Of a stretch of 64,000 nucleotides of DNA, positions 1 through 64,000 are shown one piece after another (within the stretch, counting starts at the first letter, position 1; each line of letters opens with the position of its first letter). Origin of the DNA: Gammaproteobacteria bacterium (lineage in GTDB: Bacteria > Pseudomonadota > Gammaproteobacteria > Thiohalomonadales > Thiohalomonadaceae). Position numbers and translations under genes: made by a program. Under the pieces are notes generated by a model. The model saw only the letters and a list, made by a program, of their open reading frames with translations, had not been told where the DNA came from and made no database searches. The stretch spans positions 1 to 64,000 of the forward strand of contig QKED01000043.1 in NCBI GenBank assembly GCA_003252455.1, in the 5' to 3' direction.

Positions 1-81
1 ACTCAGGGTGTATACCGCGCTGCCCTTGCACGACGGATAGCGCCACGTCGTTAAGCACTATCAAGCGGTCATCTCCGTTTT

Positions 82-531
82 TTACCCTCTCACCGGGGAC
101 GATAAAGACCGATGTAGCCATCGTCGGTATGGGCACCTCCCACTCCCACCGCTGGTATCAAATCCCGTCTGATTATAGATGTGCCTCAGGTACAACTCAG
201 GCTGCCGGTCATGCCACGCCTTCATCTCCTGAACCGGCGCGACATGCCCTTGGGTGCGTTGTGGGATGGAGTGGTTATAGAGCTTCATGTCGCGCGTGAG
301 CGTCTGTTCGAGTGACTGGGCACAGTCGAACCGCGTGGTCGCCAGCACCTCACTGATGCGCCCATTGAAGCGTTCGACCATGCCGTTGGTTTGTGGGTGT
401 CTGGGGGGCGTGAGTTGGTGTTCGATGCCCTCGCTATGACAGAGCCTGTCGAGCGAATGACGCCCGGTGGCCTGGCGCTCACCCGTGGCACAGAAGCGGT
501 CGGTGAACTCTTTACCGTTATTGGTACCGGT
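82..531 (-). pseudogene. IS481-type transposase, C-terminal fragment (copy A)
   Basis: This is the C-terminal part of a DDE integrase-fold transposase. Visible landmarks are NGKEFTDRF, the PRHPQTNGMVERFN segment carrying the catalytic glutamate, and a YNHSIPQ stretch. The catalytic aspartate normally found just before NGKEF reads asparagine here. The N-terminal half (helix-turn-helix and first catalytic aspartate) is missing, cut where the IS3 fragment begins near 535-560. The frame reads on past the usual end of the family into unrelated sequence. It is not a functional transposase. Confidence 0.7.
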
Positions 532-1350
532 GTTTTTCAATATAGTTGTCGCGTCACCAATCAAGCAGCGGCTTTGCTCTCCAGCCGCGGCTCGTTTCGC
601 TCCGGGTTCAACCGAACCACCGGCTCCAGTTCCCAGTTCCTCGTCTTGCTGCTCCAGCGTTCTGGATGCCTCGACCTAGCCTCCTGATAGAGCGCGTGGC
701 GCCGGGCGAGGATGGTCGGTGCCTCACCCCGGTGGCGCTGGTTGGGCGTCACGTACTTTAGTCGGCTGTGGCGATGCTCATCGTTGAACCACCGGGTGAA
801 CTGCTGGACCCACATTCGCGCCTCCTCCAGGCTCGCGAACGGCTTCTCCGGCCAGTTCGGACAGTACTTCGCCGTGCGAAACAGCGACTCGGCGTAGGCG
901 TTATCGTTGCTCACCCTCAGTCGACTGAACGAGGGCACCACACAGAGGTTCTGCATCGTCACCAGCATCGTGGCCCCCTTCATGGGGGCGCCATTGTCCG
1001 AGTGCATGACCAGCGGTTGTAAATTACGTGCGATCTGCTCGCTCAGGAATGCTCGCTTCAACTGCTGTGCCGCCAGCTCTGTGGACTCCCGTGCCTGCAC
1101 CTCACACGCGATCACTACAAACCAACGGCATGGTCGAACGCTTCAACGGGCGCATCAGTGAGGTGCTGGCGACCACGCGGTTCGACTGCGCCCAGTCACT
1201 CGAACAGACGCTCACGCGTCACATTAAGCTCTATAACCACTCCATTCCACAACGCGACTTGGGGCATGTCACGCCGGTTCAGGCGATGAAGGCGTGGCAT
1301 GACCGGCAGCCTGAGTGGTTCCTGAGGCGCATCTATAATCTGACGGGACT
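120..1350. mobile_element. Nested remnants of IS481- and IS3-type insertion sequences
   Basis: Two diverged copies of the same IS481-type transposase C-terminal segment lie in inverted orientation (about 170-395 on the minus strand, 1118-1345 on the plus strand). They flank an IS3-type transposase fragment on the minus strand (561-1115). Read in the same direction, the two IS481 segments match almost base for base over roughly 230 bases with scattered substitutions, so they are separate copies and not a recent duplication. No intact transposase and no convincing terminal repeats or target duplication were found. The remaining bases 1388-1609 before the next gene show no gene. Confidence 0.75.
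561..1120 (-). pseudogene. IS3-type transposase (OrfB), C-terminal fragment
   Basis: This is the rve/integrase core of an IS3-family OrfB. The HSDNGAPMKG motif holds the second catalytic aspartate and SNDNAYAESLFRT holds the catalytic glutamate, followed by a normal C-terminus ending in a stop at 561. The N-terminal part, including the first catalytic aspartate (DxYSR region), is lost at about 1117-1122, where plus-strand IS481 sequence starts abruptly. OrfA is absent. It is a truncated copy that probably inserted into, or recombined with, the IS481 element. Confidence 0.7.
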
Positions 1351-1387
1351 TGACATGACTTGTTCATGGCTCCGTTCTCTCAGTTAG
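1118..1387 (+). pseudogene. IS481-type transposase, C-terminal fragment (copy B)
   Basis: This is a second, opposite-strand copy of the IS481 C-terminal segment. It begins abruptly at TNGMVERFNGRISEV and runs through YNHSIPQR to YNLTGLD, then reads into unrelated sequence up to a stop at 1387. It differs from copy A at several positions (for example HIKLYNHS against DMKLYNHS), so it comes from a different parental copy. It lacks the helix-turn-helix and two of the three catalytic residues. Confidence 0.7.
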
Positions 1388-1609
1388 TGGAGCCTCCGCA
1401 AAACCCGGGGCGATTCAGATTGATCTTTGCAGCCAATTTTGTAATGTGCCACGGCGTGCACTCGATGTTGCCCCCTCCGAGTGGTAACGACATCACTCTC
1501 TTCAGCAAAAAGTGTGCGCTAGCTGCGCTGTGCGCACCCCATTGCTACACCTCATCGCTGCAAATTCGTTATCATGCCAAGGGAAAGTCTTAGTACTTCA
1601 GGACCATAG

Positions 1610-2449
1610 ATGAACACGCCGAATTCCTCCCTCTATCGTCATGTCATTCTGACCCCATTCAGCATCCCAGTACCCAGGTATGCCCATATCCGAGCGCAGC
1701 CTGGTTGGCTGGAGCACCGTTTCGAGCTGTTTGAGCAGTACACACTCGCCTCGATGGCGACTCAGGACACCGACAACTTTGTCTGGATCGTCTATTTCGA
1801 TGAAGCAACACCAGAGCCGTTCCGTGAGCGGATCGAGGCCTGTCGAAAGCTGTACGACTTTATCCCCTTCTACACGCACTGCTTTGATGCCCCAGGTTGG
1901 CGTGAATCGGTGATCAAGGTACTGAAGGATCCTGCCGAGTGGTTGCTCACCACCCGACTCGATAGCGATGATGCCTTCGCCTCAGACCACATGCGCAACC
2001 TACAAAACTATGTCGATACTATGGCAGCCCCTGAGCGCTGCTCGCTGAACATGATCAACGGATATGTACTCTCCGATGGGCGTCTCTATGCCCACCGCCA
2101 CCGCTCCAACGCGTTTGCCAGTTGGCTGGAGCCTTGGAGTAGTGACATGATCACGGCTCAATGCATCCAACACATGAAGATGGCCGAGTTCGGCCCCGTG
2201 TATCAGGTGGAATCACCACCAGCCTGGTTGCAAGTGGTACATGGGAGCAATCTCTCCAATGTGGTTCGTGGCCGACGCATCAAACCCGATGAGGCCAGCC
2301 TACGTTTCCCTGACTCTGTCTGCGCCCACTTCAATCCCGCCTCGGATCTGGAAGTGGCCATGGAAAACGGCCTAGTAGTACCGGTGAGAAAAATGCGTGA
2401 CAAACTTATCTCGGTCATTCGTCGACGCCCGATGATGTACGACTACTAG
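1610..2449 (+). CDS. Putative rhamnosyltransferase (PF11316-like glycosyltransferase)
   Basis: This 279-residue protein resembles the 'putative rhamnosyl transferase' family. The N-terminus has the HVILTPFSI-type opening and a WIVYFDE strand. The segment TTRLDSDDAF (about residues 117-126) carries the Asp-rich nucleotide-sugar/metal motif of GT-A-like enzymes. No signal peptide or membrane segment is seen, so it should be cytoplasmic, adding a sugar to a surface polysaccharide or glycolipid. It stands alone beside IS debris, converging on dgt, with no other polysaccharide genes nearby, so it may be acquired or left over. Donor and acceptor cannot be read from the sequence. Confidence 0.65.
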   Translation: MNTPNSSLYRHVILTPFSIPVPRYAHIRAQPGWLEHRFELFEQYTLASMATQDTDNFVWIVYFDEATPEPFRERIEACRKLYDFIPFYTHCFDAPGWRESVIKVLKDPAEWLLTTRLDSDDAFASDHMRNLQNYVDTMAAPERCSLNMINGYVLSDGRLYAHRHRSNAFASWLEPWSSDMITAQCIQHMKMAEFGPVYQVESPPAWLQVVHGSNLSNVVRGRRIKPDEASLRFPDSVCAHFNPASDLEVAMENGLVVPVRKMRDKLISVIRRRPMMYDY

Positions 2450-2477
2450 CACCCTGCTGTGCGCGACATACCAAGGC

Positions 2478-3626
2478 TCAAGGCATCGCCGGTGGGGTAA
2501 AGAGCTTATGATACTCGCTGAAGGCGTAGCGATCCGTCATCCCTGCGATGTAGTCGGCGACGACGCGCGCCTTTCCAGCCCGGCCATTACGCGCCTCCTG
2601 ATCCCGACAACGCTCTTGATATTGGTTCGGCATCAGCTGTGGGTCCTCGAAAAACAGGTCGAACAGCTCGTGCAGTACGCGCTTCGCCTTGCTCGTCATG
2701 CGGTGGACCCGGTAGTGTCGATAAAGATTGGTACGCAGAAACTGCTTGAGTGAGTGGTGTTGTGCTTGCATCTCTGCACTAAAGGCCACAAGTGGCTGGT
2801 TTAGCGCCCTTACCTCATCCGGGGAGGAGGGCATCGCCGCTATCAGATTGCGGCGCGTCTGCTCAACCAAATCGACCACCTGTCGGTTGATGATACGCCT
2901 GGTCACTTCGTGTATCGCCCGTCGCTCGGCCAGGTCGGGATAGCGATGGCGGACCTCCTCCCATGCATCCGCAAAGAGTTCCACCTCAGATAGCTGTGTC
3001 GGCGTCAGCAACCCTGCACGCAGTCCATCGTCGACATCGTGATTGTTGTATGCAATTGCGTCGACCAGGTTGGCGACTTGTCCCTCAAGACTCGCTTGTC
3101 GACCGGTCAAGAAACGCTCTCCCAACTCACCAAGTGCGGCGGCCTTCTCCAGGTTGCAGTGCTTGAGTATCCCCTCGCGCGTCTCGAAGGTGAGGTTTAG
3201 CCCAGGAAAATCGGCATAGCGCTCTTCCAAGGTATCCACCACGCGTAGCGACTGGAGGTTGTGTTCGAATCCCCCATAATCTTGCATGCAGGCATTCAGC
3301 GCATCCTGTCCCGCATGTCCGAACGGCGTGTGCCCGAGGTCATGGGCCAAGGTGATCGCCTCGATGAGGTCCTCGTTGAGGGCGAGAATACGACACACTG
3401 TGCGCCCAATCTGGGCTACCTCTAATGAGTGCGTCAAGCGCGTACGGTACATATCGCCTTCGTGGTTGATAAAGACCTGGGTCTTGTACTCAAGCCGGCG
3501 AAATGCGCCACAGTGCACAATGCGATCACGATCACGCATGAAGGCATCGCGGTACTGCGGGGAGGGTTCAGCATAGACCCGCCCACGCGAAAGCGAGTCG
3601 CTACAGGCATAGGGGGCCAACGCCAT
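2478..3626 (-). CDS. dgt: Deoxyguanosinetriphosphate triphosphohydrolase-like protein (dGTPase)
   Basis: This 382-residue HD-domain phosphohydrolase hydrolyses dGTP (or dNTPs) to the nucleoside and triphosphate. The metal-binding HD residues are visible in [13 protein letters not shown] (about 64-76) and [14 protein letters not shown] (about 94-107), after the family opening [21 protein letters not shown]. The chosen ATG overlaps the aroB stop as TGATG; a GTG three bases upstream is possible. It is last in aroK-aroB-dgt and probably translationally coupled to aroB. The length suits the shorter dGTPase class rather than the roughly 500-residue E. coli enzyme. Confidence 0.9.
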
Positions 3627-4711
3627 CACCCCACCTCGTGGTGGGCGTCGATGGCGGCAGCGATCTGCTCGGGCGCCACCTCTCCGGTGATGAAGGATTG
3701 CCCGATCCCACGCATCAGCACAAATCGGAGCTTGCCTGCATGTACTTTCTTATCTACGGCCATCAGGTCGAGGAAACGGGCACCACTCATATCGGCAGGG
3801 GCCTTGAGTGGGAGTTTGGCACGGGCCAGCAGGTCACGTATTCGTTCCACCTCATTCGTACCCATCCAACCCATACGTGCCGAGACCTCAGCAGCAAGGA
3901 GCATACCGGTCCCGACTGCCTCACCATGCAGCCACTCGCCATAGCCCATGCCTGTCTCGATGGCGTGACCAAAAGTATGCCCGAGATTGAGCAGGGCACG
4001 CTGTCCGCTCTCACGCTCATCTGATGCAACGATAGCGGCCTTATCGGCGCAGGAGCGCCCTATGGCATAGGCCAGAGCATCGCCATCTAGCGCCATCAGG
4101 GCGTGCATATTCTGCTCCAGCCAGACGAAAAATTCAGGGTCGTTGATCAGGCCGTACTTGATCACCTCAGCGACGCCAGCAGAGAGCTGCCGCGGCTCCA
4201 ACGTACGTAGGGTATCGGTATCAGCAAGCACTAGCTGCGGCTGATGGAAGGCGCCGATCATGTTTTTACCCAGGCGATGGTTCACTCCGGTCTTACCGCC
4301 GACAGATGAGTCAACTTGCGACAGGAGCGTTGTCGGCACCTGGATGAAGGCTACACCGCGCTGATAGCTAGCGGCGGCAAAACCGGTCATGTCGCCGACC
4401 ACCCCACCGCCGAGTGCGATGAGGGTAACCCCACGGTCGAAGCGTGAGGTGAGCAGTTGAGTAAAGATGGCGTCGAGTGTTTCGAGCGTCTTGAATTGCT
4501 CGCCATCGGGCAACACGACTGTGGCAACCTGATAGCCATTCAACAGTGCGAGGAGGCGGTCTAGATAGAGCGGGGCGACGGTCTCGTTAGTCACCACCAG
4601 AACTTGTTTACCAGTGATATGCGGAGTAAGGAGGTCACGACGGTCAATGAGACCAGGACCGATGTAGATCGGATAGCTGCGGCTACCCAGGTCGACAGTG
4701 AGGCTCTTCAT
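3626..4711 (-). CDS. aroB: 3-dehydroquinate synthase
   Basis: It converts DAHP to 3-dehydroquinate, the second step of the shikimate pathway, using NAD and a divalent metal. Seen: [11 protein letters not shown], the glycine-rich [13 protein letters not shown], the [20 protein letters not shown] active-site segment, and the metal ligand region GHTFGHAIE. The start at MKSLTVDLG (4711) fits the family; an in-frame ATG at 4759 would add 16 residues without family support, and neither has a strong ribosome-binding site. At 361 residues it is full length. It lies 72 bases after aroK and overlaps dgt, as in the usual aroKB cluster. Confidence 0.95.
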
Positions 4712-4783
4712 GCGGAGGGGGGTCTCATGGCTGTTAAGAAGGCCATGATTGTAACCCACTTCAGTCGGGTCGCGCAGAGGCAG

Positions 4784-5296
4784 TTAAGCCGACTCTACGC
4801 CTTTGAGAATGGACTTGATCACCGCGCCGACTGAACGGCGCTCTGTGGAGATCTTGATGTCTGCGACCGAGCTGTAAATTGGGTCACGCTCACGGAGGAG
4901 CGCTTCGATCTTTGCACGGGGATTTTCGGTCTGCAGTAGCGGACGATTTTTATCCCGAGCCGTGCGTTTAAAGAGTTGGTCGACGGAGGCCGAGAGATAG
5001 ATGACCCAACCGGTCTCCTTGAGAAGTCGGCGGTTCTCCTCCTTGAGCACTGCCCCACCACCTGTCGCCAATACCAAACGCTCTTCGCTACACAGCCTAG
5101 CGATCATCTCGCTCTCGCGTCGCCGAAAGCCCTCCTCCCCCTCGATCTCGAAGATCGTGGGGATCGTGACACCGGTTCGTTCAACGATCTCATGGTCACT
5201 GTCCTTGAAGGTCCACCCGAGGTGGTTCGCCAGCTGGCGTCCGATGGTGGTCTTACCGACCCCCATCGGACCGATCAGGTAGATGTTTCGAGACAT
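4784..5296 (-). CDS. aroK: Shikimate kinase
   Basis: It phosphorylates shikimate at the 3-hydroxyl with ATP. The 170-residue protein shows the Walker A loop GPMGVGKTTIG (residues 9-19), the substrate-binding DSDHEIVERTG, the GGGAV motif (about 79-83), and a lid with RDKNRPLLQ. Length and start are normal. In most gammaproteobacteria aroK directly follows pilQ; here the roughly 10-kb Ig-like lipoprotein gene separates them. The gap upstream is only 36 bases, so aroK may depend on a promoter inside or upstream of that giant gene. Confidence 0.95.
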   Translation of the reverse strand: MSRNIYLIGPMGVGKTTIGRQLANHLGWTFKDSDHEIVERTGVTIPTIFEIEGEEGFRRRESEMIARLCSEERLVLATGGGAVLKEENRRLLKETGWVIYLSASVDQLFKRTARDKNRPLLQTENPRAKIEALLRERDPIYSSVADIKISTERRSVGAVIKSILKGVESA

Positions 5297-5332
5297 GTAG
5301 CGATTACTGTTCTCCGCACAGAGTGCTGCTCA

Positions 5333-8300
5333 TCACGGGGTAACCAGCACACTCACCTCGGAGATACCCGTGGCACCATTACCATCACGTACAGTCAGAC
5401 GGAAACGTAGCTCAGGGTTGGTACTGTCGTAGTAGCTCGGTGAAGTGAAGCTGGCAATGCCGTTGTTGTTGGTGCTGCCGAGGATATAGACGGCCTCTGA
5501 ACCACCGACCTGCTCCCAGTAGTAGCTGATGATCGGGGATGTACCATCCACAGAGGCAGAGCCATTCAGGGTCACTGACTGTGGGCTGGATGCCGAGACA
5601 CTAGCCACTGAGGTCGCTGCCACCGCAGTTGGATAGACATAGCCAGGCGGCAGATCGATATCCACGGGGTTGAACGGTGAGTCATTTAACAAACAACCCT
5701 CTGCCTCCAGAACGGACGCAGGGAGGATGAAGCGCAATATACTGCGAACCTCGGTACCTTCCACCTCCGTAGTGGCAATGACGTCGTTATAGATCCACTC
5801 AGAGAACTGCTTGAGGTAGACCAATTCGAAGGCAGCAACGCCGTTATCATCAGTGGTGACGTACTCGGGGACGGCACCACCTGCCGTGCTGTGCGGAGTC
5901 ATGATGCCATCCGCAGGATAGGCGTCAAAGACATCCTTCTGGGTTGCCAACAGGGTATAACTGTTCGAGGAGGCTTCCCATTCACCGTCATAATTGAGGT
6001 CGACACCCGCTGTACCGTCGGAGTCGGTCTGGTCATATTCATAGATCGCACGATCCTCACCTGCATCGAGGATCAGATTGCGGTAGCGTCCGTCGCCCAA
6101 CCCGTAGCTGTCATCCTCGTTACCGAATGATGCACTGTGCTGGACAACACATATCACCGAACCATCAGGTTTTGTAAAGGGATACCAGATACCGGTCAGG
6201 ATGCGCTCAGGCCAAGTACTGAGGTACACCTTTGCACCAGTGACAGCCTGACCCGCCGCATTGGTGACCAGTACTGACATGGGCAGCGAGTACGTGGCTG
6301 CATTGTAATCGGCAATCTCTGTCCCGTGACCAATTTCGACGGAGCCAGCCTGATCAGTGATGGTTATATCAATGGAGTCAGTAATCGGCGCATTCGGATG
6401 AGCCGTGGCGTCTCCACTCAGCACAGTAACAACAACCCGTACACCCTGTGTCGAAGAGCCGAGCAGACCAGAGGTCAAGGTGGCCTCTACTAAACCCTTC
6501 GAATCTGAGGTGGCCAACACGGGAGAGATGGCCTCACCACCGCCCGCCGCCTGCTCAATAGAGAACTGCACCTTACAACCAGAAACAGGTTGCTGACCAC
6601 TTAGGTAACTGCTCAGGACCCGAGCGGTGATCGCGGCCTCATGCGTGAGAGTGTCGGTGCTGATCGGCAGACTGGTACGGTTTGCCTGAATGATCACCTG
6701 AGCAGCATCATCACAGCTAGCCGCAATATCCACATAAGCCACATCACTACGGCCATCAGAAGAGTCAACCTGGACTGTCGCTGTACCTGCAGCATTGTCG
6801 GACTGAAGGTGTGCGGTAATGGTCGTCTTGCTGGCGGATGCCGGCACAGTCACGGTATAGGTACTTGCTGTGGACTCGGTCCAGTAACCAACACTAGATG
6901 AGAAGGTCACCTCTGTAGCAGATGCACTACCAGGGACAGCGACTGATACCGTAGTGGGTGTACCAATCACGGTCGAGGTCGGATTGATGCTCTCGATCTT
7001 GAAGGCCTCCTCTGAGCGTGTGATGAGGATCGTTTTCGTAACGATCGCCTCAGGATCGACACTCTCCTGAGTCAGGGCCGTAGTTGTCAGGACCACGCTA
7101 CCTGCTGCCAATGCATGAACCTGTCCTTGGAAGTAGCCAAGACGCGGATCGATGATGCCGGAGTTACTGGAAAGGACATTACCATCCGTATCCAACAGCT
7201 CGATAAGACCTCCGCCAACCGAGGTCAGGCTGAAGGTCACTGTGGCATTGGGCACGTTATTTCCACCCGCATCCTGCGCATATACACGCAGATCCGCATA
7301 CGAATCGTTACCAGCGGCGACCTCCAGCGAGTTACCACTTAGGACCACAGTGGTACTGGAGCCAATCACATAGAGGGTTGCCTCACGGGTCATGCTACCG
7401 ACCGTAGCAATCACTCTCAGGCGACGATTCTCACGCAGAGCCGTACCGGAGGAGACATTGACGGTAGCCTGACCAGACTCGTCAGTCACACCCAGTGCCG
7501 CACTTATCTGACCACTGTTGGTGACTGTGAAAGTCACTTCTACACCCTCAATGACAGCACCGTTGGCATCCAATGCAGTTGCAGTAATTGTGCTGATATC
7601 AGAGTTGTCAGACTTGATGTTGTACTGGCTCACAGCAAGCACAAGCTCATCTGGAGGCGTTGGTAAGGTAACGTTAACGGAGAGGGCCGATGACTCTACA
7701 GAGACGTCATCCTTGGCACGGGCAACGATCTCATCAACAGCCACGGTCAAGCCTGCCGTGTAGGTAACGTAAGCATATCCGTTGACGTCTGTGGTGGCAG
7801 ACAGCGAACTCAATGAGCCACCACTATTGTCGTTGGTAACCTCGAAGATCACATTGGCATTCGGAATGACCAGGCCATTGATGTCGAACAGACGAGCCTT
7901 AAGGACAAGCTCATTACCACGGACAACGCTGCTCGAAGCCGCGGTAAGGGAGATAGCACCAACAGCTCCCGCCGTAAACTCGACTGAACCCGAGGCGGTA
8001 AAACCACCAACATTGGCTGAGACAAGCGCATAGCCTGTGGTTGCCGCCGTATGAGGCGTCACGCTGTTATCACTGGAGGTCAACAGATAAACAGTGGCAC
8101 GGCCAAAGCTATCAGTGGTGACTGCACCCGACACGTTATTCGTTGAGTTGGTGCTACTCAGATCCTTCAAGAGCTTACCCTTGCTGGTATTGAAGAGCAC
8201 CTGCTGGCCTGCTATTGGGACACCGTCCGTATCCAATACGGTAACGCGTAGCATTGTCGTAGTATTGCCATCTGCGACGAGCGTGCTATTGGCTACGGTC

Positions 8301-11300
8301 ATCACCATGTCACCGATCACCTGCGCATCCAGCTCTACAACCAGGGCACCCTCGTCACCCAAGATGTTAGCAACGCCATTGCTAGCAACGCGCGCCGAGA
8401 CCTTGTCGATTACCGACGCGGCACTATTGGTACCAGTCGTATATGCCACGGTAGCTTCGCCATTCGCATTCGTGACGGCTGAAACACTGTCGGTGAAGTT
8501 GCCTCCACTCGGATTGCTGTAGATGGAGAAGATCACTGTTTCACCGACAACCGGACGGCCCGCATCGTCAACGACCTTTGCAACGAACTTGGCCTGGCTA
8601 CCAGGGGTAACACTGCTCGGAAGCGCGCTGATCGTTAGCCCATCCGGGGCGCCAGCAACCATCTGTACGGTAACGAAATCGGAGAGTCCATTAGATGAAA
8701 CGGTAATCTTGGCTGTACCAACCTCAGTAGCAGTGAACGTGGAACGCGCAACACCGTACTTATCAGAGACCACGCTACTTGACCCCAGGGCCCCTGCATT
8801 GGATGAGAAGGTCACAGTCTGCCCTTGGAGCACACGACCTTGCAGGTCGTATACCACCGCAGTAATTACCGTCTCTTCGCTGATGGCAAGCGAGTCTGCA
8901 CCGGTCTCCGCGGTAATCTCACCAACTAGTGCCTGTGTGGCCTTGAGGGTATAGGTAGCACTACCTTTCACGCTCTGGTTACTCGCCACCACAGCATTGA
9001 TGACGACTGAATCAGTACCTGTTGAGGCAAATACATCATTACTGTCGACATAAATGGTGGCGACACCCTGGGCATTGGTCACCGCACTGCTTGTCTGGAA
9101 TTCACCATTGTGCACATCGGGCGAGTCGAAGTCGAAATTGACCACCTCACCTACAACAGGGTGGTTCCCCCCATTGTCGGCGGCAATGACTAGAGCCCTA
9201 ACTTCAATGGTGGTGTACGGCGCCGCAGTAGTAGGAGCCGTCACCACAGTCACCCCCGTGGGCGAACCAGCAATCATCTCCATTTGCAGAGATGCCTCGA
9301 ATCCACCTGCCAACGCAGTCACCTTGAGTGTACCCAGCGCCTTTGTGCTAGTCAGAGTGACATTAGCTATGCCATTCACGGTAGCAACCGGTGAAGTGGT
9401 AGAGAGAGTCCCCAGTGAGGGGTTACTGAGCGCGAACGTTACCTCTGTACCATCTGGTGCTGGGTCGCCATTGATATCGACCACCTGAGCACGCAGACCT
9501 GTGCTGCTACTACCATTGGCAACCAACTCTGTCGAACCAGACGAAACACTGATGCCATTGATGAGCTGTGCACCACTGACAGAGACTGTTGCCAGCGCAG
9601 AGGGTGCAATGCCATTGCTATCTGCACGGGCAGTAAAGCTGTCTGTCGTGTTGTTTGTCGTACCAGCGATGTAAGTCGTCGTCGCCAGGCCATCTACACC
9701 TGAAACAGCGGTAATGGACTGTAAGCTGCCGCCACTCTTATTACTGTAAACACTGAAGATCACCGTCTCGCCCGAGATGGGGTTACTATTCCCGTCTAGC
9801 AGGCTGGTTGTCAGCTTCACTTCGCCGCCAGGTGTAGTAGTAGTGGGCGATGCTTTGATCGAAATGCTTGCAGGTAGACCCGCAACAAACTTCACATAGT
9901 CAACACCATAGAACCCATTGGATTCGGCAACGACACGTGCAGTGCCGACCTTGGTGGTTGAACGTAGATACAGTTCAGCGATGCCCTGGCTGTTGGTGTC
10001 CACTGACTCGTCGGCACCCAGAGAAGTACCGTTGGTACGGTCGTAGAACGAACCCAACGAGGTCGTAAAGTTGACTGCGACGCCGCTGACTGTGTTACCA
10101 GAAGAGTCAGTCACGATAGCCCTGACCTTGACCAGGTTCGTCGCAGAGTTGTCGGCGATGATGGAAGCCGCACCCAATACCATCTCGACATTGTTTACAA
10201 CAGCAACAGAGGAGGTGCTACTGATGGTGAGGTCAACCTCCTTGGTGAGACCATTACGACTAACCACAATTTTGAGTTTATCAAAGCCGGATGAGACTAG
10301 GTCACCCGCCTCGTAGATCGCTGTCGCAATACCATTCTGATTCGACACCGCCACAGGCGTAGTGAAACTACCGCCACTCGCGTTGGTGGAACCACTGGAG
10401 AATCGAACCTCCTCACCACTGACAGGGTTGTTGTTGGCATCGGTGATAGTGGCGCGCACTTGGACCGTCGCTAGCGGATTAACCGTAGTGGGAGAAAGCA
10501 GTACTGAGATTGCTGTTGGCATTCCAGCGACAAAGGGGATCTCCTTCGTATCGATGAAGCCCGAGGCGGAAGCAGTCACTAGTGCTGTGCCAGCCGTAGT
10601 AGACGCCTTCAGATACAGATAGGCATAACCATTGGTATCGGTCTGCGCAGAGCTAGCCGTGACATTTGAACTATCCACAAGGGACCCGAGTGTAGTTGCA
10701 AATACAACGCTGATCCCAGGTACCGCTGCACCGTCGGTAGCGAGTACCTGTGCCCGTACTTGCACGAGACTGCTGCCATCAGCTACAACATTCTCCGCAC
10801 CACTCGCCAGCGTGAGACTACCGATTACATACCCTGTTGTTGTTGCTTTCACTGAAAGTGACAGTGATTGGGAAATCCCATTGCTATTCACTGTGGCCTT
10901 GAGTGAGTCGCTGACGTCAGCCTTATCACCAGTGGTATAGGTGACCATTGCCTGGCCATTAGCATCGGTCTGACTCGACACACTTCCAAGTGTACCGCCA
11001 CTGAGGTTGGTCGAAATACTGAAACGCACTGTATCGCCAACCACTGGATTACCATAGCGGTCGGAGACTGTCGCAATAAGAGCGACATCACTTGAGGGGG
11101 TTGCGATTGCAGGCTGGGCGCCAAGACTCACCGTATACGGATCGGCTGCAGTAAAGGCTACCTGTGCACTGCCCGTAAAGCCCTTAACATAAGCAGTGAT
11201 CTGTGCGGTTCCAACGCTCTCAACCAGACCAGTGGATTTATTGAGTGTACGCAGCCGCACTTGAGCATACCCATCCACCGTCGACACGGGGAAGCCCGTA

Positions 11301-14300
11301 GGTAGCTCGGTGCCGGTGTCAACATCGAATAGTGTACCCAGAGTACTGGTAAAGACAACGTCGACCCCGGAGACGAGTTGGCCATTGATGTCGACAACCG
11401 CTGCTCTCAATAGAGTTGAGCCTTCCGTGCCACTGGTAGCACTACTGACCTTGACCGCCGTACTACCAGTAACCACAGAGACACCGCCGATAAGTGTGGC
11501 AGCTGAATCCACCTCTATACCTATAGTGGATTTCAAACCGGTACTACTAATCGTAACTTGCAGTACATCCGTAGTGCTGGACGAACCACTCGGTAGAGTA
11601 CCGCTGGTGTAGCTAAACGTAATCAAGCCACTACCATTCGTAACCACACTACTCTGGCTAAGCGAACCGCCCGTCTTATTGTCTGAAACTACTAGGTTGA
11701 CTGTTTCACCAACAACTGGGTTGTCATTCGAATCCAAGACTTGGACCGTCACAGTTGTACTGGAGTTGGGCTGGATCGTTTCAGGAGCAGCAGTGATGTT
11801 CACCTTAGACGCAGGGCCGGCAACGAAATCAATGCTGACGCTGCGCACGTACCCACCTGCAGATGCCGTTACGAGAGCTGAGCCAGCAGGTACAGGGAGA
11901 TCACTTACGCTCTTCGTCCAGAGATAAACCTCTGCAACACCACTCGTGTTGGTGACGACTGGCGTGGTAGAGCTGATCACAGTACCGTCAAGTGTACGTA
12001 GTGTGCCGAGTGTCGTGGTCAGCACGATCGTCTGACCAGATATACCTAGCCCAGACTGATCGACAACTAAAACACGGACGATCGCGCTACTCGCACCATC
12101 AGCCATGATCTCACTGGCACCTGTGGTAATGGTTACTGCGCCGACATGGACCTCAGTGGCAGCGACCTGAAGGTACGCGATGCTTGCGACACCCGTACTC
12201 GTAGCCACAGCCTTGATCTGGATCTCGGTGCCCACTACTTGAGTGCCAGGTTGGTAGGTTACGGTTGCGCGACCATTAACATCTGTCTGAACGCTCAGAC
12301 TGCTGAGCGTACCTGCACCCTTGATGATGTCGAATCGTACTTGCTCGCCAGTTACAACGTTACTATTGGCGTCCTGTACCACGACAGAAAGAGTAACCGT
12401 TGAATTAGGGGAGATCTCGATCGGTGCCGCCGCAGTCGAACTGCTCTGCCAAATTACTGAACTTGCAGAATCAGCCACGAATTCGATTGAAACAGACCCT
12501 GAGATCCCGCCTGCATTGACGTCGATCCGTGCAGTGCCAAGACCCACTGCCCCACCGGCACCGTCATTGGTACTGATGTATGTCTGGGCATAACCTTCGC
12601 TATCAGTCGCCTTGGTTACACTCTTGGCTGTGGGTTCAACCGCACCATTAAGTTCGACGAAGTTACCCAATGTGGTATTAAAGTCCACATCGTAGTTACT
12701 CACAGCTACACCGTTTGAGTCGATAACACGTGCGCGGACAAGGAGCTTGCTACTCCCATCCGCAACCAACGTTGTACCACCACTCTCAATCTGGATTGCA
12801 CCGATGACAACACTCTCTACCTGAATTTTCAAAGTAAGAGTGCTCTTGGCAATAGTGCTACTTGCTGCACGTGCCTCAAGGACATCAGAACCGACAATAC
12901 TTCCAGCCTTGTATTCTACGGTTGCATCGCCATTGGAGTTTGTAACCACCTGTACACTAGTCAGCGTACCGCCACTGGTATTAGTCGAAACAGAGAAGTT
13001 AACGGTCTCACCACTGACACGATTTCCATTACTGTCGGTTACGGTTGCAGTCAGCGTCGCGATACCGCCTGGAGCAACACTGGTCGAAATAGCAGAGAGA
13101 GTGAGTGTGTTAGGTGTTCCTGCAACAAAATCGATTGTCACCTGGTCGTTGAAGCCATTGGTCGATGCAGTAACCACGGATTTACCAGTAGTAGAAGTCG
13201 AGGTGAGTGTCACACTCGCATACCCAAGTGAATCCGTGGTCGCCGTTGCTGCACTTAGTCCACCGAGTGATGCACTGAACGAAACGGTTTGCCCAGCTAC
13301 TGCGCTACCGTTGACGTCGCTCACCTTTGCTCGAACTTGCAACGTTGAAGTACCGTCAGCGGTAATTTGCGTACCACCAGTTGTAATCTCAATCGCATTG
13401 ACGATGGCAATCGCATCAACGGCAATGTCGGTCGTGACAGGGTCTAATGCAATACTAGCCACACGTGCCTGAACGGTATCAGTGCCAGTTTTATCGCCAG
13501 CGGTATATGTGACCTTTGCATCACCATTAAGGTCCGTAACTGCCTGGTATGCAGAAAAACTACCACTACTTTGATTCACCGTCTGGGAGAAGATCACAGT
13601 CTCTCCCACAACCGGGTTTCCATTCGTATCAGTCACACGTGCATTAATTAATGTACTAGAGAGTGGGCTTACTGTAACAGGTGTCGAGGTAACTTGGATA
13701 TTTGCAGCCTCACCTGCAATAAAATCCACCTTCAGTGTGCTATGAAAGCCACTGGTATCCACGGATACCGATGCACTACCACTAACTAGGCTACTAGTAA
13801 GATTGGCGCTCACGCGGCCATTGCTGTCGGTGATTAACGTCGTACTCTTAGCACCAGAAAAACTACCGAGTGACGTAGTAAAGGTAACAGCTTTACCTGG
13901 AAGCACTGCACCACTAACGTCATACACAATGGCAACAATCGAAACGATACTTTGACCATCAGCAGTGATTGATGGCGACACGGCAGATGCTGTAAGGGCA
14001 CCAACTACGACAGCACTGCTACTTACAGGCACCAAAGTCGTCGTCGTACGGCTATTTCCCAGCACCTTCGTCGTAATCAGGTCCTCATCGTTTTCGCACC
14101 CGACAAGAGAATTTTCGAGATTTGTCCCAGCCGTGTAGGTAATTCGTGCTTCACCATTCGCATCTGTCGACTTGTTCGTATCTGACAGCAAGCCTCCGGT
14201 GCAATTTCTTGTAACAGTGAAGATTAGTGCCTCACTTGAAACTGGTAGACCGTTCACGTCCTGAACCGTCGATGTCAGTGTGACACTACCGCCGGGGTTG

Positions 14301-15451
14301 ATAGAACTGGGGGTAGCGACAGTCGCAAGATTGGTAGGATCACCAGCAACAACAGCAATCTCCACGTCCTCGGTAAAGCCACCGGCCGTAACACGCACAA
14401 CAGCCGTACCCAAACCTACTGATTTGGTGCGTAGATTCAGTGTTGCGACACCGCTACTGTCAGTGGTTACAGTCATGTGTGTATCGGTATACACAACACC
14501 GTCGATATCAAACTGTGCGATGGTTGGATTGAGTAGCTGGAACTGAACGTTATATCCACTCACATCCACACCACTTGGGTCTCGCAACCTTACGTTGATA
14601 GCAGCCTTGCTTGTCCCATCTGCCACAAGCTCAGCAGCACCAGTGGTAACATTCATCAAATCGATAGTGACGCCATCATTCGTGACTTCTACTTCGGCAT
14701 CGTTTGAGGTAACGCCGTTACTTATAACGGTGGCACGGATTTTATCAATGGCATTATCAGATGAGTAATCCTTACTACCAGCAATGTAGGTTACACTCGC
14801 TTCCCCATTCGCATTAGTCGTTGCAGTAGTAGTCGGGATACTAGGTGCTTCTTCACCTTTACTCGAATCATCGACAATGGCAAAGCGTAATGTACTTCCA
14901 CTCACCAAATTCCCGGCAATATCAGTCACCCGAGCGTACACCGTAGATTGTGTACCAGGATTCAGAATCGCAGGATTGATCCATGCAAGTACAGCTGCAG
15001 GCGGGCCAGCAACAAGAGTGATAGAAGTCTGATAGTTCAGACCGCCACTAGAAGCAGTGATAGTCGCGATACCCGATTTAAGCCCAGCTGAAAACATGAC
15101 TTGCGCATAGCCATATTCATCTGAGATTACAGTTGTCAAGCTATTACCGCTAAAACTACCCAGAGTCGTACTCAAGACGACCGTCGCACCCTTGATAGGA
15201 ATGCTATTAATATCGAGTATCCTAGCGCGAACATAGACATCGTTGGATGTGCCGTCGGCAACCAGACTCCCCTGCGCACCCGTCGTGACTTCTACCGACC
15301 CAAACCGAGTCGTGGGGTCTACAACGACATATTCTCCGGTATTACTACCACCTGTTGTACCACCAGAAGTCCACGCGCTCCCATCACCACATGAGGCGAC
15401 ACCGAAAGCGATAAGAAGCAGAATCAGAAATCTATACATTGCTTTAGCCAT
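5333..15451 (-). CDS. Giant Ig-like (Big_1/invasin-type) repeat lipoprotein
   Basis: The product is a lipoprotein of about 3372 residues. MAKAM is followed by a hydrophobic stretch and a lipobox ending VASC with the acylated Cys at about 21. The residue after Cys is Gly, so no inner-membrane-retention Asp is at +2. From about residue 50 to 2590 there are 12 two-domain units of about 210 residues. The first domain of each opens with 'ADGxS...VRAxVxDxxG...TTLG' and ends near 'FVAG'. The second opens near 'xPGG...TAxVxDxxGNPVxGExVxFS' with 'SGGxL...TxxNGxAxVxYxAG'. Four looser Ig-like domains follow (about 2599-3035). Then comes an Asp-rich segment (GNEDDSYGLGDGR, LDAGED, DLNYDGEW) that may bind calcium, and a final PKD-like domain (about 3280-3372). 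The ATG at 15451 has GAGG upstream; a TTG 18 bases earlier is possible. By architecture it should be an outer-membrane-anchored fibre or adhesin; its ligand is unknown. It is probably co-transcribed with the pilus operon. Confidence 0.85.
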   Translation of the reverse strand: MAKAMYRFLILLLIAFGVASCGDGSAWTSGGTTGGSNTGEYVVVDPTTRFGSVEVTTGAQGSLVADGTSNDVYVRARILDINSIPIKGATVVLSTTLGSFSGNSLTTVISDEYGYAQVMFSAGLKSGIATITASSGGLNYQTSITLVAGPPAAVLAWINPAILNPGTQSTVYARVTDIAGNLVSGSTLRFAIVDDSSKGEEAPSIPTTTATTNANGEASVTYIAGSKDYSSDNAIDKIRATVISNGVTSNDAEVEVTNDGVTIDLMNVTTGAAELVADGTSKAAINVRLRDPSGVDVSGYNVQFQLLNPTIAQFDIDGVVYTDTHMTVTTDSSGVATLNLRTKSVGLGTAVVRVTAGGFTEDVEIAVVAGDPTNLATVATPSSINPGGSVTLTSTVQDVNGLPVSSEALIFTVTRNCTGGLLSDTNKSTDANGEARITYTAGTNLENSLVGCENDEDLITTKVLGNSRTTTTLVPVSSSAVVVGALTASAVSPSITADGQSIVSIVAIVYDVSGAVLPGKAVTFTTSLGSFSGAKSTTLITDSNGRVSANLTSSLVSGSASVSVDTSGFHSTLKVDFIAGEAANIQVTSTPVTVSPLSSTLINARVTDTNGNPVVGETVIFSQTVNQSSGSFSAYQAVTDLNGDAKVTYTAGDKTGTDTVQARVASIALDPVTTDIAVDAIAIVNAIEITTGGTQITADGTSTLQVRAKVSDVNGSAVAGQTVSFSASLGGLSAATATTDSLGYASVTLTSTSTTGKSVVTASTNGFNDQVTIDFVAGTPNTLTLSAISTSVAPGGIATLTATVTDSNGNRVSGETVNFSVSTNTSGGTLTSVQVVTNSNGDATVEYKAGSIVGSDVLEARAASSTIAKSTLTLKIQVESVVIGAIQIESGGTTLVADGSSKLLVRARVIDSNGVAVSNYDVDFNTTLGNFVELNGAVEPTAKSVTKATDSEGYAQTYISTNDGAGGAVGLGTARIDVNAGGISGSVSIEFVADSASSVIWQSSSTAAAPIEISPNSTVTLSVVVQDANSNVVTGEQVRFDIIKGAGTLSSLSVQTDVNGRATVTYQPGTQVVGTEIQIKAVATSTGVASIAYLQVAATEVHVGAVTITTGASEIMADGASSAIVRVLVVDQSGLGISGQTIVLTTTLGTLRTLDGTVISSTTPVVTNTSGVAEVYLWTKSVSDLPVPAGSALVTASAGGYVRSVSIDFVAGPASKVNITAAPETIQPNSSTTVTVQVLDSNDNPVVGETVNLVVSDNKTGGSLSQSSVVTNGSGLITFSYTSGTLPSGSSSTTDVLQVTISSTGLKSTIGIEVDSAATLIGGVSVVTGSTAVKVSSATSGTEGSTLLRAAVVDINGQLVSGVDVVFTSTLGTLFDVDTGTELPTGFPVSTVDGYAQVRLRTLNKSTGLVESVGTAQITAYVKGFTGSAQVAFTAADPYTVSLGAQPAIATPSSDVALIATVSDRYGNPVVGDTVRFSISTNLSGGTLGSVSSQTDANGQAMVTYTTGDKADVSDSLKATVNSNGISQSLSLSVKATTTGYVIGSLTLASGAENVVADGSSLVQVRAQVLATDGAAVPGISVVFATTLGSLVDSSNVTASSAQTDTNGYAYLYLKASTTAGTALVTASASGFIDTKEIPFVAGMPTAISVLLSPTTVNPLATVQVRATITDANNNPVSGEEVRFSSGSTNASGGSFTTPVAVSNQNGIATAIYEAGDLVSSGFDKLKIVVSRNGLTKEVDLTISSTSSVAVVNNVEMVLGAASIIADNSATNLVKVRAIVTDSSGNTVSGVAVNFTTSLGSFYDRTNGTSLGADESVDTNSQGIAELYLRSTTKVGTARVVAESNGFYGVDYVKFVAGLPASISIKASPTTTTPGGEVKLTTSLLDGNSNPISGETVIFSVYSNKSGGSLQSITAVSGVDGLATTTYIAGTTNNTTDSFTARADSNGIAPSALATVSVSGAQLINGISVSSGSTELVANGSSSTGLRAQVVDINGDPAPDGTEVTFALSNPSLGTLSTTSPVATVNGIANVTLTSTKALGTLKVTALAGGFEASLQMEMIAGSPTGVTVVTAPTTAAPYTTIEVRALVIAADNGGNHPVVGEVVNFDFDSPDVHNGEFQTSSAVTNAQGVATIYVDSNDVFASTGTDSVVINAVVASNQSVKGSATYTLKATQALVGEITAETGADSLAISEETVITAVVYDLQGRVLQGQTVTFSSNAGALGSSSVVSDKYGVARSTFTATEVGTAKITVSSNGLSDFVTVQMVAGAPDGLTISALPSSVTPGSQAKFVAKVVDDAGRPVVGETVIFSIYSNPSGGNFTDSVSAVTNANGEATVAYTTGTNSAASVIDKVSARVASNGVANILGDEGALVVELDAQVIGDMVMTVANSTLVADGNTTTMLRVTVLDTDGVPIAGQQVLFNTSKGKLLKDLSSTNSTNNVSGAVTTDSFGRATVYLLTSSDNSVTPHTAATTGYALVSANVGGFTASGSVEFTAGAVGAISLTAASSSVVRGNELVLKARLFDINGLVIPNANVIFEVTNDNSGGSLSSLSATTDVNGYAYVTYTAGLTVAVDEIVARAKDDVSVESSALSVNVTLPTPPDELVLAVSQYNIKSDNSDISTITATALDANGAVIEGVEVTFTVTNSGQISAALGVTDESGQATVNVSSGTALRENRRLRVIATVGSMTREATLYVIGSSTTVVLSGNSLEVAAGNDSYADLRVYAQDAGGNNVPNATVTFSLTSVGGGLIELLDTDGNVLSSNSGIIDPRLGYFQGQVHALAAGSVVLTTTALTQESVDPEAIVTKTILITRSEEAFKIESINPTSTVIGTPTTVSVAVPGSASATEVTFSSSVGYWTESTASTYTVTVPASASKTTITAHLQSDNAAGTATVQVDSSDGRSDVAYVDIAASCDDAAQVIIQANRTSLPISTDTLTHEAAITARVLSSYLSGQQPVSGCKVQFSIEQAAGGGEAISPVLATSDSKGLVEATLTSGLLGSSTQGVRVVVTVLSGDATAHPNAPITDSIDITITDQAGSVEIGHGTEIADYNAATYSLPMSVLVTNAAGQAVTGAKVYLSTWPERILTGIWYPFTKPDGSVICVVQHSASFGNEDDSYGLGDGRYRNLILDAGEDRAIYEYDQTDSDGTAGVDLNYDGEWEASSNSYTLLATQKDVFDAYPADGIMTPHSTAGGAVPEYVTTDDNGVAAFELVYLKQFSEWIYNDVIATTEVEGTEVRSILRFILPASVLEAEGCLLNDSPFNPVDIDLPPGYVYPTAVAATSVASVSASSPQSVTLNGSASVDGTSPIISYYWEQVGGSEAVYILGSTNNNGIASFTSPSYYDSTNPELRFRLTVRDGNGATGISEVSVLVTP

Positions 15452-15470
15452 TGCCTTTACCTCGGTCAAA

Positions 15471-15494
15471 TCCCCAGCTCAATCAAGCCGGGGA
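15471..15494 (-). promoter_or_regulatory. Hairpin between pilQ and the giant Ig-like gene
   Basis: In minus-strand RNA a 9-bp stem (one G-U pair) closes a 6-base loop, followed by UUU. It lies 27 bases after the pilQ stop and 19 bases before the ATG of the giant gene. It may be a weak terminator or attenuator lowering expression of the giant gene relative to pilMNOPQ, or an RNA-stabilising end for the pil message. Its U-tract is too short for confidence in termination. Confidence 0.45.
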
Positions 15495-15520
15495 TCCACA
15501 CACTCGGATATTCTTGCCTG

Positions 15521-18163
15521 TCAGTTTGTAGTTAAACCATCTTTGAGAATCTTCGGTGTGACGAAGATCAGCAATTCAGATTTGTTATTAGTCTGACTCG
15601 TGTGCCTAAAGAGTCGCCCAACAAGCGGCAGATCACCGAGGAACGGTACCTTATTGGTCGCCTTGGTCGAATCCTGTTCGTAGATACCCCCGAGGACCAC
15701 TGTATCACCATTATTCACCAGGACTTGGGTGGTAACTGCACGGGTATCGATGGTCGGGATACTGTTATAAATGGCGCCAACACTATCTTTGCTCACCTTC
15801 AGGTCCATTATTACCCTGTCGTCAGGCGTAATCTGTGGAGTAACGCTTAATCCCAGTACGGCCTTTTTAAACGCTACAGTCGTAGCACCACTCGAGCTGG
15901 CCTCTTGGTACGGCACTTCCACACCTGATTCGATAGTTGCCTCTTTCTGGTTGGAGGTAATAACCCGAGGACTTGAGATAACTTCACCGCCGCCCTCCTG
16001 TTGCATCGCTGAAAGCTCCAGGTCCACAAGGTAATCTGCACCAAGGATCGCTAATGCGATTGAGCCTGAAGTGCTGGTGGTCGGTAGGTTCACATTCAGT
16101 CGGTCATCAATGGTGCCAATCTCAACTGGATACGCACTCCCTGTTGAAGCAAGGCTATCGAGTGCGCTTGAGACTGTCGTATCAGTGCCTGTCGCCGACC
16201 CAGATGTCGTTACAATCCCGCTCGCACCATTGTCAGAGATTTGCGTCACACCAAAGCGAGTTCCTAATTCCTTCGAGAAGTTGTCACTCGCAATCACAAT
16301 TCGCGATTCAATCAACACCTGTTTGACTGGTACATCGAGGCGCTTGATAAGTCGTCCGATTTCTTCAAGTTTTTCAACGGTATCCATGATCATCAGAGTG
16401 TTGGTACGTTCATCCAAAGTCACATTACCGCGTGGCGACAGGATGGAGTTTTCCTTCTGCTTTATCAGGGCAGCAATTTCGCTCGCTTTGGCATAGTTGA
16501 TCTGGAAGAAATCTGTCTTGAGCGGTACCAGCTCTTCAACTTTTTTGCGTGCTTCCAATTCAAGTGATTCACGCTGTGCGATCTCATCGTTCGGTGCAAT
16601 CAGGATCACGTTACCGCTCTGACGCATACCTAGGCCCTTAGTTTTCAAAATGATATCGAGTGCCTGATCCCAAGGTACGTTCTTTAGTCGCAGAGTAATA
16701 TTTCCAGTAACAGTGTCACTGGCCACAATGTTGAGGCCGGTGAACTCTGCGATCAGCTGCAGTACAGCTCGCACATCGATATTCTGGAAATTGAGCGATA
16801 GTTTTTCGCCAGTAAACTCACCCTCTTCACGCTTACGCGTGTCTGACTCGGCTTTGATGATGGGTTTGACCTCAATGGTGTACGAATCGCCCGCCTGATA
16901 TGCCAGATGCTCGTATTCACCAGCGGCAGAGATCGCAAGTCGAGTATTTCCATTGTGGTTATACGAGTCGATAGAGATCACTGGCGTAGCGAAATCAGTT
17001 ACATCTAGTCTGCGCTCAAGCTCATCAGGGAGCTTTGTATTTAGGATATCGATGATGATTTTCCCGCCAGACTCTTTGAGATCTACGACTGCGTCGGGGT
17101 CATCGAGTACCACCACGATCTTGCCTTCACCATCTATACCACGACGAAAATCGATATTCTCCACAGTAGCCATCGGAGCCAAGGACGGTGCACTGGGGAG
17201 CAATGAGCGAGCTATGCTACTGCCGCTCTCTTCATCACTCCGCTGCCGGCCACCACTCTGCAGTTCGATTAGGATCATCTTACCCTCAGTGCGGATGTTG
17301 TACGGCACCATACGTGCAAGACTTACAACCACACGGGTCACGCCGCCCGATTCGACCAGTCGAATGTCACGCGCAACACCGACACTCAGGGGGACCACGC
17401 GCTTATTCATACCCAGTTTGGTATTGGCTAGGTCGATCGCAATGCGCGCAGGGTTTTCCGTCGCGAAGTTACTCGGCACCACACCTTCGACGTCAGTATT
17501 GTGAATTAAACGGATCTGAATGCGATCACCAGGTAACTTGGAGAAATTTACCTCTTCCAGCTCGATTCCACGGGCTAAAGCTGCCGGAGCAACCATTGCA
17601 GTTGCCGTTGTTGCTGGTACCGGAGGTGTTGTAGCTAGTGTCGCAGCTGATGTTGCGGCCGGCGGGAGCACTACCTCACTGCCCGAGGTTGCCGCTACAG
17701 GCGTCGTGTCTGCGGTAGCTCTCGCGGGGCGGACACCTTCATATAGATTGATAAACAGCGCATTGTCCTTCTCCTGGATTTCATAGGAGACCTTACGCGT
17801 GAGGTTGATAAGGACGCGCGTCGAACCTACCGCCTGAACCGCCAATACATTCTTTGCGATCGGCGAATTAATCGAGACGGCCTGATTACGCAACTCAAGC
17901 CCGGTCTCAGGCAGTTCGATTAGAAGTCGAGCCGGGTTATCCATGAAGCGCGCAGAAGGGACTATGTCACTCACCAAGCCAGAGAGAACAAGCTTTACTT
18001 GCAAACTACCATCAGGGCTTTGCTCATAGCCTATATCTTGCAGCGAGAATCGCTCATTGGCGGCGTGTGCGATACCCACACCGCCAAAAATGAACAGCAC
18101 CATGCAGAGGGCTTTGAACATCCGCATAGTGTTGATTGCTGTCGTTTGAATTGCTCTGTTCAT
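15521..18163 (-). CDS. pilQ: Type IV pilus secretin PilQ
   Basis: It forms the outer-membrane ring through which the type IV pilus passes. The 880-residue precursor has an N-terminal signal peptide (after AHA), AMIN-type domains that bind peptidoglycan (about 25-130, and others around 190-400), a secretin N0/N1 region (LSLNFQNIDVRAVLQLIAEFTGLN), and the C-terminal secretin barrel with VPYQEA and the closing VPFLGDLPLVGRLFR segment. A Pro/Ala/Thr-rich linker lies near residues 145-185. The ATG at 18163, 17 bases after the pilP stop, is preferred to the upstream GTG at 18187 that overlaps pilP. It is last in pilMNOPQ. Confidence 0.95.
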   Translation of the reverse strand: MNRAIQTTAINTMRMFKALCMVLFIFGGVGIAHAANERFSLQDIGYEQSPDGSLQVKLVLSGLVSDIVPSARFMDNPARLLIELPETGLELRNQAVSINSPIAKNVLAVQAVGSTRVLINLTRKVSYEIQEKDNALFINLYEGVRPARATADTTPVAATSGSEVVLPPAATSAATLATTPPVPATTATAMVAPAALARGIELEEVNFSKLPGDRIQIRLIHNTDVEGVVPSNFATENPARIAIDLANTKLGMNKRVVPLSVGVARDIRLVESGGVTRVVVSLARMVPYNIRTEGKMILIELQSGGRQRSDEESGSSIARSLLPSAPSLAPMATVENIDFRRGIDGEGKIVVVLDDPDAVVDLKESGGKIIIDILNTKLPDELERRLDVTDFATPVISIDSYNHNGNTRLAISAAGEYEHLAYQAGDSYTIEVKPIIKAESDTRKREEGEFTGEKLSLNFQNIDVRAVLQLIAEFTGLNIVASDTVTGNITLRLKNVPWDQALDIILKTKGLGMRQSGNVILIAPNDEIAQRESLELEARKKVEELVPLKTDFFQINYAKASEIAALIKQKENSILSPRGNVTLDERTNTLMIMDTVEKLEEIGRLIKRLDVPVKQVLIESRIVIASDNFSKELGTRFGVTQISDNGASGIVTTSGSATGTDTTVSSALDSLASTGSAYPVEIGTIDDRLNVNLPTTSTSGSIALAILGADYLVDLELSAMQQEGGGEVISSPRVITSNQKEATIESGVEVPYQEASSSGATTVAFKKAVLGLSVTPQITPDDRVIMDLKVSKDSVGAIYNSIPTIDTRAVTTQVLVNNGDTVVLGGIYEQDSTKATNKVPFLGDLPLVGRLFRHTSQTNNKSELLIFVTPKILKDGLTTN

Positions 18164-18179
18164 TGCTATAACTCGCCTG

Positions 18180-18722
18180 TTAATCACTCAGACTGATCGC
18201 TGCATCGCGCTCGACCCAACCGCCTAGAACACTCTGGACGATCTCCACAAGGTCGATCTTGGTTTCACTAATTGAAACGATTCGTCCGTGGTTCTGACCC
18301 ATGTACCTACCCACACTGACACGATGTACCAAACCCGTTGGATCGAGAATGATCGCCTCCCGGTCACCGCTCTTCTCTAGGTGGCCAAGGAACTTCAGCG
18401 AATCGAGCGGGAACTGCTCCAACGCTTCGGGATTCCGCAAGGGGTCCGGGGCTAATCCACTGTTGTCCACAGCATCCTGCGGGATAATCGACTCCTTCTC
18501 CGCACGGGTGAAGGGGTCGCGGCTATGCTCAACGGGATATGGGAAAGAGTCCGTCGCCTTGAACTCGGGGACTGGGGGTATACGCCCTGGCTTGCGCGCC
18601 TTGATCGTATTGACGTACTCCACCAAATCACCGTGCTCTTTCTTGCTACAACCTGCAGCTAGACCGAGCACCGCGATTCCGACAAATAGCCGCAGCAGGT
18701 ATGTGCTCTTGCGTGTATTCAT
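18180..18722 (-). CDS. pilP: Type IV pilus inner-membrane lipoprotein PilP
   Basis: It links the inner-membrane PilNO complex to the PilQ secretin. The 180-residue protein has a lipoprotein signal ending LAAGC (Cys 25), a natively loose region with DPFTRAE, then the beta-rich HR domain (LDSLKFLGHLEKSGDREAIILDPTG... VHRVSVGRYMGQNHGRI). AGGAA is placed 7 bases before the ATG. Length and order are as in other gammaproteobacteria. The 67-base gap to pilO is the largest within the operon. Confidence 0.93.
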   Translation of the reverse strand: MNTRKSTYLLRLFVGIAVLGLAAGCSKKEHGDLVEYVNTIKARKPGRIPPVPEFKATDSFPYPVEHSRDPFTRAEKESIIPQDAVDNSGLAPDPLRNPEALEQFPLDSLKFLGHLEKSGDREAIILDPTGLVHRVSVGRYMGQNHGRIVSISETKIDLVEIVQSVLGGWVERDAAISLSD

Positions 18723-18789
18723 TCCGTCATTCCTGCGCCAATGTTATGAGCCGAGGGACAAATTCTCCCTGACGTCAACCGCAGATCCA

Positions 18790-19437
18790 TCATTTTTTGC
18801 GTTTTCCCTTATCTGCCGAGCGGGCCGCAGCGATCTCGGTCTCATCCAGATAGCGGTAAGTCTTGGCCACTGCATCCATCGTCAGATTCCCTTTAGGTTG
18901 CCCCTTGGCCTGACTTGCAGTGATCCGCACATCGTGCATGGTTACAATGCGGGGTAGCGCAGCAACACCACCAATAAATTCACCAAATTCATGAAAATTG
19001 CCGACGACCTTCAGCGCAATGGGCAATTCGGCGTAGAACTCCTGCCCCACCTCGGTCTGCGGCTTGAACAGCTCGAAATCGAGTCCACTGGAGAGGCCTG
19101 TCTGGGTGATGTCTACCAAAAGGTCAGCAACCTCGGTACGGCTTGGGAGCTGGCGCAGCATCGTGCCGAAGGTCTCTTCCATTTCACGTAACTGGCGTTT
19201 GTAGCCATCAAGGTTCGATGCCTTGAGTTGCTTGGTCTCGAAGTCACTCTTCAGACTCTCCTCGCGTCTCTCCGCCTGACTCAGTTCCTCGAGCTGCACC
19301 TTAGTGTCGAACCAGTAACCTGCCCCTGCACAGAGAATACAAATCACCAGGATCAGCAATGCCCGCACTGCTAGCGGGGCACTACCTATATTCTCGAAGT
19401 CGATATTTTGCAGGTCGTTGAGGTCGATATTCTTCAT
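18790..19437 (-). CDS. pilO: Type IV pilus alignment protein PilO
   Basis: This bitopic inner-membrane protein (215 residues) pairs with PilN. It has a short cytoplasmic N-terminus rich in Asp/Asn (NIDLNDLQNIDFENIG), one membrane segment (about 23-42), a coiled-coil stretch (about 50-95), and a periplasmic ferredoxin-like core including LPSRTEVADLLVDITQTGLSSG. The C-terminus is lysine-rich (GKRKK). The start ATG overlaps the pilN stop by 4 bases, which implies coupled translation. Confidence 0.93.
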   Translation of the reverse strand: MKNIDLNDLQNIDFENIGSAPLAVRALLILVICILCAGAGYWFDTKVQLEELSQAERREESLKSDFETKQLKASNLDGYKRQLREMEETFGTMLRQLPSRTEVADLLVDITQTGLSSGLDFELFKPQTEVGQEFYAELPIALKVVGNFHEFGEFIGGVAALPRIVTMHDVRITASQAKGQPKGNLTMDAVAKTYRYLDETEIAAARSADKGKRKK

Positions 19438-20008
19438 GAACCAGCCTCCGCTTTAGGCTCTTCCTCGTCAGGTGAGGTCTGCATCAGCCGCAGCGTAAAG
19501 CTACGCTCACGTGCATCACCCGCACCCGCCGCAGAGATCACATCCAGTACAGGCTCCTTCAGCCACGGTGAGGCCTCGAGATTGCGCATAAAGGCAGAGA
19601 CACGGGCATTGGATTCCGCCATTCCCTCAATGGTCAGGGCCCGACCGCTCTGGGTCAGGCTGGTCAGATAGAGGCCGTCGGGTACGCTGTTGGCAATCTC
19701 ATCAAACAGGTGCACCGCCTCGGGGCGATTACGCTGCAGACGCTCGATGACTCGCATACGAGCTACAATCTGCTCGCGTTGCTTAGCCAATTCCTCGATC
19801 TGCTTGATCTTCCCCTCGACGATACGGATCTCTTCTTCGAGGAAGCTGTTGCGCGAGTGCTGGTTCTCGATGAGACCGTTCACCTGCATGTGGATAGCGA
19901 CCAAGAGCAGACCGGTAATAAGGACAGCGACGCCAGCGGCAATAGCGAAGTCTCGCTGCCGCTGCTTGCGTAGGTCCGCGCGCCAAGGGAGTAGGTTGAT
20001 CTTCGCCA

Positions 20009-20009
<1 letters not shown>
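19434..20009 (-). CDS. pilN: Type IV pilus assembly protein PilN
   Basis: This 191-residue bitopic membrane protein bridges PilM in the cytoplasm and PilO in the periplasm. The N-terminal INLLPWR motif (residues 4-10) is the known PilM-binding peptide. It is followed by a membrane helix (about 22-42), a coiled coil (about 48-85) and a periplasmic domain (LTSLTQSGRALTIEGMAESNARVSAF). Its start overlaps the pilM stop as TAATG. The C-terminus is acidic. Confidence 0.93.
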
Positions 20010-21106
<1,097 letters not shown>

Positions 21107-21206
21107 TTAGACGAGTTTCATGCCCAATCACATTAAATAGCAGGGTTAACTATAGGTCAATACGTGATTTTACGCTAGACCCGTAGTGAAAATATCACAC
21201 TTTCCT

Positions 21207-21212
21207 TATAAT
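21207..21212 (+). promoter_or_regulatory. Candidate -10 box for ponA
   Basis: A perfect TATAAT lies 32 bases before the ponA ATG. At the best spacing the -35 region (21184-21189, TAGTGA) matches the consensus at only three of six positions. A promoter for ponA must lie in this 159-base gap because the neighbouring gene diverges, but this exact assignment is tentative. Confidence 0.4.
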
Positions 21213-21244
21213 GGACGCCCAATCGGTTGGGACCCTTCCTCTCC

Positions 21245-23659
21245 ATGAAATTGCTGACCCTGCCACTTCGCGCACTCATCGTTCTCATCCTCGTCCCAGC
21301 TGCTATCGCCTTGCTCGGGGCCTTCACCCTGACCACGGGTATCTACGCCTATCTGGCACCCGAGCTCCCGAGTACCAGTGAGCTGGACGAGGTACGGCTG
21401 CAGGAGCCGCTGCGCATCTACAGTAGTGATGGGAAACTGATGGGCGAGTTCGCCAACGAGCGCCGCATCGCCCTCACCTATGATGAGATCCCGCAGCGCA
21501 TGGTCCAGGCGATCCTCGCGGCGGAGGATGACCGCTTCTTCGAGCATCCAGGGGTAGACTATCAAGGGCTCCTGCGCGCGGTATATGAACTGGCACGCAC
21601 AGGGAAGAAAACGCAAGGTGGAAGTACCATCACCATGCAGGTGGCACGCAACTTCTTCCTTACGCCGGAGCGCTCCTTCGTGCGTAAACTGCGTGAGATC
21701 TTCCTCTCGCTGCAGATGGAGACAGAGCTAAGCAAGGAGCGCATCCTCTCCCTCTATCTGAACAAGATCTTCCTTGGTAACCGTGCCTACGGTGTCGCCG
21801 CCGCTGCCCTCACCTACTATGGCAAACCCATCGACCAGCTCGACCTGGCCCAATTCGCCATGATCGCAGGCCTCCCCAAGGCCCCCTCCACGTTCAACCC
21901 CATCGTCAATCCACAACGTGCCAAATTGCGCCGCGACTATGTGCTACGGCGCATGCGCGAGCTGGAATTCATCACCGCAAAGGAGTTTATCGACGCCACC
22001 GCACAACCGCTGACGGCCTCGATCCACACCACGGATATCGACCTCGCTGCCCCATACGTGGCCGAGATGGTGCGTGCCAAGATGGTCGAGGATTACGGTG
22101 ACGACGCCTACAATCTCGGCCTACGCGTCTACACCACCATCGACAGTGGCCTGCAGTTGGCCGCCATCGCCGCCATGCGCAGCGCGCTACACGAATATGA
22201 CGAGCGTCATGGCTACCGTGGCCCTGTGGCGCAAGTCGAGCTCCCTGCCGAGCCCACCACTGAGCAGCTCCAGGCCCTCCTCAAACCCTACCCCAAGGTG
22301 GGAGACCTGCTTCCAGCACTGGTCGTCGGGCTCAAGGAGCGTAGCGCCGTATTGGTGGCCGCCGGAATCAACGCCCCCATCACCTTGGAGTGGGATGCCA
22401 TGAGTTGGGCTCGCCCCTGGCTCAGCAACCACAGCCTCGGCGCCGAGCCAAAGAGTGCCAACAAGATCCTCAGCAGCGGCGACGTGGTCTACCTGCAGCC
22501 CCAATCGAACGGTTGGCGCCTTACCCAAATCCCTCAGGTCAGCGGCGCACTGGTCTCCCTACGCCCGAACGATGGTGCCATCCTCGCCCTCCAGGGCGGG
22601 TACGACTACTTCTATAGCAAGTTCAACCGCGTGATACAGGCCCATCGTCAGCCCGGCTCCAACTTCAAACCCTTCATCTACTCAGCGGCACTGGAGAATG
22701 GCTTCACCGTTGCCAGCACCATCAACGACGCCCCCGTGGTATTCGAGGACAACGCCCTTGAGGGTACCTGGCGCCCAGAGAACTACAGTGGCCAGTTCTT
22801 TGGTCCGACACGCATGCGTGTGGCGCTGTACAACTCGCGAAACCTGGTCTCCATCCGCCTGCTCCTGGCCGTCGGCATCCAGCGCACCCTCGCACATGTC
22901 GCCAAGTTCGGTTTCAACCCCGATGAGCTGCCGCGCAACCTCTCTCTCGCCCTCGGCAGCGCCAACCTCACCCCGCTGCAGGTGGTAAGCGGCTACGCAG
23001 TACTCGCCAACGGTGGTTACCGGGTTGCCCCGTATTTCATCACCCGCATCGAGGACGGCAACGGGAAAGTGCTGTTCCAGGCCGACCCGGCCACCGCCTG
23101 CCTGCCTTGTGCCAACCTGCCCGAGGGTGCCCCAGCGCACCAGGCCGAGCAGAGTATCGACCCGCGCAACACCTACCTGATCACCTCCATGCTGCAGGAT
23201 GTAATCACCCGCGGCACCGGACGGCGCGCACTCGAACTCAAGCGCGGTGACCTGGCCGGCAAGACCGGCACCACCAATGACCAAATGGACGCCTGGTTCT
23301 CCGGCTACAACTCCGATGTGGTCGCCAGCGCCTGGGTCGGCTTCGATACCCCCACCCCCATGGGCCGTGCCGAGACGGGTGGTCGCGCTGCCCTGCCCAT
23401 GTGGATCGACTACATGCGCATCGCCCTAGCCAACGCCCCCGAACATACCCAGGCCGAACCCCCCGGTATGGTACGGGTACGTATAGACCCCACCACTGGG
23501 CTGCGCACCAACAGCGGCAACCCTGCTGCAGTGTTCGAGATCTTCCGCGCCGAACATCTCCCTTCCAGTACCGGCGAATCGGCCCCCATCCCTGGTATGC
23601 CGGGGGGCGCGAGTGGGGGTAGCAGTGGCGGCCCATCTCTGACCGACGAACTCTTCTAA
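21245..23659 (+). CDS. ponA: Penicillin-binding protein 1A (bifunctional transglycosylase/transpeptidase)
   Basis: This class A PBP polymerises and cross-links peptidoglycan. The 804-residue protein has one N-terminal membrane helix, a GT51 domain with EDDRFFEHPGVD and QGGSTITMQVARNFFL (about 90-140), an inserted OB-like region, then the transpeptidase domain. Its active-site motifs are SNFK (in QPGSNFKPFIYSAALE), SRN (in YNSRNLVS) and KTGTT. The C-terminus is a Gly/Ser/Pro-rich tail. The ATG at 21245 is preferred to a TTG at 21227. It is divergent from pilM, as in relatives. Confidence 0.95.
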   Translation: MKLLTLPLRALIVLILVPAAIALLGAFTLTTGIYAYLAPELPSTSELDEVRLQEPLRIYSSDGKLMGEFANERRIALTYDEIPQRMVQAILAAEDDRFFEHPGVDYQGLLRAVYELARTGKKTQGGSTITMQVARNFFLTPERSFVRKLREIFLSLQMETELSKERILSLYLNKIFLGNRAYGVAAAALTYYGKPIDQLDLAQFAMIAGLPKAPSTFNPIVNPQRAKLRRDYVLRRMRELEFITAKEFIDATAQPLTASIHTTDIDLAAPYVAEMVRAKMVEDYGDDAYNLGLRVYTTIDSGLQLAAIAAMRSALHEYDERHGYRGPVAQVELPAEPTTEQLQALLKPYPKVGDLLPALVVGLKERSAVLVAAGINAPITLEWDAMSWARPWLSNHSLGAEPKSANKILSSGDVVYLQPQSNGWRLTQIPQVSGALVSLRPNDGAILALQGGYDYFYSKFNRVIQAHRQPGSNFKPFIYSAALENGFTVASTINDAPVVFEDNALEGTWRPENYSGQFFGPTRMRVALYNSRNLVSIRLLLAVGIQRTLAHVAKFGFNPDELPRNLSLALGSANLTPLQVVSGYAVLANGGYRVAPYFITRIEDGNGKVLFQADPATACLPCANLPEGAPAHQAEQSIDPRNTYLITSMLQDVITRGTGRRALELKRGDLAGKTGTTNDQMDAWFSGYNSDVVASAWVGFDTPTPMGRAETGGRAALPMWIDYMRIALANAPEHTQAEPPGMVRVRIDPTTGLRTNSGNPAAVFEIFRAEHLPSSTGESAPIPGMPGGASGGSSGGPSLTDELF

Positions 23660-23669
23660 GACCAAAGCT

Positions 23670-24275
23670 ATGGCCCGTAATCACTCCCGTCAGTCCCGCC
23701 AGCAGCAGGGCCAACTGGCCGAACAGGCCGCGCGTTGGCTGCTCGATCGTGGTACCCACGACTTTGAGGCGGCACGGCGCTACCTGAGCGAGCGCCTCGG
23801 TGCCTCACGCCGCGAGCTACCGAGCAACGAGGCGATAGACCAAGCACTTATCGACTATCAGCAACTGTTCCACGCCACGTCTTACACGGCCCAGCTCACC
23901 GCCTTACGTCTAGCCGCCCTGGGCACCATGCGCATGCTCACACCGTTTCGCCCCCGCCTGGTCGGCGAGCTGCTCGATGGTGCCCTGGTCGCACGAACAC
24001 CGGTACGCCTGCACATCCAGGCCGACACCCCTGAGCAGGTGGCCATCTACCTACTCGACCGCAAAGTCCCCTATCAGCTCGATCAGTGCAGCCTGCGCTT
24101 CGGTCCAAACCAAAGGCGTGAACTACCGCTGATCCGCTTCGAGGCGGACCAGCAGACCATCGAACTGACGATTTTCGGCCATGACGGGCCCCCCCAGGCC
24201 CCGCTGAGCCCGGTAGATGGACGCCCCATGCGGCGTCTGAGTCTGGAGGAGGTCGAGGCCCGCGTAGGGGCCTGA
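23670..24275 (+). CDS. Conserved hypothetical protein, possible nucleotidyltransferase-like domain
   Basis: This soluble protein of 201 residues starts 11 bases after the ponA stop. The N-terminus is basic and Gln-rich (RNHSRQSRQQQGQ). The middle part (FRPRLVGELLDGALVARTPVRLHIQADTPEQVAIYLLDRKVPY) resembles a proteobacterial family in which 'GxLLxGxA...I.LH.F.D' suggests a minimal nucleotidyltransferase-like fold. Some database relatives are labelled UDP-N-acetylmuramate-alanine ligase, which this short protein cannot be. No catalytic Asp pair is clear. Function is unknown; placement suggests only a possible shared transcript with ponA. Confidence 0.6.
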   Translation: MARNHSRQSRQQQGQLAEQAARWLLDRGTHDFEAARRYLSERLGASRRELPSNEAIDQALIDYQQLFHATSYTAQLTALRLAALGTMRMLTPFRPRLVGELLDGALVARTPVRLHIQADTPEQVAIYLLDRKVPYQLDQCSLRFGPNQRRELPLIRFEADQQTIELTIFGHDGPPQAPLSPVDGRPMRRLSLEEVEARVGA

Positions 24276-24296
24276 GGCAGGCAGTAATCGGCGAGG

Positions 24297-24322
24297 GGCC
24301 GGGCCCCGAGCGGGGACCGGCC
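24297..24322. terminator. GC-rich hairpin between converging genes
   Basis: A 6-bp GGCCGG/CCGGCC stem continues, after one mismatch, into four further G-C pairs with a GAGC loop. It lies between the converging hypothetical gene and dsbC. It has no U-tract on either strand, so it may block read-through or be a processing/stabilising structure rather than a classical intrinsic terminator. Confidence 0.45.
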
Positions 24323-24334
24323 AGGGTGACAGGC

Positions 24335-25072
24335 TCAGCTGCCCTTCTTACGCCCTTCGAGCATCTTCAACATGCGCTGTGCGGGGAGATAGCCGGGTAC
24401 CAGGGTGCCATCCTCCAGTACCAGAGAGGGGGTGCCGGTGACACCGACATCGTGACCCAGATTCAACTGCGCCTCGACCGGATTGGTGCACTCTTTGGTC
24501 TCAGGCATCTCGCCACTCTTGGCCGCATTCATCGCTGCCCGACGATCGTCGGCACACCAGACAGAGACCGCCTTGTTGTAGGAGACCGAACCCACCCCGG
24601 CACGCGGGAAGGCCAGATAGCGCACCGTAATGCCCAGCTCATTGAGCTCGCCCATCTCGCTGTGCAGCTTGCGGCAGTAGCCGCAATCGATGTCGGTGAA
24701 GACGGTGATCACGTGGCGCTGCTCACCCTTGGCCGGAAAGATGATCATATCCTTTTCGTCCAGTGCGGCCATCGCCTTGAGCCGCGCGGCCCCCTTCTTC
24801 GTCTCAGTCAGGTTCTCCTGGGTCTGCAGGTCGATGATCTCGCCACGCACCAGGTAACGCCCATCACTGGAGAAGTAGTAGATGTCACCGTTCAGTTCCG
24901 CCTCGTAGAGCCCGCCTAGCGGACTCTCACTGACGCTGCCGACCACGGTACCGGGCAGCACCTGACCGATCACACTGCGGATACGCGCCTCCACATCCGC
25001 ATCGGCTGAGGCGACGCCCCATGGGGCGATGAGCGCGCTGCCGAGCAGCAGGGTGGAAAGGGTCTTCTTCAT
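24335..25072 (-). CDS. dsbC: Periplasmic disulfide isomerase DsbC
   Basis: It rearranges wrong disulfides in the periplasm. The 245-residue precursor has a signal peptide (MKKTLSTLLLGSALIAPWGVASA), an N-terminal dimerisation domain and a thioredoxin domain with the active site CGYC in FTDIDCGYCRKLHSEM. The cis-Pro loop VTGTPSLV is present, and a second Cys pair (WC...EC) is as in DsbC. The start at 25072 has GGAG upstream; an earlier in-frame codon would overlap yajQ. It lies just downstream of yajQ. Confidence 0.93.
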   Translation of the reverse strand: MKKTLSTLLLGSALIAPWGVASADADVEARIRSVIGQVLPGTVVGSVSESPLGGLYEAELNGDIYYFSSDGRYLVRGEIIDLQTQENLTETKKGAARLKAMAALDEKDMIIFPAKGEQRHVITVFTDIDCGYCRKLHSEMGELNELGITVRYLAFPRAGVGSVSYNKAVSVWCADDRRAAMNAAKSGEMPETKECTNPVEAQLNLGHDVGVTGTPSLVLEDGTLVPGYLPAQRMLKMLEGRKKGS

Positions 25073-25088
25073 CAGGAACACTCCGGTA

Positions 25089-25571
25089 TTAGTCACGAAA
25101 ATTGGTGTATTGCAGCGGCACGCCCAACTCGGCCTGGCGCAGCATGGCCATGGCCGCCTGGAGGTCGTCGCGCTTCTTGCCGGTCACACGGACCTGATCG
25201 CCCTGGATGCTCGCCTGCACCTTGAGCTTGCTCTCTTTAACGAGCTTGATGATCTTCTTGCCCAGTTCCTTGTCGACCCCCTGAACCAGCTCCATGCGCA
25301 TCCGCGCACGCATGCCGTGCTGCTCCACGGGTCCACTCTTGAGCGCCTGCACATCGATGCCACGCTTAGCAGCCTTCTGGTAGAGCACATCGATGATCTG
25401 CCGCACCTGGAAGTCGTTCTCCGCCTCCAGCAACAGGGCCTCACCCTGCATCTCTACCTTGGCGTCACTCCCTTTGAAATCGAATCGGTTGGAGAGTTCA
25501 CGGTTGGTCTGATCCAGGGTATTGGTCAGCTCGTGCTGATCCACCTCGGAGACGATATCGAACGAGGGCAT
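25089..25571 (-). CDS. yajQ: YajQ-family nucleotide-binding protein
   Basis: This 160-residue protein belongs to a family binding cyclic di-GMP or nucleic acid in some species. The opening MPSFDIVSEVDQHELTNTLD, the segment NRFDFKGSDAKVE and the ending VPLQYTNFRD are characteristic. It has the two-domain ferredoxin-like layout of the family and is expected in the cytoplasm. AAGGTG sits before the ATG. Whether it binds cyclic di-GMP here is inferred from relatives only. Confidence 0.92.
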   Translation of the reverse strand: MPSFDIVSEVDQHELTNTLDQTNRELSNRFDFKGSDAKVEMQGEALLLEAENDFQVRQIIDVLYQKAAKRGIDVQALKSGPVEQHGMRARMRMELVQGVDKELGKKIIKLVKESKLKVQASIQGDQVRVTGKKRDDLQAAMAMLRQAELGVPLQYTNFRD

Positions 25572-25628
25572 GGGGTCACCTTTTACAATCCACAGGGCTG
25601 GCCATTATCACCCCAAGCCAAGGCCCCC

Positions 25629-26534
25629 TCAACCGCGCGGATGGTGCTGAGCGTGCAACTTTTGCAGCCGTTCACGTGCGATATGCGTGTAGATCTGCGT
25701 CGTGGAGAGACTACTGTGACCGAGTAGAAGCTGCACCACGCGCAGGTCGGCGCCGTGGTTGAGCAGGTGGGTGGCGAAGGCGTGTCGCAGGGTGTGTGGC
25801 GAAAGGGTGCTGGTGATCCCGGCAAGTTGGGCATAGCGCTTGATCAACTGCCAAAAGGCCTGCCGCGACATGGCACGACCAAGTCGCGATGGGAACAGCA
25901 CATCACTCGCACGCCCCTTGAGCAGCGCCCCATGTGCCTGCTGTAGATAACGTTCGAGCCAATATGCAGCCTCCTCCCCGAGCGGTACCAACCGCTCCTT
26001 GTCGCCCTTCCCCACCACCCGCAGCACCCCCATGGAGAGGTTCACTTGCGGCTGGAGCAGCCCGACCAGTTCGCTCACACGCAGACCGGTGGCGTAGAGC
26101 AGTTCGAGCATGGCGCGATCACGCAGCCCGAGGGGCTCATCGACCAAAGGGGCACGCAACAGCGCCTCGACCTGCGCCTCGCTGAGGGATTTAGGCAGAG
26201 GACGACCTAGGCGCGGGGGCTCTATTCCCTCACTCGGGTCGACATCGACCAGCCCCGCGCGCTTCAAGTGACTGTAGAAGCGTCTCAGGGTCGAGAGTAG
26301 GCGGGCATTGCTGCGCGCATGTCGCCCCTGCGCGCTGCGACGATAGAGGTAATCGAGCAGTTCAAAGCGACTGGCGTGCTCAAGCGCCCCGCCCTGCCCC
26401 TCCAGGTGACGTGCTAGGCCGAGTAGGTCCTGACGATAAGCGGCCAGGGTGTTGATGCTCAGACCCCGCTCCAACCAGAGGGCATCGGTAAACCCTTCGA
26501 TGAGGGCGAGGGCGGCGTCAGAGGGCGCGTTCAT
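25629..26534 (-). CDS. xerD: Site-specific tyrosine recombinase XerD
   Basis: It resolves chromosome dimers at dif together with XerC. The 301-residue protein has a SAM-like N-terminal DNA-binding domain (about 1-95) and the catalytic domain with Arg in YATGLRVSELVGL, Lys in GKGDKERLVPL, HTLRHAFATHLL, and LGHSSLSTTQIYTH holding the nucleophilic Tyr. The ATG at 26534 fits the family and overlaps the end of ogt by 17 bases. The long upstream open frame is antisense-type shadow sequence. XerD rather than XerC is favoured by overall similarity, not proven. Confidence 0.88.
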   Translation of the reverse strand: MNAPSDAALALIEGFTDALWLERGLSINTLAAYRQDLLGLARHLEGQGGALEHASRFELLDYLYRRSAQGRHARSNARLLSTLRRFYSHLKRAGLVDVDPSEGIEPPRLGRPLPKSLSEAQVEALLRAPLVDEPLGLRDRAMLELLYATGLRVSELVGLLQPQVNLSMGVLRVVGKGDKERLVPLGEEAAYWLERYLQQAHGALLKGRASDVLFPSRLGRAMSRQAFWQLIKRYAQLAGITSTLSPHTLRHAFATHLLNHGADLRVVQLLLGHSSLSTTQIYTHIARERLQKLHAQHHPRG

Positions 26535-26991
26535 GCCGCAACAACCACGCCTTGAACTCCAGTTCCGGGCCCTGGGTGGCACCGGCGTACCCACCAAGCC
26601 CCTTCTGTGCGACCACACGGTGACACGGGATGAGCAGGGCGATCGGGTTGGCCCGACACGCCCCCGCCACCGCCCGGGGGGAGCTAGTGAGCTGTCTGGC
26701 CAGGTCACCATAACTACGTGTCTGACCGTGGGGTATCTCACGCAGGGCAGACCAGACGTGCCGTTGGAAGGGGGTGCCGACGGGGGCGAGTAGCACCCCA
26801 TCTGGGGGTGGAGTGCCACGAAAGAAGGCCTCGATGAGGGCCTGCGCCACCACGTCTCCCCCCTCACCGTTGGGAGTTTCGATAGCCGTCGGGGTAAGTG
26901 CCAACCCGACCAAGGCAGCCCCGTCGAAGGTCAGCCGGGCCGCACGATGGTAGGGGCTGGCCGACGGCAGGGGTAGACTGACCTCCCTCAC
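26518..26991 (-). CDS. ogt: Methylated-DNA-protein-cysteine methyltransferase
   Basis: It repairs O6-alkylguanine by transferring the alkyl group to its own cysteine. The active site IPCHRVVA is present at about 121-128, with the helix-turn-helix region IPHGQTRSYGDLARQLTSSPRAVAGACRANPIAL before it. At 157 residues it is the short Ogt/AGT form without an Ada regulatory domain. The start overlaps the stop of the upstream repeat-protein gene (ATGA) and its end overlaps xerD, so three genes are tightly packed. Confidence 0.9.
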   Translation of the reverse strand: MREVSLPLPSASPYHRAARLTFDGAALVGLALTPTAIETPNGEGGDVVAQALIEAFFRGTPPPDGVLLAPVGTPFQRHVWSALREIPHGQTRSYGDLARQLTSSPRAVAGACRANPIALLIPCHRVVAQKGLGGYAGATQGPELEFKAWLLRHERAL

Positions 26992-28898
26992 CCCTTTGCA
27001 GGCCGATTTGCCGCCGCACTACGCAGCAGCTTGAGCTGCTCTAGGTCACGCAGCAGTTGCGCCTTGCGCTCGGCCTGGTCGGCCACTTTGAGGAGTTGGC
27101 GATAGAGGTTCTCCGCATCCTGGAACATCTCTGCCTTCACCAGCGCCTTGGCGGCTTGATAGCGGGCGGTCTGCGCCCATGGATCCATACTTGCCTTATC
27201 GAGGATGATGGCTGACTGCAGGTAAAGATACCCAGCCTCCAACCAACGCGCCTGGGCAAAACGCGAATCGGCCATCCAGAAGAGCAACTCGCGTTTGATC
27301 TGCAGGTCTTGGACTCGCTCGTAAAGTACCAAGAAGAGCTCATAGGCGGCATCGTAGTGCTCCACCGTCTGTAGGTCGAAGAGCCCCTGCACATAGCGGT
27401 CGAACTGCTGGGTATCCATGCCACCCAGCTTGTCGAGCATGCCGCGTAGGATCTTCTCGCCCTGTTCGTGTTCGCCGGTGAGGAGGAAGACCTTGGCCCG
27501 GCGTAGCTCCCAGCTGATGGCATCGGCCCCGGCCGGAGGGGCGTCGAAGCCCTTGAGCAGGCGCGCGGCCAAGTCGAGGTCGGCGGTGGCGAGGGCGAAA
27601 TCCACCAGCACACGCCGCACCACCTCGGGGATCGCCACCACTTCGATAAAGCGTGGCGAGGTGAGATAGAGCCGCTCGACCAACCAGCGTCCCTGCTCAT
27701 TGTCGTTCAGCAACAAACGGGCGAGGCTGCGATGGTAGTCGGCCCGCGCGCTATCGTCATAGCTGTAGAGGGAGAGGAAGGCGTAGATGGCACGTGCGGC
27801 GGTGGGCTCACCCTTCTCATGACGTTCGGCGAGCTTGACCCAGTCGGCGTCGCGCCCAACCAGTAGACGCTTGCGGTTGCCCAGGTCTCGGGCCAGGTCG
27901 AGATAGGCCTGCCAGAGCTGCTCCGAATCGAGCGGCACCAGGCGCGACACACGTGCGTCCACACGCTTACGCGCGAAGAGCCCCTCGAGTGCCTCGGTAC
28001 GGGCCTGCAGGTCACCGGCGCTGCCAGCCGCCTCGGCGAGCACTGCATAGTAGAGCGCGCCGGGGTCATCCTCGGCCTTACCTCGCAGCCTTAGCAACTG
28101 CTTGACCACCCCCTTTGCGTCACTGCCATTACGCAGTCGCGCGAGCCAGTAGAGGGGCATGGTCTGGGGATTATCCAGCCCCTTCAACTCCACCTCGGCC
28201 TCACTGGCACGATCGTTGTTGAGCAACACCTGGGCGAACAAGGTCACGGCATCCGCATCACCGCGTCCGTAGTCCTGCCGATAGCGCAACATAGCGGCAT
28301 AGGCATCCGCCTCGCGCCCTTCACTCAGGTAGGCCTGGATCACCAATTGGCGCCACTCCGCCAACTGGGTATCGTCGCTCCCTTGTGGGTGTTCCCACAT
28401 CAATCCGAGCAGCAACTCACGCCCACGCAGCGGCTCACCCTGATCGATCAAGGCGCGCGCGCGCATGCTCACTGCCCAGCGGCGAAAGCCCTCATCGACC
28501 CCCTTGGGCAAGGACGCGAGGCGTGCGTCGAAGCGCTCCCAGAGACCATTCTCGGTAAGGATGGTGATGCGCAACCGCTCCCAGTAGAGCCAATCGGTCA
28601 GGTCGCCACCCGGTTTGGGCTGCTTCTGGTCGAGCATGGCCAGCGCCAGGTGGGGGGTCTGGGCACGCACCAGACGACGCACCAGCTTGGCCCCGTCGGG
28701 TACCACCACCTCGACCGGGGGCGACACGACCGGGGTAGCGGTCGCCACAGGTGGCGTGGCATCAGCCGGGAGAGTCTCCGCCTGCGGCGTGGCGGCGAGA
28801 ACGAGGAGTAACAAGGGGCTGGCAAGCAACGAAAAAAAACGGATACCGCCACTGGGGCGGTATCCGTTCTTTATGCCGCTGTGCTGGACTGGGCGCAT
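26988..28898 (-). CDS. Secreted TPR-like helical-repeat protein
   Basis: This protein of about 636 residues has an N-terminal signal-like segment (FFSLLASPLLLLVLAATPQA), a Pro/Thr linker, then a long all-helical body with TPR-like periodicity and characteristic pairs such as GRELLLGLMWEHP, QARWLEAGYLYLQSA and MFQDAENLYRQLLKVAD. It is likely a periplasmic scaffold; function is unknown. The ATG at 28898 has GGGAG upstream, but the rplS terminator hairpin (28832-28866) lies inside the first codons. A TTG just after the hairpin is the alternative start, giving a signal peptide without basic residues. Confidence 0.65.
   Translation of the reverse strand: MRPVQHSGIKNGYRPSGGIRFFSLLASPLLLLVLAATPQAETLPADATPPVATATPVVSPPVEVVVPDGAKLVRRLVRAQTPHLALAMLDQKQPKPGGDLTDWLYWERLRITILTENGLWERFDARLASLPKGVDEGFRRWAVSMRARALIDQGEPLRGRELLLGLMWEHPQGSDDTQLAEWRQLVIQAYLSEGREADAYAAMLRYRQDYGRGDADAVTLFAQVLLNNDRASEAEVELKGLDNPQTMPLYWLARLRNGSDAKGVVKQLLRLRGKAEDDPGALYYAVLAEAAGSAGDLQARTEALEGLFARKRVDARVSRLVPLDSEQLWQAYLDLARDLGNRKRLLVGRDADWVKLAERHEKGEPTAARAIYAFLSLYSYDDSARADYHRSLARLLLNDNEQGRWLVERLYLTSPRFIEVVAIPEVVRRVLVDFALATADLDLAARLLKGFDAPPAGADAISWELRRAKVFLLTGEHEQGEKILRGMLDKLGGMDTQQFDRYVQGLFDLQTVEHYDAAYELFLVLYERVQDLQIKRELLFWMADSRFAQARWLEAGYLYLQSAIILDKASMDPWAQTARYQAAKALVKAEMFQDAENLYRQLLKVADQAERKAQLLRDLEQLKLLRSAAANRPAKG
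28832..28866 (-). terminator. Intrinsic terminator after rplS
   Basis: An 11-bp perfect stem (CGGATACCGCC paired with GGCGGTATCCG) with a 5-base loop is followed on the minus strand by eight U residues. It is the evident end of the rpsP-rimM-trmD-rplS transcript. It overlaps the likely 5' coding part of the following gene. Confidence 0.85.
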
Positions 28899-28953
28899 AG
28901 GCGACTCCCGACCCATCGGCGGCAGGCCGATGGGCTCACAGCAGTGGTGAAGC

Positions 28954-29298
28954 TTAGAGCTTCTCCTTGATGCGGGCGGCCTTACCGGTACGCTCACGCA
29001 GATAGTAGAGCTTGGCGCGGCGGACATCACCACGACGCTTCACGGTGATGGAGTCGACCAGCGGGCTGTAGGTCTGGAAGACGCGCTCCACACCCTCGCC
29101 GTGGGACATCTTGCGCACGGTGAAGGAGGAGTTCAGACCGCGGTTGCTCTTGGCGATGCAGACACCCTCGAAGGCCTGCAGACGCTCGCGCTCACCCTCT
29201 TTCACCTTCACCTGTACGACCAGGGTGTCGCCAGGAGCGAAGGTGGGGACTTCACGCCCCATCTGTTCCTTTTCCAGTTCTTCGATGATGTTGCTCAT
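28954..29298 (-). CDS. rplS: 50S ribosomal protein L19
   Basis: This protein lies at the interface of the ribosomal subunits. The 114-residue sequence has the family pattern [12 protein letters not shown], a [31 protein letters not shown]-like core and the C-terminal [16 protein letters not shown]. The ATG at 29298 has GGAG at normal spacing; an ATG six bases upstream is too close to that site. It is last in the conserved rpsP-rimM-trmD-rplS operon. Confidence 0.95.
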
Positions 29299-29334
29299 TG
29301 CCATAACTCCAGAGATAGATCCGCTGATTATACA

Positions 29335-30105
29335 CTAATTCTTTGCTTCTGCCTCATGCTCCTGGATGTACTCCTGGAGCAGGGCCTGCTGACCTCGGTC
29401 GAGGTCCACCCGTTCTAGCAGCTCGGGGCGCCTTAACCAGGTGCGACCGAGTGCCTGCTTCATGCGCCAGCGGGCGATGGCGCTGTGATCACCGCCGACC
29501 AGTACCTCGGGTACTGCCGCCCCGTCGATCACCTCGGGGCGCGTGTAGTGGGGGTGGTCGAGCAACCCCTGAGCAAAAGAGTCCTGTTCGGCCGACTCCT
29601 CGTGCCCCAGGGCACCGGGGAGCTGACGGATGACTGCATCAAGCAGCACCATGGCCGCCAACTCACCGCCGCTGAGGACGTAGTCGCCTATCGACCACTC
29701 CGCATCCACTTCACGTTCGATGAAACGCTCGTCGATCCCCTCGTAGCGCCCGGCGATGAGCACCAGATGGGGCTCTTTGGCCAGCGCCTCGACCCCCGTC
29801 TGGTCGAGCGGTCGACCCTGCGGAGAGAGGTAGATCACCTTACCACCTGGATTGGCGGCGCGCGCCGCCGCCAGGGCGTCGCGCAACGGCTGTACCTGCA
29901 TCACCATACCAGGCCCACCGCCGTAGGGGCGGTCGTCGACCCGTCGATGTTTGCTCTCGGTATAGTCGCGGGGATTCCAGTAATCGACCCGCACCAGACC
30001 CCGCTCCACCGCCCGTCCACTCACACCGAAGTCGGTGATCGCGGCGAACATCTGCGGGAACAGGGTGAGCAGGTCGACCTGCAATAGGGGCGCGGCGTCG
30101 GTCAA
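29335..30105 (-). CDS. trmD: tRNA (guanine37-N1)-methyltransferase
   Basis: This SPOUT-fold enzyme makes m1G37 in tRNAs reading CCN, CUN and CGG codons, which prevents +1 frameshifting. The 256-residue protein shows [26 protein letters not shown] and the knot loop [12 protein letters not shown]. No ATG fits the family start: translation probably begins at the TTG at 30105, overlapping the rimM stop by 4 bases, or at a second TTG seven codons later, just before [12 protein letters not shown]. Confidence 0.93.
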
Positions 30106-30629
30106 AACTCCGGGTCCCAGTCGACCTCGATAAGGGCCTCGTCCAGAGCAACCCGCTTGACCACCTGGGGCTCGACGAAGGGGAGTAAGCGCTCCCGGTC
30201 GCCCTGTATGACCAAGACATCGTTGGCGCCGGTCTCGAACAGGTAGTCCACCTTGCCGAGGTCGACACCTTCGAGGGTGACCACGCGCAAGCCTACCAGA
30301 TCGCTCCAGTAATACTCGCCCTGCCCCAGCTCGGGACGCTGTCCGGGAAGGATGCCGACATCGCTGCCAAGGAGCAGCTCCGCTTGATTGCGGTCGTCGA
30401 TCCCTTCGAGACGGGCGATGATCCCCTTACCGTGTACCTGCCCCTCGACCACGCGATATGCGCGCCAGCCGTCTCGGGACTTAAGGTACCAAGGGGAGTA
30501 GCCGAGGATGTTGTCGCGCGGTTCAGTATGCGAGAACACCTTGACCCAGCCCCGCACGCCGAAAGCGGCGTTGATGCGACCGACCGGGATGTACTCCTGC
30601 ATACTCGACACGGCGTTGACCTCGGACAT
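30102..30629 (-). CDS. rimM: Ribosome maturation factor RimM
   Basis: It assists 30S maturation near S19 and the head. The 175-residue protein has the N-terminal barrel ([25 protein letters not shown]) and the C-terminal PRC-barrel ([36 protein letters not shown]) ending in the usual acidic-then-aromatic tail. The ATG at 30629 is preferred to a TTG at 30644. It lies 20 bases after rpsP and overlaps trmD. Confidence 0.95.
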
Positions 30630-30649
30630 TACGCCCACTGCCAAGGCGA

Positions 30650-30895
30650 TCAGGCCTTGGTAGCGCCCTTGATCAGATCACCGACGCGGTCGGTGGTCTG
30701 TGCACCCTGGCCCAGCCAGTGGTTGACGCGCTCCATGTCGAGACGCAGACCCTCTTCACCCTCTTTGGCCTGGGGATTGAAGAAACCGACGCGCTCGATG
30801 AAGCGACCGTCACGACGGTTGCGGCTGTCGGTGACGACGACTTGGTAGAAGGGACGCTTCTTGGCGCCACCACGGGCCAGACGAATGGTAACCAT
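30650..30895 (-). CDS. rpsP: 30S ribosomal protein S16
   Basis: An 81-residue early-assembling 30S protein. [38 protein letters not shown] and the final alanine/lysine-rich tail are diagnostic. It is the first gene of the rpsP-rimM-trmD-rplS operon. The 166 bases between it and ffh should hold the operon promoter, though no strong sigma-70 pair was picked out by eye. Confidence 0.96.
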
Positions 30896-31061
30896 CGATC
30901 GAAAATCCTCGCTTTAGAACTGACCGGGCCGCCCATAGGCGGCCCATCCCATGAATAGAGAGCCCGGCATTGTACTGATTACGGGCCAAAAAGGGTAGAC
31001 CCGAGCGGGAAATAATCCGCCCCGCGCCACCCGTCATCGATTTTTATACGGCACCGACGCC

Positions 31062-32426
31062 TTAAAAGGGCAGACCTGGGAACTTGCCCCCGCCCTTCAT
31101 ACCGCGCAGAAGCTTACCGATCCCGCCCTTTTTTGAGAACTTTTTCATCATTCCTTGCATCTGCTTGAACTGCTTGAGCAGGCGGTTGACGTCCTGAACC
31201 TGCACGCCTGAACCGGCGGCGATACGGCGCTTGCGACTGCCCTTGATGAGGTCTGGGTTGTGCCGCTCGAAGGGGGTCATGGAGCCAATGATCGCCTCCA
31301 GACGCTTGAACTCCTTGTCGTTGACCTGCTTCTTGGCCGCCTCGGGGATGTTGGCCATACCCGGGAGCTTGTCCATCAATGCGCCGACACCGCCGAAGCT
31401 ACTCAACTGGCCGAGCTGCTCACGGAAGTCCTCCAGGTCGAAGTCCTTGCCGCTCTTGATCTTGCTGGCGAGCTTGGCCGCCTTCTCATGGTCGACCTTC
31501 TGCTGCATCTCTTCGACCAGGGAGAGGACATCACCCATGTCGAGGATGCGCGAGGCGACGCGGTCGGGGTGGAAGGGCTCCAGGGCGGTACTCTTCTCAC
31601 CCACACCGAGGAACTTGATGGGCTTGCCGGTGATCTGGCGCACCGAGAGGGCGGCACCACCGCGGGCATCGCCGTCGGTCTTGGTCAGGACGACACCAGT
31701 GAGCGCCAGCGCGTCGTTGAACGCCTTGGCGGTGTTGGCGGCATCCTGACCGGTCATGGCGTCAACCACGAAGAGGGTCTCGACAGGGTTGATGGCGGCG
31801 TGGACGGCCTTGATCTCGTCCATCATCGCCGCGTCGATGTGCAGACGTCCGGCGGTATCGACGAGCAGCACCTCGATGGCGTGCTTCTTGGCGTAGTCGA
31901 GGGCGGCGGTAGCGATCTTGACCGGCTTCTGCCCTGCATCGCTGGGGAAGAACTCCACCCCCACCTCGGCGGCGAGGGTCTTGAGCTGCTCGATGGCGGC
32001 GGGGCGGTAGACGTCGGCACTCACCACCATCACCGACTTCTTGTGCTTCTCTTTCAGGAAGCGCGAGAGCTTACCGACCGTGGTGGTCTTACCCGAGCCC
32101 TGTAGACCGGCCATCAGCACCACGGCGGGGGGGCGGGTGGCAAGGTTGAGGGCGTCATTGGCCTCACCCATCACCTTGATCAGCTCGTCGTGAACCACCT
32201 TGACCAACGCCTGACCCGGGGTGAGGCTGCCCATCACCTCCTTGCCCACGGCGCGCTCGCGGACCTGTTCGATGAACTGCTTGACCACCGGCAGGGCCAC
32301 ATCGGCCTCCAGCAGGGCCATGCGGATCTCACGCAGGGTGCTTTTGATGTTCTCTTCGCTGAGGCGACCGGTACCGCGCAGGTCACGCAGTGCTTTCGTC
32401 AATCGTTCGGTCAGGCCGTCGAACAT
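31062..32426 (-). CDS. ffh: Signal recognition particle protein Ffh
   Basis: This GTPase binds signal sequences and 4.5S RNA and delivers ribosomes to FtsY at the membrane. The 454-residue protein has an N-domain (1-90), a G-domain with GLQGSGKTTTVGKL, LVDTAGRLHIDAAM and TKTDGDARGGAAL, and a methionine-rich M-domain (about 300-454) ending GGKFPGLPF. It is full length with a normal start. A TATAAT-like box near 32498-32503 and a hairpin at 32455-32480 precede it. Confidence 0.96.
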   Translation of the reverse strand: MFDGLTERLTKALRDLRGTGRLSEENIKSTLREIRMALLEADVALPVVKQFIEQVRERAVGKEVMGSLTPGQALVKVVHDELIKVMGEANDALNLATRPPAVVLMAGLQGSGKTTTVGKLSRFLKEKHKKSVMVVSADVYRPAAIEQLKTLAAEVGVEFFPSDAGQKPVKIATAALDYAKKHAIEVLLVDTAGRLHIDAAMMDEIKAVHAAINPVETLFVVDAMTGQDAANTAKAFNDALALTGVVLTKTDGDARGGAALSVRQITGKPIKFLGVGEKSTALEPFHPDRVASRILDMGDVLSLVEEMQQKVDHEKAAKLASKIKSGKDFDLEDFREQLGQLSSFGGVGALMDKLPGMANIPEAAKKQVNDKEFKRLEAIIGSMTPFERHNPDLIKGSRKRRIAAGSGVQVQDVNRLLKQFKQMQGMMKKFSKKGGIGKLLRGMKGGGKFPGLPF

Positions 32427-32454
32427 GGGCGTCCACTCACATCGGATAGGGGCG

Positions 32455-32503
32455 AGAAGACCCAGGCAAGTGGGTCTTCTACGCGGAAAAACCGGGGATT
32501 ATA
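32455..32503 (-). promoter_or_regulatory. Candidate ffh leader: -10 box and hairpin
   Basis: On the minus strand a TATAAT box (32498-32503) overlaps the stop of the upstream phosphodiesterase gene. A perfect 10-bp stem (AGAAGACCCA/TGGGTCTTCT, 6-base loop, 32455-32480) lies between it and the ffh ATG. No good -35 is seen. The hairpin lacks a U-tract, so it could be a leader structure in the ffh message or the end of the upstream message. Confidence 0.35.
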
Positions 32504-33263
32504 GCTTGAACACCTTGCCGCTGGACAGGTGATTGAGGGTGTGGCCGGTGACCAGGTCACGGCACTCACGGTAGATCTTCTCCTCCTCGCCGGGCTTGGC
32601 GTGGCTGAGGTAGATCTTCGGTTTGTGTTTGAGCTTGACCAGGTCGGCGGCGAGAAACTCTGGGCAGTAGTGGCGTGCCTGGCGGCAGAGTTCGCGCTCA
32701 TCGTTAGAGAAGGCCGCCTCTACCAGCAACAGATCGAGGCTCTCATGGGCGTTGATAGCATCCCAGAAGCTGTCGTTAGTGGTGGTATCACCGCTGAAGG
32801 CGAAGGCCTTCTCCGCGTTGGAGACGCGATAGCCGACGGTGGGCACCACGTGATTCACCGGGATCGACTCGAAACGCAGGTCACCCACCTGCATCACACT
32901 GCCTGCGGCACTGGGTGCGAAGCGCAGTACAGGGGTATCGGGGTGAGGCAGACGAGAGAAGTCGGGCCAGATGACCCAATTGAATACATGCTCCTGCAAT
33001 GCCTGGATCGTCTCCGGCAGGGCATGGATGATGATCGGCTCCTTGATGCGGTCGAAGATACTATCGACCAGCAACGGGATGGAGTGAACGTGATCCAGAT
33101 GGGAATGGGTGAGAAAGATGTGTTTGATGCGCACCATCTCATCGAGGGTCAGGGTACCCACACCACTACCGGCGTCGATCAGGATCTCGCCATCGATCAA
33201 AAAGGAGGTCGTCTTTAGGCCGGCACCGATGCCGCCGCTACAACCTAAGACCCGAAGCTCCAT
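32499..33263 (-). CDS. Metallo-beta-lactamase-fold phosphodiesterase (class II cyclic-nucleotide type)
   Basis: This 254-residue hydrolase has the metal motif THSHLDHVHSIP (about 52-63) and further ligands NHVVP, FSGDTTTND and LSHAKPGEE. This HxHLDH pattern with 'HSIPLLVDSIFD' resembles class II cAMP phosphodiesterases. It is likely cytoplasmic, with no signal peptide. It precedes ffh and diverges from the ypjD-like gene. The substrate (cyclic nucleotide or another phosphodiester) is inferred from family only. Confidence 0.75.
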   Translation of the reverse strand: MELRVLGCSGGIGAGLKTTSFLIDGEILIDAGSGVGTLTLDEMVRIKHIFLTHSHLDHVHSIPLLVDSIFDRIKEPIIIHALPETIQALQEHVFNWVIWPDFSRLPHPDTPVLRFAPSAAGSVMQVGDLRFESIPVNHVVPTVGYRVSNAEKAFAFSGDTTTNDSFWDAINAHESLDLLLVEAAFSNDERELCRQARHYCPEFLAADLVKLKHKPKIYLSHAKPGEEEKIYRECRDLVTGHTLNHLSSGKVFKL

Positions 33264-33480
33264 AGGTACCCCAAACTCCAGCCCCTAACACGCGGGTTAT
33301 CTCATGCCAATATAAATAGCCTGACACCTCACCGCAACTTAATTTCCATATGTCTCAGGCCTGAATCGAGTCGGCAGCGAGGGATCAGTGCGTTATCTCA
33401 CTCATGATGTGTGGGTATCGGCTCTTCAAGCCAGCGGGGCTCTGTGCGATGATTAACGACCCCCGCAGGATCATCGCCAC

Positions 33481-34290
33481 ATGAGTACAGCCCTGGTCAC
33501 TCTTACCCTCGCTCTCTACCTCGCCGCTGCTGGTTTGCTGGGACGACGCCTCTCGCTTGGGATCAACGCCACCCAGGGGCAGAAGAACACGGCCCTGGCC
33601 ATCGCGGTCGTTGGCGTCCTGCTGCACAGCGGCCTGCTGGTGGGCAGCATTTATACCGCCCAAGGACTCGACCTGAGCTTCTTCCCCATGCTCTCGATCA
33701 TGGGCTGGGCCATCGCCCTGCTCATCGTCGGTGCCGCCTTCGGCCGCCCGGTGGAGAACCTGGCCATCGCCGCCCTACCCGCCTCGGCCCTCACCCTGCT
33801 ACTACAGTGGCTCTTCGGTGGAGGCACACCGGTACAGGTGAGCAGCTTCGGCATGGAGCTGCATATCCTCTTCTCGGTGTTCGCCTACAGCGTACTCAGC
33901 GTCGCCGGTGTGCAGGCGCTGCTCATCGCTGTGCAGGACCGCCACCTGCGCAACCGCCACCCTGGCGGTTTCATGCGCGCCCTGCCGCCGCTAGAGACCA
34001 TGGAGGGGCTTCTGGTACAGATGATCCTGGTGGGCTTCATCGCCTTGAGCATCGCCCTCCTTACTGGCTTTATCTATCTGGAAGATATCTTTGCCCAGCA
34101 CAAGGTGCACAAGACCGTGCTCTCCATTGCCGCTTGGGCCATCTTTGCCACCCTACTCTATGGCCGCTGGCGCTTCGGGTGGCGCGGACGCACCGCCGTG
34201 CGCTGGACCCTGGGCGGCCTGGTACTGCTGCTGCTGGCCTATTTCGGCAGTAAATTTGTCCTCGAACAGCTGCTCAACGCCCCGAAGTAA
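33481..34290 (+). CDS. ypjD: YpjD/CcsA-like cytochrome c assembly membrane protein
   Basis: This 269-residue integral membrane protein has about eight hydrophobic segments and belongs to the CcsA/CcmC-type 'cytochrome c assembly' family. Conserved histidines lie in ELHILFSVFAYSV and in the AQHKVHKTVLSIAAWAIF region. Relatives such as E. coli YpjD also sit next to ffh and a CorC-like gene. A direct role in haem handling is known for CcsA but not shown for YpjD. AGGA precedes the ATG. A 217-base gap separates it from the divergent phosphodiesterase gene. Confidence 0.85.
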   Translation: MSTALVTLTLALYLAAAGLLGRRLSLGINATQGQKNTALAIAVVGVLLHSGLLVGSIYTAQGLDLSFFPMLSIMGWAIALLIVGAAFGRPVENLAIAALPASALTLLLQWLFGGGTPVQVSSFGMELHILFSVFAYSVLSVAGVQALLIAVQDRHLRNRHPGGFMRALPPLETMEGLLVQMILVGFIALSIALLTGFIYLEDIFAQHKVHKTVLSIAAWAIFATLLYGRWRFGWRGRTAVRWTLGGLVLLLLAYFGSKFVLEQLLNAPK

Positions 34291-34477
34291 CCTGACCCGA
34301 CGCCCCAGTCGGCAGGCCAGCACCGGCGACGAACCAAGGATTGCGGGTGGACAGCGCCACTGGCCGTTGCCCGGGCACGTTGAAATCCCCCCTTCCCCAG
34401 CGCCCTGGTTGACAGCACCCGGCGATCCTGCCGAGAATCGTTCTTCGTCCCCTGTTTGGTAAGGCAGACCGCCCCCC

Positions 34478-35770
34478 TTGTTTAGTGAGCTTCCCGACCT
34501 GGCCCTGTTCGGCGCCCTGGTCATACTGATCCTCCTCTCCGGCTTCTTCTCCGGTTCCGAGACCGGGCTCTTCAGCCTCAACCGCTACCGCCTGCGCCAC
34601 AAGGCCCAATCCGGTCATCCAGGTGCGCGGCGTGCCAATGAGCTGCTCCAGCGCCCCGATCGCCTTATCGGCATCATCCTGCTCGGCAACAACTTCGTAA
34701 ACATCCTCGCCTCCTCCATCGCCACCATTCTGGCGATGCGTTATTGGGGCGAGGCCGGCATCGCCGCCGCCGCTGGTCTACTCACCCTGGTGATCCTGAT
34801 CTTTGCCGAGGTGACACCCAAGACCGTCGCCGCACTCTTCCCGGAACGCTTCGCCTACCCAGCCTCACTGGCGCTGATCCCGCTGCTCAAGCTCTTCTAT
34901 CCACTGGTCTGGGTGATCAACATGATCACCAACGGCCTGCTGCGTCTGCTCGGCGTCACCGCCGACCACACTCCCAAGCTGACCCTCTCCACCGATGAAC
35001 TGCGTACCGTGGTACACGAGTCGGCCAGCAAGATCCCAGAGCGTCACCAGCAGATGCTGCTCAGTATCCTCGACCTGGACAAGGCCACGGTGGAGGACAT
35101 TATGGTGCCGCGCAACGAGATCGTCGGCATCGACCTCGAAGATGAGATGGAGAAGATCGTCAAGCAGATCACCGGCAGCCAGCACACCCGCCTGCCCATC
35201 TATCGCGGAAGCATCGACCACGTGGTGGGCTTCGTGCACCTGCGCAACGTGCTCGCCCTGCACCGCCACGGTGAGCTGACCCGCGACAGCCTCATGCGCG
35301 TGGTACGCGAGACCTACTTCATCCCCGAAGGCACCTCGCTGCACACCCAGCTCTATAACTTCCAGACCGAGCGTCGCCGTATCGGCTTGGTGGTGGACGA
35401 GTATGGCGACATCCAGGGGCTAGTCACCCTCGACGACATCCTCGAAGAGATCGTCGGCGAGTTCACCACCGACCCCGCCACCCGCTCACGCAACGTCGTT
35501 CCGCAAGAGGATGGCTCGTACCTGGTGGACGGCAGCGCCAGCATCCGTGAACTCAACCGTGTGCTCGGCTGGCAGCTCCCCACCGAAGGGCCAAAGACCC
35601 TCAACGGCATGGTGGTGGAATACTTGGAGACCATCCCCGAACCGGGCACCAGCCTGCTCCTCGGTGGCCACCCAGTGGAGATCGTCAAGACCAACGGCAA
35701 CCGGGTGAAGACCGCGCGTATCGACCCCTCGCTCCATGCGCACGACGACAACACCGAAGAGAACCACTAA
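34478..35770 (+). CDS. CNNM/CorC-type membrane transporter with CBS domains
   Basis: This 430-residue HlyC/CorC-family protein, related to E. coli YfjD/YtfL, is proposed for Mg/Co efflux or metal tolerance. It has an N-terminal DUF21/CNNM membrane domain (about 1-185, with SGFFSGSETGLFSLNRYR), a CBS pair (about 200-325, VEDIMVPRNEIVGID and YGDIQGLVTLDDILEEIVGEF) and a C-terminal CorC_HlyC domain (about 345-425). No ATG is available at the family start; a TTG at 34478 is used, with AAGG some distance upstream. It follows the ypjD-like gene by 187 bases without a clear terminator. Confidence 0.88.
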   Translation: MFSELPDLALFGALVILILLSGFFSGSETGLFSLNRYRLRHKAQSGHPGARRANELLQRPDRLIGIILLGNNFVNILASSIATILAMRYWGEAGIAAAAGLLTLVILIFAEVTPKTVAALFPERFAYPASLALIPLLKLFYPLVWVINMITNGLLRLLGVTADHTPKLTLSTDELRTVVHESASKIPERHQQMLLSILDLDKATVEDIMVPRNEIVGIDLEDEMEKIVKQITGSQHTRLPIYRGSIDHVVGFVHLRNVLALHRHGELTRDSLMRVVRETYFIPEGTSLHTQLYNFQTERRRIGLVVDEYGDIQGLVTLDDILEEIVGEFTTDPATRSRNVVPQEDGSYLVDGSASIRELNRVLGWQLPTEGPKTLNGMVVEYLETIPEPGTSLLLGGHPVEIVKTNGNRVKTARIDPSLHAHDDNTEENH

Positions 35771-35883
35771 AGTCAGATGAGCGCCACACGCGAAAAGTGT
35801 TGCTCATACCTTAGAAAAAGGTTTCAATACCAGCTACAATTGGCTGAAAAATAAGTTATTTCCCTCTTGCGGAGCGCCCCAAG

Positions 35884-36534
35884 TTGTCCAAATTGACCCT
35901 GCTATTTCGAGGTAAGATGTTGAAAATCTTCCCGCTTATTCAAGGGGAGATGGTCATCGGTAGCGACCCTCAATGCACGATTCACATCGACAGCCTGGCG
36001 GTACAAGCACAGCACGCGGTGGCCATCACCCATGGCGATACCACCCTACTGCGTGATCTCGGGAGCACCGACGGTACCTTCGTCAACAATAAGCGCATCG
36101 AGGGTGACCACGAGCTCAAGGACAACGACCTCATCCGTGTCGGCAAGCACAACCTGAGTTACGCCCACGAGGCCGGGGTGCTCCTAAACTCGGCCGAGGA
36201 TCAGCAGGATTTCGAGGCGCAGGACCCGGAGGAGGAGGAGGACGAAGAGGACCGCACCATCACGCGTAAGCGCCTCACCGGGAGCCTCCAGTTCATGTCC
36301 GGTAGCAACCTCGGGCGTACCGTCAGTCTCAACCGCAACCTCACTAACATCGGCAAGGCCGGTTACCAGTTGGCGGTGATCACCCGTCGTGCCGATGGCT
36401 ATTACATCACCCACCTCGAAGGCAAACTCCCCACCTTGGTCAACAAGGAGGAGCTGGGTGACAATCCGCGTCCGCTCGACGATGGCGACATGATCATCAT
36501 GGGTAACGTGAAGATGCAGTTCTTCCTCGAATAA
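35884..36534 (+). CDS. FHA-domain protein with a second FHA-like domain
   Basis: The N-terminal FHA domain (about 20-90) has the phosphothreonine-binding pattern GSDPQC, QHAVAI and LGSTDGTFVNNKRI. An acidic linker (about 112-125) follows, then a second beta-rich region ending LDDGDMIIMGNVKMQFFLE that looks like a diverged FHA domain lacking the GS..H residues. It has no membrane segment. The start is the TTG at 35884 with GGAG upstream. It is 3 bases from the PilZ gene, so the two are probably one operon. FHA domains read Ser/Thr phosphorylation, but no kinase is in this window. Confidence 0.8.
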   Translation: MSKLTLLFRGKMLKIFPLIQGEMVIGSDPQCTIHIDSLAVQAQHAVAITHGDTTLLRDLGSTDGTFVNNKRIEGDHELKDNDLIRVGKHNLSYAHEAGVLLNSAEDQQDFEAQDPEEEEDEEDRTITRKRLTGSLQFMSGSNLGRTVSLNRNLTNIGKAGYQLAVITRRADGYYITHLEGKLPTLVNKEELGDNPRPLDDGDMIIMGNVKMQFFLE

Positions 36535-36537
36535 CCT

Positions 36538-36915
36538 ATGCAGACGCGCGAGCAGCGCCACCATCGTCGCCTCCCCATCACTATCGAGGCCCAGATCGAG
36601 ATCGACGGGATACGCTACCCCTGTACCCTCTGTGACCTCTCCCTGCGTGGGGCCATGCTGCGCCCCCAATCCCCCCTGCCCGATGCCCGCCAGCAGCAGG
36701 CCCAGCTCACCCTCACCCTCGATGAACGCCGGGCGATCCGTATGCCCGGGCGCATCGCCCACCAAGAGCCCACACTGATCGGCCTGGACGTAAAGACGAT
36801 GGACTTGGAGAGTCTCGGCCATCTACGCCGGCTGCTGGAGCTGCACTGGGGCAGTGCCATGCTGTTGGAACGGGAATTGGCACACATGCTGGCCGATGCA
36901 CAGGGTCCCGCCTGA
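36538..36915 (+). CDS. PilZ-domain protein
   Basis: A 125-residue protein with the cyclic di-GMP-binding pattern: basic RxxxR element in REQRHHRRLP (about 4-13) and DLSLRGA (D/NxSxxG, about 34-40). The rest is a compact beta barrel plus a C-terminal helix. Its position 3 bases after the FHA gene suggests that phosphorylation and cyclic di-GMP signals meet in one unit. Targets are unknown; the pilus genes in this window are about 15 kb away. Confidence 0.85.
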   Translation: MQTREQRHHRRLPITIEAQIEIDGIRYPCTLCDLSLRGAMLRPQSPLPDARQQQAQLTLTLDERRAIRMPGRIAHQEPTLIGLDVKTMDLESLGHLRRLLELHWGSAMLLERELAHMLADAQGPA

Positions 36916-36928
36916 GTGCGAGTCCGCG

Positions 36929-38290
36929 TCAGATGAGGTTCAGCGCCTCGTCCAGGCGCTGCACCCCGTGTACCTGCAGCCCCTCAGGGAGGTGACGCTT
37001 GGATAGGTTGGCCGCCGGTACGATGGCCTGCTTGAAACCATGCTTGGCCGCCTCGCGCAGACGGTCCTGACCGTTCGCCACCGGGCGGATCTCCCCCGCC
37101 AGACCCACCTCCCCAAACACCACCAACCCTTCGGGCAAGGGGCGGTTGCGCAGACTCGACAGCACCGAGAGCAGCAGCGCTAGGTCGGCCCCGGTCTCGG
37201 TGAGACGCACGCCACCAACGGCGTTGATGAAGACATCCTGGTCGAAAGTGGCGACGCCACCGTGACGATGCAGCACAGCGAGGAGCATGGCCAGGCGATT
37301 CTGTTCGAAACCCACGGTGACCCGGCGTGGGTTGCCCAGCTGACTGGTGTCGACCAGCGCCTGTAACTCCACCAACAGCGGGCGGCTCCCCTCCAGGGTG
37401 ACCATGATGGCACTGCCGGCCACCGGCTCGGCGTGGCGTGAGAGGAAGATGGCCGAGGGGTTGGTCACCTCACGCAGTCCCTGCTCGGTCATGGCGAAGA
37501 CGCCCAGCTCGTTGACCGCGCCGAAGCGGTTTTTGACCGCACGGATAACGCGATAGCGACTTCCACTATCGCCCTCGAAGTAGAGCACCGAATCGACCAT
37601 GTGTTCGAGTACCCGCGGCCCGGCCAACTGTCCCTCCTTGGTCACATGGCCGACCAATAGCAGCACGGTGCCGCTGGCCTTGGCGAAACGCACCAGTTGC
37701 GCGGCACTCTCGCGCACCTGGGCCACCGAGCCGGGGGCGGACTGGAGTTGGTCGGTGTAGACGGTCTGGATCGAGTCGATCACCATCACCGCCGGATTCT
37801 CGGCACGTGCGGTCTCCAGGATCAGCTCCACCCGCGTCTCCGCCATCAGGCGCAGCTCGTCGACCTGCAAGGAGAGACGCTGCGCGCGCAGACTCACCTG
37901 GCGCGGAGACTCCTCACCGGTGACGTAGAGGGTACCGCGCTCGCGGCTCAGGGTAGCCAGGGTCTGCAGGAGCAGGGTCGACTTGCCGATACCCGGGTCG
38001 CCACCGATGAGCACCACGGAACCGGGCACCAGACCACCACCGAGGGCGCGGTCCAGTTCGGAGAGACCGGTGGTCAGGCGCTGTACATCTTCTGGGGCGA
38101 CATCGGAGAGACGTTGCACCTGCCCACCCGCCGCCCCGGCATAGCCGGCGAAGCGCCCACTGGGGGCACTGCTCTGCACCAGTACCTCGCTCAGGGTGTT
38201 CCAGGCGCCACACTCGCCACACTGCCCGGCCCACTTGGGCGACTGCGCGCCACAGGCGCTACAGGCGTAAAGTGTCTTCGCCTTGGCCAT
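36929..38290 (-). CDS. radA: DNA repair protein RadA
   Basis: A RecA-like branch-migration factor (453 residues). It has an N-terminal C4 zinc finger (CSACGAQSPKWAGQCGECGAWN), Walker A GGDPGIGKSTLLLQ, the RadA-specific KNRFG motif (VKNRFGAVNELG), and a C-terminal Lon-protease-like domain (about 280-453). The ATG at 38290 fits the family; nine bases upstream is a GTG with no support. It follows the small lipoprotein gene. Confidence 0.95.
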   Translation of the reverse strand: MAKAKTLYACSACGAQSPKWAGQCGECGAWNTLSEVLVQSSAPSGRFAGYAGAAGGQVQRLSDVAPEDVQRLTTGLSELDRALGGGLVPGSVVLIGGDPGIGKSTLLLQTLATLSRERGTLYVTGEESPRQVSLRAQRLSLQVDELRLMAETRVELILETARAENPAVMVIDSIQTVYTDQLQSAPGSVAQVRESAAQLVRFAKASGTVLLLVGHVTKEGQLAGPRVLEHMVDSVLYFEGDSGSRYRVIRAVKNRFGAVNELGVFAMTEQGLREVTNPSAIFLSRHAEPVAGSAIMVTLEGSRPLLVELQALVDTSQLGNPRRVTVGFEQNRLAMLLAVLHRHGGVATFDQDVFINAVGGVRLTETGADLALLLSVLSSLRNRPLPEGLVVFGEVGLAGEIRPVANGQDRLREAAKHGFKQAIVPAANLSKRHLPEGLQVHGVQRLDEALNLI

Positions 38291-38292
38291 CG

Positions 38293-38523
38293 CTACCACC
38301 AGCGCCGGGGACGGTCGTCATCGTCGTCGTGATCGTGCGGCGGTGCCTGGCGGTTCTCACCGCTACGGTCACCGCTCCCCATGAGCAGGAAGAGCCCCAC
38401 GAGGAGGAAGAGCGGTACCAACACCAACAGGCCGATGCGACCGGTCCCCGTCTCCAGTGGGCCACATCCGACCAGCAACAGCAGGCTAAGGAGCAGCGAA
38501 GAGCGCCACAGGGTCGTGGTCAT
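38293..38523 (-). CDS. Small lipoprotein with a membrane segment and an Asp/His-rich tail
   Basis: A 76-residue protein. MTTTLWRSS precedes a hydrophobic stretch ending LLVGC (lipobox, Cys 20), then a second hydrophobic segment (about 29-48) and a charged tail HDHDDDDDRPRRWW. GAGG lies before the ATG. It overlaps the end of the Nudix gene by 38 bases in another frame and ends 3 bases before the radA ATG. The order signal-lipobox-helix-acidic tail is unlikely to arise by chance in an overlap, but no family was recognised. The tail could bind metal. Confidence 0.5.
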   Translation of the reverse strand: MTTTLWRSSLLLSLLLLVGCGPLETGTGRIGLLVLVPLFLLVGLFLLMGSGDRSGENRQAPPHDHDDDDDRPRRWW

Positions 38524-38965
38524 ACTCGGGGACCTCGTCGGGTGCGGGGACCAGCTCCGGCCAGAGGCGCCAGAGGGCCAGATGGGTGGCCGAGGCGAGT
38601 GGCACCTCGGTGAGGGTGCGCAGCGACACCCAGGCGGCGGCGGCGGCGTCGTCCGCCGCCTGCGGCTCACCCCGCCGATAGGTGGCGAAGTAGTCTACCA
38701 CCACATAGTGCAGGGTCGGCTGCCCCAGCGCGTCGCGCTCCACATACTCATAGGTGAGCGCCGGGCTGGTCACCTCGACCTCGACACCTGTCTCTTCGAG
38801 GAGCTCGCGGGCGACCGCGTCGCGTAGTCGCTCACCTGGTTGCAAGCGCCCACCGGGTATGGCCCAAAGCCCCTGGGCCGGCGGACGACCGCGCTGCACC
38901 AACAGCACATGGTCGCCATGACGCACGATTCCGCCGACACCGACCTGGGGCAGCGGCTGGGCCAT
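38486..38965 (-). CDS. Nudix hydrolase
   Basis: A 159-residue pyrophosphohydrolase with a complete Nudix box GGRLQPGERLRDAVARELLEETGV (about 38-61), with all REUXEE residues. The surrounding pattern (VGGIVRHGDHVLLVQRGRPP and LHYVVVDYFATY) resembles ADP-ribose or NADH pyrophosphatase-like and NUDT-type housecleaning enzymes. Its start overlaps the dnaB stop by one base. Substrate cannot be told from sequence. Confidence 0.85.
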   Translation of the reverse strand: MAQPLPQVGVGGIVRHGDHVLLVQRGRPPAQGLWAIPGGRLQPGERLRDAVARELLEETGVEVEVTSPALTYEYVERDALGQPTLHYVVVDYFATYRRGEPQAADDAAAAAWVSLRTLTEVPLASATHLALWRLWPELVPAPDEVPEYDHDPVALFAAP

Positions 38966-40371
38966 CAGAAATCGGCCCCCTCGAAGCCGCCATAGCTACC
39001 GTGGGCGAGGTTCTCGAAGCGGGTATATTTACCGAGGAAGGCGAGGCGCACGGTGCCGATGGGGCCGTTACGCTGCTTGCCGATGATGATCTCGGCGGTG
39101 CCCTTGTCGGCGCTCTCCTCGTTGTAGACCTCGTCGCGGTAGATGAAGACGATGATGTCTGCATCCTGCTCGATGGCGCCCGACTCACGCAGGTCGGACA
39201 TCACCGGGCGCTTGTTGGGGCGTTGCTCCAGCGAGCGGTTGAGCTGGGAGAGGGCGATCACCGGGCAGTTGAGCTCCTTGGCCAGGGACTTGAGCGAGCG
39301 CGAGATCTCGGAGATCTCCCCGGCGCGGTTCTCCTTGAACCCGGGCACCTGCATCAGCTGCAGGTAGTCGATGACAATGAGGCCGATACCGTGTTCGTGG
39401 TCGCGCGCCAGACGGCGTGCCTTGGCGCGCAGGTCGGTGGGTGAGAGGCCGGGGGTGTCATCGATGTAGAGGTTGGTCTCGGCCAACTCGCCGACCGCGT
39501 TGGTCAGGCGCGGCCAGTCGTCGTCCTCCAGCTTGCCGGTGCGTACGCGGTGCTGATCGATGCGTCCGAGCGAGGACATCATACGCATCGCCAACTGCTC
39601 ACCCGGCATCTCCATGGAGAAGACCGCCACCGGCAGCCCGGTGCGCACGGCGGCGTTCTCGGCGATGTTCATGGCGAAGGTGGTCTTGCCCATGGCCGGG
39701 CGCCCGGCGACGATGATGAGGTCGGAACGCTGCAGACCCGAGGTCTTGCCGTCGAAGTCATCAAAGCCTGTGGGTATACCAGTGATCGCCTCACCCGCCT
39801 GATAGAGGTGGTCGATACGGTCCACAGCCCTGATCAGCAGGTCCTTGATGGCGACAAAACCCTTGCGGTCGCGCGCACCCTGGTCGGCGATCTCGAAAAC
39901 CTTCTTCTCCGCCTCGTCGAGCAGCTCGTGCACCGTGCGCCCCTCGGGGCGATAGGCGCTATCGGCGATCTCGTTGGCCACGCGCAGTAATTGGCGCAGG
40001 ATCGAGCGCTCGCGCACCAGGGTGGCGTAGGCCTTGATGTTCGAGGCGCTGGGGGTGTTGTTGACCAACTGGCCCAGGTAGGCCATACCACCGACATTCT
40101 CCAACTCGGCGCGCTGGTCGAGCCATTCGGCCATGGTCACCGCGTCACACGGCTGACCCTGTTCGGCCAGAGAGCGGATGGCGGAGAAGATGAAGCGGTG
40201 GTCGCGACGGTAGAAGTCGGCCTCGCTCACCAGATCGGCGACACGGTCCCAGGCGCCGTTGTCGAGCATCAGACCGCCGAGCACGGACTGTTCGGCCTCG
40301 ACCGAGTGAGGGGGGACCTTGAGAGCGGCGGCTTGGGCATCCGCCGGGGCGGGCAGGTCATAATCCTGCAT
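38965..40371 (-). CDS. dnaB: Replicative DNA helicase DnaB
   Basis: The hexameric helicase of the replication fork (468 residues). The N-terminal DnaG-interaction domain (about 20-120, PPHSVEAEQSVLGGLMLDN) is followed by the RecA-like motor with AGRPAMGKTTFAMNIA (Walker A), VIDYLQLMQ (Walker B), ALSQLNRSLEQRPNKRPVMSDLRESGAIEQDAD and the Arg finger region. No intein interrupts the Walker A site. It follows rplI after 100 bases, as in the conserved rpsF-priB-rpsR-rplI-dnaB order. Confidence 0.96.
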   Translation of the reverse strand: MQDYDLPAPADAQAAALKVPPHSVEAEQSVLGGLMLDNGAWDRVADLVSEADFYRRDHRFIFSAIRSLAEQGQPCDAVTMAEWLDQRAELENVGGMAYLGQLVNNTPSASNIKAYATLVRERSILRQLLRVANEIADSAYRPEGRTVHELLDEAEKKVFEIADQGARDRKGFVAIKDLLIRAVDRIDHLYQAGEAITGIPTGFDDFDGKTSGLQRSDLIIVAGRPAMGKTTFAMNIAENAAVRTGLPVAVFSMEMPGEQLAMRMMSSLGRIDQHRVRTGKLEDDDWPRLTNAVGELAETNLYIDDTPGLSPTDLRAKARRLARDHEHGIGLIVIDYLQLMQVPGFKENRAGEISEISRSLKSLAKELNCPVIALSQLNRSLEQRPNKRPVMSDLRESGAIEQDADIIVFIYRDEVYNEESADKGTAEIIIGKQRNGPIGTVRLAFLGKYTRFENLAHGSYGGFEGADF

Positions 40372-40440
40372 TGCTCACCTCCGCCAGGAAGAGAGAGGGT
40401 TGCCTGCCACGGCAGTGTGCGGCACGGCGAGATAGGGTAG

Positions 40441-40460
40441 GGCCCCGCCGAGGCGGGGCC
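40441..40460 (-). terminator. Strong hairpin after rplI
   Basis: A 9-bp all-G/C stem (GGCCCCGCC/GGCGGGGCC) with a 2-base loop as drawn (opening to 4 or more in RNA) lies 11 bases after the rplI stop. There is no U-tract on the minus strand, so it more probably attenuates or stabilises the message between rplI and dnaB than ends it fully. Confidence 0.45.
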
Positions 40461-40471
40461 GGGTGGGGGCC

Positions 40472-40921
40472 TTACTCGGCCACCACCTGCAGGGTCATGG
40501 TCTGGTCGACCTCGGCGTGCAGGTGGACGACCACCTCGTACTCGCCGATGAAGCGCACGGGCGCATCGGGGATGGTCACCTCGCTCTTGTCCACCGCGAC
40601 ACCGGCAGCGGTGATGGCGGCGGCCACATCAGCGGGAGAGACGGAGCCGAACAGCTTGCCCTCATCGGCGGCGCGGCGGGTGACGCTCACGCTGCCAATC
40701 TCGGCCAACTGAGCACCACGGGCCTGTGCAGCGGTGCGCTTCTCGGCCTGCTTGGCCTCCAGATCAGCGCGACGGGCCTCGAAGGCGGCCAGATTGTCGG
40801 CAGTGGCCATGACAGCCTTGCCCTGGGGGATCAGGAAGTTGCGGCCGTAGCCAGGCTTGACGGCGACCTTGTCACCGAGACGGCCAAGGCTGCGGATGTT
40901 TTCCAGCAAAATGACGTCCAT
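40472..40921 (-). CDS. rplI: 50S ribosomal protein L9
   Basis: A two-domain protein of 149 residues near the L1 stalk. The N-terminal domain with [32 protein letters not shown] is diagnostic. A long connecting helix (about 42-75) and the C-terminal RNA-binding domain complete the normal length. It is downstream of the DUF2232 membrane protein gene and upstream of dnaB. Confidence 0.96.
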
Positions 40922-40985
40922 CGTTACTTACCTCTAAAATCACTAAGTTTCTTGTCCGCGCCACCGTCGGGACGGTGGCGATCAC

Positions 40986-41882
40986 TCAATCCGGTCTCTT
41001 ACCCAAGGCGCGCAGGTCTAGCCAGTTGTCGATAAACCCGGCGACGGCCAAGGTGACGCTGGTCTGCGGCATGGCCGCGATCAGCAGAGCGTAAAGCGCA
41101 AACAGCCACGCGACGTGCGCCTCGCGGCGGGCTACCAAGGCATGGCTCACAGCCAACCCTTGGAGCATGAACAGCGGCATCAGCACCACCAGTAGCTGCA
41201 CCGTGAAGGCGGCGATGCCGCCACCGGCGAAGCTCAAGGCGAGCAGCACCAGGGCTACCCACTGAACCCGACGCCCGAGGCGCAGGCTATGAAACTCTGC
41301 CCTGAACCCACCGGGGTTATAGAGCAGGGCCTGCCACCAGCGCGCTAGGGTCAGGGTCAGCACCGCACCGAAGGCGATGGCGGCGGCCACCACCCCGGTC
41401 ATGATCGGTGCCAGTACGGCGGCGATCTCGGCCGGGTCGTGGCCATTGCCTGGGGCCATCACCTGTGTCAGCACGGCGGTCAGGTGCTCACGCCACCAGG
41501 TGGCTGGCTCCCCCAACAGGAGGTAACCCGCCACCAGCAGGCTGGCACCGATGAGGCCACCATGCACCACACAGGCGCTGTAATCGGTACGTAAGCGTAG
41601 ACGCTCGGCCAGCAGGAGTACCGGTAGCCAGATCACCATCAGGTAGATCAGGGCTGCACCTGGGTGCAGGCCCAGCACCAGTAACCCTACAGCCATCACC
41701 AGGGTGGCCAACAGCATGACGCCGAGGCCACGACGGTAACCCATTCTCAGGGTCACCAGCCCGACCACCCCCCCGCTCAGGTGACTGAACGGCGGAATGA
41801 GCATCGAGAGTAGGGCCGTCACCACAGCCAACAACGTGGCCTGCTGGAGGCCGCGCATGGCGAAACTGGCGAACCACTGCAT
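40986..41882 (-). CDS. DUF2232 (YybS-like) multi-pass membrane protein
   Basis: A 298-residue protein with about eight hydrophobic segments and short loops. It has no enzymatic motif; the pattern resembles the S-component-like DUF2232/YybS family. It sits between rpsR and rplI, a position also seen in other gammaproteobacteria, so it is probably co-transcribed with ribosomal genes. Function is unknown in the family. Confidence 0.75.
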   Translation of the reverse strand: MQWFASFAMRGLQQATLLAVVTALLSMLIPPFSHLSGGVVGLVTLRMGYRRGLGVMLLATLVMAVGLLVLGLHPGAALIYLMVIWLPVLLLAERLRLRTDYSACVVHGGLIGASLLVAGYLLLGEPATWWREHLTAVLTQVMAPGNGHDPAEIAAVLAPIMTGVVAAAIAFGAVLTLTLARWWQALLYNPGGFRAEFHSLRLGRRVQWVALVLLALSFAGGGIAAFTVQLLVVLMPLFMLQGLAVSHALVARREAHVAWLFALYALLIAAMPQTSVTLAVAGFIDNWLDLRALGKRPD

Positions 41883-41928
41883 CTCGATCCCCTCCCCCGT
41901 CGCTCTCAGCGGGCGGGTACCCTATCGA

Positions 41929-42153
41929 TCAGTGCTGATCGGAGTAGGGCAGCAGGGCCAGGAAGCGGGCGCGCTTGATGGCGGTGGCCAGCTGACGCTG
42001 GTACTTGGCCTTGGTACCGGTGATGCGGCTCGGGACGATCTTGCCGGACTCGGTGACATAGGCCTTCAGGGTGCCGAGATCCTTGTAGTCGATCTCTTTG
42101 ACACCGTCGGCGGTGAAACGGCAAAACTTCTTACGGCGGAAAAAACGTGCCAT
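41929..42153 (-). CDS. rpsR: 30S ribosomal protein S18
   Basis: A 74-residue primary partner of S6 in the 30S platform. [20 protein letters not shown] and the [28 protein letters not shown] block are diagnostic, and the single Cys is in the usual place. It lies in rpsF-priB-rpsR order. Confidence 0.97.
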
Positions 42154-42179
42154 GGTCGATAGCTCCTGAATCTTTCTCG

Positions 42180-42503
42180 TTAACTCACGTTCGGTAGGTC
42201 ACCGCCCATGTGCTCGATACGTTTGGCGTACAACTCCAGCTCGCTGCCGTGGCGGTAACCCGCCTGGGCCAGAAAGCCGCCGACGCGGACCGCTGCGCCT
42301 GGCGCCAGCCCCGTCAATTGACGGTGCAGGGCCTCGCCGCTGCAGACCACGGTGAGCGAGAGGCTCACCCGTCGGTCGAGCCCGGCATCGCGCTGGGTGG
42401 AGTGGTGCTCCAGGCGGATGCGGGTGATGGGGAGTCCAGCGGGGGTTACCCGGGTCTGCCCGATGTCGCCAATACGTCCTTCGATGATGGTCCGGTTGTC
42501 CAA
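42180..42503 (-). CDS. priB: Primosomal replication protein N (PriB)
   Basis: A single OB-fold protein of 107 residues that works with PriA in replication restart. Recognised by its position between rpsF and rpsR and by OB strands such as [23 protein letters not shown] and [15 protein letters not shown]. Its sequence is less conserved than that of its neighbours, so position carries part of the weight. Confidence 0.88.
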
Positions 42504-42521
42504 TCCGAGGGCGTGCGGTCG

Positions 42522-42875
42522 TTAGTCGCGGGGAACATCACCCTCACGACGCTCGTCCTTGGACTTGAGCATCGGGGAGGGCTCGGTCACGGCTTCCTTA
42601 CGAACCAGGACCATGTTACGGATGACCGCATCGTTGAAACGGAAGGCGGATTCGATCTCGGCCATGGTGGCGGTGTCGCACTCGACGTTCATCAGAACGT
42701 AGTGTGCCTTATGCACCTTGTTGATCGGGTAGGCCAGCTGACGGCGGCCCCAGTCTTCCATACGGTGGACAGCACCACCGGTGCCCTCGATGGTGGCGGT
42801 GTAACGCTCGACCATGGCCGGAACCTGGTCGGACTGGTCGGGGTGGACCAGGAAGACGATCTCGTAATGCCTCAT
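42522..42875 (-). CDS. rpsF: 30S ribosomal protein S6
   Basis: A 117-residue protein that opens with [25 protein letters not shown]. It has [24 protein letters not shown] in the middle and the charged C-terminal tail. The upstream hairpins (42886-42925) may be the S6:S18 autoregulatory leader. It is first in its operon. Confidence 0.96.
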
Positions 42876-42885
42876 GGAACTTGCT

Positions 42886-42925
42886 CCTTACGGTTTAAGG
42901 CAGCCCGGGTCTCTCGGACCCGAGC
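42886..42925 (-). promoter_or_regulatory. Candidate S6:S18 leader hairpins upstream of rpsF
   Basis: In minus-strand RNA, CCUUA-AACCG-UAAGG forms a 5-bp hairpin (42886-42900) that includes the start of the AAGGAG ribosome-binding site, with CCG exposed in the loop. Just upstream is a 6-bp CGGGUC/GACCCG stem (about 42906-42922). A leader with an exposed CCG bound by S6:S18 is known for rpsF in many bacteria. The match here is by eye. Confidence 0.45.
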
Positions 42926-43042
42926 AAGGAGTGATCTCCTGCGACATGCAGGAAAACAGCCCACCATTCTACGCCATGGTGTAGCGATGGGCAAATGGAT
43001 TTCGACTACAAGATAAGGATGAGAATCCACCTAGTCCGGTTC

Positions 43043-43783
43043 TCACTGGCGGCGCTGGCGCAGCGCCTCGAACAGGGTGATGCCGGTGGCCACCGAGACG
43101 TTGAGGCTCTCCACCCGCCCGGCCATGGGGATACGCGCCAGGCTGTCGCAGGCGTCGCGCGTGAGGCGCCGTAGCCCCTTCTCCTCGGCACCCATGACGA
43201 TGGCCAACGGGCCGGTGAGCTTTGCCTGATAGAGGTCGGCGTCGGCCTCGCCGGCCAGCCCCACCAGCCAGACGCCGGTCTGCTGTAGCAGCTTGAGGGT
43301 ACGCGCGAGGTTGGTCACTTGGATGAACGGCAGATGTTCAGCGGCCCCGGCCGCCACCTTGCGTGCCACCGGAGTGAGGCCACAGGCACGGTCGCGCGGT
43401 GCGATCACTGCATCCACCCCGGCGGCGTCGGCACTGCGCAGGCAGGCACCGAGGTTGTGCGGGTCCTGCACACCATCGAGCACCAGTAAGAAGGGGGGGT
43501 GATCGATAGTGGTGAGAAGCGACTCCAGGTCCCCCTCGGAGAGCGGACGACGACCACGCAGCTCTGCCACTACCCCCTGATGGCGTACGCCCCCGGACAG
43601 CGCCTCCAGCTGCTCGCGTGTGGCCCACTCCACATCGACGTTACGCGCACGCGCCAGGTCGGCGATGGATTGCAGGCGACGGTCCTTGCGCTGGTGGTCC
43701 ACCAGCAGACGCAACACTGCGGCACCCTCGCGCAAGGCCGCCTCCACCGCGTGTATGCCGGCGATGCGTTCAAGGTCGCTCAT
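43043..43783 (-). CDS. rlmB: 23S rRNA (guanosine2251-2'-O)-methyltransferase
   Basis: A SPOUT-family methyltransferase of 246 residues that modifies G2251 in the peptidyl-tRNA site. It has an N-terminal L30e-like substrate domain (IAGIHAVEAALREGA) and the knot domain with LVLDGVQDPHNLGACLRSADAAGVDAVI, VMGAEEKGLRRLTRDACD and IPMAGRVESLNVSVATGI. The ATG at 43783 has AGGAG upstream; the longer frame is unsupported. It is downstream of rnr, as in E. coli. Confidence 0.95.
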   Translation of the reverse strand: MSDLERIAGIHAVEAALREGAAVLRLLVDHQRKDRRLQSIADLARARNVDVEWATREQLEALSGGVRHQGVVAELRGRRPLSEGDLESLLTTIDHPPFLLVLDGVQDPHNLGACLRSADAAGVDAVIAPRDRACGLTPVARKVAAGAAEHLPFIQVTNLARTLKLLQQTGVWLVGLAGEADADLYQAKLTGPLAIVMGAEEKGLRRLTRDACDSLARIPMAGRVESLNVSVATGITLFEALRQRRQ

Positions 43784-43875
43784 TGGGGTCTCCTGGGAGG
43801 GGAAGGCGGGAGGTGGCAGATGCCGGGGGAATTCATCCCGGGGAGTGGAGACGGGGGCTCTCGGCCCCCGCCCGC

Positions 43876-46254
43876 TCAATCCTTGTGCTTGTTACGGTGC
43901 TTGTTGCGCCGACGCTTCTTGCGCTTCTTCTGCTCGTGCTCATCGCTGGATGGGGCCTCGACCACGAGCGGCTCTTCGTACAACTCGAACTCGATCTTGC
44001 GTTCGTCGAGGTCGACCCGCACCACCTTGACCTCCACGCGGTCACCGATACGGTACATACGGCTGGTGCGCTCACCGAGCAGGCGGTGCTTGACCGGGTC
44101 GAAGTGGTAGTAGTCGTTGTGCAGTGAGGAGACGTGGACCATCCCTTCCACGTAGATCTGGTCGAGTTCGATGAACAGGCCAAAACCGGTCACCGAGCTG
44201 ATGGTACCCTCGAAGCGATCGCCCACGTGGTCGAGCATGAACTCGCACTTGAGCCAATCGACCGCGTCGCGGGTGGCGTCGTCGGCACGCCGTTCGGTCA
44301 TGGAGCAGTGCTCACCCAGCTCGACCATCTCCGGGGTCCCGCAGTAGAAGGACTCTGGGCTCTTGCCGTCGAGTAGGTGGTTGATGGCACGGTGCACCAG
44401 CAGGTCGGGGTAGCGGCGGATCGGCGAGGTGAAGTGGGCGTAGGCCTTATAGGCAAGTCCGAAGTGCCCCTCGTTCTCCGGCGTGTAGGTGGCCTGAGAG
44501 AGGGAACGCAGCATCACCGTCTGGATCAGGTGGAAGTCGGGGCGCTCCTTGATCTTCTTCAGCAGCGCAGAGTAGTTGCGCGCCAGCGGTTTCTCACCGC
44601 CCGCCAACTCCAGGCCCAGCTCGGCGAGGAACTCGCGCAGGTTGGCGAGCTTCTCCTCCTTGGGACGCGGGTGGACGCGGTAGAGAGTGGGGATCTTGCC
44701 GCTCTCCAGATACATGGCGGTGGCCACATTGGCGGCAAGCATGCACTCCTCGATGAGGCGGTGGGCGTCGTTACGCGTCACCTCGACCACATTCTCGATC
44801 TTCTTGTTCTCGCCGAAGACGATGCGCGTCTCGGTGGTATCGAAGTCGATGGCGCCACGCCGGGCACGGCGCTTTTGTAGGGCGTGGAACAGGTCGTAGA
44901 GATGCTCCAGCATCGGCACCAGGGGCGCGAGGGTCTCGCGCGTCTCGGCGTCTCGCTCTTGCAGCACCTTGGCCACCTGGCCATAAGTGAGGCGCGCTGC
45001 GGAGCGCATCACCGCGCGATGGAAGCGGTACTCCTCGATATCGCCGCTCGCGTCGATCCGCATATCGCAGACCATGCACAAACGGTCGACCTCGGGATTG
45101 ATGGAGCAGAGGCCGTTGGAGAGGATCTCCGGCAGCATCGGGATGACGCGACCGGGGAAGTAGACAGAGTTACCACGGTTACGCGCCTCGGCGTCGAGCG
45201 CAGTGCCGGGGCGCACGTAGTGAGAGACATCGGCGATGGCCACCACCAGACGCCAACCGTCACCGCTCGGCTCGGCGTATACCGCGTCGTCGAAGTCCTT
45301 GGTGTCCTCGCCGTCGATGGTCACCAACTGCATCTGGCGCAGGTCGAGGCGATCGGCCTTGGCCTCGTCGGGTACGTGGTGGCCAAAATCGCTGCACTCG
45401 GCCTCGACCAACAGCGGCCACTCCATCGGCAGCGAGTGGGCACGGATGGCAATGTCGATCTCCATGCCGGGGGCCATGTGCTCACCGATGATCTCGACTA
45501 CGCGACCAATCGGCTGACGGTAACGGTTGGGTTGTTCCACCAACTCCACCACCACGAACTGCCCCACCTCCGCACCGTGCGTCTGCTCGGAGGGGACCAG
45601 GATATCCTGATTGATGCGCATATTGTCGGGGAGCACGTAGCCGATGCCGCTGTCGTGCACATAGCGCCCGACCACGAAGCGATTGGCACGTTCCAGCACC
45701 TCGACGATGGCCCCCTCGCGACGCCCGCGACGGTCCATGCCGGAGACACGCGCCACCACACGGTCGCCGTGCAGCACGCTGTGCATCTCGCGCCCGGAGA
45801 GGAACAGGTCGGCGCTGCCATCCTCCGGCGAGAGGAAGCCGAAGCCGTCGGGGTGGCCGATGACGCGACCGCGCACCATATCCATCTTACTCACCAGGGC
45901 GTAGCCGCCACGGCGGGTAAAGATAAGCTGGCCGTCGCGCTCCATCGCGCGCAGGCGACGGCGCAGCCCCTCCTCCGCCTCTTCTCCGAAGATGCCGATC
46001 TGCTCGGCGATCTGCTGGCGTGTCAGCGGCTCACCCGCCGCCTCCAGGTGCATGATGATGAACTCACGACTCGGCAGCGGGTTATCGTACTTCTGCGCCT
46101 CACGTTCGGCGTACGGATCGCTCTTGGGCGGTCGCGCGGAGACCGACTCCGGCTGCCCCTTGGCGGCCCTCGGAGTCGCGCCCTGCTCGGCGTCCTGATG
46201 TGCCTTGTCTTTATGCTTGCCGTGATGGGCTTTTCCCGAACGGGTTCGTGCCAT
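43876..46254 (-). CDS. rnr: Ribonuclease R
   Basis: A 3'-to-5' exoribonuclease that degrades structured RNA (792 residues). It has an N-terminal winged-helix region (FIIMHLEAAGEPLTRQQIAEQIG), two cold-shock domains, an RNB catalytic domain with DGEDTKDFDDAVYAEP and NRGNSVYFPGRVIPMLPE, and an S1 domain (FEGTISSVTGFGLFIEL). It ends in a very basic tail (KKRKKRRRNKHRNKHKD). The start at 46254 follows the family; the frame further upstream is not coding. It faces away from tRNA-Leu. Confidence 0.95.
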   Translation of the reverse strand: MARTRSGKAHHGKHKDKAHQDAEQGATPRAAKGQPESVSARPPKSDPYAEREAQKYDNPLPSREFIIMHLEAAGEPLTRQQIAEQIGIFGEEAEEGLRRRLRAMERDGQLIFTRRGGYALVSKMDMVRGRVIGHPDGFGFLSPEDGSADLFLSGREMHSVLHGDRVVARVSGMDRRGRREGAIVEVLERANRFVVGRYVHDSGIGYVLPDNMRINQDILVPSEQTHGAEVGQFVVVELVEQPNRYRQPIGRVVEIIGEHMAPGMEIDIAIRAHSLPMEWPLLVEAECSDFGHHVPDEAKADRLDLRQMQLVTIDGEDTKDFDDAVYAEPSGDGWRLVVAIADVSHYVRPGTALDAEARNRGNSVYFPGRVIPMLPEILSNGLCSINPEVDRLCMVCDMRIDASGDIEEYRFHRAVMRSAARLTYGQVAKVLQERDAETRETLAPLVPMLEHLYDLFHALQKRRARRGAIDFDTTETRIVFGENKKIENVVEVTRNDAHRLIEECMLAANVATAMYLESGKIPTLYRVHPRPKEEKLANLREFLAELGLELAGGEKPLARNYSALLKKIKERPDFHLIQTVMLRSLSQATYTPENEGHFGLAYKAYAHFTSPIRRYPDLLVHRAINHLLDGKSPESFYCGTPEMVELGEHCSMTERRADDATRDAVDWLKCEFMLDHVGDRFEGTISSVTGFGLFIELDQIYVEGMVHVSSLHNDYYHFDPVKHRLLGERTSRMYRIGDRVEVKVVRVDLDERKIEFELYEEPLVVEAPSSDEHEQKKRKKRRRNKHRNKHKD

Positions 46255-46423
46255 GCGTAAGAGATTCCTTGAGTCGTGGTTCGCGCCGGTACGACCGGCT
46301 TCGCGCCTGGGATCGGCGCCATCGTTCAACGGGCTCGCCACGGGCCACAAACTGCGCAGAGGGGCGGCGAGAGAAGGGGGATATTTTAGCAGGTTCCCGA
46401 CGGAAAAATGTGTCGAAAAGGTG

Positions 46424-46452
46424 TTGACAAGGTACTTAAGCATCACTAATAT
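46424..46452 (+). promoter_or_regulatory. Sigma-70 promoter for tRNA-Leu
   Basis: A perfect TTGACA (46424-46429), a 17-base spacer, and TAATAT (46447-46452, four of six matches) precede the tRNA. They place transcription start about 40 bases before the mature 5' end. Confidence 0.75.
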
Positions 46453-46498
46453 TCGCACCACTTCGACGCGGTACCCCACGGGGCACCAAAAGTCCGAA

Positions 46499-46585
46499 GC
46501 CGAGGTGGTGAAATTGGTAGACACGCTAGCTTCAGGTGCTAGTTGGGGAAACCCAGTGGAGGTTCAAGTCCTCTCCTCGGCACCA
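46499..46585 (+). tRNA. tRNA-Leu (anticodon CAG)
   Basis: An 87-base tRNA with a 7-bp acceptor stem (GCCGAGG/CCTCGGC), D-arm AAATTGGTAGAC, and anticodon stem CTAGC/GCTAG around the loop TTCAGGT (anticodon CAG). It has a long class II variable arm, a GGTTCAAGTCC T-arm and an encoded CCA end. It reads CUG, a major Leu codon in this G+C-rich genome. Confidence 0.96.
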
Positions 46586-46589
46586 ATCC

Positions 46590-46622
46590 AAAAGGGCCCT
46601 TTTTAAGGGCCCTTTTTCTTTT
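46590..46622 (+). terminator. Intrinsic terminator after tRNA-Leu
   Basis: An A/G-to-C/T stem (AAAAGGGCCC/GGGCCCTTTT) with a 7-base loop is followed by a T-run, 5 bases past the tRNA CCA. Single-tRNA transcription unit. Confidence 0.88.
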
Positions 46623-46650
46623 GTGCGAAAAAACGCACGCCAGGTGACAA

Positions 46651-46686
46651 AAAAGGCCGCCGGATTCACCCCGGCGGCCTTTTTTA
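46651..46686. terminator. Bidirectional terminator between tRNA-Leu and the LysR gene
   Basis: A GGCCGCCGG/CCGGCGGCC stem is flanked by an A-run on one side and a T-run on the other, so it can act in both directions. It ends the minus-strand LysR gene, whose stop is at 46703, and backs up the tRNA terminator. Confidence 0.85.
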
Positions 46687-46702
46687 TGGGCGCGAGTCTG
46701 TC

Positions 46703-47635
46703 TCAGGCACTACGTGCCACCGGGGCGTTGTACTCGCTGTCGAGCAGTGCCGGGGCCTCTTCGACCATGAAGCGCTTGAACTCCTCCGCCGCCTGCGAGA
46801 GGCGCTTGCCGCGCCGGTGCACCACGTACCAGTGACGCATGATGGGGAACTCGACCACATCAAGCACCCTCAGGCGTCCCAGCTCCAGCTCCATGCCCAC
46901 GGTGTGGATGGAGAGCAGCCCGAGACCGAGACCGGCCTGCACGCTCTGCTTAATCGCCTCGTCGGAGCTCACCTCCATCCCGGTGTTCACCTCGATCTGG
47001 TGCTGGGCAAAGAAGCGCTCCATGGCCGAGCGGGTACCCGAGCCCTCCTCGCGTACCAGGAACACCTCCTGCTCCAGACGCTTCAAGGGGATCTGCCGCT
47101 CGCGCGCCAGGGGGTGGTCTGGCGGTGCGACGATGACCAGTGGGTTGTCCATGATCAGGTGCGCCTCCAGGTCCATCTCCTTGGGTGGGCGCCCCATGAT
47201 CACCAGGTCGACTTCGTTCTCCGCCAGCTGGTCGAGAAGGTCGCGACGATTGGTCACATCGAGGCTGATGTTGATGCCAGGGAAACGGCGCGAAAAGCTG
47301 CCGAGCAGGCTCGGGGCGAAGTAGTGCGCGGTGGTGGCCACGGAGATCTTCAGACGACCCGACTCCATCCCTTTGAGGTTGTCGAGCACCATCTCCATCT
47401 CTTCGAGCTGCTGGGCCACGTTGCGGCTGTACTGATAGACCTCCTTGCCCGCCTCGGTGAGAAAGATCTTCTTGCCGAGCTGCTCGAACAGGGGGATGCC
47501 GACGCTCTCCTCCAGCTGCTTAATCTGCATGGAGACCGCTGGTTGACTCAGGTGCAGCTCCTCGGCGGCACGGGTGAAGCTGAGTAGGCGGGCGACGACG
47601 CGAAAGACCTTGAGTTGGCGTAGTGTGATGTTCAT
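46703..47635 (-). CDS. LysR-family regulator, CbbR-like
   Basis: A 310-residue transcription factor. The winged helix-turn-helix is at 1-60 (LRQLKVFRVVARLLSFTRAAEELHLSQPAVSMQIKQLE). The effector domain contains ATTAHYFAPSLLGSFSRRFPGINISLDVTNR and MGRPPKEMDLEAH, a pattern typical of the CbbR branch that activates Calvin-cycle genes. No cbb genes are in this window, so the target is elsewhere or the assignment is only to branch. Either ATG (47644 or 47635) may start. An AT-rich palindrome lies 45 bases upstream. Confidence 0.85.
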   Translation of the reverse strand: MNITLRQLKVFRVVARLLSFTRAAEELHLSQPAVSMQIKQLEESVGIPLFEQLGKKIFLTEAGKEVYQYSRNVAQQLEEMEMVLDNLKGMESGRLKISVATTAHYFAPSLLGSFSRRFPGINISLDVTNRRDLLDQLAENEVDLVIMGRPPKEMDLEAHLIMDNPLVIVAPPDHPLARERQIPLKRLEQEVFLVREEGSGTRSAMERFFAQHQIEVNTGMEVSSDEAIKQSVQAGLGLGLLSIHTVGMELELGRLRVLDVVEFPIMRHWYVVHRRGKRLSQAAEEFKRFMVEEAPALLDSEYNAPVARSA

Positions 47636-47679
47636 GTCACTCATTCTATAAGTGAAAAGTTATTGTGACAATCAGATTT

Positions 47680-47700
47680 AATCAATATTAATTATTGATT
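47680..47700. promoter_or_regulatory. Inverted repeat, candidate operator upstream of the LysR gene
   Basis: Two perfect 8-base arms, AATCAATA and TATTGATT, are separated by TTAAT in an AT-rich stretch just upstream of the regulator. Size and spacing suit a LysR-type autoregulatory site (TNA repeats inside a dyad). Confidence 0.5.
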
Positions 47701-47729
47701 TTCTTAAAGGGTATTCGCGTTTCGGCCCG

Positions 47730-48062
47730 TCAGAGGGGCGTAAATTGCGCCTCGCCACTGCGCTTGTCGATGCGCACGCTGAGTTCGCAATAGGCCTCGT
47801 CGCACATCCCATTGCCCCCACTACAGGTGCAGCAGGCGATCACCTGCTGAAAGAAGACGCCCACGGCCACCTCGATCTGCTCGCCCTTATCCTCCACGCG
47901 GTTGACGATGATGCCCAGGTCCTTGTCCACCAGCTCGTTCCCCGCCTCGACCACGTGGGCGATGGGCAGCACGTCGCTGCGTAGCTGCTCCAGTTCGGCC
48001 TTGAGCGTGGCAGAGAAGGCGTCGCTGCCCCAGGCAGCGAGGGCGTTGGGAAGGGTGACCAT
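47730..48062 (-). CDS. Small Cys-rich conserved hypothetical protein
   Basis: A 110-residue protein with no signal peptide. The N-terminal half is helical (SATLKAELEQLRSDVLPIAHVVEAGNELVDKD). The C-terminal half is beta-rich and carries a cluster of five cysteines in ACCTCSGGNGMCDEAYCEL (CC-x-C-x6-C-x4-C pattern). That spacing could bind a metal or an iron-sulfur cluster. It lies between a CysQ-like gene and the LysR gene on the same strand. No family was recognised. The start at the ATG at 48062 is the first in frame that does not run into the next gene's sequence. Confidence 0.55.
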   Translation of the reverse strand: MVTLPNALAAWGSDAFSATLKAELEQLRSDVLPIAHVVEAGNELVDKDLGIIVNRVEDKGEQIEVAVGVFFQQVIACCTCSGGNGMCDEAYCELSVRIDKRSGEAQFTPL

Positions 48063-48114
48063 GGGGCGAATCCAGCGTGAGACGAAAAGGGCGGTCAGTT
48101 TACTGGATGGGCGG

Positions 48115-49005
48115 TCACGCTTCATCATGCGGGATGTACGCCTGCAGCCCTTCGGCCAGCTCAGGGGCGGAGGCGAACAGTAGACCACGCCGGTGCAGAT
48201 AGAGCGTATCGCACGGATTGAGGCGCAGGCGCTCGCCGGAGAAGTCTGTCGCCACCGCACCGAGTTCCGTCAGCAGGCAGGCCGTCGCGGCAACATCCCA
48301 GACACTCCCACCACCCGCTGTCGGCTTTGGGCGTTTGAAATAGAGCGCCGGGGCCCGCTCCGCCACCCAGCAGGCGTTCATCACGGCACCAGCGTCATGC
48401 ACCAAGTCGACGCCCGCTAGACCGAGGGCTGCGGCCCCCTGCCCCAGCCGCGCAACGACTGCGGCGAAATCCTCGGCCTCGGCCAACGAGCGGTCGCAGA
48501 TCAGGGTCAGCGGTCGAGAGCGCTGCGCTGTCCCGCTTGGTACTCGCCAGGGGTCGCCAGCGCGAGAGGCACCCTGCCCCCTCACAGCACGATAGAGCGT
48601 GCCGGTGCGCGGCTCGCACACCACACCGATGAGCGGGGTACCGTCGTGCGCGATCAAGGCGATGGAGACGGCGTAGCCCGGCTTCCCCTCGATGAACGCC
48701 AACGTGCCGTCGAGCGGGTCGATGCACCAGAAGGCCGCTTTGTGGTGACGGCTGCCGTCGTCCACCCGCTCCTCGCTGAGCAGGGCGAGGTCATCGCTGT
48801 AGAGGGTCGGGGTGAGACGGGCGAGGATCGCCGCCTGACTGGCGAGGTCCACCTGGGTGACCACCTGCGCGGCACGGCTACTACCGCCCGCTTTCTCCTC
48901 CACCTGCAAAGGCGCCTCGAAAGCGGCGATGAGTGCGGCAGCCTCGCGTGCCGCCTGTCCGGCCAGGTCGGCCAGTGCCGCGAGTCGTTCTGGGGTCAGA
49001 GGCAT
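48115..49005 (-). CDS. Inositol monophosphatase/CysQ-family phosphatase
   Basis: A 296-residue lithium-sensitive-type phosphatase. The metal-binding residues are visible as LLSEER, IDPLDGTLAF and SVWDVAATACLL, the three signature segments of the superfamily. CysQ (3'-phosphoadenosine 5'-phosphate nucleotidase) or an inositol-phosphatase role are both possible. The start ATG overlaps the stop of the upstream kinase-like gene (TGATG); a GTG three bases earlier would also serve. The coupling suggests related substrates. Confidence 0.8.
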   Translation of the reverse strand: MPLTPERLAALADLAGQAAREAAALIAAFEAPLQVEEKAGGSSRAAQVVTQVDLASQAAILARLTPTLYSDDLALLSEERVDDGSRHHKAAFWCIDPLDGTLAFIEGKPGYAVSIALIAHDGTPLIGVVCEPRTGTLYRAVRGQGASRAGDPWRVPSGTAQRSRPLTLICDRSLAEAEDFAAVVARLGQGAAALGLAGVDLVHDAGAVMNACWVAERAPALYFKRPKPTAGGGSVWDVAATACLLTELGAVATDFSGERLRLNPCDTLYLHRRGLLFASAPELAEGLQAYIPHDEA

Positions 49006-49988
49006 CACGCTCCCTCGCGCAGCTCGGCACAGACTTGGCGAGCGAGCCGCTCACTGTAGTCGTTGACCTTCCAGTGACCGGGGCTCCAGCCCTTGAGAAA
49101 GCGGTGAAAATCGCTCCAGGCCCAGGGGTAGAGGGCGCGCCACTCCTGCTCGACCGCGTCGGGATCGACCGCCACAGCGCGTCGTACCAGCGCCGCGCGG
49201 AGCAGAGAGAAATAGTCGTCGAGCAGCGCCTGCTCGTAGCGCTCACACTCCGCCTCGTGCAGGCAACTGCCGATGAAGTAGGCGAGGTCCTTCATGCCGC
49301 AACCACCACCCACATACTGGAAATCGACCGCCGCGACCCGCTCACCGCCCTCATCGAAACAGAAGTTGGCCAACTTGGCATCGCCGTGTACCAGGGTCTG
49401 ATAACGGGCTCCATTGAGCCGCCCATCGATGGCCGAGGCGGCGGCCTTCAGCTCGCCATCGGCGAGCGCAGCCAACTCGTCAGGGCGGGTGTCGAGGTGC
49501 CAATAGGTGCCGATCGGCCAGAGGCCCTCGGGCGCGACGCCCATAAATGTGGCGTGAAACCCCGCCAGCCACGCCAAGCAGGCGTGCATCTCACCCAGGC
49601 CTGCGCTGTGCAGACGTGCACTGTAACCAGCGGCGTCCAGGTCCTCGAAGACCATGAGGAACTCCTCTTCCCCCTCCTTTAGCGCGTAACAGCCGGGGAT
49701 ACGGCAATGCTCGTCACAGCGTGCGGCATAGTCGCGATACCAGTGGCTCTCCACATGGTAGGAGCGCACCTTGCGCTGGTGCGAGCGGTCCGTCGCCCAA
49801 CCGCGTGGGTGGTGGGCGCGGTCGGGCAACTGGACGTGTTTGATCACCACGCTGTCGCAGCACCCACCGCGCAGACCGTAGCGTACGATCTTGCCGTAGC
49901 CGCTCCAGAGCGACTGGATTTCTTCGATGGGGAAGATCGCCTCGGCGTTGCACGCCTGCTGGGCGATGGTCTGGAACTCTTGGTTCAT
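49005..49988 (-). CDS. Aminoglycoside/choline-kinase-fold protein (EcKinase/DUF1679-like)
   Basis: A 327-residue protein with the protein-kinase-like fold of small-molecule kinases: VVIKHVQLP (ATP Lys), [11 protein letters not shown] hinge, [14 protein letters not shown] (catalytic loop) and [18 protein letters not shown] (metal-binding D). Relatives phosphorylate alcohols such as choline or ecdysteroids; resistance to an aminoglycoside is not implied. It overlaps the phosphatase gene by 1 base. It is divergent from the Uma2 gene. Confidence 0.75.
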
Positions 49989-50084
49989 GGTCTTCGATGG
50001 TTAACACAGATAGCGCTAGTTTAACGTCAACGTGGTGGCCGTTCAGACGACTATCCTTAGCGCAGATGAAAAGCGGAATGGACC

Positions 50085-50651
50085 ATGCCCACTTCACAGC
50101 CCCGTCGCAACACCTATGCAGACCTGATGGAGCTGCCCGAGCACATCACCGGAGAGTTGATCGACGGCCAGCTCCACGCCTATCCCCGACCAGCGCCCAA
50201 GTACATCTGGGCGAGTTCCCATCTCGGTGCAGAGCTAGTGGGGCCATATCAGAAGCACCATGCAGGGCGTGAGGGCTGGTGGATCCTCGATCGCCCAGAG
50301 TTGCACCTGAACGGCAACGTCCTCGTCCCCGACCTCGCCGGATGGCGCCGCGAGCGCCTACCCAAACTCCCAGAAACCGCCTGGTTCGACTTCGCCCCCG
50401 ACTGGGTCTGCGAGGTGCTCTCCCCCTCCACTGCACGACTCGACCGTAGCGAGAAGATGCCACTCTACGCCGCCGCTGGCGTCAGTCACCTCTGGCTCAT
50501 CGACCCCGACCCGCGCACACTGGAGGTCTACCAGCGCCAAACGGATGGCCACTGGCTGTTGCTCACCACCCTCGCCGATGCCGCCGAGGTGTGCCAGCCG
50601 CCCTTCGACGCCACCACCTTCGATCTGACCGTACTCTGGCCCGACGAGTAG
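50085..50651 (+). CDS. Uma2-family (DUF820) PD-(D/E)xK nuclease-like protein
   Basis: A 188-residue protein with the family layout: GELIDGQLHAYPRPAPKYI near the N-terminus, LVPDLAGWRRE (catalytic Asp), DWVCEVLSPSTARLDRSEKMPLYAAAGVSHLWLIDP (catalytic Glu, Lys), and a C-terminal strand region. The family is abundant in cyanobacteria and some purple bacteria; its biological role is not established. No partner antitoxin or transposase is next to it. Confidence 0.85.
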   Translation: MPTSQPRRNTYADLMELPEHITGELIDGQLHAYPRPAPKYIWASSHLGAELVGPYQKHHAGREGWWILDRPELHLNGNVLVPDLAGWRRERLPKLPETAWFDFAPDWVCEVLSPSTARLDRSEKMPLYAAAGVSHLWLIDPDPRTLEVYQRQTDGHWLLLTTLADAAEVCQPPFDATTFDLTVLWPDE

Positions 50652-50781
50652 CTGTCGGTACGAACAACCCTCGGCCCAGCGGGATGCAGCACACGCCTCG
50701 GCTGGCGAGGTGCCACCCCCATCACAAGCCCCTCTCCTCCCACATGCTAGGCTCGACGCGAGTCCCACCAGGAGAGAGACC

Positions 50782-51264
50782 ATGCACAAGACCCTACTGC
50801 TCTGCGCCCTTGTCCTCAGCCTCGGCGCACCGACCAGCTTCGCCGCCAAGCCCGACCAGCACCCCGGCCACTCCGTCGGCGACGAGCTTCCTCCCGGCCA
50901 GGCGAAAAGGCAGGCCAATCAAGAGAAACACGCGCGCAAGGAGGCCGAAAAGGAGGCCAAACGCCGCGCCATGGGCCACCCCTGGTACCAAGAAGCGGGT
51001 GAGCAGGAGAAGTGGCACGCCGCTATGGAACGGGAGCAAGCCCGCATGAACGACACAGCGCGCGAGCGCTACGAGGCAGAGCGCCGCGCCGCCTGGGAGG
51101 CCGAGATGCAGCAACGTCGAGAGGATGCGATCAGCGAAGAGGCGCGCAAACTCTGGGAGCTGGAGTCCTACCGTGAAGAGAAGCTGCGCCAGATCGGGCG
51201 CGCCGGGGCCGAGGCGCTGTTCGACGAGGTGGCGGATCAGATCTTCGGGCAGGGTAGCCGTTAG
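50782..51264 (+). CDS. Secreted charged helical protein
   Basis: A 160-residue precursor with a signal peptide (MHKTLLLCALVLSLGAPTSFA) and a mature part rich in Glu, Lys, Arg and Ala predicted as a long helix or coiled coil (about 45-135, HARKEAEKEAKRRA, ERYEAERRAAWEAEMQQRRED). GGAGAGAG precedes the ATG. No known domain was recognised. It is probably periplasmic. It resembles short envelope-stress-type charged proteins only in composition. Confidence 0.6.
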   Translation: MHKTLLLCALVLSLGAPTSFAAKPDQHPGHSVGDELPPGQAKRQANQEKHARKEAEKEAKRRAMGHPWYQEAGEQEKWHAAMEREQARMNDTARERYEAERRAAWEAEMQQRREDAISEEARKLWELESYREEKLRQIGRAGAEALFDEVADQIFGQGSR

Positions 51265-51440
51265 CCTGCTTCATACCAATTCGCCATACCACTAACAGAA
51301 GAGTGCGGCGATGAACCCAGGCTCGGTGATTCTGCCCCCTGAAGTGGGCATACCAGGTAAAGGTCGTAAAGACACAGCTGCATATGAGCAGCACGGCCAC
51401 CATGAACACCGGAGGGTCTACCCATGACGGTGGTTGTGAA

Positions 51441-51463
51441 GGGGCAGAGCACAGCCCTGCCCC
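51441..51463 (-). terminator. Possible weak terminator after gcvPB
   Basis: A 7-bp GGGGCAG/CTGCCCC stem lies 9 bases after the gcvPB stop. There is no U-tract, so termination is uncertain. The wider gap 51265-51471 holds no convincing gene; a 39-codon frame near 51311 has no recognisable features. Confidence 0.3.
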
Positions 51464-51471
51464 GTCCCTGA

Positions 51472-52938
51472 TCAGCCCTGCTTGGCCTCCGGCTTCCACA
51501 CCAGATCCAACTCACGCGCCGCCTTGACATCATCCAGCCTGCGCACCGGCAGGGTGTGCGGCGCGCCCTTGAGCAGCTCCGGCTGCTCGACCATCTCCTG
51601 GGCGATGGCACTCAGTGCCGCGACGAAGGCGTCTAGGGTCTCGCGCTCCTCGGTCTCGGTGGGCTCGATGAGCAGGCACTCGGGCACCAGCAGCGGGAAG
51701 TAGGTGGTGGGTGCGTGGTGGCCGTAGTCGAGCAGGCGCTTGGCCACGTCCATGGCGCTGACGCCGAACTGCTTCTGCTCCCGCTTGAGGGTGACGATGA
51801 ACTCGTGGGTGGCACGACGTTCAGGGATGGCCATCTCGAACCCTGCGGTCTTGAGACGGGCCATCAGGTAGTTGGCGTTGAGCGTGGCGTACTCGGCGAT
51901 GCGGTGCATCCCCTCACGCCCCAGCATGCGCGCGTAGACGTAGGCACGCAGCAGGATGCCGACATTACCGGCGTGGGCGGAGAGGCGCCCGATGCTCTGC
52001 GGGCGATCCTCCTCGGTCAGCCAGCGGAAACGCCCACCCTCCTCGCCCACCATGGGGATAGGCAGGAAGGGGGCGAGGCGCTCGCTCACCGCCACCGGAC
52101 CGGCACCGGGGCCACCGCCACCGTGGGGGGTGGAGAAGGTCTTGTGCAGGTTGAGGTGGATCACATCGAAGCCCATGTCGCCCGGCTTCACCTTGCCGAG
52201 GATGGCGTTGAGATTGGCGCCGTCGTAATAGAGCAGACCACCTGCCGCGTGGACGATGGCGGCGATCTCTTTGATGCGCCGCTCGAAGACGCCAAGGGTG
52301 CTCGGGTTGGTGAGCATGATGCCAGCGGTCTGCGGGCCAACGGCGGCACGCAGCGCCTCGACATCCACGTCCCCCTGGTCGTTGGTGGGGATCTCACGCA
52401 CCTCGTAACCGCACATCACGGCGGTGGCCGGGTTGGTGCCGTGGGCCGCGTCGGGCACCAGGATCTCCGTGCGCGCGGTGTCGCCACGGGCGCCGTGGTA
52501 GGCGCGGATCATCGCCACCCCGGCAAACTCACCCTGGGCACCGGCCATGGGGGTGAGGGAGACACCGCCCTTCATGCCGGTGACGTCGCGCAGGATCTCC
52601 TGCAGGTCGTGCAGGCAGGCGAGCACGCCCTGACCGTGGCTCTCGGCGGGGGCCAGCGGATGGCGGCCCAGGAAGCCCGGCAACATGGCGAGGCTGTTGG
52701 AGCCGCGCGGGTTGTACTTCATGGTGCAGGAGCCGAGCGGGTAGAAGTGCGTGTCGATGGAGAAGTTCTTCTGCGACAGCTGGGTGTAGTGGCGCACGGC
52801 CTGGAGTTCGCTCACCTCGGGTAGGGCCGGGGCGGCCTTGCGGCGCAGCTCGGCGGGGATGTCGTCGTCACGCGCGGCGGTGGTGGTGAGCTGGACCCCG
52901 TTGACGCGGCCAGGGCGGGAGTGTTCGAAGATCAGCAT
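51472..52938 (-). CDS. gcvPB: Glycine dehydrogenase (decarboxylating) subunit 2 (P protein beta)
   Basis: The PLP-carrying half of a two-chain P protein (488 residues). The PLP lysine lies in [44 protein letters not shown] and [14 protein letters not shown] are also typical. With GcvPA it decarboxylates glycine and passes aminomethyl to lipoyl-GcvH. The ATG at 52938 follows the family; the 126 codons upstream run through an intergenic repeat and are not coding. It is last in the operon, 175 bases after gcvPA. Confidence 0.93.
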
Positions 52939-52966
52939 GGTGGTCTCATCCTGGAAGATTGGATTT

Positions 52967-53106
52967 GCCACGGAGGCACGGAGGACACGGAGTGGTATAT
53001 GTGTAACTCGGTGTCGGCGTGGCTCAGGGCACAAGGAAATGGGTGGTAGGGCGCGGATTATCAAAGAAGAGCCTTCTCTTCTCCGTGTCCTCCGTGCCTC
53101 CGTGGC
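52967..53106. repeat. 26-base perfect inverted repeat in the gcvPA-gcvPB gap
   Basis: Arms at 52967-52992 and 53081-53106 are exact reverse complements. They start GCCACGGAGGCACGGAGG and have a 9-base rhythm (CACGGAGGx). The 88-base interior has no gene. In RNA it would be a large hairpin within the gcv message. Similar CACRGAG-type repeats are familiar as dispersed intergenic repeats in many bacterial genomes. Confidence 0.85.
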
Positions 53107-53113
53107 GCATTCC

Positions 53114-54523
53114 TCAGAACGGGTTCTCCGCCGGTTTCAGACGGGTGCAGACCGGGCGGTCGAGGCGCCCGACGACGCGGGTCAGGTGGTGGACCAGATC
53201 GTCGATCTCCTCCTCGGTGCGCTTCTCGGTGGCACAGACCAGCAGGCAGTTCTCCAGCTCCGGGTAGTCACGACCCAGGTGGTAACCACCGAGCACCTCC
53301 TGCACCGCCAGGGCGCGCAGGGCGTCCTCGGCGGAGACCGGCAGGCGCACCACCAGCTCGTGGAAGTAGGGGCTGGTAAACACCGGCTCGACACCGCCGA
53401 TGGCCGTGAGCTTCTCGGCCAGGGTGCGGGTGTTGGCGTGGCTCGCCTGGGCCGCGCTGGTGAGCCCGGCGGGGCCCATCATGGCCATGTGGATGGTGGC
53501 GGCGGCGGCCATCAGCCCCTGGTTGGTGCAGATGTTGGAGGTCGCCTTGGAGCGGCGGATGTGCTGCTCACGGGCCTGCAGGGTGAGGGTGAAGCCGGGC
53601 TTGCCGTCGAGGTCGACGGTGCGCCCGACGATGCGCCCGGGCATCTGCCGCACGAGCGCCTGCTTGCAGGCGAGCAGGCCGAGGTAGGGGCCACCGGAGG
53701 AGAGCGGCAGACCGAGCGGCTGGCCCTCACCGCAGGCGATGTCGGCACCATTGGTGCCCCACGCGCCGGGCGGGGTGAGCAGGGTCATCGCCAGCGGGTT
53801 GACACAACCGACGACGATGGCGTTGTGTGCGTGGGCGGCGTCGGTGAGGGCGTCGACCAGTTCCAGCACGCCGAAGAAGTTGGGCTGCTGAATGACCATC
53901 GCGACGAAGGGCTCGGCCATCGCCTCTTCCAGGGCAACGGCGTCGATGCGCCCGCTCTCCGGGTCGTAGGCCACGTCCACCAGCTCGATGCCCTGGTTGC
54001 GCACGATGGTATCGACGGTGTCGCGATAGGCGGGGTGCAGGCTGCCCGGCACCAGCACGCGGGTCGACTTCACCTTGCGGTTGGCGCGCACCGCCATCAG
54101 CACCGCCTCGGCCAGCGCGGAGGCGCCGTCGTAGAGCGAGGCGTTGCTCACGTCCATGCCCATGAGGCTCGCGACCATGCTCTGGAATTCATACACCAGT
54201 TGCAGGGTGCCCTGACTCGCCTCGGCCTGATAGGGGGTGTAGGCGGAGTAGAACTCACCACGGGTCACCAGCTCCCACACCGCCGCCGGGATGTGGTGGT
54301 CGTAGGCACCGGCACCGATGAAGCAGACCGGCTCGCCGTCGCTGCTGGCGCGCATACGCATCAGCTTGCCGATGGCCGCCTCGCTCATGCCGGGCGGCAC
54401 GGCGTCGAGGCCACGGGCGCGCAGCTCGGCGGGGATCTCGTCGAACAGGCTGTCGATGTCGACCACGCCGATGGCGGCGAGCATCGCCTCCAGGTCGGCG
54501 GGGGTGTGGGGGATGAAGGGCAT
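53114..54523 (-). CDS. gcvPA: Glycine dehydrogenase (decarboxylating) subunit 1 (P protein alpha)
   Basis: The 469-residue partner of GcvPB. It opens with [20 protein letters not shown] and has [41 protein letters not shown]-like and [23 protein letters not shown] motifs, the diagnostic N-terminal P-protein pattern, without the PLP lysine. The two-chain P protein differs from the single-chain form of enterics. It starts 33 bases after gcvH. Confidence 0.95.
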
Positions 54524-54556
54524 GGGGCGTTCCTGCTGCGGGTGGGGAGGGGCGGC

Positions 54557-54940
54557 TTAGCCGTCGGCGTCGACGATGGCCTGGTAGGCCTCGGCGTCGA
54601 TCAGGCCGCTCATATCGTCGGCACTCATGCGCCACAGCCAGCCGTCGCCGTAGGGGTCCTGGTTGACCAGCTCGGGGGCGTCGACCACGGCGTCGTTGGC
54701 GGCGGTGACCACGCCGGCCAGGGGGGCGTAGACGTCGGAGGCGGCCTTCACCGACTCGACCACGGCGCACTCCTCCTCGGCGGCCAGCTCGCGCTCCACC
54801 TCGGGCAGCTCGATGAAGACCATGTCACCGAGCAGCTCTTGGGCGTGGTGGGTGATGCCGACGGTGACGGTGCCGTCACCCTCGTCGCGGACCCACTCGT
54901 GGGACTTGGTGTACTTGAGTTCAGCGGGGACGTTGCTCAT
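54557..54940 (-). CDS. gcvH: Glycine cleavage system H protein
   Basis: The 127-residue lipoyl carrier that shuttles aminomethyl between the P, T and L proteins. The lipoylated lysine is in [17 protein letters not shown] (about residue 64). Opening [10 protein letters not shown] and ending [10 protein letters not shown] are standard. It starts 82 bases after gcvT. Its lipoylation depends on LipA, encoded at the front of the same operon. Confidence 0.95.
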
Positions 54941-55022
54941 GGTAAAACTCCTTGGATGAAAGAGAGATGTTTGGAAAAAAAGGGCTGAACGCCTGGGCGG
55001 CAGAGGCCACCCAGGCGGTGAC

Positions 55023-56111
55023 TCAGGCGAGGCAGCTCTGGCCGTCGCGCACGAAGGGCGCAGCGACGATGCGCGCCGGGAGCAGCTTGCCACGGATGTC
55101 CACCTGGCAGTGTGACGCCTCGCCCACCGGGATGCGCGCCAGGGCGATGGCCACACCGAGGGTCGGGGAGAAGGTGCCGGAGGTGATCTCGCCCTCCCCG
55201 GCCCCCTCGACCACCACTCTCTGGTGGGCGCGCAGTACGCCCTTGCCTTCGAGTACCAGGCCGACCAGGCGCTGCTGCACACCCGTCGCCTGCTCCGCCT
55301 CCAGCGCGGCGCGACCGATGAAGTCGCGCCCCGCGTCCTTGAACCAGAGGGTCCAGGCGAGGCCGGAGATGAGCGGGCTGGTATTCTCGTCCATATCCTG
55401 CCCGTAGAGGTTCATGCCCGCCTCCAGGCGCAGGGTGTCGCGCGCGCCGAGACCGGCGGGGAGCACACCGGCGTCGAGCAGGCGCTGCCAGAGGCCGGGG
55501 GCCTCGTGGGCCGGGAGCATGATCTCGTAGCCATCCTCGCCGGTGTAGCCGGTGCGACCGATGAAGGTCATGCCATCCACATTGTGGGCGTAGAAGCGGC
55601 CCAGGGCGGTGAGCGCCTCGGCCTGTTCGGGCAGCACGGCATGCACCTTGGCGCGCGCCTCGGGGCCCTGCACGGCGATCATCGCCAGCTCACGGCGCGG
55701 CTCGATGCTCACGGCGAAGCCCTCGGCCTGCAGCTGCATCCAGGCGATGTCCTTATCGGCGGTCCCGGCGTTGACCACGATGCGCACCCACTCGGGCTCC
55801 ATGTAGTAGACGATGAGGTCGTCGATCACCCCGCCCTCGGGGTTGAGCATGCAGCTGTAGAGCGCCTTGCCGGACTGGGTCAGGCGCGCCACGTCGTTGG
55901 CCAGCAGGCGGCGCAGGAAGGGGATGGTGCCGCTGCCGTTCACGTCCACCACGCACATGTGCGAGACGTCGAACATGCCCGCCGCGCGGCGCACCAGGTG
56001 GTGCTCCTCGATCTGCGAGCCGTAGTTGACCGGCATCTCCCAGCCGCCGAAGTCGACCATGCGCGCACCGGCGTCCACATGGCTCTGAAACAGGGGGGTG
56101 CGTTTGAGCAT
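55023..56111 (-). CDS. gcvT: Glycine cleavage system T protein (aminomethyltransferase)
   Basis: A tetrahydrofolate-dependent enzyme of 362 residues that releases ammonia and makes 5,10-methylene-THF. The opening [54 protein letters not shown] and the C-terminal barrel domain ([21 protein letters not shown]) are clear. It starts 25 bases after lipA. Confidence 0.95.
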
Positions 56112-56136
56112 CGTGAGGTTCCTTAAAAGTGTGAAA

Positions 56137-57027
56137 TCAGCTTTCGGCGTGGTAGGAGCTGCGCACCATGGCGCCGGACTTGACCCAGGTGAAGCCGAGG
56201 GCCTTCGCCTCGTCGGCGTAGTCGGCGAACTGCTCGGGGGTCAGGTACTCGCGCACCGGCAGGTGGTGGCGGGTGGGGCGCAGGTATTGGCCCAGGGCGA
56301 GGCGGGTGACGCCGACGGCGCGTAGATCGCCGAGCACGCCGAGCACCTGTTCGCGGCTCTCACCCAGGCCGAGCATCAGCGAGGACTTGGCCTCGCAGCG
56401 CGGGTCGGCAGCGGCCAGGCGCAGCAGCTCCAGTGAGCGCGGGTACTTGGCGCCCTTGCGCACGCGCTGGTAGAGGTCGGGCACCGTCTCGACGTTGTGG
56501 CCGAAGACCAGTGTGGTGCCGGGCAGCAGCGCATCAAGGATGGCGGCCACGGCAGCGGGCTGGTCTTGGCGAAAGTCGGGGGTGAGCAGCTCGATGCCGA
56601 GATCGGCGCGGCGCGCCTGGAGTTCGCGCACACTGGCGGCGAACTGAGCGGCGCCGCCATCGGGCAGGTCGTCGCGGTTGACCGAGGTGAGCACCACGTA
56701 GTCGAGCCCCATCTCGGCCACCGCCTCGGCCAGGCGGCGCGGCTCGTCGGGGTCGGCGGCCTCGGGGCGCCCGGTGGCCACGGCGCAGAAGCCGCAGGCG
56801 CGGGTGCAGGTGTCGCCGAGGAGCATGAAGGTGGCGGTGCCGCGCCCCCAGCACTCGCCGCGATTGGGGCAGCGCGCCTCCTCGCAGACGGTGTTGAGGC
56901 GCTGGCGCTGCACCAGACGGGCGGTGTCGCCGTAGTCGCCATTGGCCAGCGATTGGCGCACCCAGGGCGGCATGCGCGAGACGTTGGCCTCGGCGGAGTG
57001 ATCGAAGACGGGGATGTGTACGGGCAT
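56137..57027 (-). CDS. lipA: Lipoyl synthase
   Basis: A radical SAM enzyme (296 residues) that inserts two sulfurs into octanoyl groups on proteins such as GcvH. Both iron-sulfur motifs are seen: the auxiliary [12 protein letters not shown] (about 48-59) and the SAM-cluster CTRACGFC, plus the C-terminal RSSY serine ligand. The ATG at 57027 has GGAG upstream; the longer frame runs into the riboswitch. It is the first gene after the glycine riboswitch, which is an unusual place for lipA. A lipB gene is not nearby. Confidence 0.93.
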
Positions 57028-57063
57028 AGATTGGCTCCGGTAACCTGAAACGCGCCAAAACGC

Positions 57064-57110
57064 AAAAAGGGGCGACCGGGGTCCGTGCGCGGCACGGCCC
57101 GATCGCCCCT
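57064..57110 (-). terminator. Intrinsic terminator in the glycine riboswitch leader
   Basis: A 12-base GC-rich arm pairs with its partner across an inner CCGTGC/GCACGG hairpin, followed on the minus strand by UUUUU. It lies directly after the second aptamer and 37 bases before the lipA ATG, so it is the probable expression platform that glycine binding would prevent from forming. Confidence 0.8.
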
Positions 57111-57325
57111 CTGTCCCGGTCACCTGAGAGCTTTTGCCCCTTCGGCGGGGGGGCTGGGACGCCCATGGCGTCGCCCCCCTCTCTCCAGAGTCGACCTTGA
57201 ACTACCCACGATCTGTAGATAGTCACCCCACGGTCCTTTTACCTGAGCGATTCCGGACGGGTTGCGCCTTCGGTGGTGGCCTCGCCTATAGGCAGCCACG
57301 CTCTCCCATGGGGGGTGCGGTCGAA
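57111..57325 (-). promoter_or_regulatory. Tandem glycine riboswitch
   Basis: Two glycine aptamers on the minus strand. Aptamer 1 (about 57232-57310) has GGGAGAGCG, CCGAAGGCGCAA and GCUCAGGUAAAAGGACCG. Aptamer 2 (about 57112-57190) has CUGGAGAGAG, CCGAAGGGGCAA and CUCAGGUGACCGGGACAGAG. These are the conserved core segments of the gcvT-type riboswitch in the usual order. It controls lipA-gcvT-gcvH-gcvPA-gcvPB. The 416 bases between lipA and the next gene hold this leader and, farther upstream, a short tandem repeat. Confidence 0.93.
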
Positions 57326-57376
57326 CGCGGATCATAGTCCTCTGGCGGTGGCTTTCCAAGGGGCGAAGAAGATATT

Positions 57377-57408
57377 CACCACAGAGAACACAGAGAACAC
57401 AGAGAGAA
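57377..57408. repeat. Short 9-base tandem repeat upstream of the riboswitch
   Basis: ACAGAGAAC is repeated twice exactly and a third time with one or two changes. Its pattern (CACAGAGAA) is a transition-type variant of the CACGGAGGx repeat in the gcvPA-gcvPB gap. Confidence 0.6.
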
Positions 57409-57443
57409 CTTATGCTGTACGCCCATAGTCGTGTGGCGCTGGG

Positions 57444-58406
57444 CTAGTTCACGTCGAACAGAGAGCGAATCGCGGCGATGCCCTGGGCGCCGTGGGCCCA
57501 GGCGGTGGGCAGCAGCTCGGGGCTCTGACCGCCGAGGGCGTAGATGGGTAGGGTGGCGTCGGCGGTCAGCTCGGCGAAGCGTGGCCAGCCGAGGCCAAGG
57601 GCGTCGGGGTGCGAGGCGGTGGGCAGTACCGGCGAGAGCAGGGCGAAGTCGGCGCGCAGCGACTGGGCCATGGTCAGCTCGTCGGCGTCGTGGCAGGAGA
57701 CGCCGATGAGGCCACCCTTGCTGATCAGGCTGTAGGGCCTGGCGTAGGCCTGGGCCAGCTGGTGTCGGGTGAGGTGGATGCCGTCGGCCAGGTCGAGCCA
57801 GGGGTCGGCGGCGGGGCGGTTGAGCAGCAGCTTGCCGCCTGCGGCGCGCACGCGTGGGAGCATGGCCTCGGCCAGTTGGCGGTAGGCGGCATCGTCCAGC
57901 TCGTGGGCGCGTAGCTGGACCAGGCGCACGCCGTTGGTGAGGGCGGCGTCGAGACGGGCAAGAAAGCCATCCCAGGGGCCGGGGCCCGGCTCGGGGGTGA
58001 TGAGGTAGCGGTCCGGTAGCTGTGCGGCACGCAGGAGCGGGCGGTTGGCGGCGGGGAAGGGGTAGTCGTCGAGCCCGGCTGCGCTGACCCAGCGGGTCGG
58101 CTGACCCTCACGGCCATGGGGCTCACCCTGCCACGCCTCGACTAGATAGGCGTCGAGCAGCACGCGGCGATCACCGTAATCGTGGGGGATGCGGATGAGC
58201 GGGCGAAACTGTGTGGGTGTGACCCCCAGCTCCTCTTGCAGCTCGCGCACGAGGGCCGCGTCGGCCCCCTCCCCCGCCTCGACCTTGCCGCCGGGGAACT
58301 CCCAGAGGCCGCCTTGGTGGGCCTTGGTCGCACGCTGGGCGATGAGATAGCGTCCGTCGGCGCTGCGCAGCAGGCCGAGGACGATGTGCAGGGGCGGGGT
58401 AGTCAA
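57444..58406 (-). CDS. mutT: MutT-type Nudix hydrolase fused to a ThiE-like domain
   Basis: A 320-residue fusion. The N-terminal Nudix domain (about 1-130) has GGKVEAGEGADAALVRELQEELGV, a complete Nudix box like 8-oxo-dGTP diphosphatase. The C-terminal half (about 133-320, RYLITPEP, LVQLRAHELDD, GIHLTRHQL, GVSCHDADEL, PIYALGG) is a TIM-barrel like thiamin-phosphate synthase but probably lacks full ThiE activity. This fusion is known in many gammaproteobacteria next to argJ and secA. The role of the second domain is unclear. Confidence 0.88.
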   Translation of the reverse strand: MTTPPLHIVLGLLRSADGRYLIAQRATKAHQGGLWEFPGGKVEAGEGADAALVRELQEELGVTPTQFRPLIRIPHDYGDRRVLLDAYLVEAWQGEPHGREGQPTRWVSAAGLDDYPFPAANRPLLRAAQLPDRYLITPEPGPGPWDGFLARLDAALTNGVRLVQLRAHELDDAAYRQLAEAMLPRVRAAGGKLLLNRPAADPWLDLADGIHLTRHQLAQAYARPYSLISKGGLIGVSCHDADELTMAQSLRADFALLSPVLPTASHPDALGLGWPRFAELTADATLPIYALGGQSPELLPTAWAHGAQGIAAIRSLFDVN

Positions 58407-58412
58407 GATGGC

Positions 58413-59627
58413 CTAGGTACGGTACTCGGCGTTGATGCGCACGTACTCGTGGGAGAGGTCGGAGGTCCACACCTTGGCACCGGCGTCGCCGCGCGCCAGC
58501 TCGACGGTGACGGTGATCTCGGCCTGATTCATCACCTGCTGCCCCGCCTCCTCGGTGTAGTCGGCGGCACGACCACCGTTACGCACGATGACCACGTTAT
58601 CCAGGGCGATCTGCACCGCCTCCAGTTCAAGGTCAGGCACCCCGGCGCGACCGACGCAGGCGAGGATCCGCCCCCAGTTGGGGTCGCTGGCGAAGAAGGC
58701 GGTCTTCACCAAGGGCGAGTGGGCGATGGTGTAGGCGACGTCGAGCGCCTCGGCCTCACTGCGCGCGTGGCGGATGTCGAGGGTGATGAACTTGGTCGCC
58801 CCCTCGCCGTCACGGATGATCTGCTGGGCCAGCTCGACCATCACCTCGGTGAGGGTGGCAACGAACAGCTCGAAGCCCTCCCCGTCGGCGTCGATGCGCG
58901 CGGCCCCCGCGCCACTGGCCATGAGCATGCAGCTATCGTTGGTAGAGGTGTCACCATCGACAGTGATGCGGTTGAAGGAGCTGTTGACCGCCCGGTTCAG
59001 CGCCTGTTGCAGCAGCCCCTGGTCGATGGCGGCGTCGGTGGCGATGAAGGCGAGCATGGTGGCCATGTCCGGGCGGATCATGCCGGAGCCCTTGCAGATC
59101 CCGGTGACGGTGCAGGGCTGGCCGTCGATTTCGACCTGGCGACTGCTGCCCTTGGGCAGGGTGTCGGTGGTCATGATCCCCTGGGCCGCCTCGGCCCAGC
59201 CATCCGCGCTGAACGCCTCCGCCAAGGCGGGCATGGCGGTGATGATGCGCGTGATGGGCAGCGGCTCACCGATGACACCGGTGGAGAAGGGCAGCACCTG
59301 ACACGGGTCCACCCCCATCTGCCCGGCGAAGGCGGTGCAACACGCCTCGGCGGCCTCCATGCCGTGGGCGCCGGTCCCGGCGTTGGCATTGCCGGTGTTG
59401 ATCAGCAGATAGCGCGCGGTGCCACGCCCCATGTGGTCACGCGCCAGGGTCACCGGCGCAGCGCAGAAGGCGTTGCGCGTGAAGACCCCGGCGATGGTGC
59501 TGCCGGGGGCCAACTCGAAGGCGACCAGGTCGCGTCGGTTCGGCTTCTTGATACCCGCCATGGTGTTGGCCACACGTATGCCGGCCACGGGGGCCAGCGC
59601 GCAAAGACCTGTATATCCGACGGCCAT
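58413..59627 (-). CDS. argJ: Bifunctional glutamate N-acetyltransferase/ornithine acetyltransferase
   Basis: It recycles the acetyl group in arginine synthesis. The 404-residue precursor is expected to self-cleave before the nucleophilic Thr in GSGMIRPDMATMLAFIATD. VDGDTSTNDSCMLMASG and the C-terminal SDLSHEYVRINAEYRT are diagnostic. AGGAG precedes the ATG. It is between secA and the mutT fusion, as in relatives. Confidence 0.94.
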   Translation of the reverse strand: MAVGYTGLCALAPVAGIRVANTMAGIKKPNRRDLVAFELAPGSTIAGVFTRNAFCAAPVTLARDHMGRGTARYLLINTGNANAGTGAHGMEAAEACCTAFAGQMGVDPCQVLPFSTGVIGEPLPITRIITAMPALAEAFSADGWAEAAQGIMTTDTLPKGSSRQVEIDGQPCTVTGICKGSGMIRPDMATMLAFIATDAAIDQGLLQQALNRAVNSSFNRITVDGDTSTNDSCMLMASGAGAARIDADGEGFELFVATLTEVMVELAQQIIRDGEGATKFITLDIRHARSEAEALDVAYTIAHSPLVKTAFFASDPNWGRILACVGRAGVPDLELEAVQIALDNVVIVRNGGRAADYTEEAGQQVMNQAEITVTVELARGDAGAKVWTSDLSHEYVRINAEYRT

Positions 59628-59686
59628 CTTCTGCTCTTCTCCTGATGGAAGGGTTGTTTTCGAATTGGGTTGGGGTCAGCGGGTGC

Positions 59687-62437
<2,751 letters not shown>

Positions 62438-62556
62438 AGTCCGTAAATTTCTGCGTAAAAAAAGCAAAACGAGGAAGCCATGCCGAGCACAGCTTCCTCG
62501 CCTCGAAGGTTAACTGGTAACAGCGGCGGTCGGCCGCAGCGGGCCGGGGCTCAACA

Positions 62557-63492
62557 TCAGTCGGCGGCCGCCTTCACGTAGGTGATCGGGTTGACCTGTC
62601 GACCCTCGCGCAACACCTCGTAGTGGACGTGTGGCCCAGTGGAACGACCAGTGGAACCCATCTTGGCGATGGCCTGACCACGCTCGACCGTATCCCCTAC
62701 TGACACCAAATTCTCCTTATTGTGCCCGTAGCGGGTGACATAACCGTTGCCGTGATTCACCTCGACCAGATTGCCGTAGCCAAAGCGCTCACCCGACCAA
62801 GTGACCACACCCCGAGCCACCGCCACCACCTCGTCTCCCTCCTTGCCAGCGAAGTCGAGGCCCTTGTGGAACTCCTTCTTCCCGTCGAAGGGGTCGGTAC
62901 GGTAGCCGTAGCTGGAGGAGAGCCACCCCTGGCGGATAGGTCGACCAGAGGGGAAGAGCTCGTCGTGTACACTGGAGCTGATCATCAGGTCTTCCATCAG
63001 CGCCAACTGCTGGTTGCGGTCCTCGACACGGCGCGAGAGCTGGTCGAGCTGGGCGATGAAATCACTCACCTCCACCCGGCGCAGCTCGGTGGTGGTAATA
63101 GGGCCACCGGCGGCGGGGTCGTGGTTGAAGTCGAACTCGCCATCATCCAAGGCACTGACGGTGATAAGACGTGAACCGAGCGCGTCGATACGGTTGATGC
63201 GCGCCTGCAGGTCACCGAGGCGCATGGCCAGGGCATTGAGGTTGGACTCGGCGGCGTCGCGTGCGCTGTCGATGGCCTGGCGCTGGGTCTCCAGCTCCAT
63301 CTGTAACGCCTGAGAGGTGAGGACCTCCTCGTGATTCAGCGTCTGCACCGGCCGCGTGAGCGTGTACCCCGCGTAGAAGCCCCCCGCGGGCAGCGCCACG
63401 AGGAAGGTCACCGCGAGCACCAACTGGCCGAAGGGCCCGAGGTGCAGGTGGGACGTGCGCCCCTGCTTGGAACGTATGAGTACGATGTTCAT
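62557..63492 (-). CDS. M23-family (LytM-type) peptidoglycan endopeptidase
   Basis: A 311-residue envelope protein with one N-terminal membrane anchor (about 25-48), a coiled coil (about 60-115 and 150-175) and an M23 metallopeptidase domain with HKGLDFAG and HVHYEVL as zinc-binding motifs. It probably cleaves or regulates cell-wall cross-links. The metal residues are intact, so it may be an active enzyme rather than an EnvC-like activator. It is divergent from the DUF721 gene and upstream of secA. Confidence 0.88.
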   Translation of the reverse strand: MNIVLIRSKQGRTSHLHLGPFGQLVLAVTFLVALPAGGFYAGYTLTRPVQTLNHEEVLTSQALQMELETQRQAIDSARDAAESNLNALAMRLGDLQARINRIDALGSRLITVSALDDGEFDFNHDPAAGGPITTTELRRVEVSDFIAQLDQLSRRVEDRNQQLALMEDLMISSSVHDELFPSGRPIRQGWLSSSYGYRTDPFDGKKEFHKGLDFAGKEGDEVVAVARGVVTWSGERFGYGNLVEVNHGNGYVTRYGHNKENLVSVGDTVERGQAIAKMGSTGRSTGPHVHYEVLREGRQVNPITYVKAAAD

Positions 63493-63563
63493 TGCCTTAA
63501 CCTATCGATCAGGTATTCTTTGGGCATCCGTTCGAGTTTACCCGAATCCATGCCTGCCCGTCG

Positions 63564-64000
63564 ATGAAACGACCCGAGCCCATCGCCCGCCTGTTCAGCG
63601 CACCCGGTTCCCCCCTCAAGGGGTACCAGGCGATCCAACAACGTGCGGAGCGTCTGAAAAGGCTGCTCAATCGGCAGCTGCCAGAGGAGTTGCACCAAAG
63701 CTACAGCCTGGGTGCACTGCATGGCCGGGGTCTGACCCTGTACGCCCACGATGCCATGTGGGCGACGCGTCTGCGCTACTTCAGCGAGTCGCTACTCGCC
63801 GCGCTGAAACGTGAGCCGGAGTATAAAACCATACAGAGTGTGAAGATCAAGCTCCTCCCGCCCACAGAGAATGTGAGACATGTCTCACATCCCCACTACA
63901 GTGTGAATGGGGCAAGTCAGTTGCGCAACGGCGCGGAGAAGCTCGAAGAGGGCGAGTTGCGCAATGCACTGCTACGCCTTGCGGAGCATCTACGCAACAA
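63564..64000 (+). CDS. DUF721/DciA-like protein (cut by window end)
   Basis: The first 145 codons of an open frame, continuing past the window. The pattern (RAERLKRLLNRQLPEELHQSYSLGALHGRGLTLYAHDAMWATRLRYFSESLLAALKREP) matches DUF721, the family of the DciA helicase-loading factor used by bacteria lacking DnaC. In gammaproteobacteria it lies by the M23 peptidase and secA genes. No dnaC is seen in this window, but absence in the genome cannot be judged. A 20-base perfect palindrome lies within the gene. Confidence 0.8.
   Translation, partial: MKRPEPIARLFSAPGSPLKGYQAIQQRAERLKRLLNRQLPEELHQSYSLGALHGRGLTLYAHDAMWATRLRYFSESLLAALKREPEYKTIQSVKIKLLPPTENVRHVSHPHYSVNGASQLRNGAEKLEEGELRNALLRLAEHLRN
63871..63890. 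repeat. 20-base perfect palindrome inside the DUF721 gene
   Basis: ATGTGAGACATGTCTCACAT reads the same on both strands and encodes NVRHVSH within the gene. It could be a protein-binding site, a REP-like insertion or chance. It was found only once in the window by eye. Confidence 0.6.

What the first reader, a model, noticed from the sequence alone, without database searches (positions are those of the whole stretch)
5333..15451. Giant Ig-like lipoprotein gene inserted between pilQ and aroK
The sequence shows a lipobox, 12 alternating two-domain Ig units, four looser Ig domains, an Asp-rich region and a PKD-like end, in one frame of about 3372 residues. In most gammaproteobacteria pilQ is directly followed by aroK. 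Here a surface-fibre gene occupies that slot on the same strand, 69 bases after pilQ. Inference: an extra-long adhesin or pilus-associated tether whose production is linked to type IV pilus assembly, possibly exported or displayed through its partnership with PilQ. I do not know of a described system with this arrangement.
Basis: partly seen in the sequence, partly recalled or inferred. Interest (0 to 1): 0.8.

Follow-up and report, generated by a model that had tools for sequence, protein, structure and literature searches.

The report
Ig-repeat lipoprotein in type IV pilus operon
A very long chain of immunoglobulin-like domains, probably a lipid-anchored surface fibre, is encoded directly behind the outer-membrane pore gene of type IV pili, and shorter relatives recur at that same spot in many other bacteria, which points to a pilus partner that may not have been described.

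Summary
The gene is real: one 3372-residue minus-strand frame (ATG 15451, stop 5333) with lipobox, twelve two-domain Ig units, looser Ig domains, an Asp-rich cap and a PKD end, 69 bp after pilQ and 36 bp before aroK. It is not a one-off insertion. An Ig gene follows pilQ in 11 of 20 genomes of the window's order, in 22 of 80 named pilQ loci and in 6 of 98 class-wide loci; the median slot protein is 635 aa. The gene follows pilQ rather than aroK: in seven genomes of four families aroK is not next door and the Ig gene still follows pilQ (two genomes show the reverse). Outside the window's order, terminator-like hairpins lie after the Ig gene (16 of 25), seldom directly behind pilQ (2 of 25), so there it looks like the last cistron of a pilMNOPQ-X unit. 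The window itself differs: a hairpin follows pilQ and none precedes aroK. Cap-bearing relatives also lie elsewhere (26 of 44 genomes). Function is inferred: an outer-membrane-anchored stalk or adhesin working with the pilus. Nine searches of an open-access library found no description.

The parts
5333..15451 (-). Ig-repeat lipoprotein gene, 3372 aa from ATG 15451; gene product X of pilMNOPQ-X
15386..15451 (-). lipoprotein signal and lipobox VASC|G, Cys at residue 21; Gly at +2, Asp at +3
   Evidence: motif read by eye, no signal-peptide predictor available
7379..15265 (-). array of 25 clear Big_1 domains, residues 63-2691; the first 24 make 12 two-domain units
6455..7318 (-). looser Ig domains, about residues 2712-2999 (three weak profile matches)
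5600..6346 (-). C-terminal cap domain with Asp/Asn-rich loops, homologous to caps of other pilQ-linked lipoproteins
5342..5590 (-). K319L-like PKD domain at the very end, absent from the other caps in the alignment
15469..15496 (-). 12-bp hairpin with 4-nt loop and no T run, in the 69 bp between pilQ and the Ig gene
15521..18187 (-). pilQ, type IV pilus secretin
18180..21085 (-). pilP, pilO, pilN, pilM, upstream in the same direction
4784..5296 (-). aroK, shikimate kinase, 36 bp downstream
3626..4759 (-). aroB

Best explanation
The gene encodes an expanded member of a recurrent kind of Ig-repeat (Big_1) lipoprotein that sits as the last cistron of the type IV pilus operon, pilM-N-O-P-Q-X. Shown by sequence: lipobox, Ig array, a C-terminal cap with Asp-rich loops shared with other pilQ-linked members, position behind pilQ, recurrence there. 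Inferred: the protein is lipidated and sent to the outer membrane; the Ig array makes an acidic, perhaps Ca2+-stabilised stalk; the cap is held away from the cell near the sites where pili leave through PilQ, and acts as an accessory adhesin or tether used together with the pilus. Lineages change its reach by adding or losing Ig domains (244 to 3372 aa seen). How it crosses the outer membrane is unknown.
For: Recurrence: 11 of 20 genomes of the order, 22 of 80 named loci, 6 of 98 class-wide loci. Of 28 slot proteins aligned, 26 match Big_1. A lipobox was found by pattern in 30 of 38 slot ORFs (fragments included), Asp at +2 in none of the 30. Ig frame starts a median of 42 bp after pilQ (only pilQ's strand and the first 400 bp were examined). 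Seven genomes of four families keep it behind pilQ without aroK next door. Terminator-like hairpins: 60 of 137 empty pilQ|aroK gaps, 17 of 34 Ig|aroK gaps, 3 of 34 stretches directly behind pilQ in Ig loci, 9 of 178 controls inside pilQ (Fisher p 1e-4 and 4e-4). Shared cap. Confident beads-on-a-string model of a 631-aa relative (pLDDT 85.5), with FdeC, invasin and intimin the highest by Z. The genome has two PilT-family ATPases over the cut-off. Analogue: plasmid Big proteins that need a pilus machine for export and bind the pilus (PMC8730810, passages).
Against: 87 of 98 class-wide pilQ loci lack it, so it is no core pilus part. Cap-bearing genes lie elsewhere in 26 of 44 genomes, beside aroK only in 2. 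In the window's own order the hairpin argument fails: the window has a hairpin without T run behind pilQ and none before aroK, and only 1 of 9 Ig|aroK gaps there has a hairpin. PilY1 was not found in the window's genome, so how complete the pilus is stays open. Nothing shows surface exposure, Ca2+ binding or adhesion.
Confidence: 0.5

Rival explanations
1. An ordinary fibrillar surface adhesin that only shares regulation with the pilus: it is expressed from the pil operon so that both attachment tools appear together, but has no physical contact with PilQ or the pilus.
For: Cap-bearing relatives work away from pilQ in 26 of 44 genomes. The fold is that of stand-alone adhesins. Strong length variation does not fit a fixed role in a machine of constant size.
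Against: Repeated and retained adjacency to pilQ itself would also be met by any co-regulated site, so this rival is not excluded, only less economical.
Confidence: 0.32
2. A periplasmic or outer-membrane structural helper of PilQ, like the PilW/PilF lipoprotein, that braces the secretin and needs no surface exposure.
For: Lipobox, position right behind pilQ; lipoproteins that act on PilQ are known (PMC10191384, passages). A member of five or six domains could roughly span the periplasm (my estimate of about 4 nm per domain, not computed).
Against: Proteins of 1500-3372 aa would be several times longer than the periplasm is wide; most pilQ loci do without it; no TPR or other pilotin domain was matched.
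Confidence: 0.1
3. Insertion hotspot: the pilQ-aroK boundary is a permissive place where mobile adhesin genes land, with no functional tie.
For: Occupancy is patchy on the PilQ tree (19 changes) and the cap family changes place often (11 changes); two genomes keep the gene with aroK only.
Against: Most occupants are one kind of gene (22 of 27 occupied named loci carry Big_1-like domains). Outside the order the hairpin usually lies beyond the Ig gene rather than behind pilQ. The gene stays with pilQ in seven genomes without aroK next door. Both labels are more clustered on the trees than in any of 500 shuffles.
Confidence: 0.08

Closest known systems
Intimin/invasin family passengers (intimin, invasin, FdeC, InvD, InvE; inverse autotransporters)
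   Same: Tandem Big_1-type domains; profile of 28 slot proteins matches intimin, InvE, invasin and InvD chains (E 4e-14 to 9e-7); model of L096 matches FdeC, invasin and intimin at Z 14.3, 14.0, 13.9.
   Different: Lipoprotein signal instead of an N-terminal beta-barrel; no LysM, barrel or lectin family among the Pfam matches; lies in a pilus operon.
RSP and RSP2, Big-domain proteins of conjugative plasmid R27
   Same: Ig-domain proteins encoded with a pilus machine; the paper reports export depending on that machine and binding to the conjugative pilus (PMC8730810, abstract and passages).
   Different: Plasmid transfer region and type IV secretion, not type IV pili; the words 'lipoprotein' and 'signal peptide' do not occur in the paper; no sequence comparison made here.
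Leptospira LigA/LigB
   Same: Lipid-anchored, surface-exposed Ig-repeat adhesins (recalled; reviews seen only as listings); a LigA segment is among the fold matches (Z 10.8).
   Different: Spirochaete, Big_2-type domains (recalled), no pil operon.
PilW/PilF outer-membrane lipoprotein and PilY1/PilC
   Same: Lipoprotein acting on PilQ, and large non-pilin adhesin of type IVa pili, respectively (PMC10191384, passages).
   Different: Neither is an Ig-repeat protein; the slot gene matches neither PF05567 nor a TPR family.
BapP of Pseudoalteromonas tunicata
   Same: Large Ig-like protein proposed as Ca2+-dependent biofilm adhesin (PMC12153261, passages).
   Different: Passages seen place no Ig gene beside pilQ; not compared by sequence.

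Membership tests
Big_1 (PF02369) Ig-repeat proteins | Domains matching the family above its curated cut-off | tested here: met
   582 bits against a cut-off of 34.9, 23 stretches; 26 of 28 slot proteins match at E 0.01 or better
Bacterial lipoproteins | Hydrophobic signal ending in a lipobox Cys | tested here: met
   VASC at residues 18-21; pattern found in 30 of 38 slot ORFs. Motif only; no dedicated predictor or experiment
Inverse autotransporters (intimin/invasin, type Ve) | N-terminal outer-membrane beta-barrel, often with LysM | tested here: not met
   No such family among Pfam or NCBIfam matches of P0001 except the Ig part of the intimin model, 47 bits against a cut-off of 1400
Type I secreted giant adhesins (LapA/RTX kind) | C-terminal RTX repeats and secretion signal, no N-terminal lipobox | tested here: not met
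   No RTX family among Pfam matches; lipobox present
Core type IVa pilus components | Encoded in the pilus locus | tested here: met
   69 bp after pilQ; recurrent there
Core type IVa pilus components | Present wherever the machine is present | tested here: not met
   Absent from the slot in 87 of 98 class-wide pilQ loci
PilY1/PilC pilus-tip adhesins | PF05567 domain | tested here: not met
   Not among the Pfam matches of P0001 or of the 28 slot proteins
RSP-like Big proteins of pilus machines | Export by, and binding to, the pilus system that encodes them | not testable with these tools
   Needs localisation and binding experiments; analogue taken from PMC8730810

The most novel reading that the evidence does not exclude
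A previously unnamed accessory part of type IVa pili: a lipid-anchored Ig stalk of adjustable length, made as the last cistron of pilMNOPQ-X, that reaches the surface with the help of the PilQ secretin and tethers the pilus or its targets at the pilus exit. PilQ would then also be a display route for a lipoprotein.
Probability: 0.2. Interest if true: 0.8.

Novelty: new variant of a known kind. Interest (0 to 1): 0.55.

Why it matters
The pilMNOPQ operon is among the best studied in bacteria, yet a recurrent large gene at its end, seen here mostly in uncultured lineages, is not described in the papers I could search. If it acts with the pilus it adds a length-tunable surface fibre to the pilus toolkit, parallel to plasmid Big proteins that use a conjugative pilus machine, and gives a single deletable gene with which to ask how pilus exit sites and adhesins are coordinated.

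Tried and rejected
PilY1 replacement. PF05567 is not found in the window's genome (the 14 control genomes did not ring either, so the class search, 233 of 370, served as positive control). Rejected as a general idea: in the order 7 of 12 genomes with a lipoprotein in the slot (G003 counted) and 4 of 6 empty ones have PilY1 (slot states); in the class 13 of 16 pilQ-linked cap genomes against 220 of the other 354, p 0.18.

Cap as a pilus-only marker: rejected, 26 of 44 genomes carry it away from both pilQ and aroK (some of these lie at contig ends, and for them PilQ was seen on another contig, or, for G287, not at all).

PilQ co-occurrence with the cap: 42 of 44 against 256 of 326, p 0.007. Not corrected for genome size or ancestry, so not used as main evidence.

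First hairpin scans were partly misleading because the first codons of aroK form a hairpin of their own; one search stops before an estimated aroK start and adds a control. In one search four rows (L086, L101, L186, L275) rest on a frame that may not be the whole Ig gene, and in four (L070, L073, L074, L267) no gap was left; without the first four the counts become 15 of 30 and 3 of 30 (recount, noted).

Counts and borderline rows: the 6 Ig loci include L233, whose PilQ is a fragment at a contig end, and leave out L202, which had one weak Ig match. 'Other' content: 1 of 16 order loci, 5 of 80 named, 5 of 98 class-wide; at least L067, L121, L202 and L216 are lipobox ORFs without an Ig match under the threshold.

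Others: a 'lipo-invert' NCBIfam match (1 of 28 members, E 0.0028) was not found again in the ten members rescanned and was dropped. The window's own C-terminal model was poor (pLDDT 56.9) and was not searched. The window's C-terminal region matched no solved structure by sequence. The Foldseek list by E-value was headed by unrelated Ig-string proteins at low TM.

Literature: nine searches. None listed a paper on an Ig gene behind pilQ; one search held 3,516 papers of which 25 were listed. PMC10587679 holds pilQ, aroK and Ig-like, but its table shows pilQ followed by aroK and the Ig text concerns chaperone-usher pili (passages). PMC7616799: passages only, nothing relevant. Subscription papers and preprints were not searchable.

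Full report
WHAT IS THERE. The window holds one uninterrupted minus-strand frame, 5333-15469 from a TTG, best started at the ATG at 15451, which has a GAGG box upstream. It gives 3372 residues with a lipoprotein signal ending in VASC|GDG. Pfam finds Big_1 in 23 stretches and Invasin_D3 in 17, and a PKD domain at the end. A profile made from the protein's own domains places 25 clear Ig domains between residues 63 and 2691, then weaker ones. Cut at every second domain they make 12 two-domain units of 199-229 residues that are 26-41% identical in protein and 36-53% in DNA, so the array is not a recent DNA amplification. The protein is acidic (298 Asp+Glu, 144 Lys+Arg, calculated pI 4.24) and has seven cysteines. 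On the same strand pilM, pilN, pilO, pilP and pilQ lie before it, aroK, aroB and a dGTP triphosphohydrolase gene after it. The own genome has two PilT-family ATPases over the family cut-off; PilY1 was not found.

NOT A ONE-OFF. The window's GTDB order is held as 20 genomes of one family. From the positions of PilQ and AroK and fetched stretches, 11 of 20 have an Ig lipoprotein gene behind pilQ; one (G003) has a 625-aa lipobox protein without a Pfam match; six are empty (G002, G006, G011, G013, G014, G015); two (G004, G010) cannot be decided because of contig ends or a missing PilQ match. Complete frames run from 543 to 3372 aa (and the window). A scan of named genomes with a PilQ alignment kept 80 loci: 22 have the Ig gene in the slot, 5 other content, 50 are empty, 3 undecided. 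Among the 22 are MAGs called Ectothiorhodospiraceae (L087), Chromatiales (L092, L115), Natronospiraceae (L134) and Thiogranum (L140). In a class-wide sample 133 of 149 genomes had AroK; I fetched 120 of the 134 AroK places. Of the 98 with PilQ in sight, 87 are empty, 6 have the Ig gene and 5 something else.

ONE KIND OF GENE IN THE SLOT. Of 28 slot proteins aligned, 26 match Big_1; NCBIfam offers only weak matches, mostly the Ig part of intimin. The median of 30 slot proteins without obvious truncation is 635 aa (8 of 38 ORFs dropped as fragments or broken frames; the window is not among them). A lipobox was found by pattern in 30 of 38 slot ORFs, with Gly at +2 in 22 and Asp in none; Asp at +2 is the classical inner-membrane retention signal (recalled). 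The alignment shows at least two subtypes. One, to which the window belongs, ends in a cap: a cysteine before an E-D pair, Asp/Asn-rich loops of the form D.N.NG, a Y...W core, GTE, and in most members a PPG..SPFG....C tail. The window's cap is 22-25% identical to ten caps from outside the order that I aligned except L173 and L168 (43% and 30%), and 32-33% to two from within; it has lost the exact tail and carries a PKD domain instead. The loops look like Ca2+ sites; that is inference from the motif. AlphaFold2 for the 631-aa relative L096 gives a confident string of Ig domains plus cap (pLDDT 85.5); the highest matches by Z are FdeC (14.3, 268 residues, rmsd 9.2), invasin (14.0) and intimin (13.9), as for any bent string of alike domains with large rmsd. 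The window's own C-terminus modelled poorly.

TIED TO pilQ RATHER THAN TO aroK. Three results point the same way. First, in 40 of 41 pilQ-linked loci a lipobox frame starts a median of 42 bp after the pilQ stop, range -23 to 276 (the script looked only on pilQ's strand and within 400 bp). Second, in seven genomes of four families (G001; G049, G177, G269; G079, G196; G091) the Ig gene follows pilQ although aroK is not next to it: no AroK within about 1.5 kb of the cap, other neighbours downstream, and for G001, G049, G079 and G091 AroK lies elsewhere; for G177, G196 and G269 AroK was not located. Two genomes (G038, G263) show the reverse, the Ig gene beside aroK with pilQ on another contig. Third, terminator-like hairpins (stem of at least 7 pairs, at least 3 T in the next 8) occur in 60 of 137 empty pilQ|aroK gaps, in 17 of 34 Ig|aroK gaps and in 3 of 34 stretches of about 70 nt behind pilQ in Ig loci; 9 of 178 control stretches inside pilQ have one (Fisher p 1e-4 and 4e-4). 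Outside the window's order the contrast is 16 of 25 against 2 of 25. There the Ig gene appears to lie inside the pil unit, before its terminator. These loci are related, so the p values overstate independence.

THE WINDOW DIFFERS HERE. A 12-bp hairpin without a T run lies between pilQ and the Ig gene (z -2.63), and no counted hairpin lies in the 36 bp before aroK. In its order only 1 of 9 Ig|aroK gaps has a hairpin. The window's hairpin could lower read-through or protect pilQ mRNA. The promoter scan found no sigma-70-like site in either gap, which is weak evidence.

ELSEWHERE. A profile of the cap found 44 of 370 class genomes. In 16 the gene lies behind pilQ (G179 by coordinates at a contig end), in 2 beside aroK only, in 26 elsewhere. 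On a cap tree of 57 rows the location 'behind pilQ' needs 11 changes against 19.1 when shuffled (0 of 500 as low); on a PilQ tree of 164 rows Ig occupancy needs 19 against 32.0 (0 of 500). The gene moves or is lost often, but is found at pilQ far more than an unlinked gene would be. Both are quick trees with many weak branches, and neither separates gain from loss.

MECHANISM. Shown: signal, Ig stalk, cap, place in the pil locus, recurrence. Inferred: lipidation, outer-membrane location, surface exposure, adhesion or tethering together with the pilus. Length favours the surface: at roughly 4 nm per Ig domain (my estimate) a 25-domain chain is several times longer than the periplasm is wide. 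The export route is unknown; no beta-barrel or RTX domain was matched. A working analogue exists: RSP and RSP2, Big proteins encoded in the transfer region of plasmid R27, need its conjugative machinery to leave the cell and bind its pilus (PMC8730810, abstract and passages). Replacement of PilY1 was tested and rejected as a general rule.

VERDICT. Observation confirmed; interpretation partly supported; a new variant of a known kind (Big_1 fibrillar proteins) in a recurrent setting that I did not find described in nine searches of an open-access library.

Noticed in passing
window 15521-18187: PilQ of the window is 888 aa; the full-length relatives in the order are 686-761 aa. Its residues of about 16-170 align to the same part of relatives as residues from about 190 on, so it seems to carry an extra N-terminal AMIN domain.
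   Followed up: partly
window 82-1115: Two overlapping frames with integrase core (rve_3) matches, probably pieces of an insertion sequence.
   Followed up: no
G000:C87:103776-104312 and G000:C11:7977-8186 (own genome): Two further giant frames with Big_1 matches, 2432 and 4823 aa open frame; no second cap gene in the own genome.
   Followed up: no
L085 1695-5357 (G001:C1, about 2.44 Mb): A second cap-bearing lipobox gene (1221 aa frame) in a genome that also has one behind pilQ; the next gene looks by eye like lgt, prolipoprotein diacylglyceryl transferase.
   Followed up: no
L336 3458-16001 and L337 3958-15401: Two giant cap-bearing genes in tandem (1781 and at least 2434 aa; 1586 and at least 2136 aa) away from pilQ.
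   Followed up: no
L066 13098-16001: Three nearly identical 314-aa frames in a row (the third cut by the end of the stretch) after the 3036-aa Ig gene that follows pilQ.
   Followed up: no
empty pilQ-aroK gaps, 137 loci: 100 of 137 have a hairpin of at least 7 pairs and 60 a terminator-like one, so pil and aro genes are often separated by a terminator although they are usually drawn as one cluster.
   Followed up: partly
L325 7696-8349 and L326 7830-8492: Small proteins of 218-221 aa that are hardly more than the cap, beside genes that look by eye like a TRAP transporter; the cap may have a role of its own.
   Followed up: no

Follow-up and report, generated by a model that had tools for sequence, protein, structure and literature searches.

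A tandem glycine riboswitch precedes a second lipoyl synthase gene at the head of a glycine cleavage operon in Thiohalomonadaceae

Why should a lipoyl synthase gene lie between a tandem glycine riboswitch and the genes for glycine cleavage, and would this position place lipoylation of GcvH under glycine control? The question is raised by a 64,000-nt stretch of a gammaproteobacterial genome of the Thiohalomonadaceae (assembly GCA_003252455.1, contig QKED01000043.1, positions 1 to 64,000; hereafter the window), for which a sequence-only reading had proposed the order two-aptamer leader-lipA-gcvT-gcvH-gcvPA-gcvPB. This order was confirmed by the RF00504 matches, the gene profiles and, for gcvPB, by homologues. 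On the minus strand, the tandem riboswitch (57318-57101) is followed by lipA, gcvT, gcvH, gcvPA and gcvPB with no gene intervening. We refer to the product of the window gene as LipA2 and to the ordinary lipBA-linked product as LipA1. The features of the locus are as follows.

57331..57359, minus strand: predicted sigma-70-like promoter site (TTGGAA/17 nt/TATGAT), a consensus match directly 5′ of aptamer 1
57221..57318, minus strand: glycine aptamer 1 (RF00504, 65.4 bits)
57199..57220, minus strand: inter-aptamer linker with an extra hairpin (folding z −3.7)
57101..57198, minus strand: glycine aptamer 2 (RF00504, 49.4 bits)
57064..57111, minus strand: terminator hairpin and U tract (−38.8 kcal/mol, z −5.5), the 5′ arm beginning in the 3′ strand of aptamer 2
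56137..57027, minus strand: lipA2, second lipoyl synthase gene (296 aa, TIGR00510)
55023..56111, minus strand: gcvT (TIGR00528)
54557..54940, minus strand: gcvH (127 aa, TIGR00527), with an ATG within a longer ORF (54557-55282) and the start picked from the match
53114..54523, minus strand: gcvPA (PRK00451)
51472..52938, minus strand: gcvPB (488 aa), with an ATG within a longer ORF (51472-53064), called from the ORF and from homologues holding the same position in related loci

According to the ORF coordinates, the five genes are separated by gaps of 25, 82, 33 and 175 nt. The longest lipA2 ORF starts at a GTG (57123) that falls inside aptamer 2, and for this reason the ATG at 57027, preceded by a GGAG ribosome-binding site at 57038-57035, is the likely start codon. 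A promoter scan of 56000-57700 returned a single promoter-like site (two overlapping matches), located 5′ of the aptamers, which would put the transcription start near 57324. The upstream neighbour on the same strand (57444-58406) encodes a Nudix hydrolase fused to a thiamine-phosphate-synthase-like domain (PRK08999) and is itself preceded by argJ and secA. Repeats of the CACAGAGNNCACAGAG type gave five matches in the window compared to 0.8 expected, among them 52977-52992, 53081-53096 and 57380-57404, in the gaps adjoining gcvPA/gcvPB and upstream of the promoter; strings resembling CACAGAGNNCACAGAG were also present in the spacer before lipA2 of loci L062 and L066.

LipA2 exceeded the curated cut-off of TIGR00510 (338.6 vs 310.25 bits in the window search) and carries the three motifs set out in PMC9585516 and PMC12246082, namely CX3CX2C (radical-SAM), CX4CX5C (auxiliary) and RSSY. 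It is not the sole lipoyl synthase of this genome. A whole-genome TIGR00510 search revealed a second lipA at C55:684-1550, directly downstream of lipB, whose product LipA1 scored 420 bits vs 341 bits for LipA2. The two proteins belong to one enzyme family and share the cysteine and RSSY motifs, but they are 53% identical, and LipA2 differs from the canonical enzyme in belonging to a separate clade, in having no adjoining lipB and in having a glycine switch upstream. A maximum-likelihood tree built from 64 sequences placed LipA2 in a single clade (SH-aLRT 97), which lay outside the class's LipA1 clade of 18 rows (support 99), with the rooting uncertain. Because the tree did not nest LipA2 within the LipA1 clade, LipA2 was rejected as a recent gammaproteobacterial duplicate of LipA1. 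LipA2 was weakly grouped (88-89) with Thermosynechococcus elongatus LipA2 and mitochondrial LIAS in this tree, which holds few outside references. Lipoyl synthase 2 of T. elongatus (PDB 4u0o) is also the closest solved structure to LipA2 by sequence; the same entry is the best PDB match of LipA1, so the resemblance is non-specific and the shared name does not denote orthology. A plasmid search for LipA2 returned just generic LipA of <60% identity.

The family and the order of the source genome are represented by the same 20 genomes, 14 of which carry the tandem riboswitch, and lipA2 comes next in 13 of the 14, the window included. The sole exception is G008, where the riboswitch leads directly to gcvT and LipA1 is the only lipoyl synthase. 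Its sister species in the same genus, G007 (gcvT grouping support 99), has the order riboswitch-lipA2-gcvT and no LipA1. In G012 (L112:3682-5870), two lipA genes lie in a row, as lipA1-glycine riboswitch-lipA2-gcvT. A search of 369 gammaproteobacterial genomes with the LipA2 alignment A3 gave matches of 452-548 bits, with the next matches at ≤358 bits, and located LipA2 in 32 genomes. A glycine riboswitch lies just upstream of lipA2 in 27 of them; none was detected upstream in G236, G222, G324, G096 and G098, the G098 contig ending near the gene. Seen from the side of the riboswitch, 30 loci examined in the class led to lipA2 (8), directly to gcvT (20) or to neither (2). A phylum sample of 299 genomes contained LipA2 only in the source genome (G000) and G585, both of the window's class.

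The best 80 LipA2 relatives in GTDB genomes include Thiohalophilus, Thiobacillus, Sulfuriferula, Hydrogenophilaceae, Gallionellaceae and Acidiferrobacterales. gcvT follows lipA2 in 79 of these 80 named loci, and in the remaining one (L083) the contig ends. With model R1, built from the family riboswitches, a switch was found upstream of lipA2 in 72 of the 77 testable loci, three others (L072, L095 and L138) being cut off and left out of this test; the other five of the 77 showed no upstream switch with either R1 or Rfam models. The recurrence of the same order in most related genomes indicated that the lipA2-led operon was not a matter of chance, and the five class genomes and five named loci with no detectable switch indicated that the switch and the lipA2-gcv genes are separable. 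On the gcvT tree, the lipA2-led state changed 9 times, at least 4 of the changes being forced by supported branches, which points to repeated loss or gain of lipA2. The tree did not support the idea that lipA2 and gcvT are always inherited as one unit.

LipA1 is also present in 24 of the 32 genomes with LipA2, and LipA2 therefore need not be limiting. The other eight (G007, G095, G098, G117, G196, G236, G302 and G334) show LipA2 only, with G098, G196 and G302 just 72-81% complete. In G000, G007, G008, G001, G117, G236 and G334, searches for the LplA/LipB fold found LipB and no other protein, and no protein of this fold was found in G095 and G098. Both lipB and E2 are kept in the LipA2-only genomes G007, G117, G236 and G334, which argues that LipA2 is probably active and likely a general enzyme. 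The only 2-oxoacid dehydrogenase E2 match in G000, as in G007, is an E2-E3 fusion with lipoyl domains; in the source genome it is encoded by L280:886-4056 (G000:C64), where lipoyl domains, E2 and E3 share one 1056-aa ORF. Judging from gene content, LipA2 is probably the sole lipoyl synthase for GcvH and E2 in G007, and LipA1 probably serves both in G008. The eight LipA2-only genomes, together with these two congeneric species having one type each, suggested that either enzyme probably suffices alone.

On one alternative view, LipA2 is a general synthase placed or retained at the head of the gcv operon, glycine control being largely a positional by-product and LipA1 carrying the main load in genomes that have both. 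The coexistence of the two enzymes, the G007 and G008 pair and the repeated gain or loss of lipA2 beside gcvT all favour this explanation, and we regard it as a serious contender with somewhat less than an even chance. The constancy of the locus speaks against it: in all of the 32 class genomes and best 80 named loci whose contigs reach far enough, lipA2 adjoins gcvT, and it nearly always stands behind the switch across a deep clade, whereas a purely incidental position should have been lost more frequently.

The constant linkage of lipA2 to gcvT-gcvH could instead reflect specialization, with LipA2 dedicated to octanoyl-GcvH and LipA1 to E2 proteins. The separate LipA2 clade, weakly grouped with mitochondrial LIAS, an enzyme thought to act on the H protein only (PMC12246082), is in line with such a division. 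However, genomes with LipA2 alone encode E2 proteins but no second ligase, and at the residues that distinguish the two enzymes LIAS does not clearly follow LipA2 (5 positions for, 4 against), leaving unsupported the notion that LipA2 shares diagnostic residues with the H-protein-specific human enzyme. We therefore consider a strict division of clients unlikely. A broader proposal, that LipA2 is a separate lineage mainly for GcvH, made on demand as turnover consumes its own iron-sulfur cluster, is possible, if doubtful, and ranks between the two preceding explanations. LipA is known to consume its auxiliary cluster, so that each enzyme yields no more than one product if the cluster is not rebuilt by a carrier such as NfuA (PMC9585516, PMC12246082), which would be a reason to raise LipA along with GcvH. 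The value of LipA2 within the operon is probably timely supply.

How glycine would act on the operon can be predicted from the leader. Both aptamers scored above the RF00504 gathering score of 32 bits, were the sole RF00504 matches in the genome and share one expression platform, the two aptamers being followed by one terminator. Folding showed that the aptamer-2 sequence AGAGGGGCGAUC continues into the terminator's 5′ arm, with GGUCGCCCC as the opposing 3′ arm and the U tract directly after it. When aptamer 2 was folded by itself, GGUCG paired with CGAUC, the same CGAUC that is used by the terminator, indicating that the two structures compete. A terminator hairpin formed from the aptamer-2 strand and followed by a U tract was present in 75 of 97 leaders. 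The inner stems of these terminators were diverse (54 octamers in 75 leaders), with pairing kept by two-sided substitutions, and only 4 of 1500 shuffles folded equally well. A simple rule-based terminator scan found none, as its rules miss a long interrupted stem. The extra, stable linker hairpin at 57199-57220 occupies a gap that most of the family lack: the Rfam matches abut or overlap in 12 of 14 members, and G012 has a gap of 49 nt. The leader-linker region reportedly matters for the kink-turn of tandem glycine switches.

Both in the window and among most relatives, the terminator takes up part of the aptamer-2 3′ strand, so that glycine is predicted to cause antitermination, that is an ON switch. 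The opposite polarity, in which glycine lowers expression, or control at translation only, could draw on the glycine riboswitch of gcvT in Neisseria gonorrhoeae, which works at translation (PMC13104608), and on the 22 of 97 leaders in which folding and comparison revealed no recognisable terminator built on this strand of the switch, so that some relatives' switches may act on translation. For the window, this alternative appears very improbable in view of the terminator overlap, and published glycine switches are reported to be ON for cleavage genes and OFF for transporters (PMC6944388). Even less credible is a switch that governs the gcv genes only, with lipA2 read from its own glycine-independent promoter, a reading for which no support was found: just 36 nt separate the U tract from the lipA2 ATG in the window, including the ribosome-binding site (the hairpin-to-start distance in relatives has a median of 33 nt), which leaves little room, and the sigma-70 consensus scan, which non-consensus or other promoter types could evade, found no promoter-like site in this gap.

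Taken together, these results make it probable that the tandem glycine riboswitch is a transcriptional ON switch of a five-gene operon headed by the second lipoyl synthase LipA2, with the ON polarity and the reach over the whole operon predicted from the modelled leader. When glycine is scarce, the GC-rich terminator would capture the aptamer-2 3′ strand and transcription would end before lipA2. With glycine, aptamer 2 would stay together, the terminator would not form and lipA2-gcvT-gcvH-gcvPA-gcvPB would be transcribed. The newly made apo-GcvH would be octanoylated by the genome's sole LipB-fold enzyme, and octanoyl-GcvH would then receive two sulfurs from LipA2 (and LipA1). We infer that LipA2 is active and that, under glycine, it serves mainly GcvH. 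Since a lipoyl synthase destroys its [4Fe-4S] auxiliary cluster in each turnover, making enzyme and substrate together would be a sensible answer to a sudden demand. The earlier claim, a joint rise with glycine of GcvH and of the capacity for its lipoylation, fits this anatomy, in which a conserved terminator joined to aptamer 2 lies immediately before lipA and the interval between switch and gene shows no promoter-like site, but it is incomplete: the switched gene is a second lipA, and octanoyl transfer (lipB) is not under the switch. With a lipA of a separate clade in addition to the ordinary lipBA pair, glycine control would therefore add capacity and not supply all of it.

Tandem RF00504-gcvT operons of Bacillus subtilis (PMC5666159) and N. 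gonorrhoeae (PMC13104608) likewise place two aptamers with a single expression platform before their glycine cleavage genes, and the B. subtilis switch is a glycine ON switch of the terminator type (PMC5666159), as predicted here. The present operon differs from these in that its first gene encodes a second lipoyl synthase. In Thermacetogenium phaeum, lplA, encoding a lipoate-protein ligase, lies inside the gcv operon (PMC12674515), so that a lipoylation gene is again grouped with glycine cleavage genes; there, however, the enzyme is a ligase and not a synthase, and the accessible part of that paper mentions no riboswitch for the operon. The main text of four surveys of glycine-riboswitch genes (PMC12452182, PMC6944388, PMC2211319 and PMC3766115) does not name lipA. 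Across open-access text, no description of a riboswitch-lipA-gcv arrangement was found, and 'glycine riboswitch' and 'lipoyl synthase' never occurred together in one paper. The arrangement, nearly universal in the family, is thus apparently a widespread, conserved and, provisionally, so far unreported variant of the riboswitch-gcv operon.

In open-access text, we found no report that a metabolite riboswitch controls lipoate assembly. If the proposed control is true, installation of the cofactor on an enzyme complex would be tied to the substrate that induces this complex. The operon is also a natural case in which to ask whether a lipoyl synthase that destroys its own cluster is limiting in cells and whether LipA lineages prefer different clients, for which G007 and G008, of one genus with one LipA type each, provide a ready comparison. 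Should the on-demand proposal prove true, a metabolite switch would match the supply of a near-single-use enzyme to the supply of its protein substrate.
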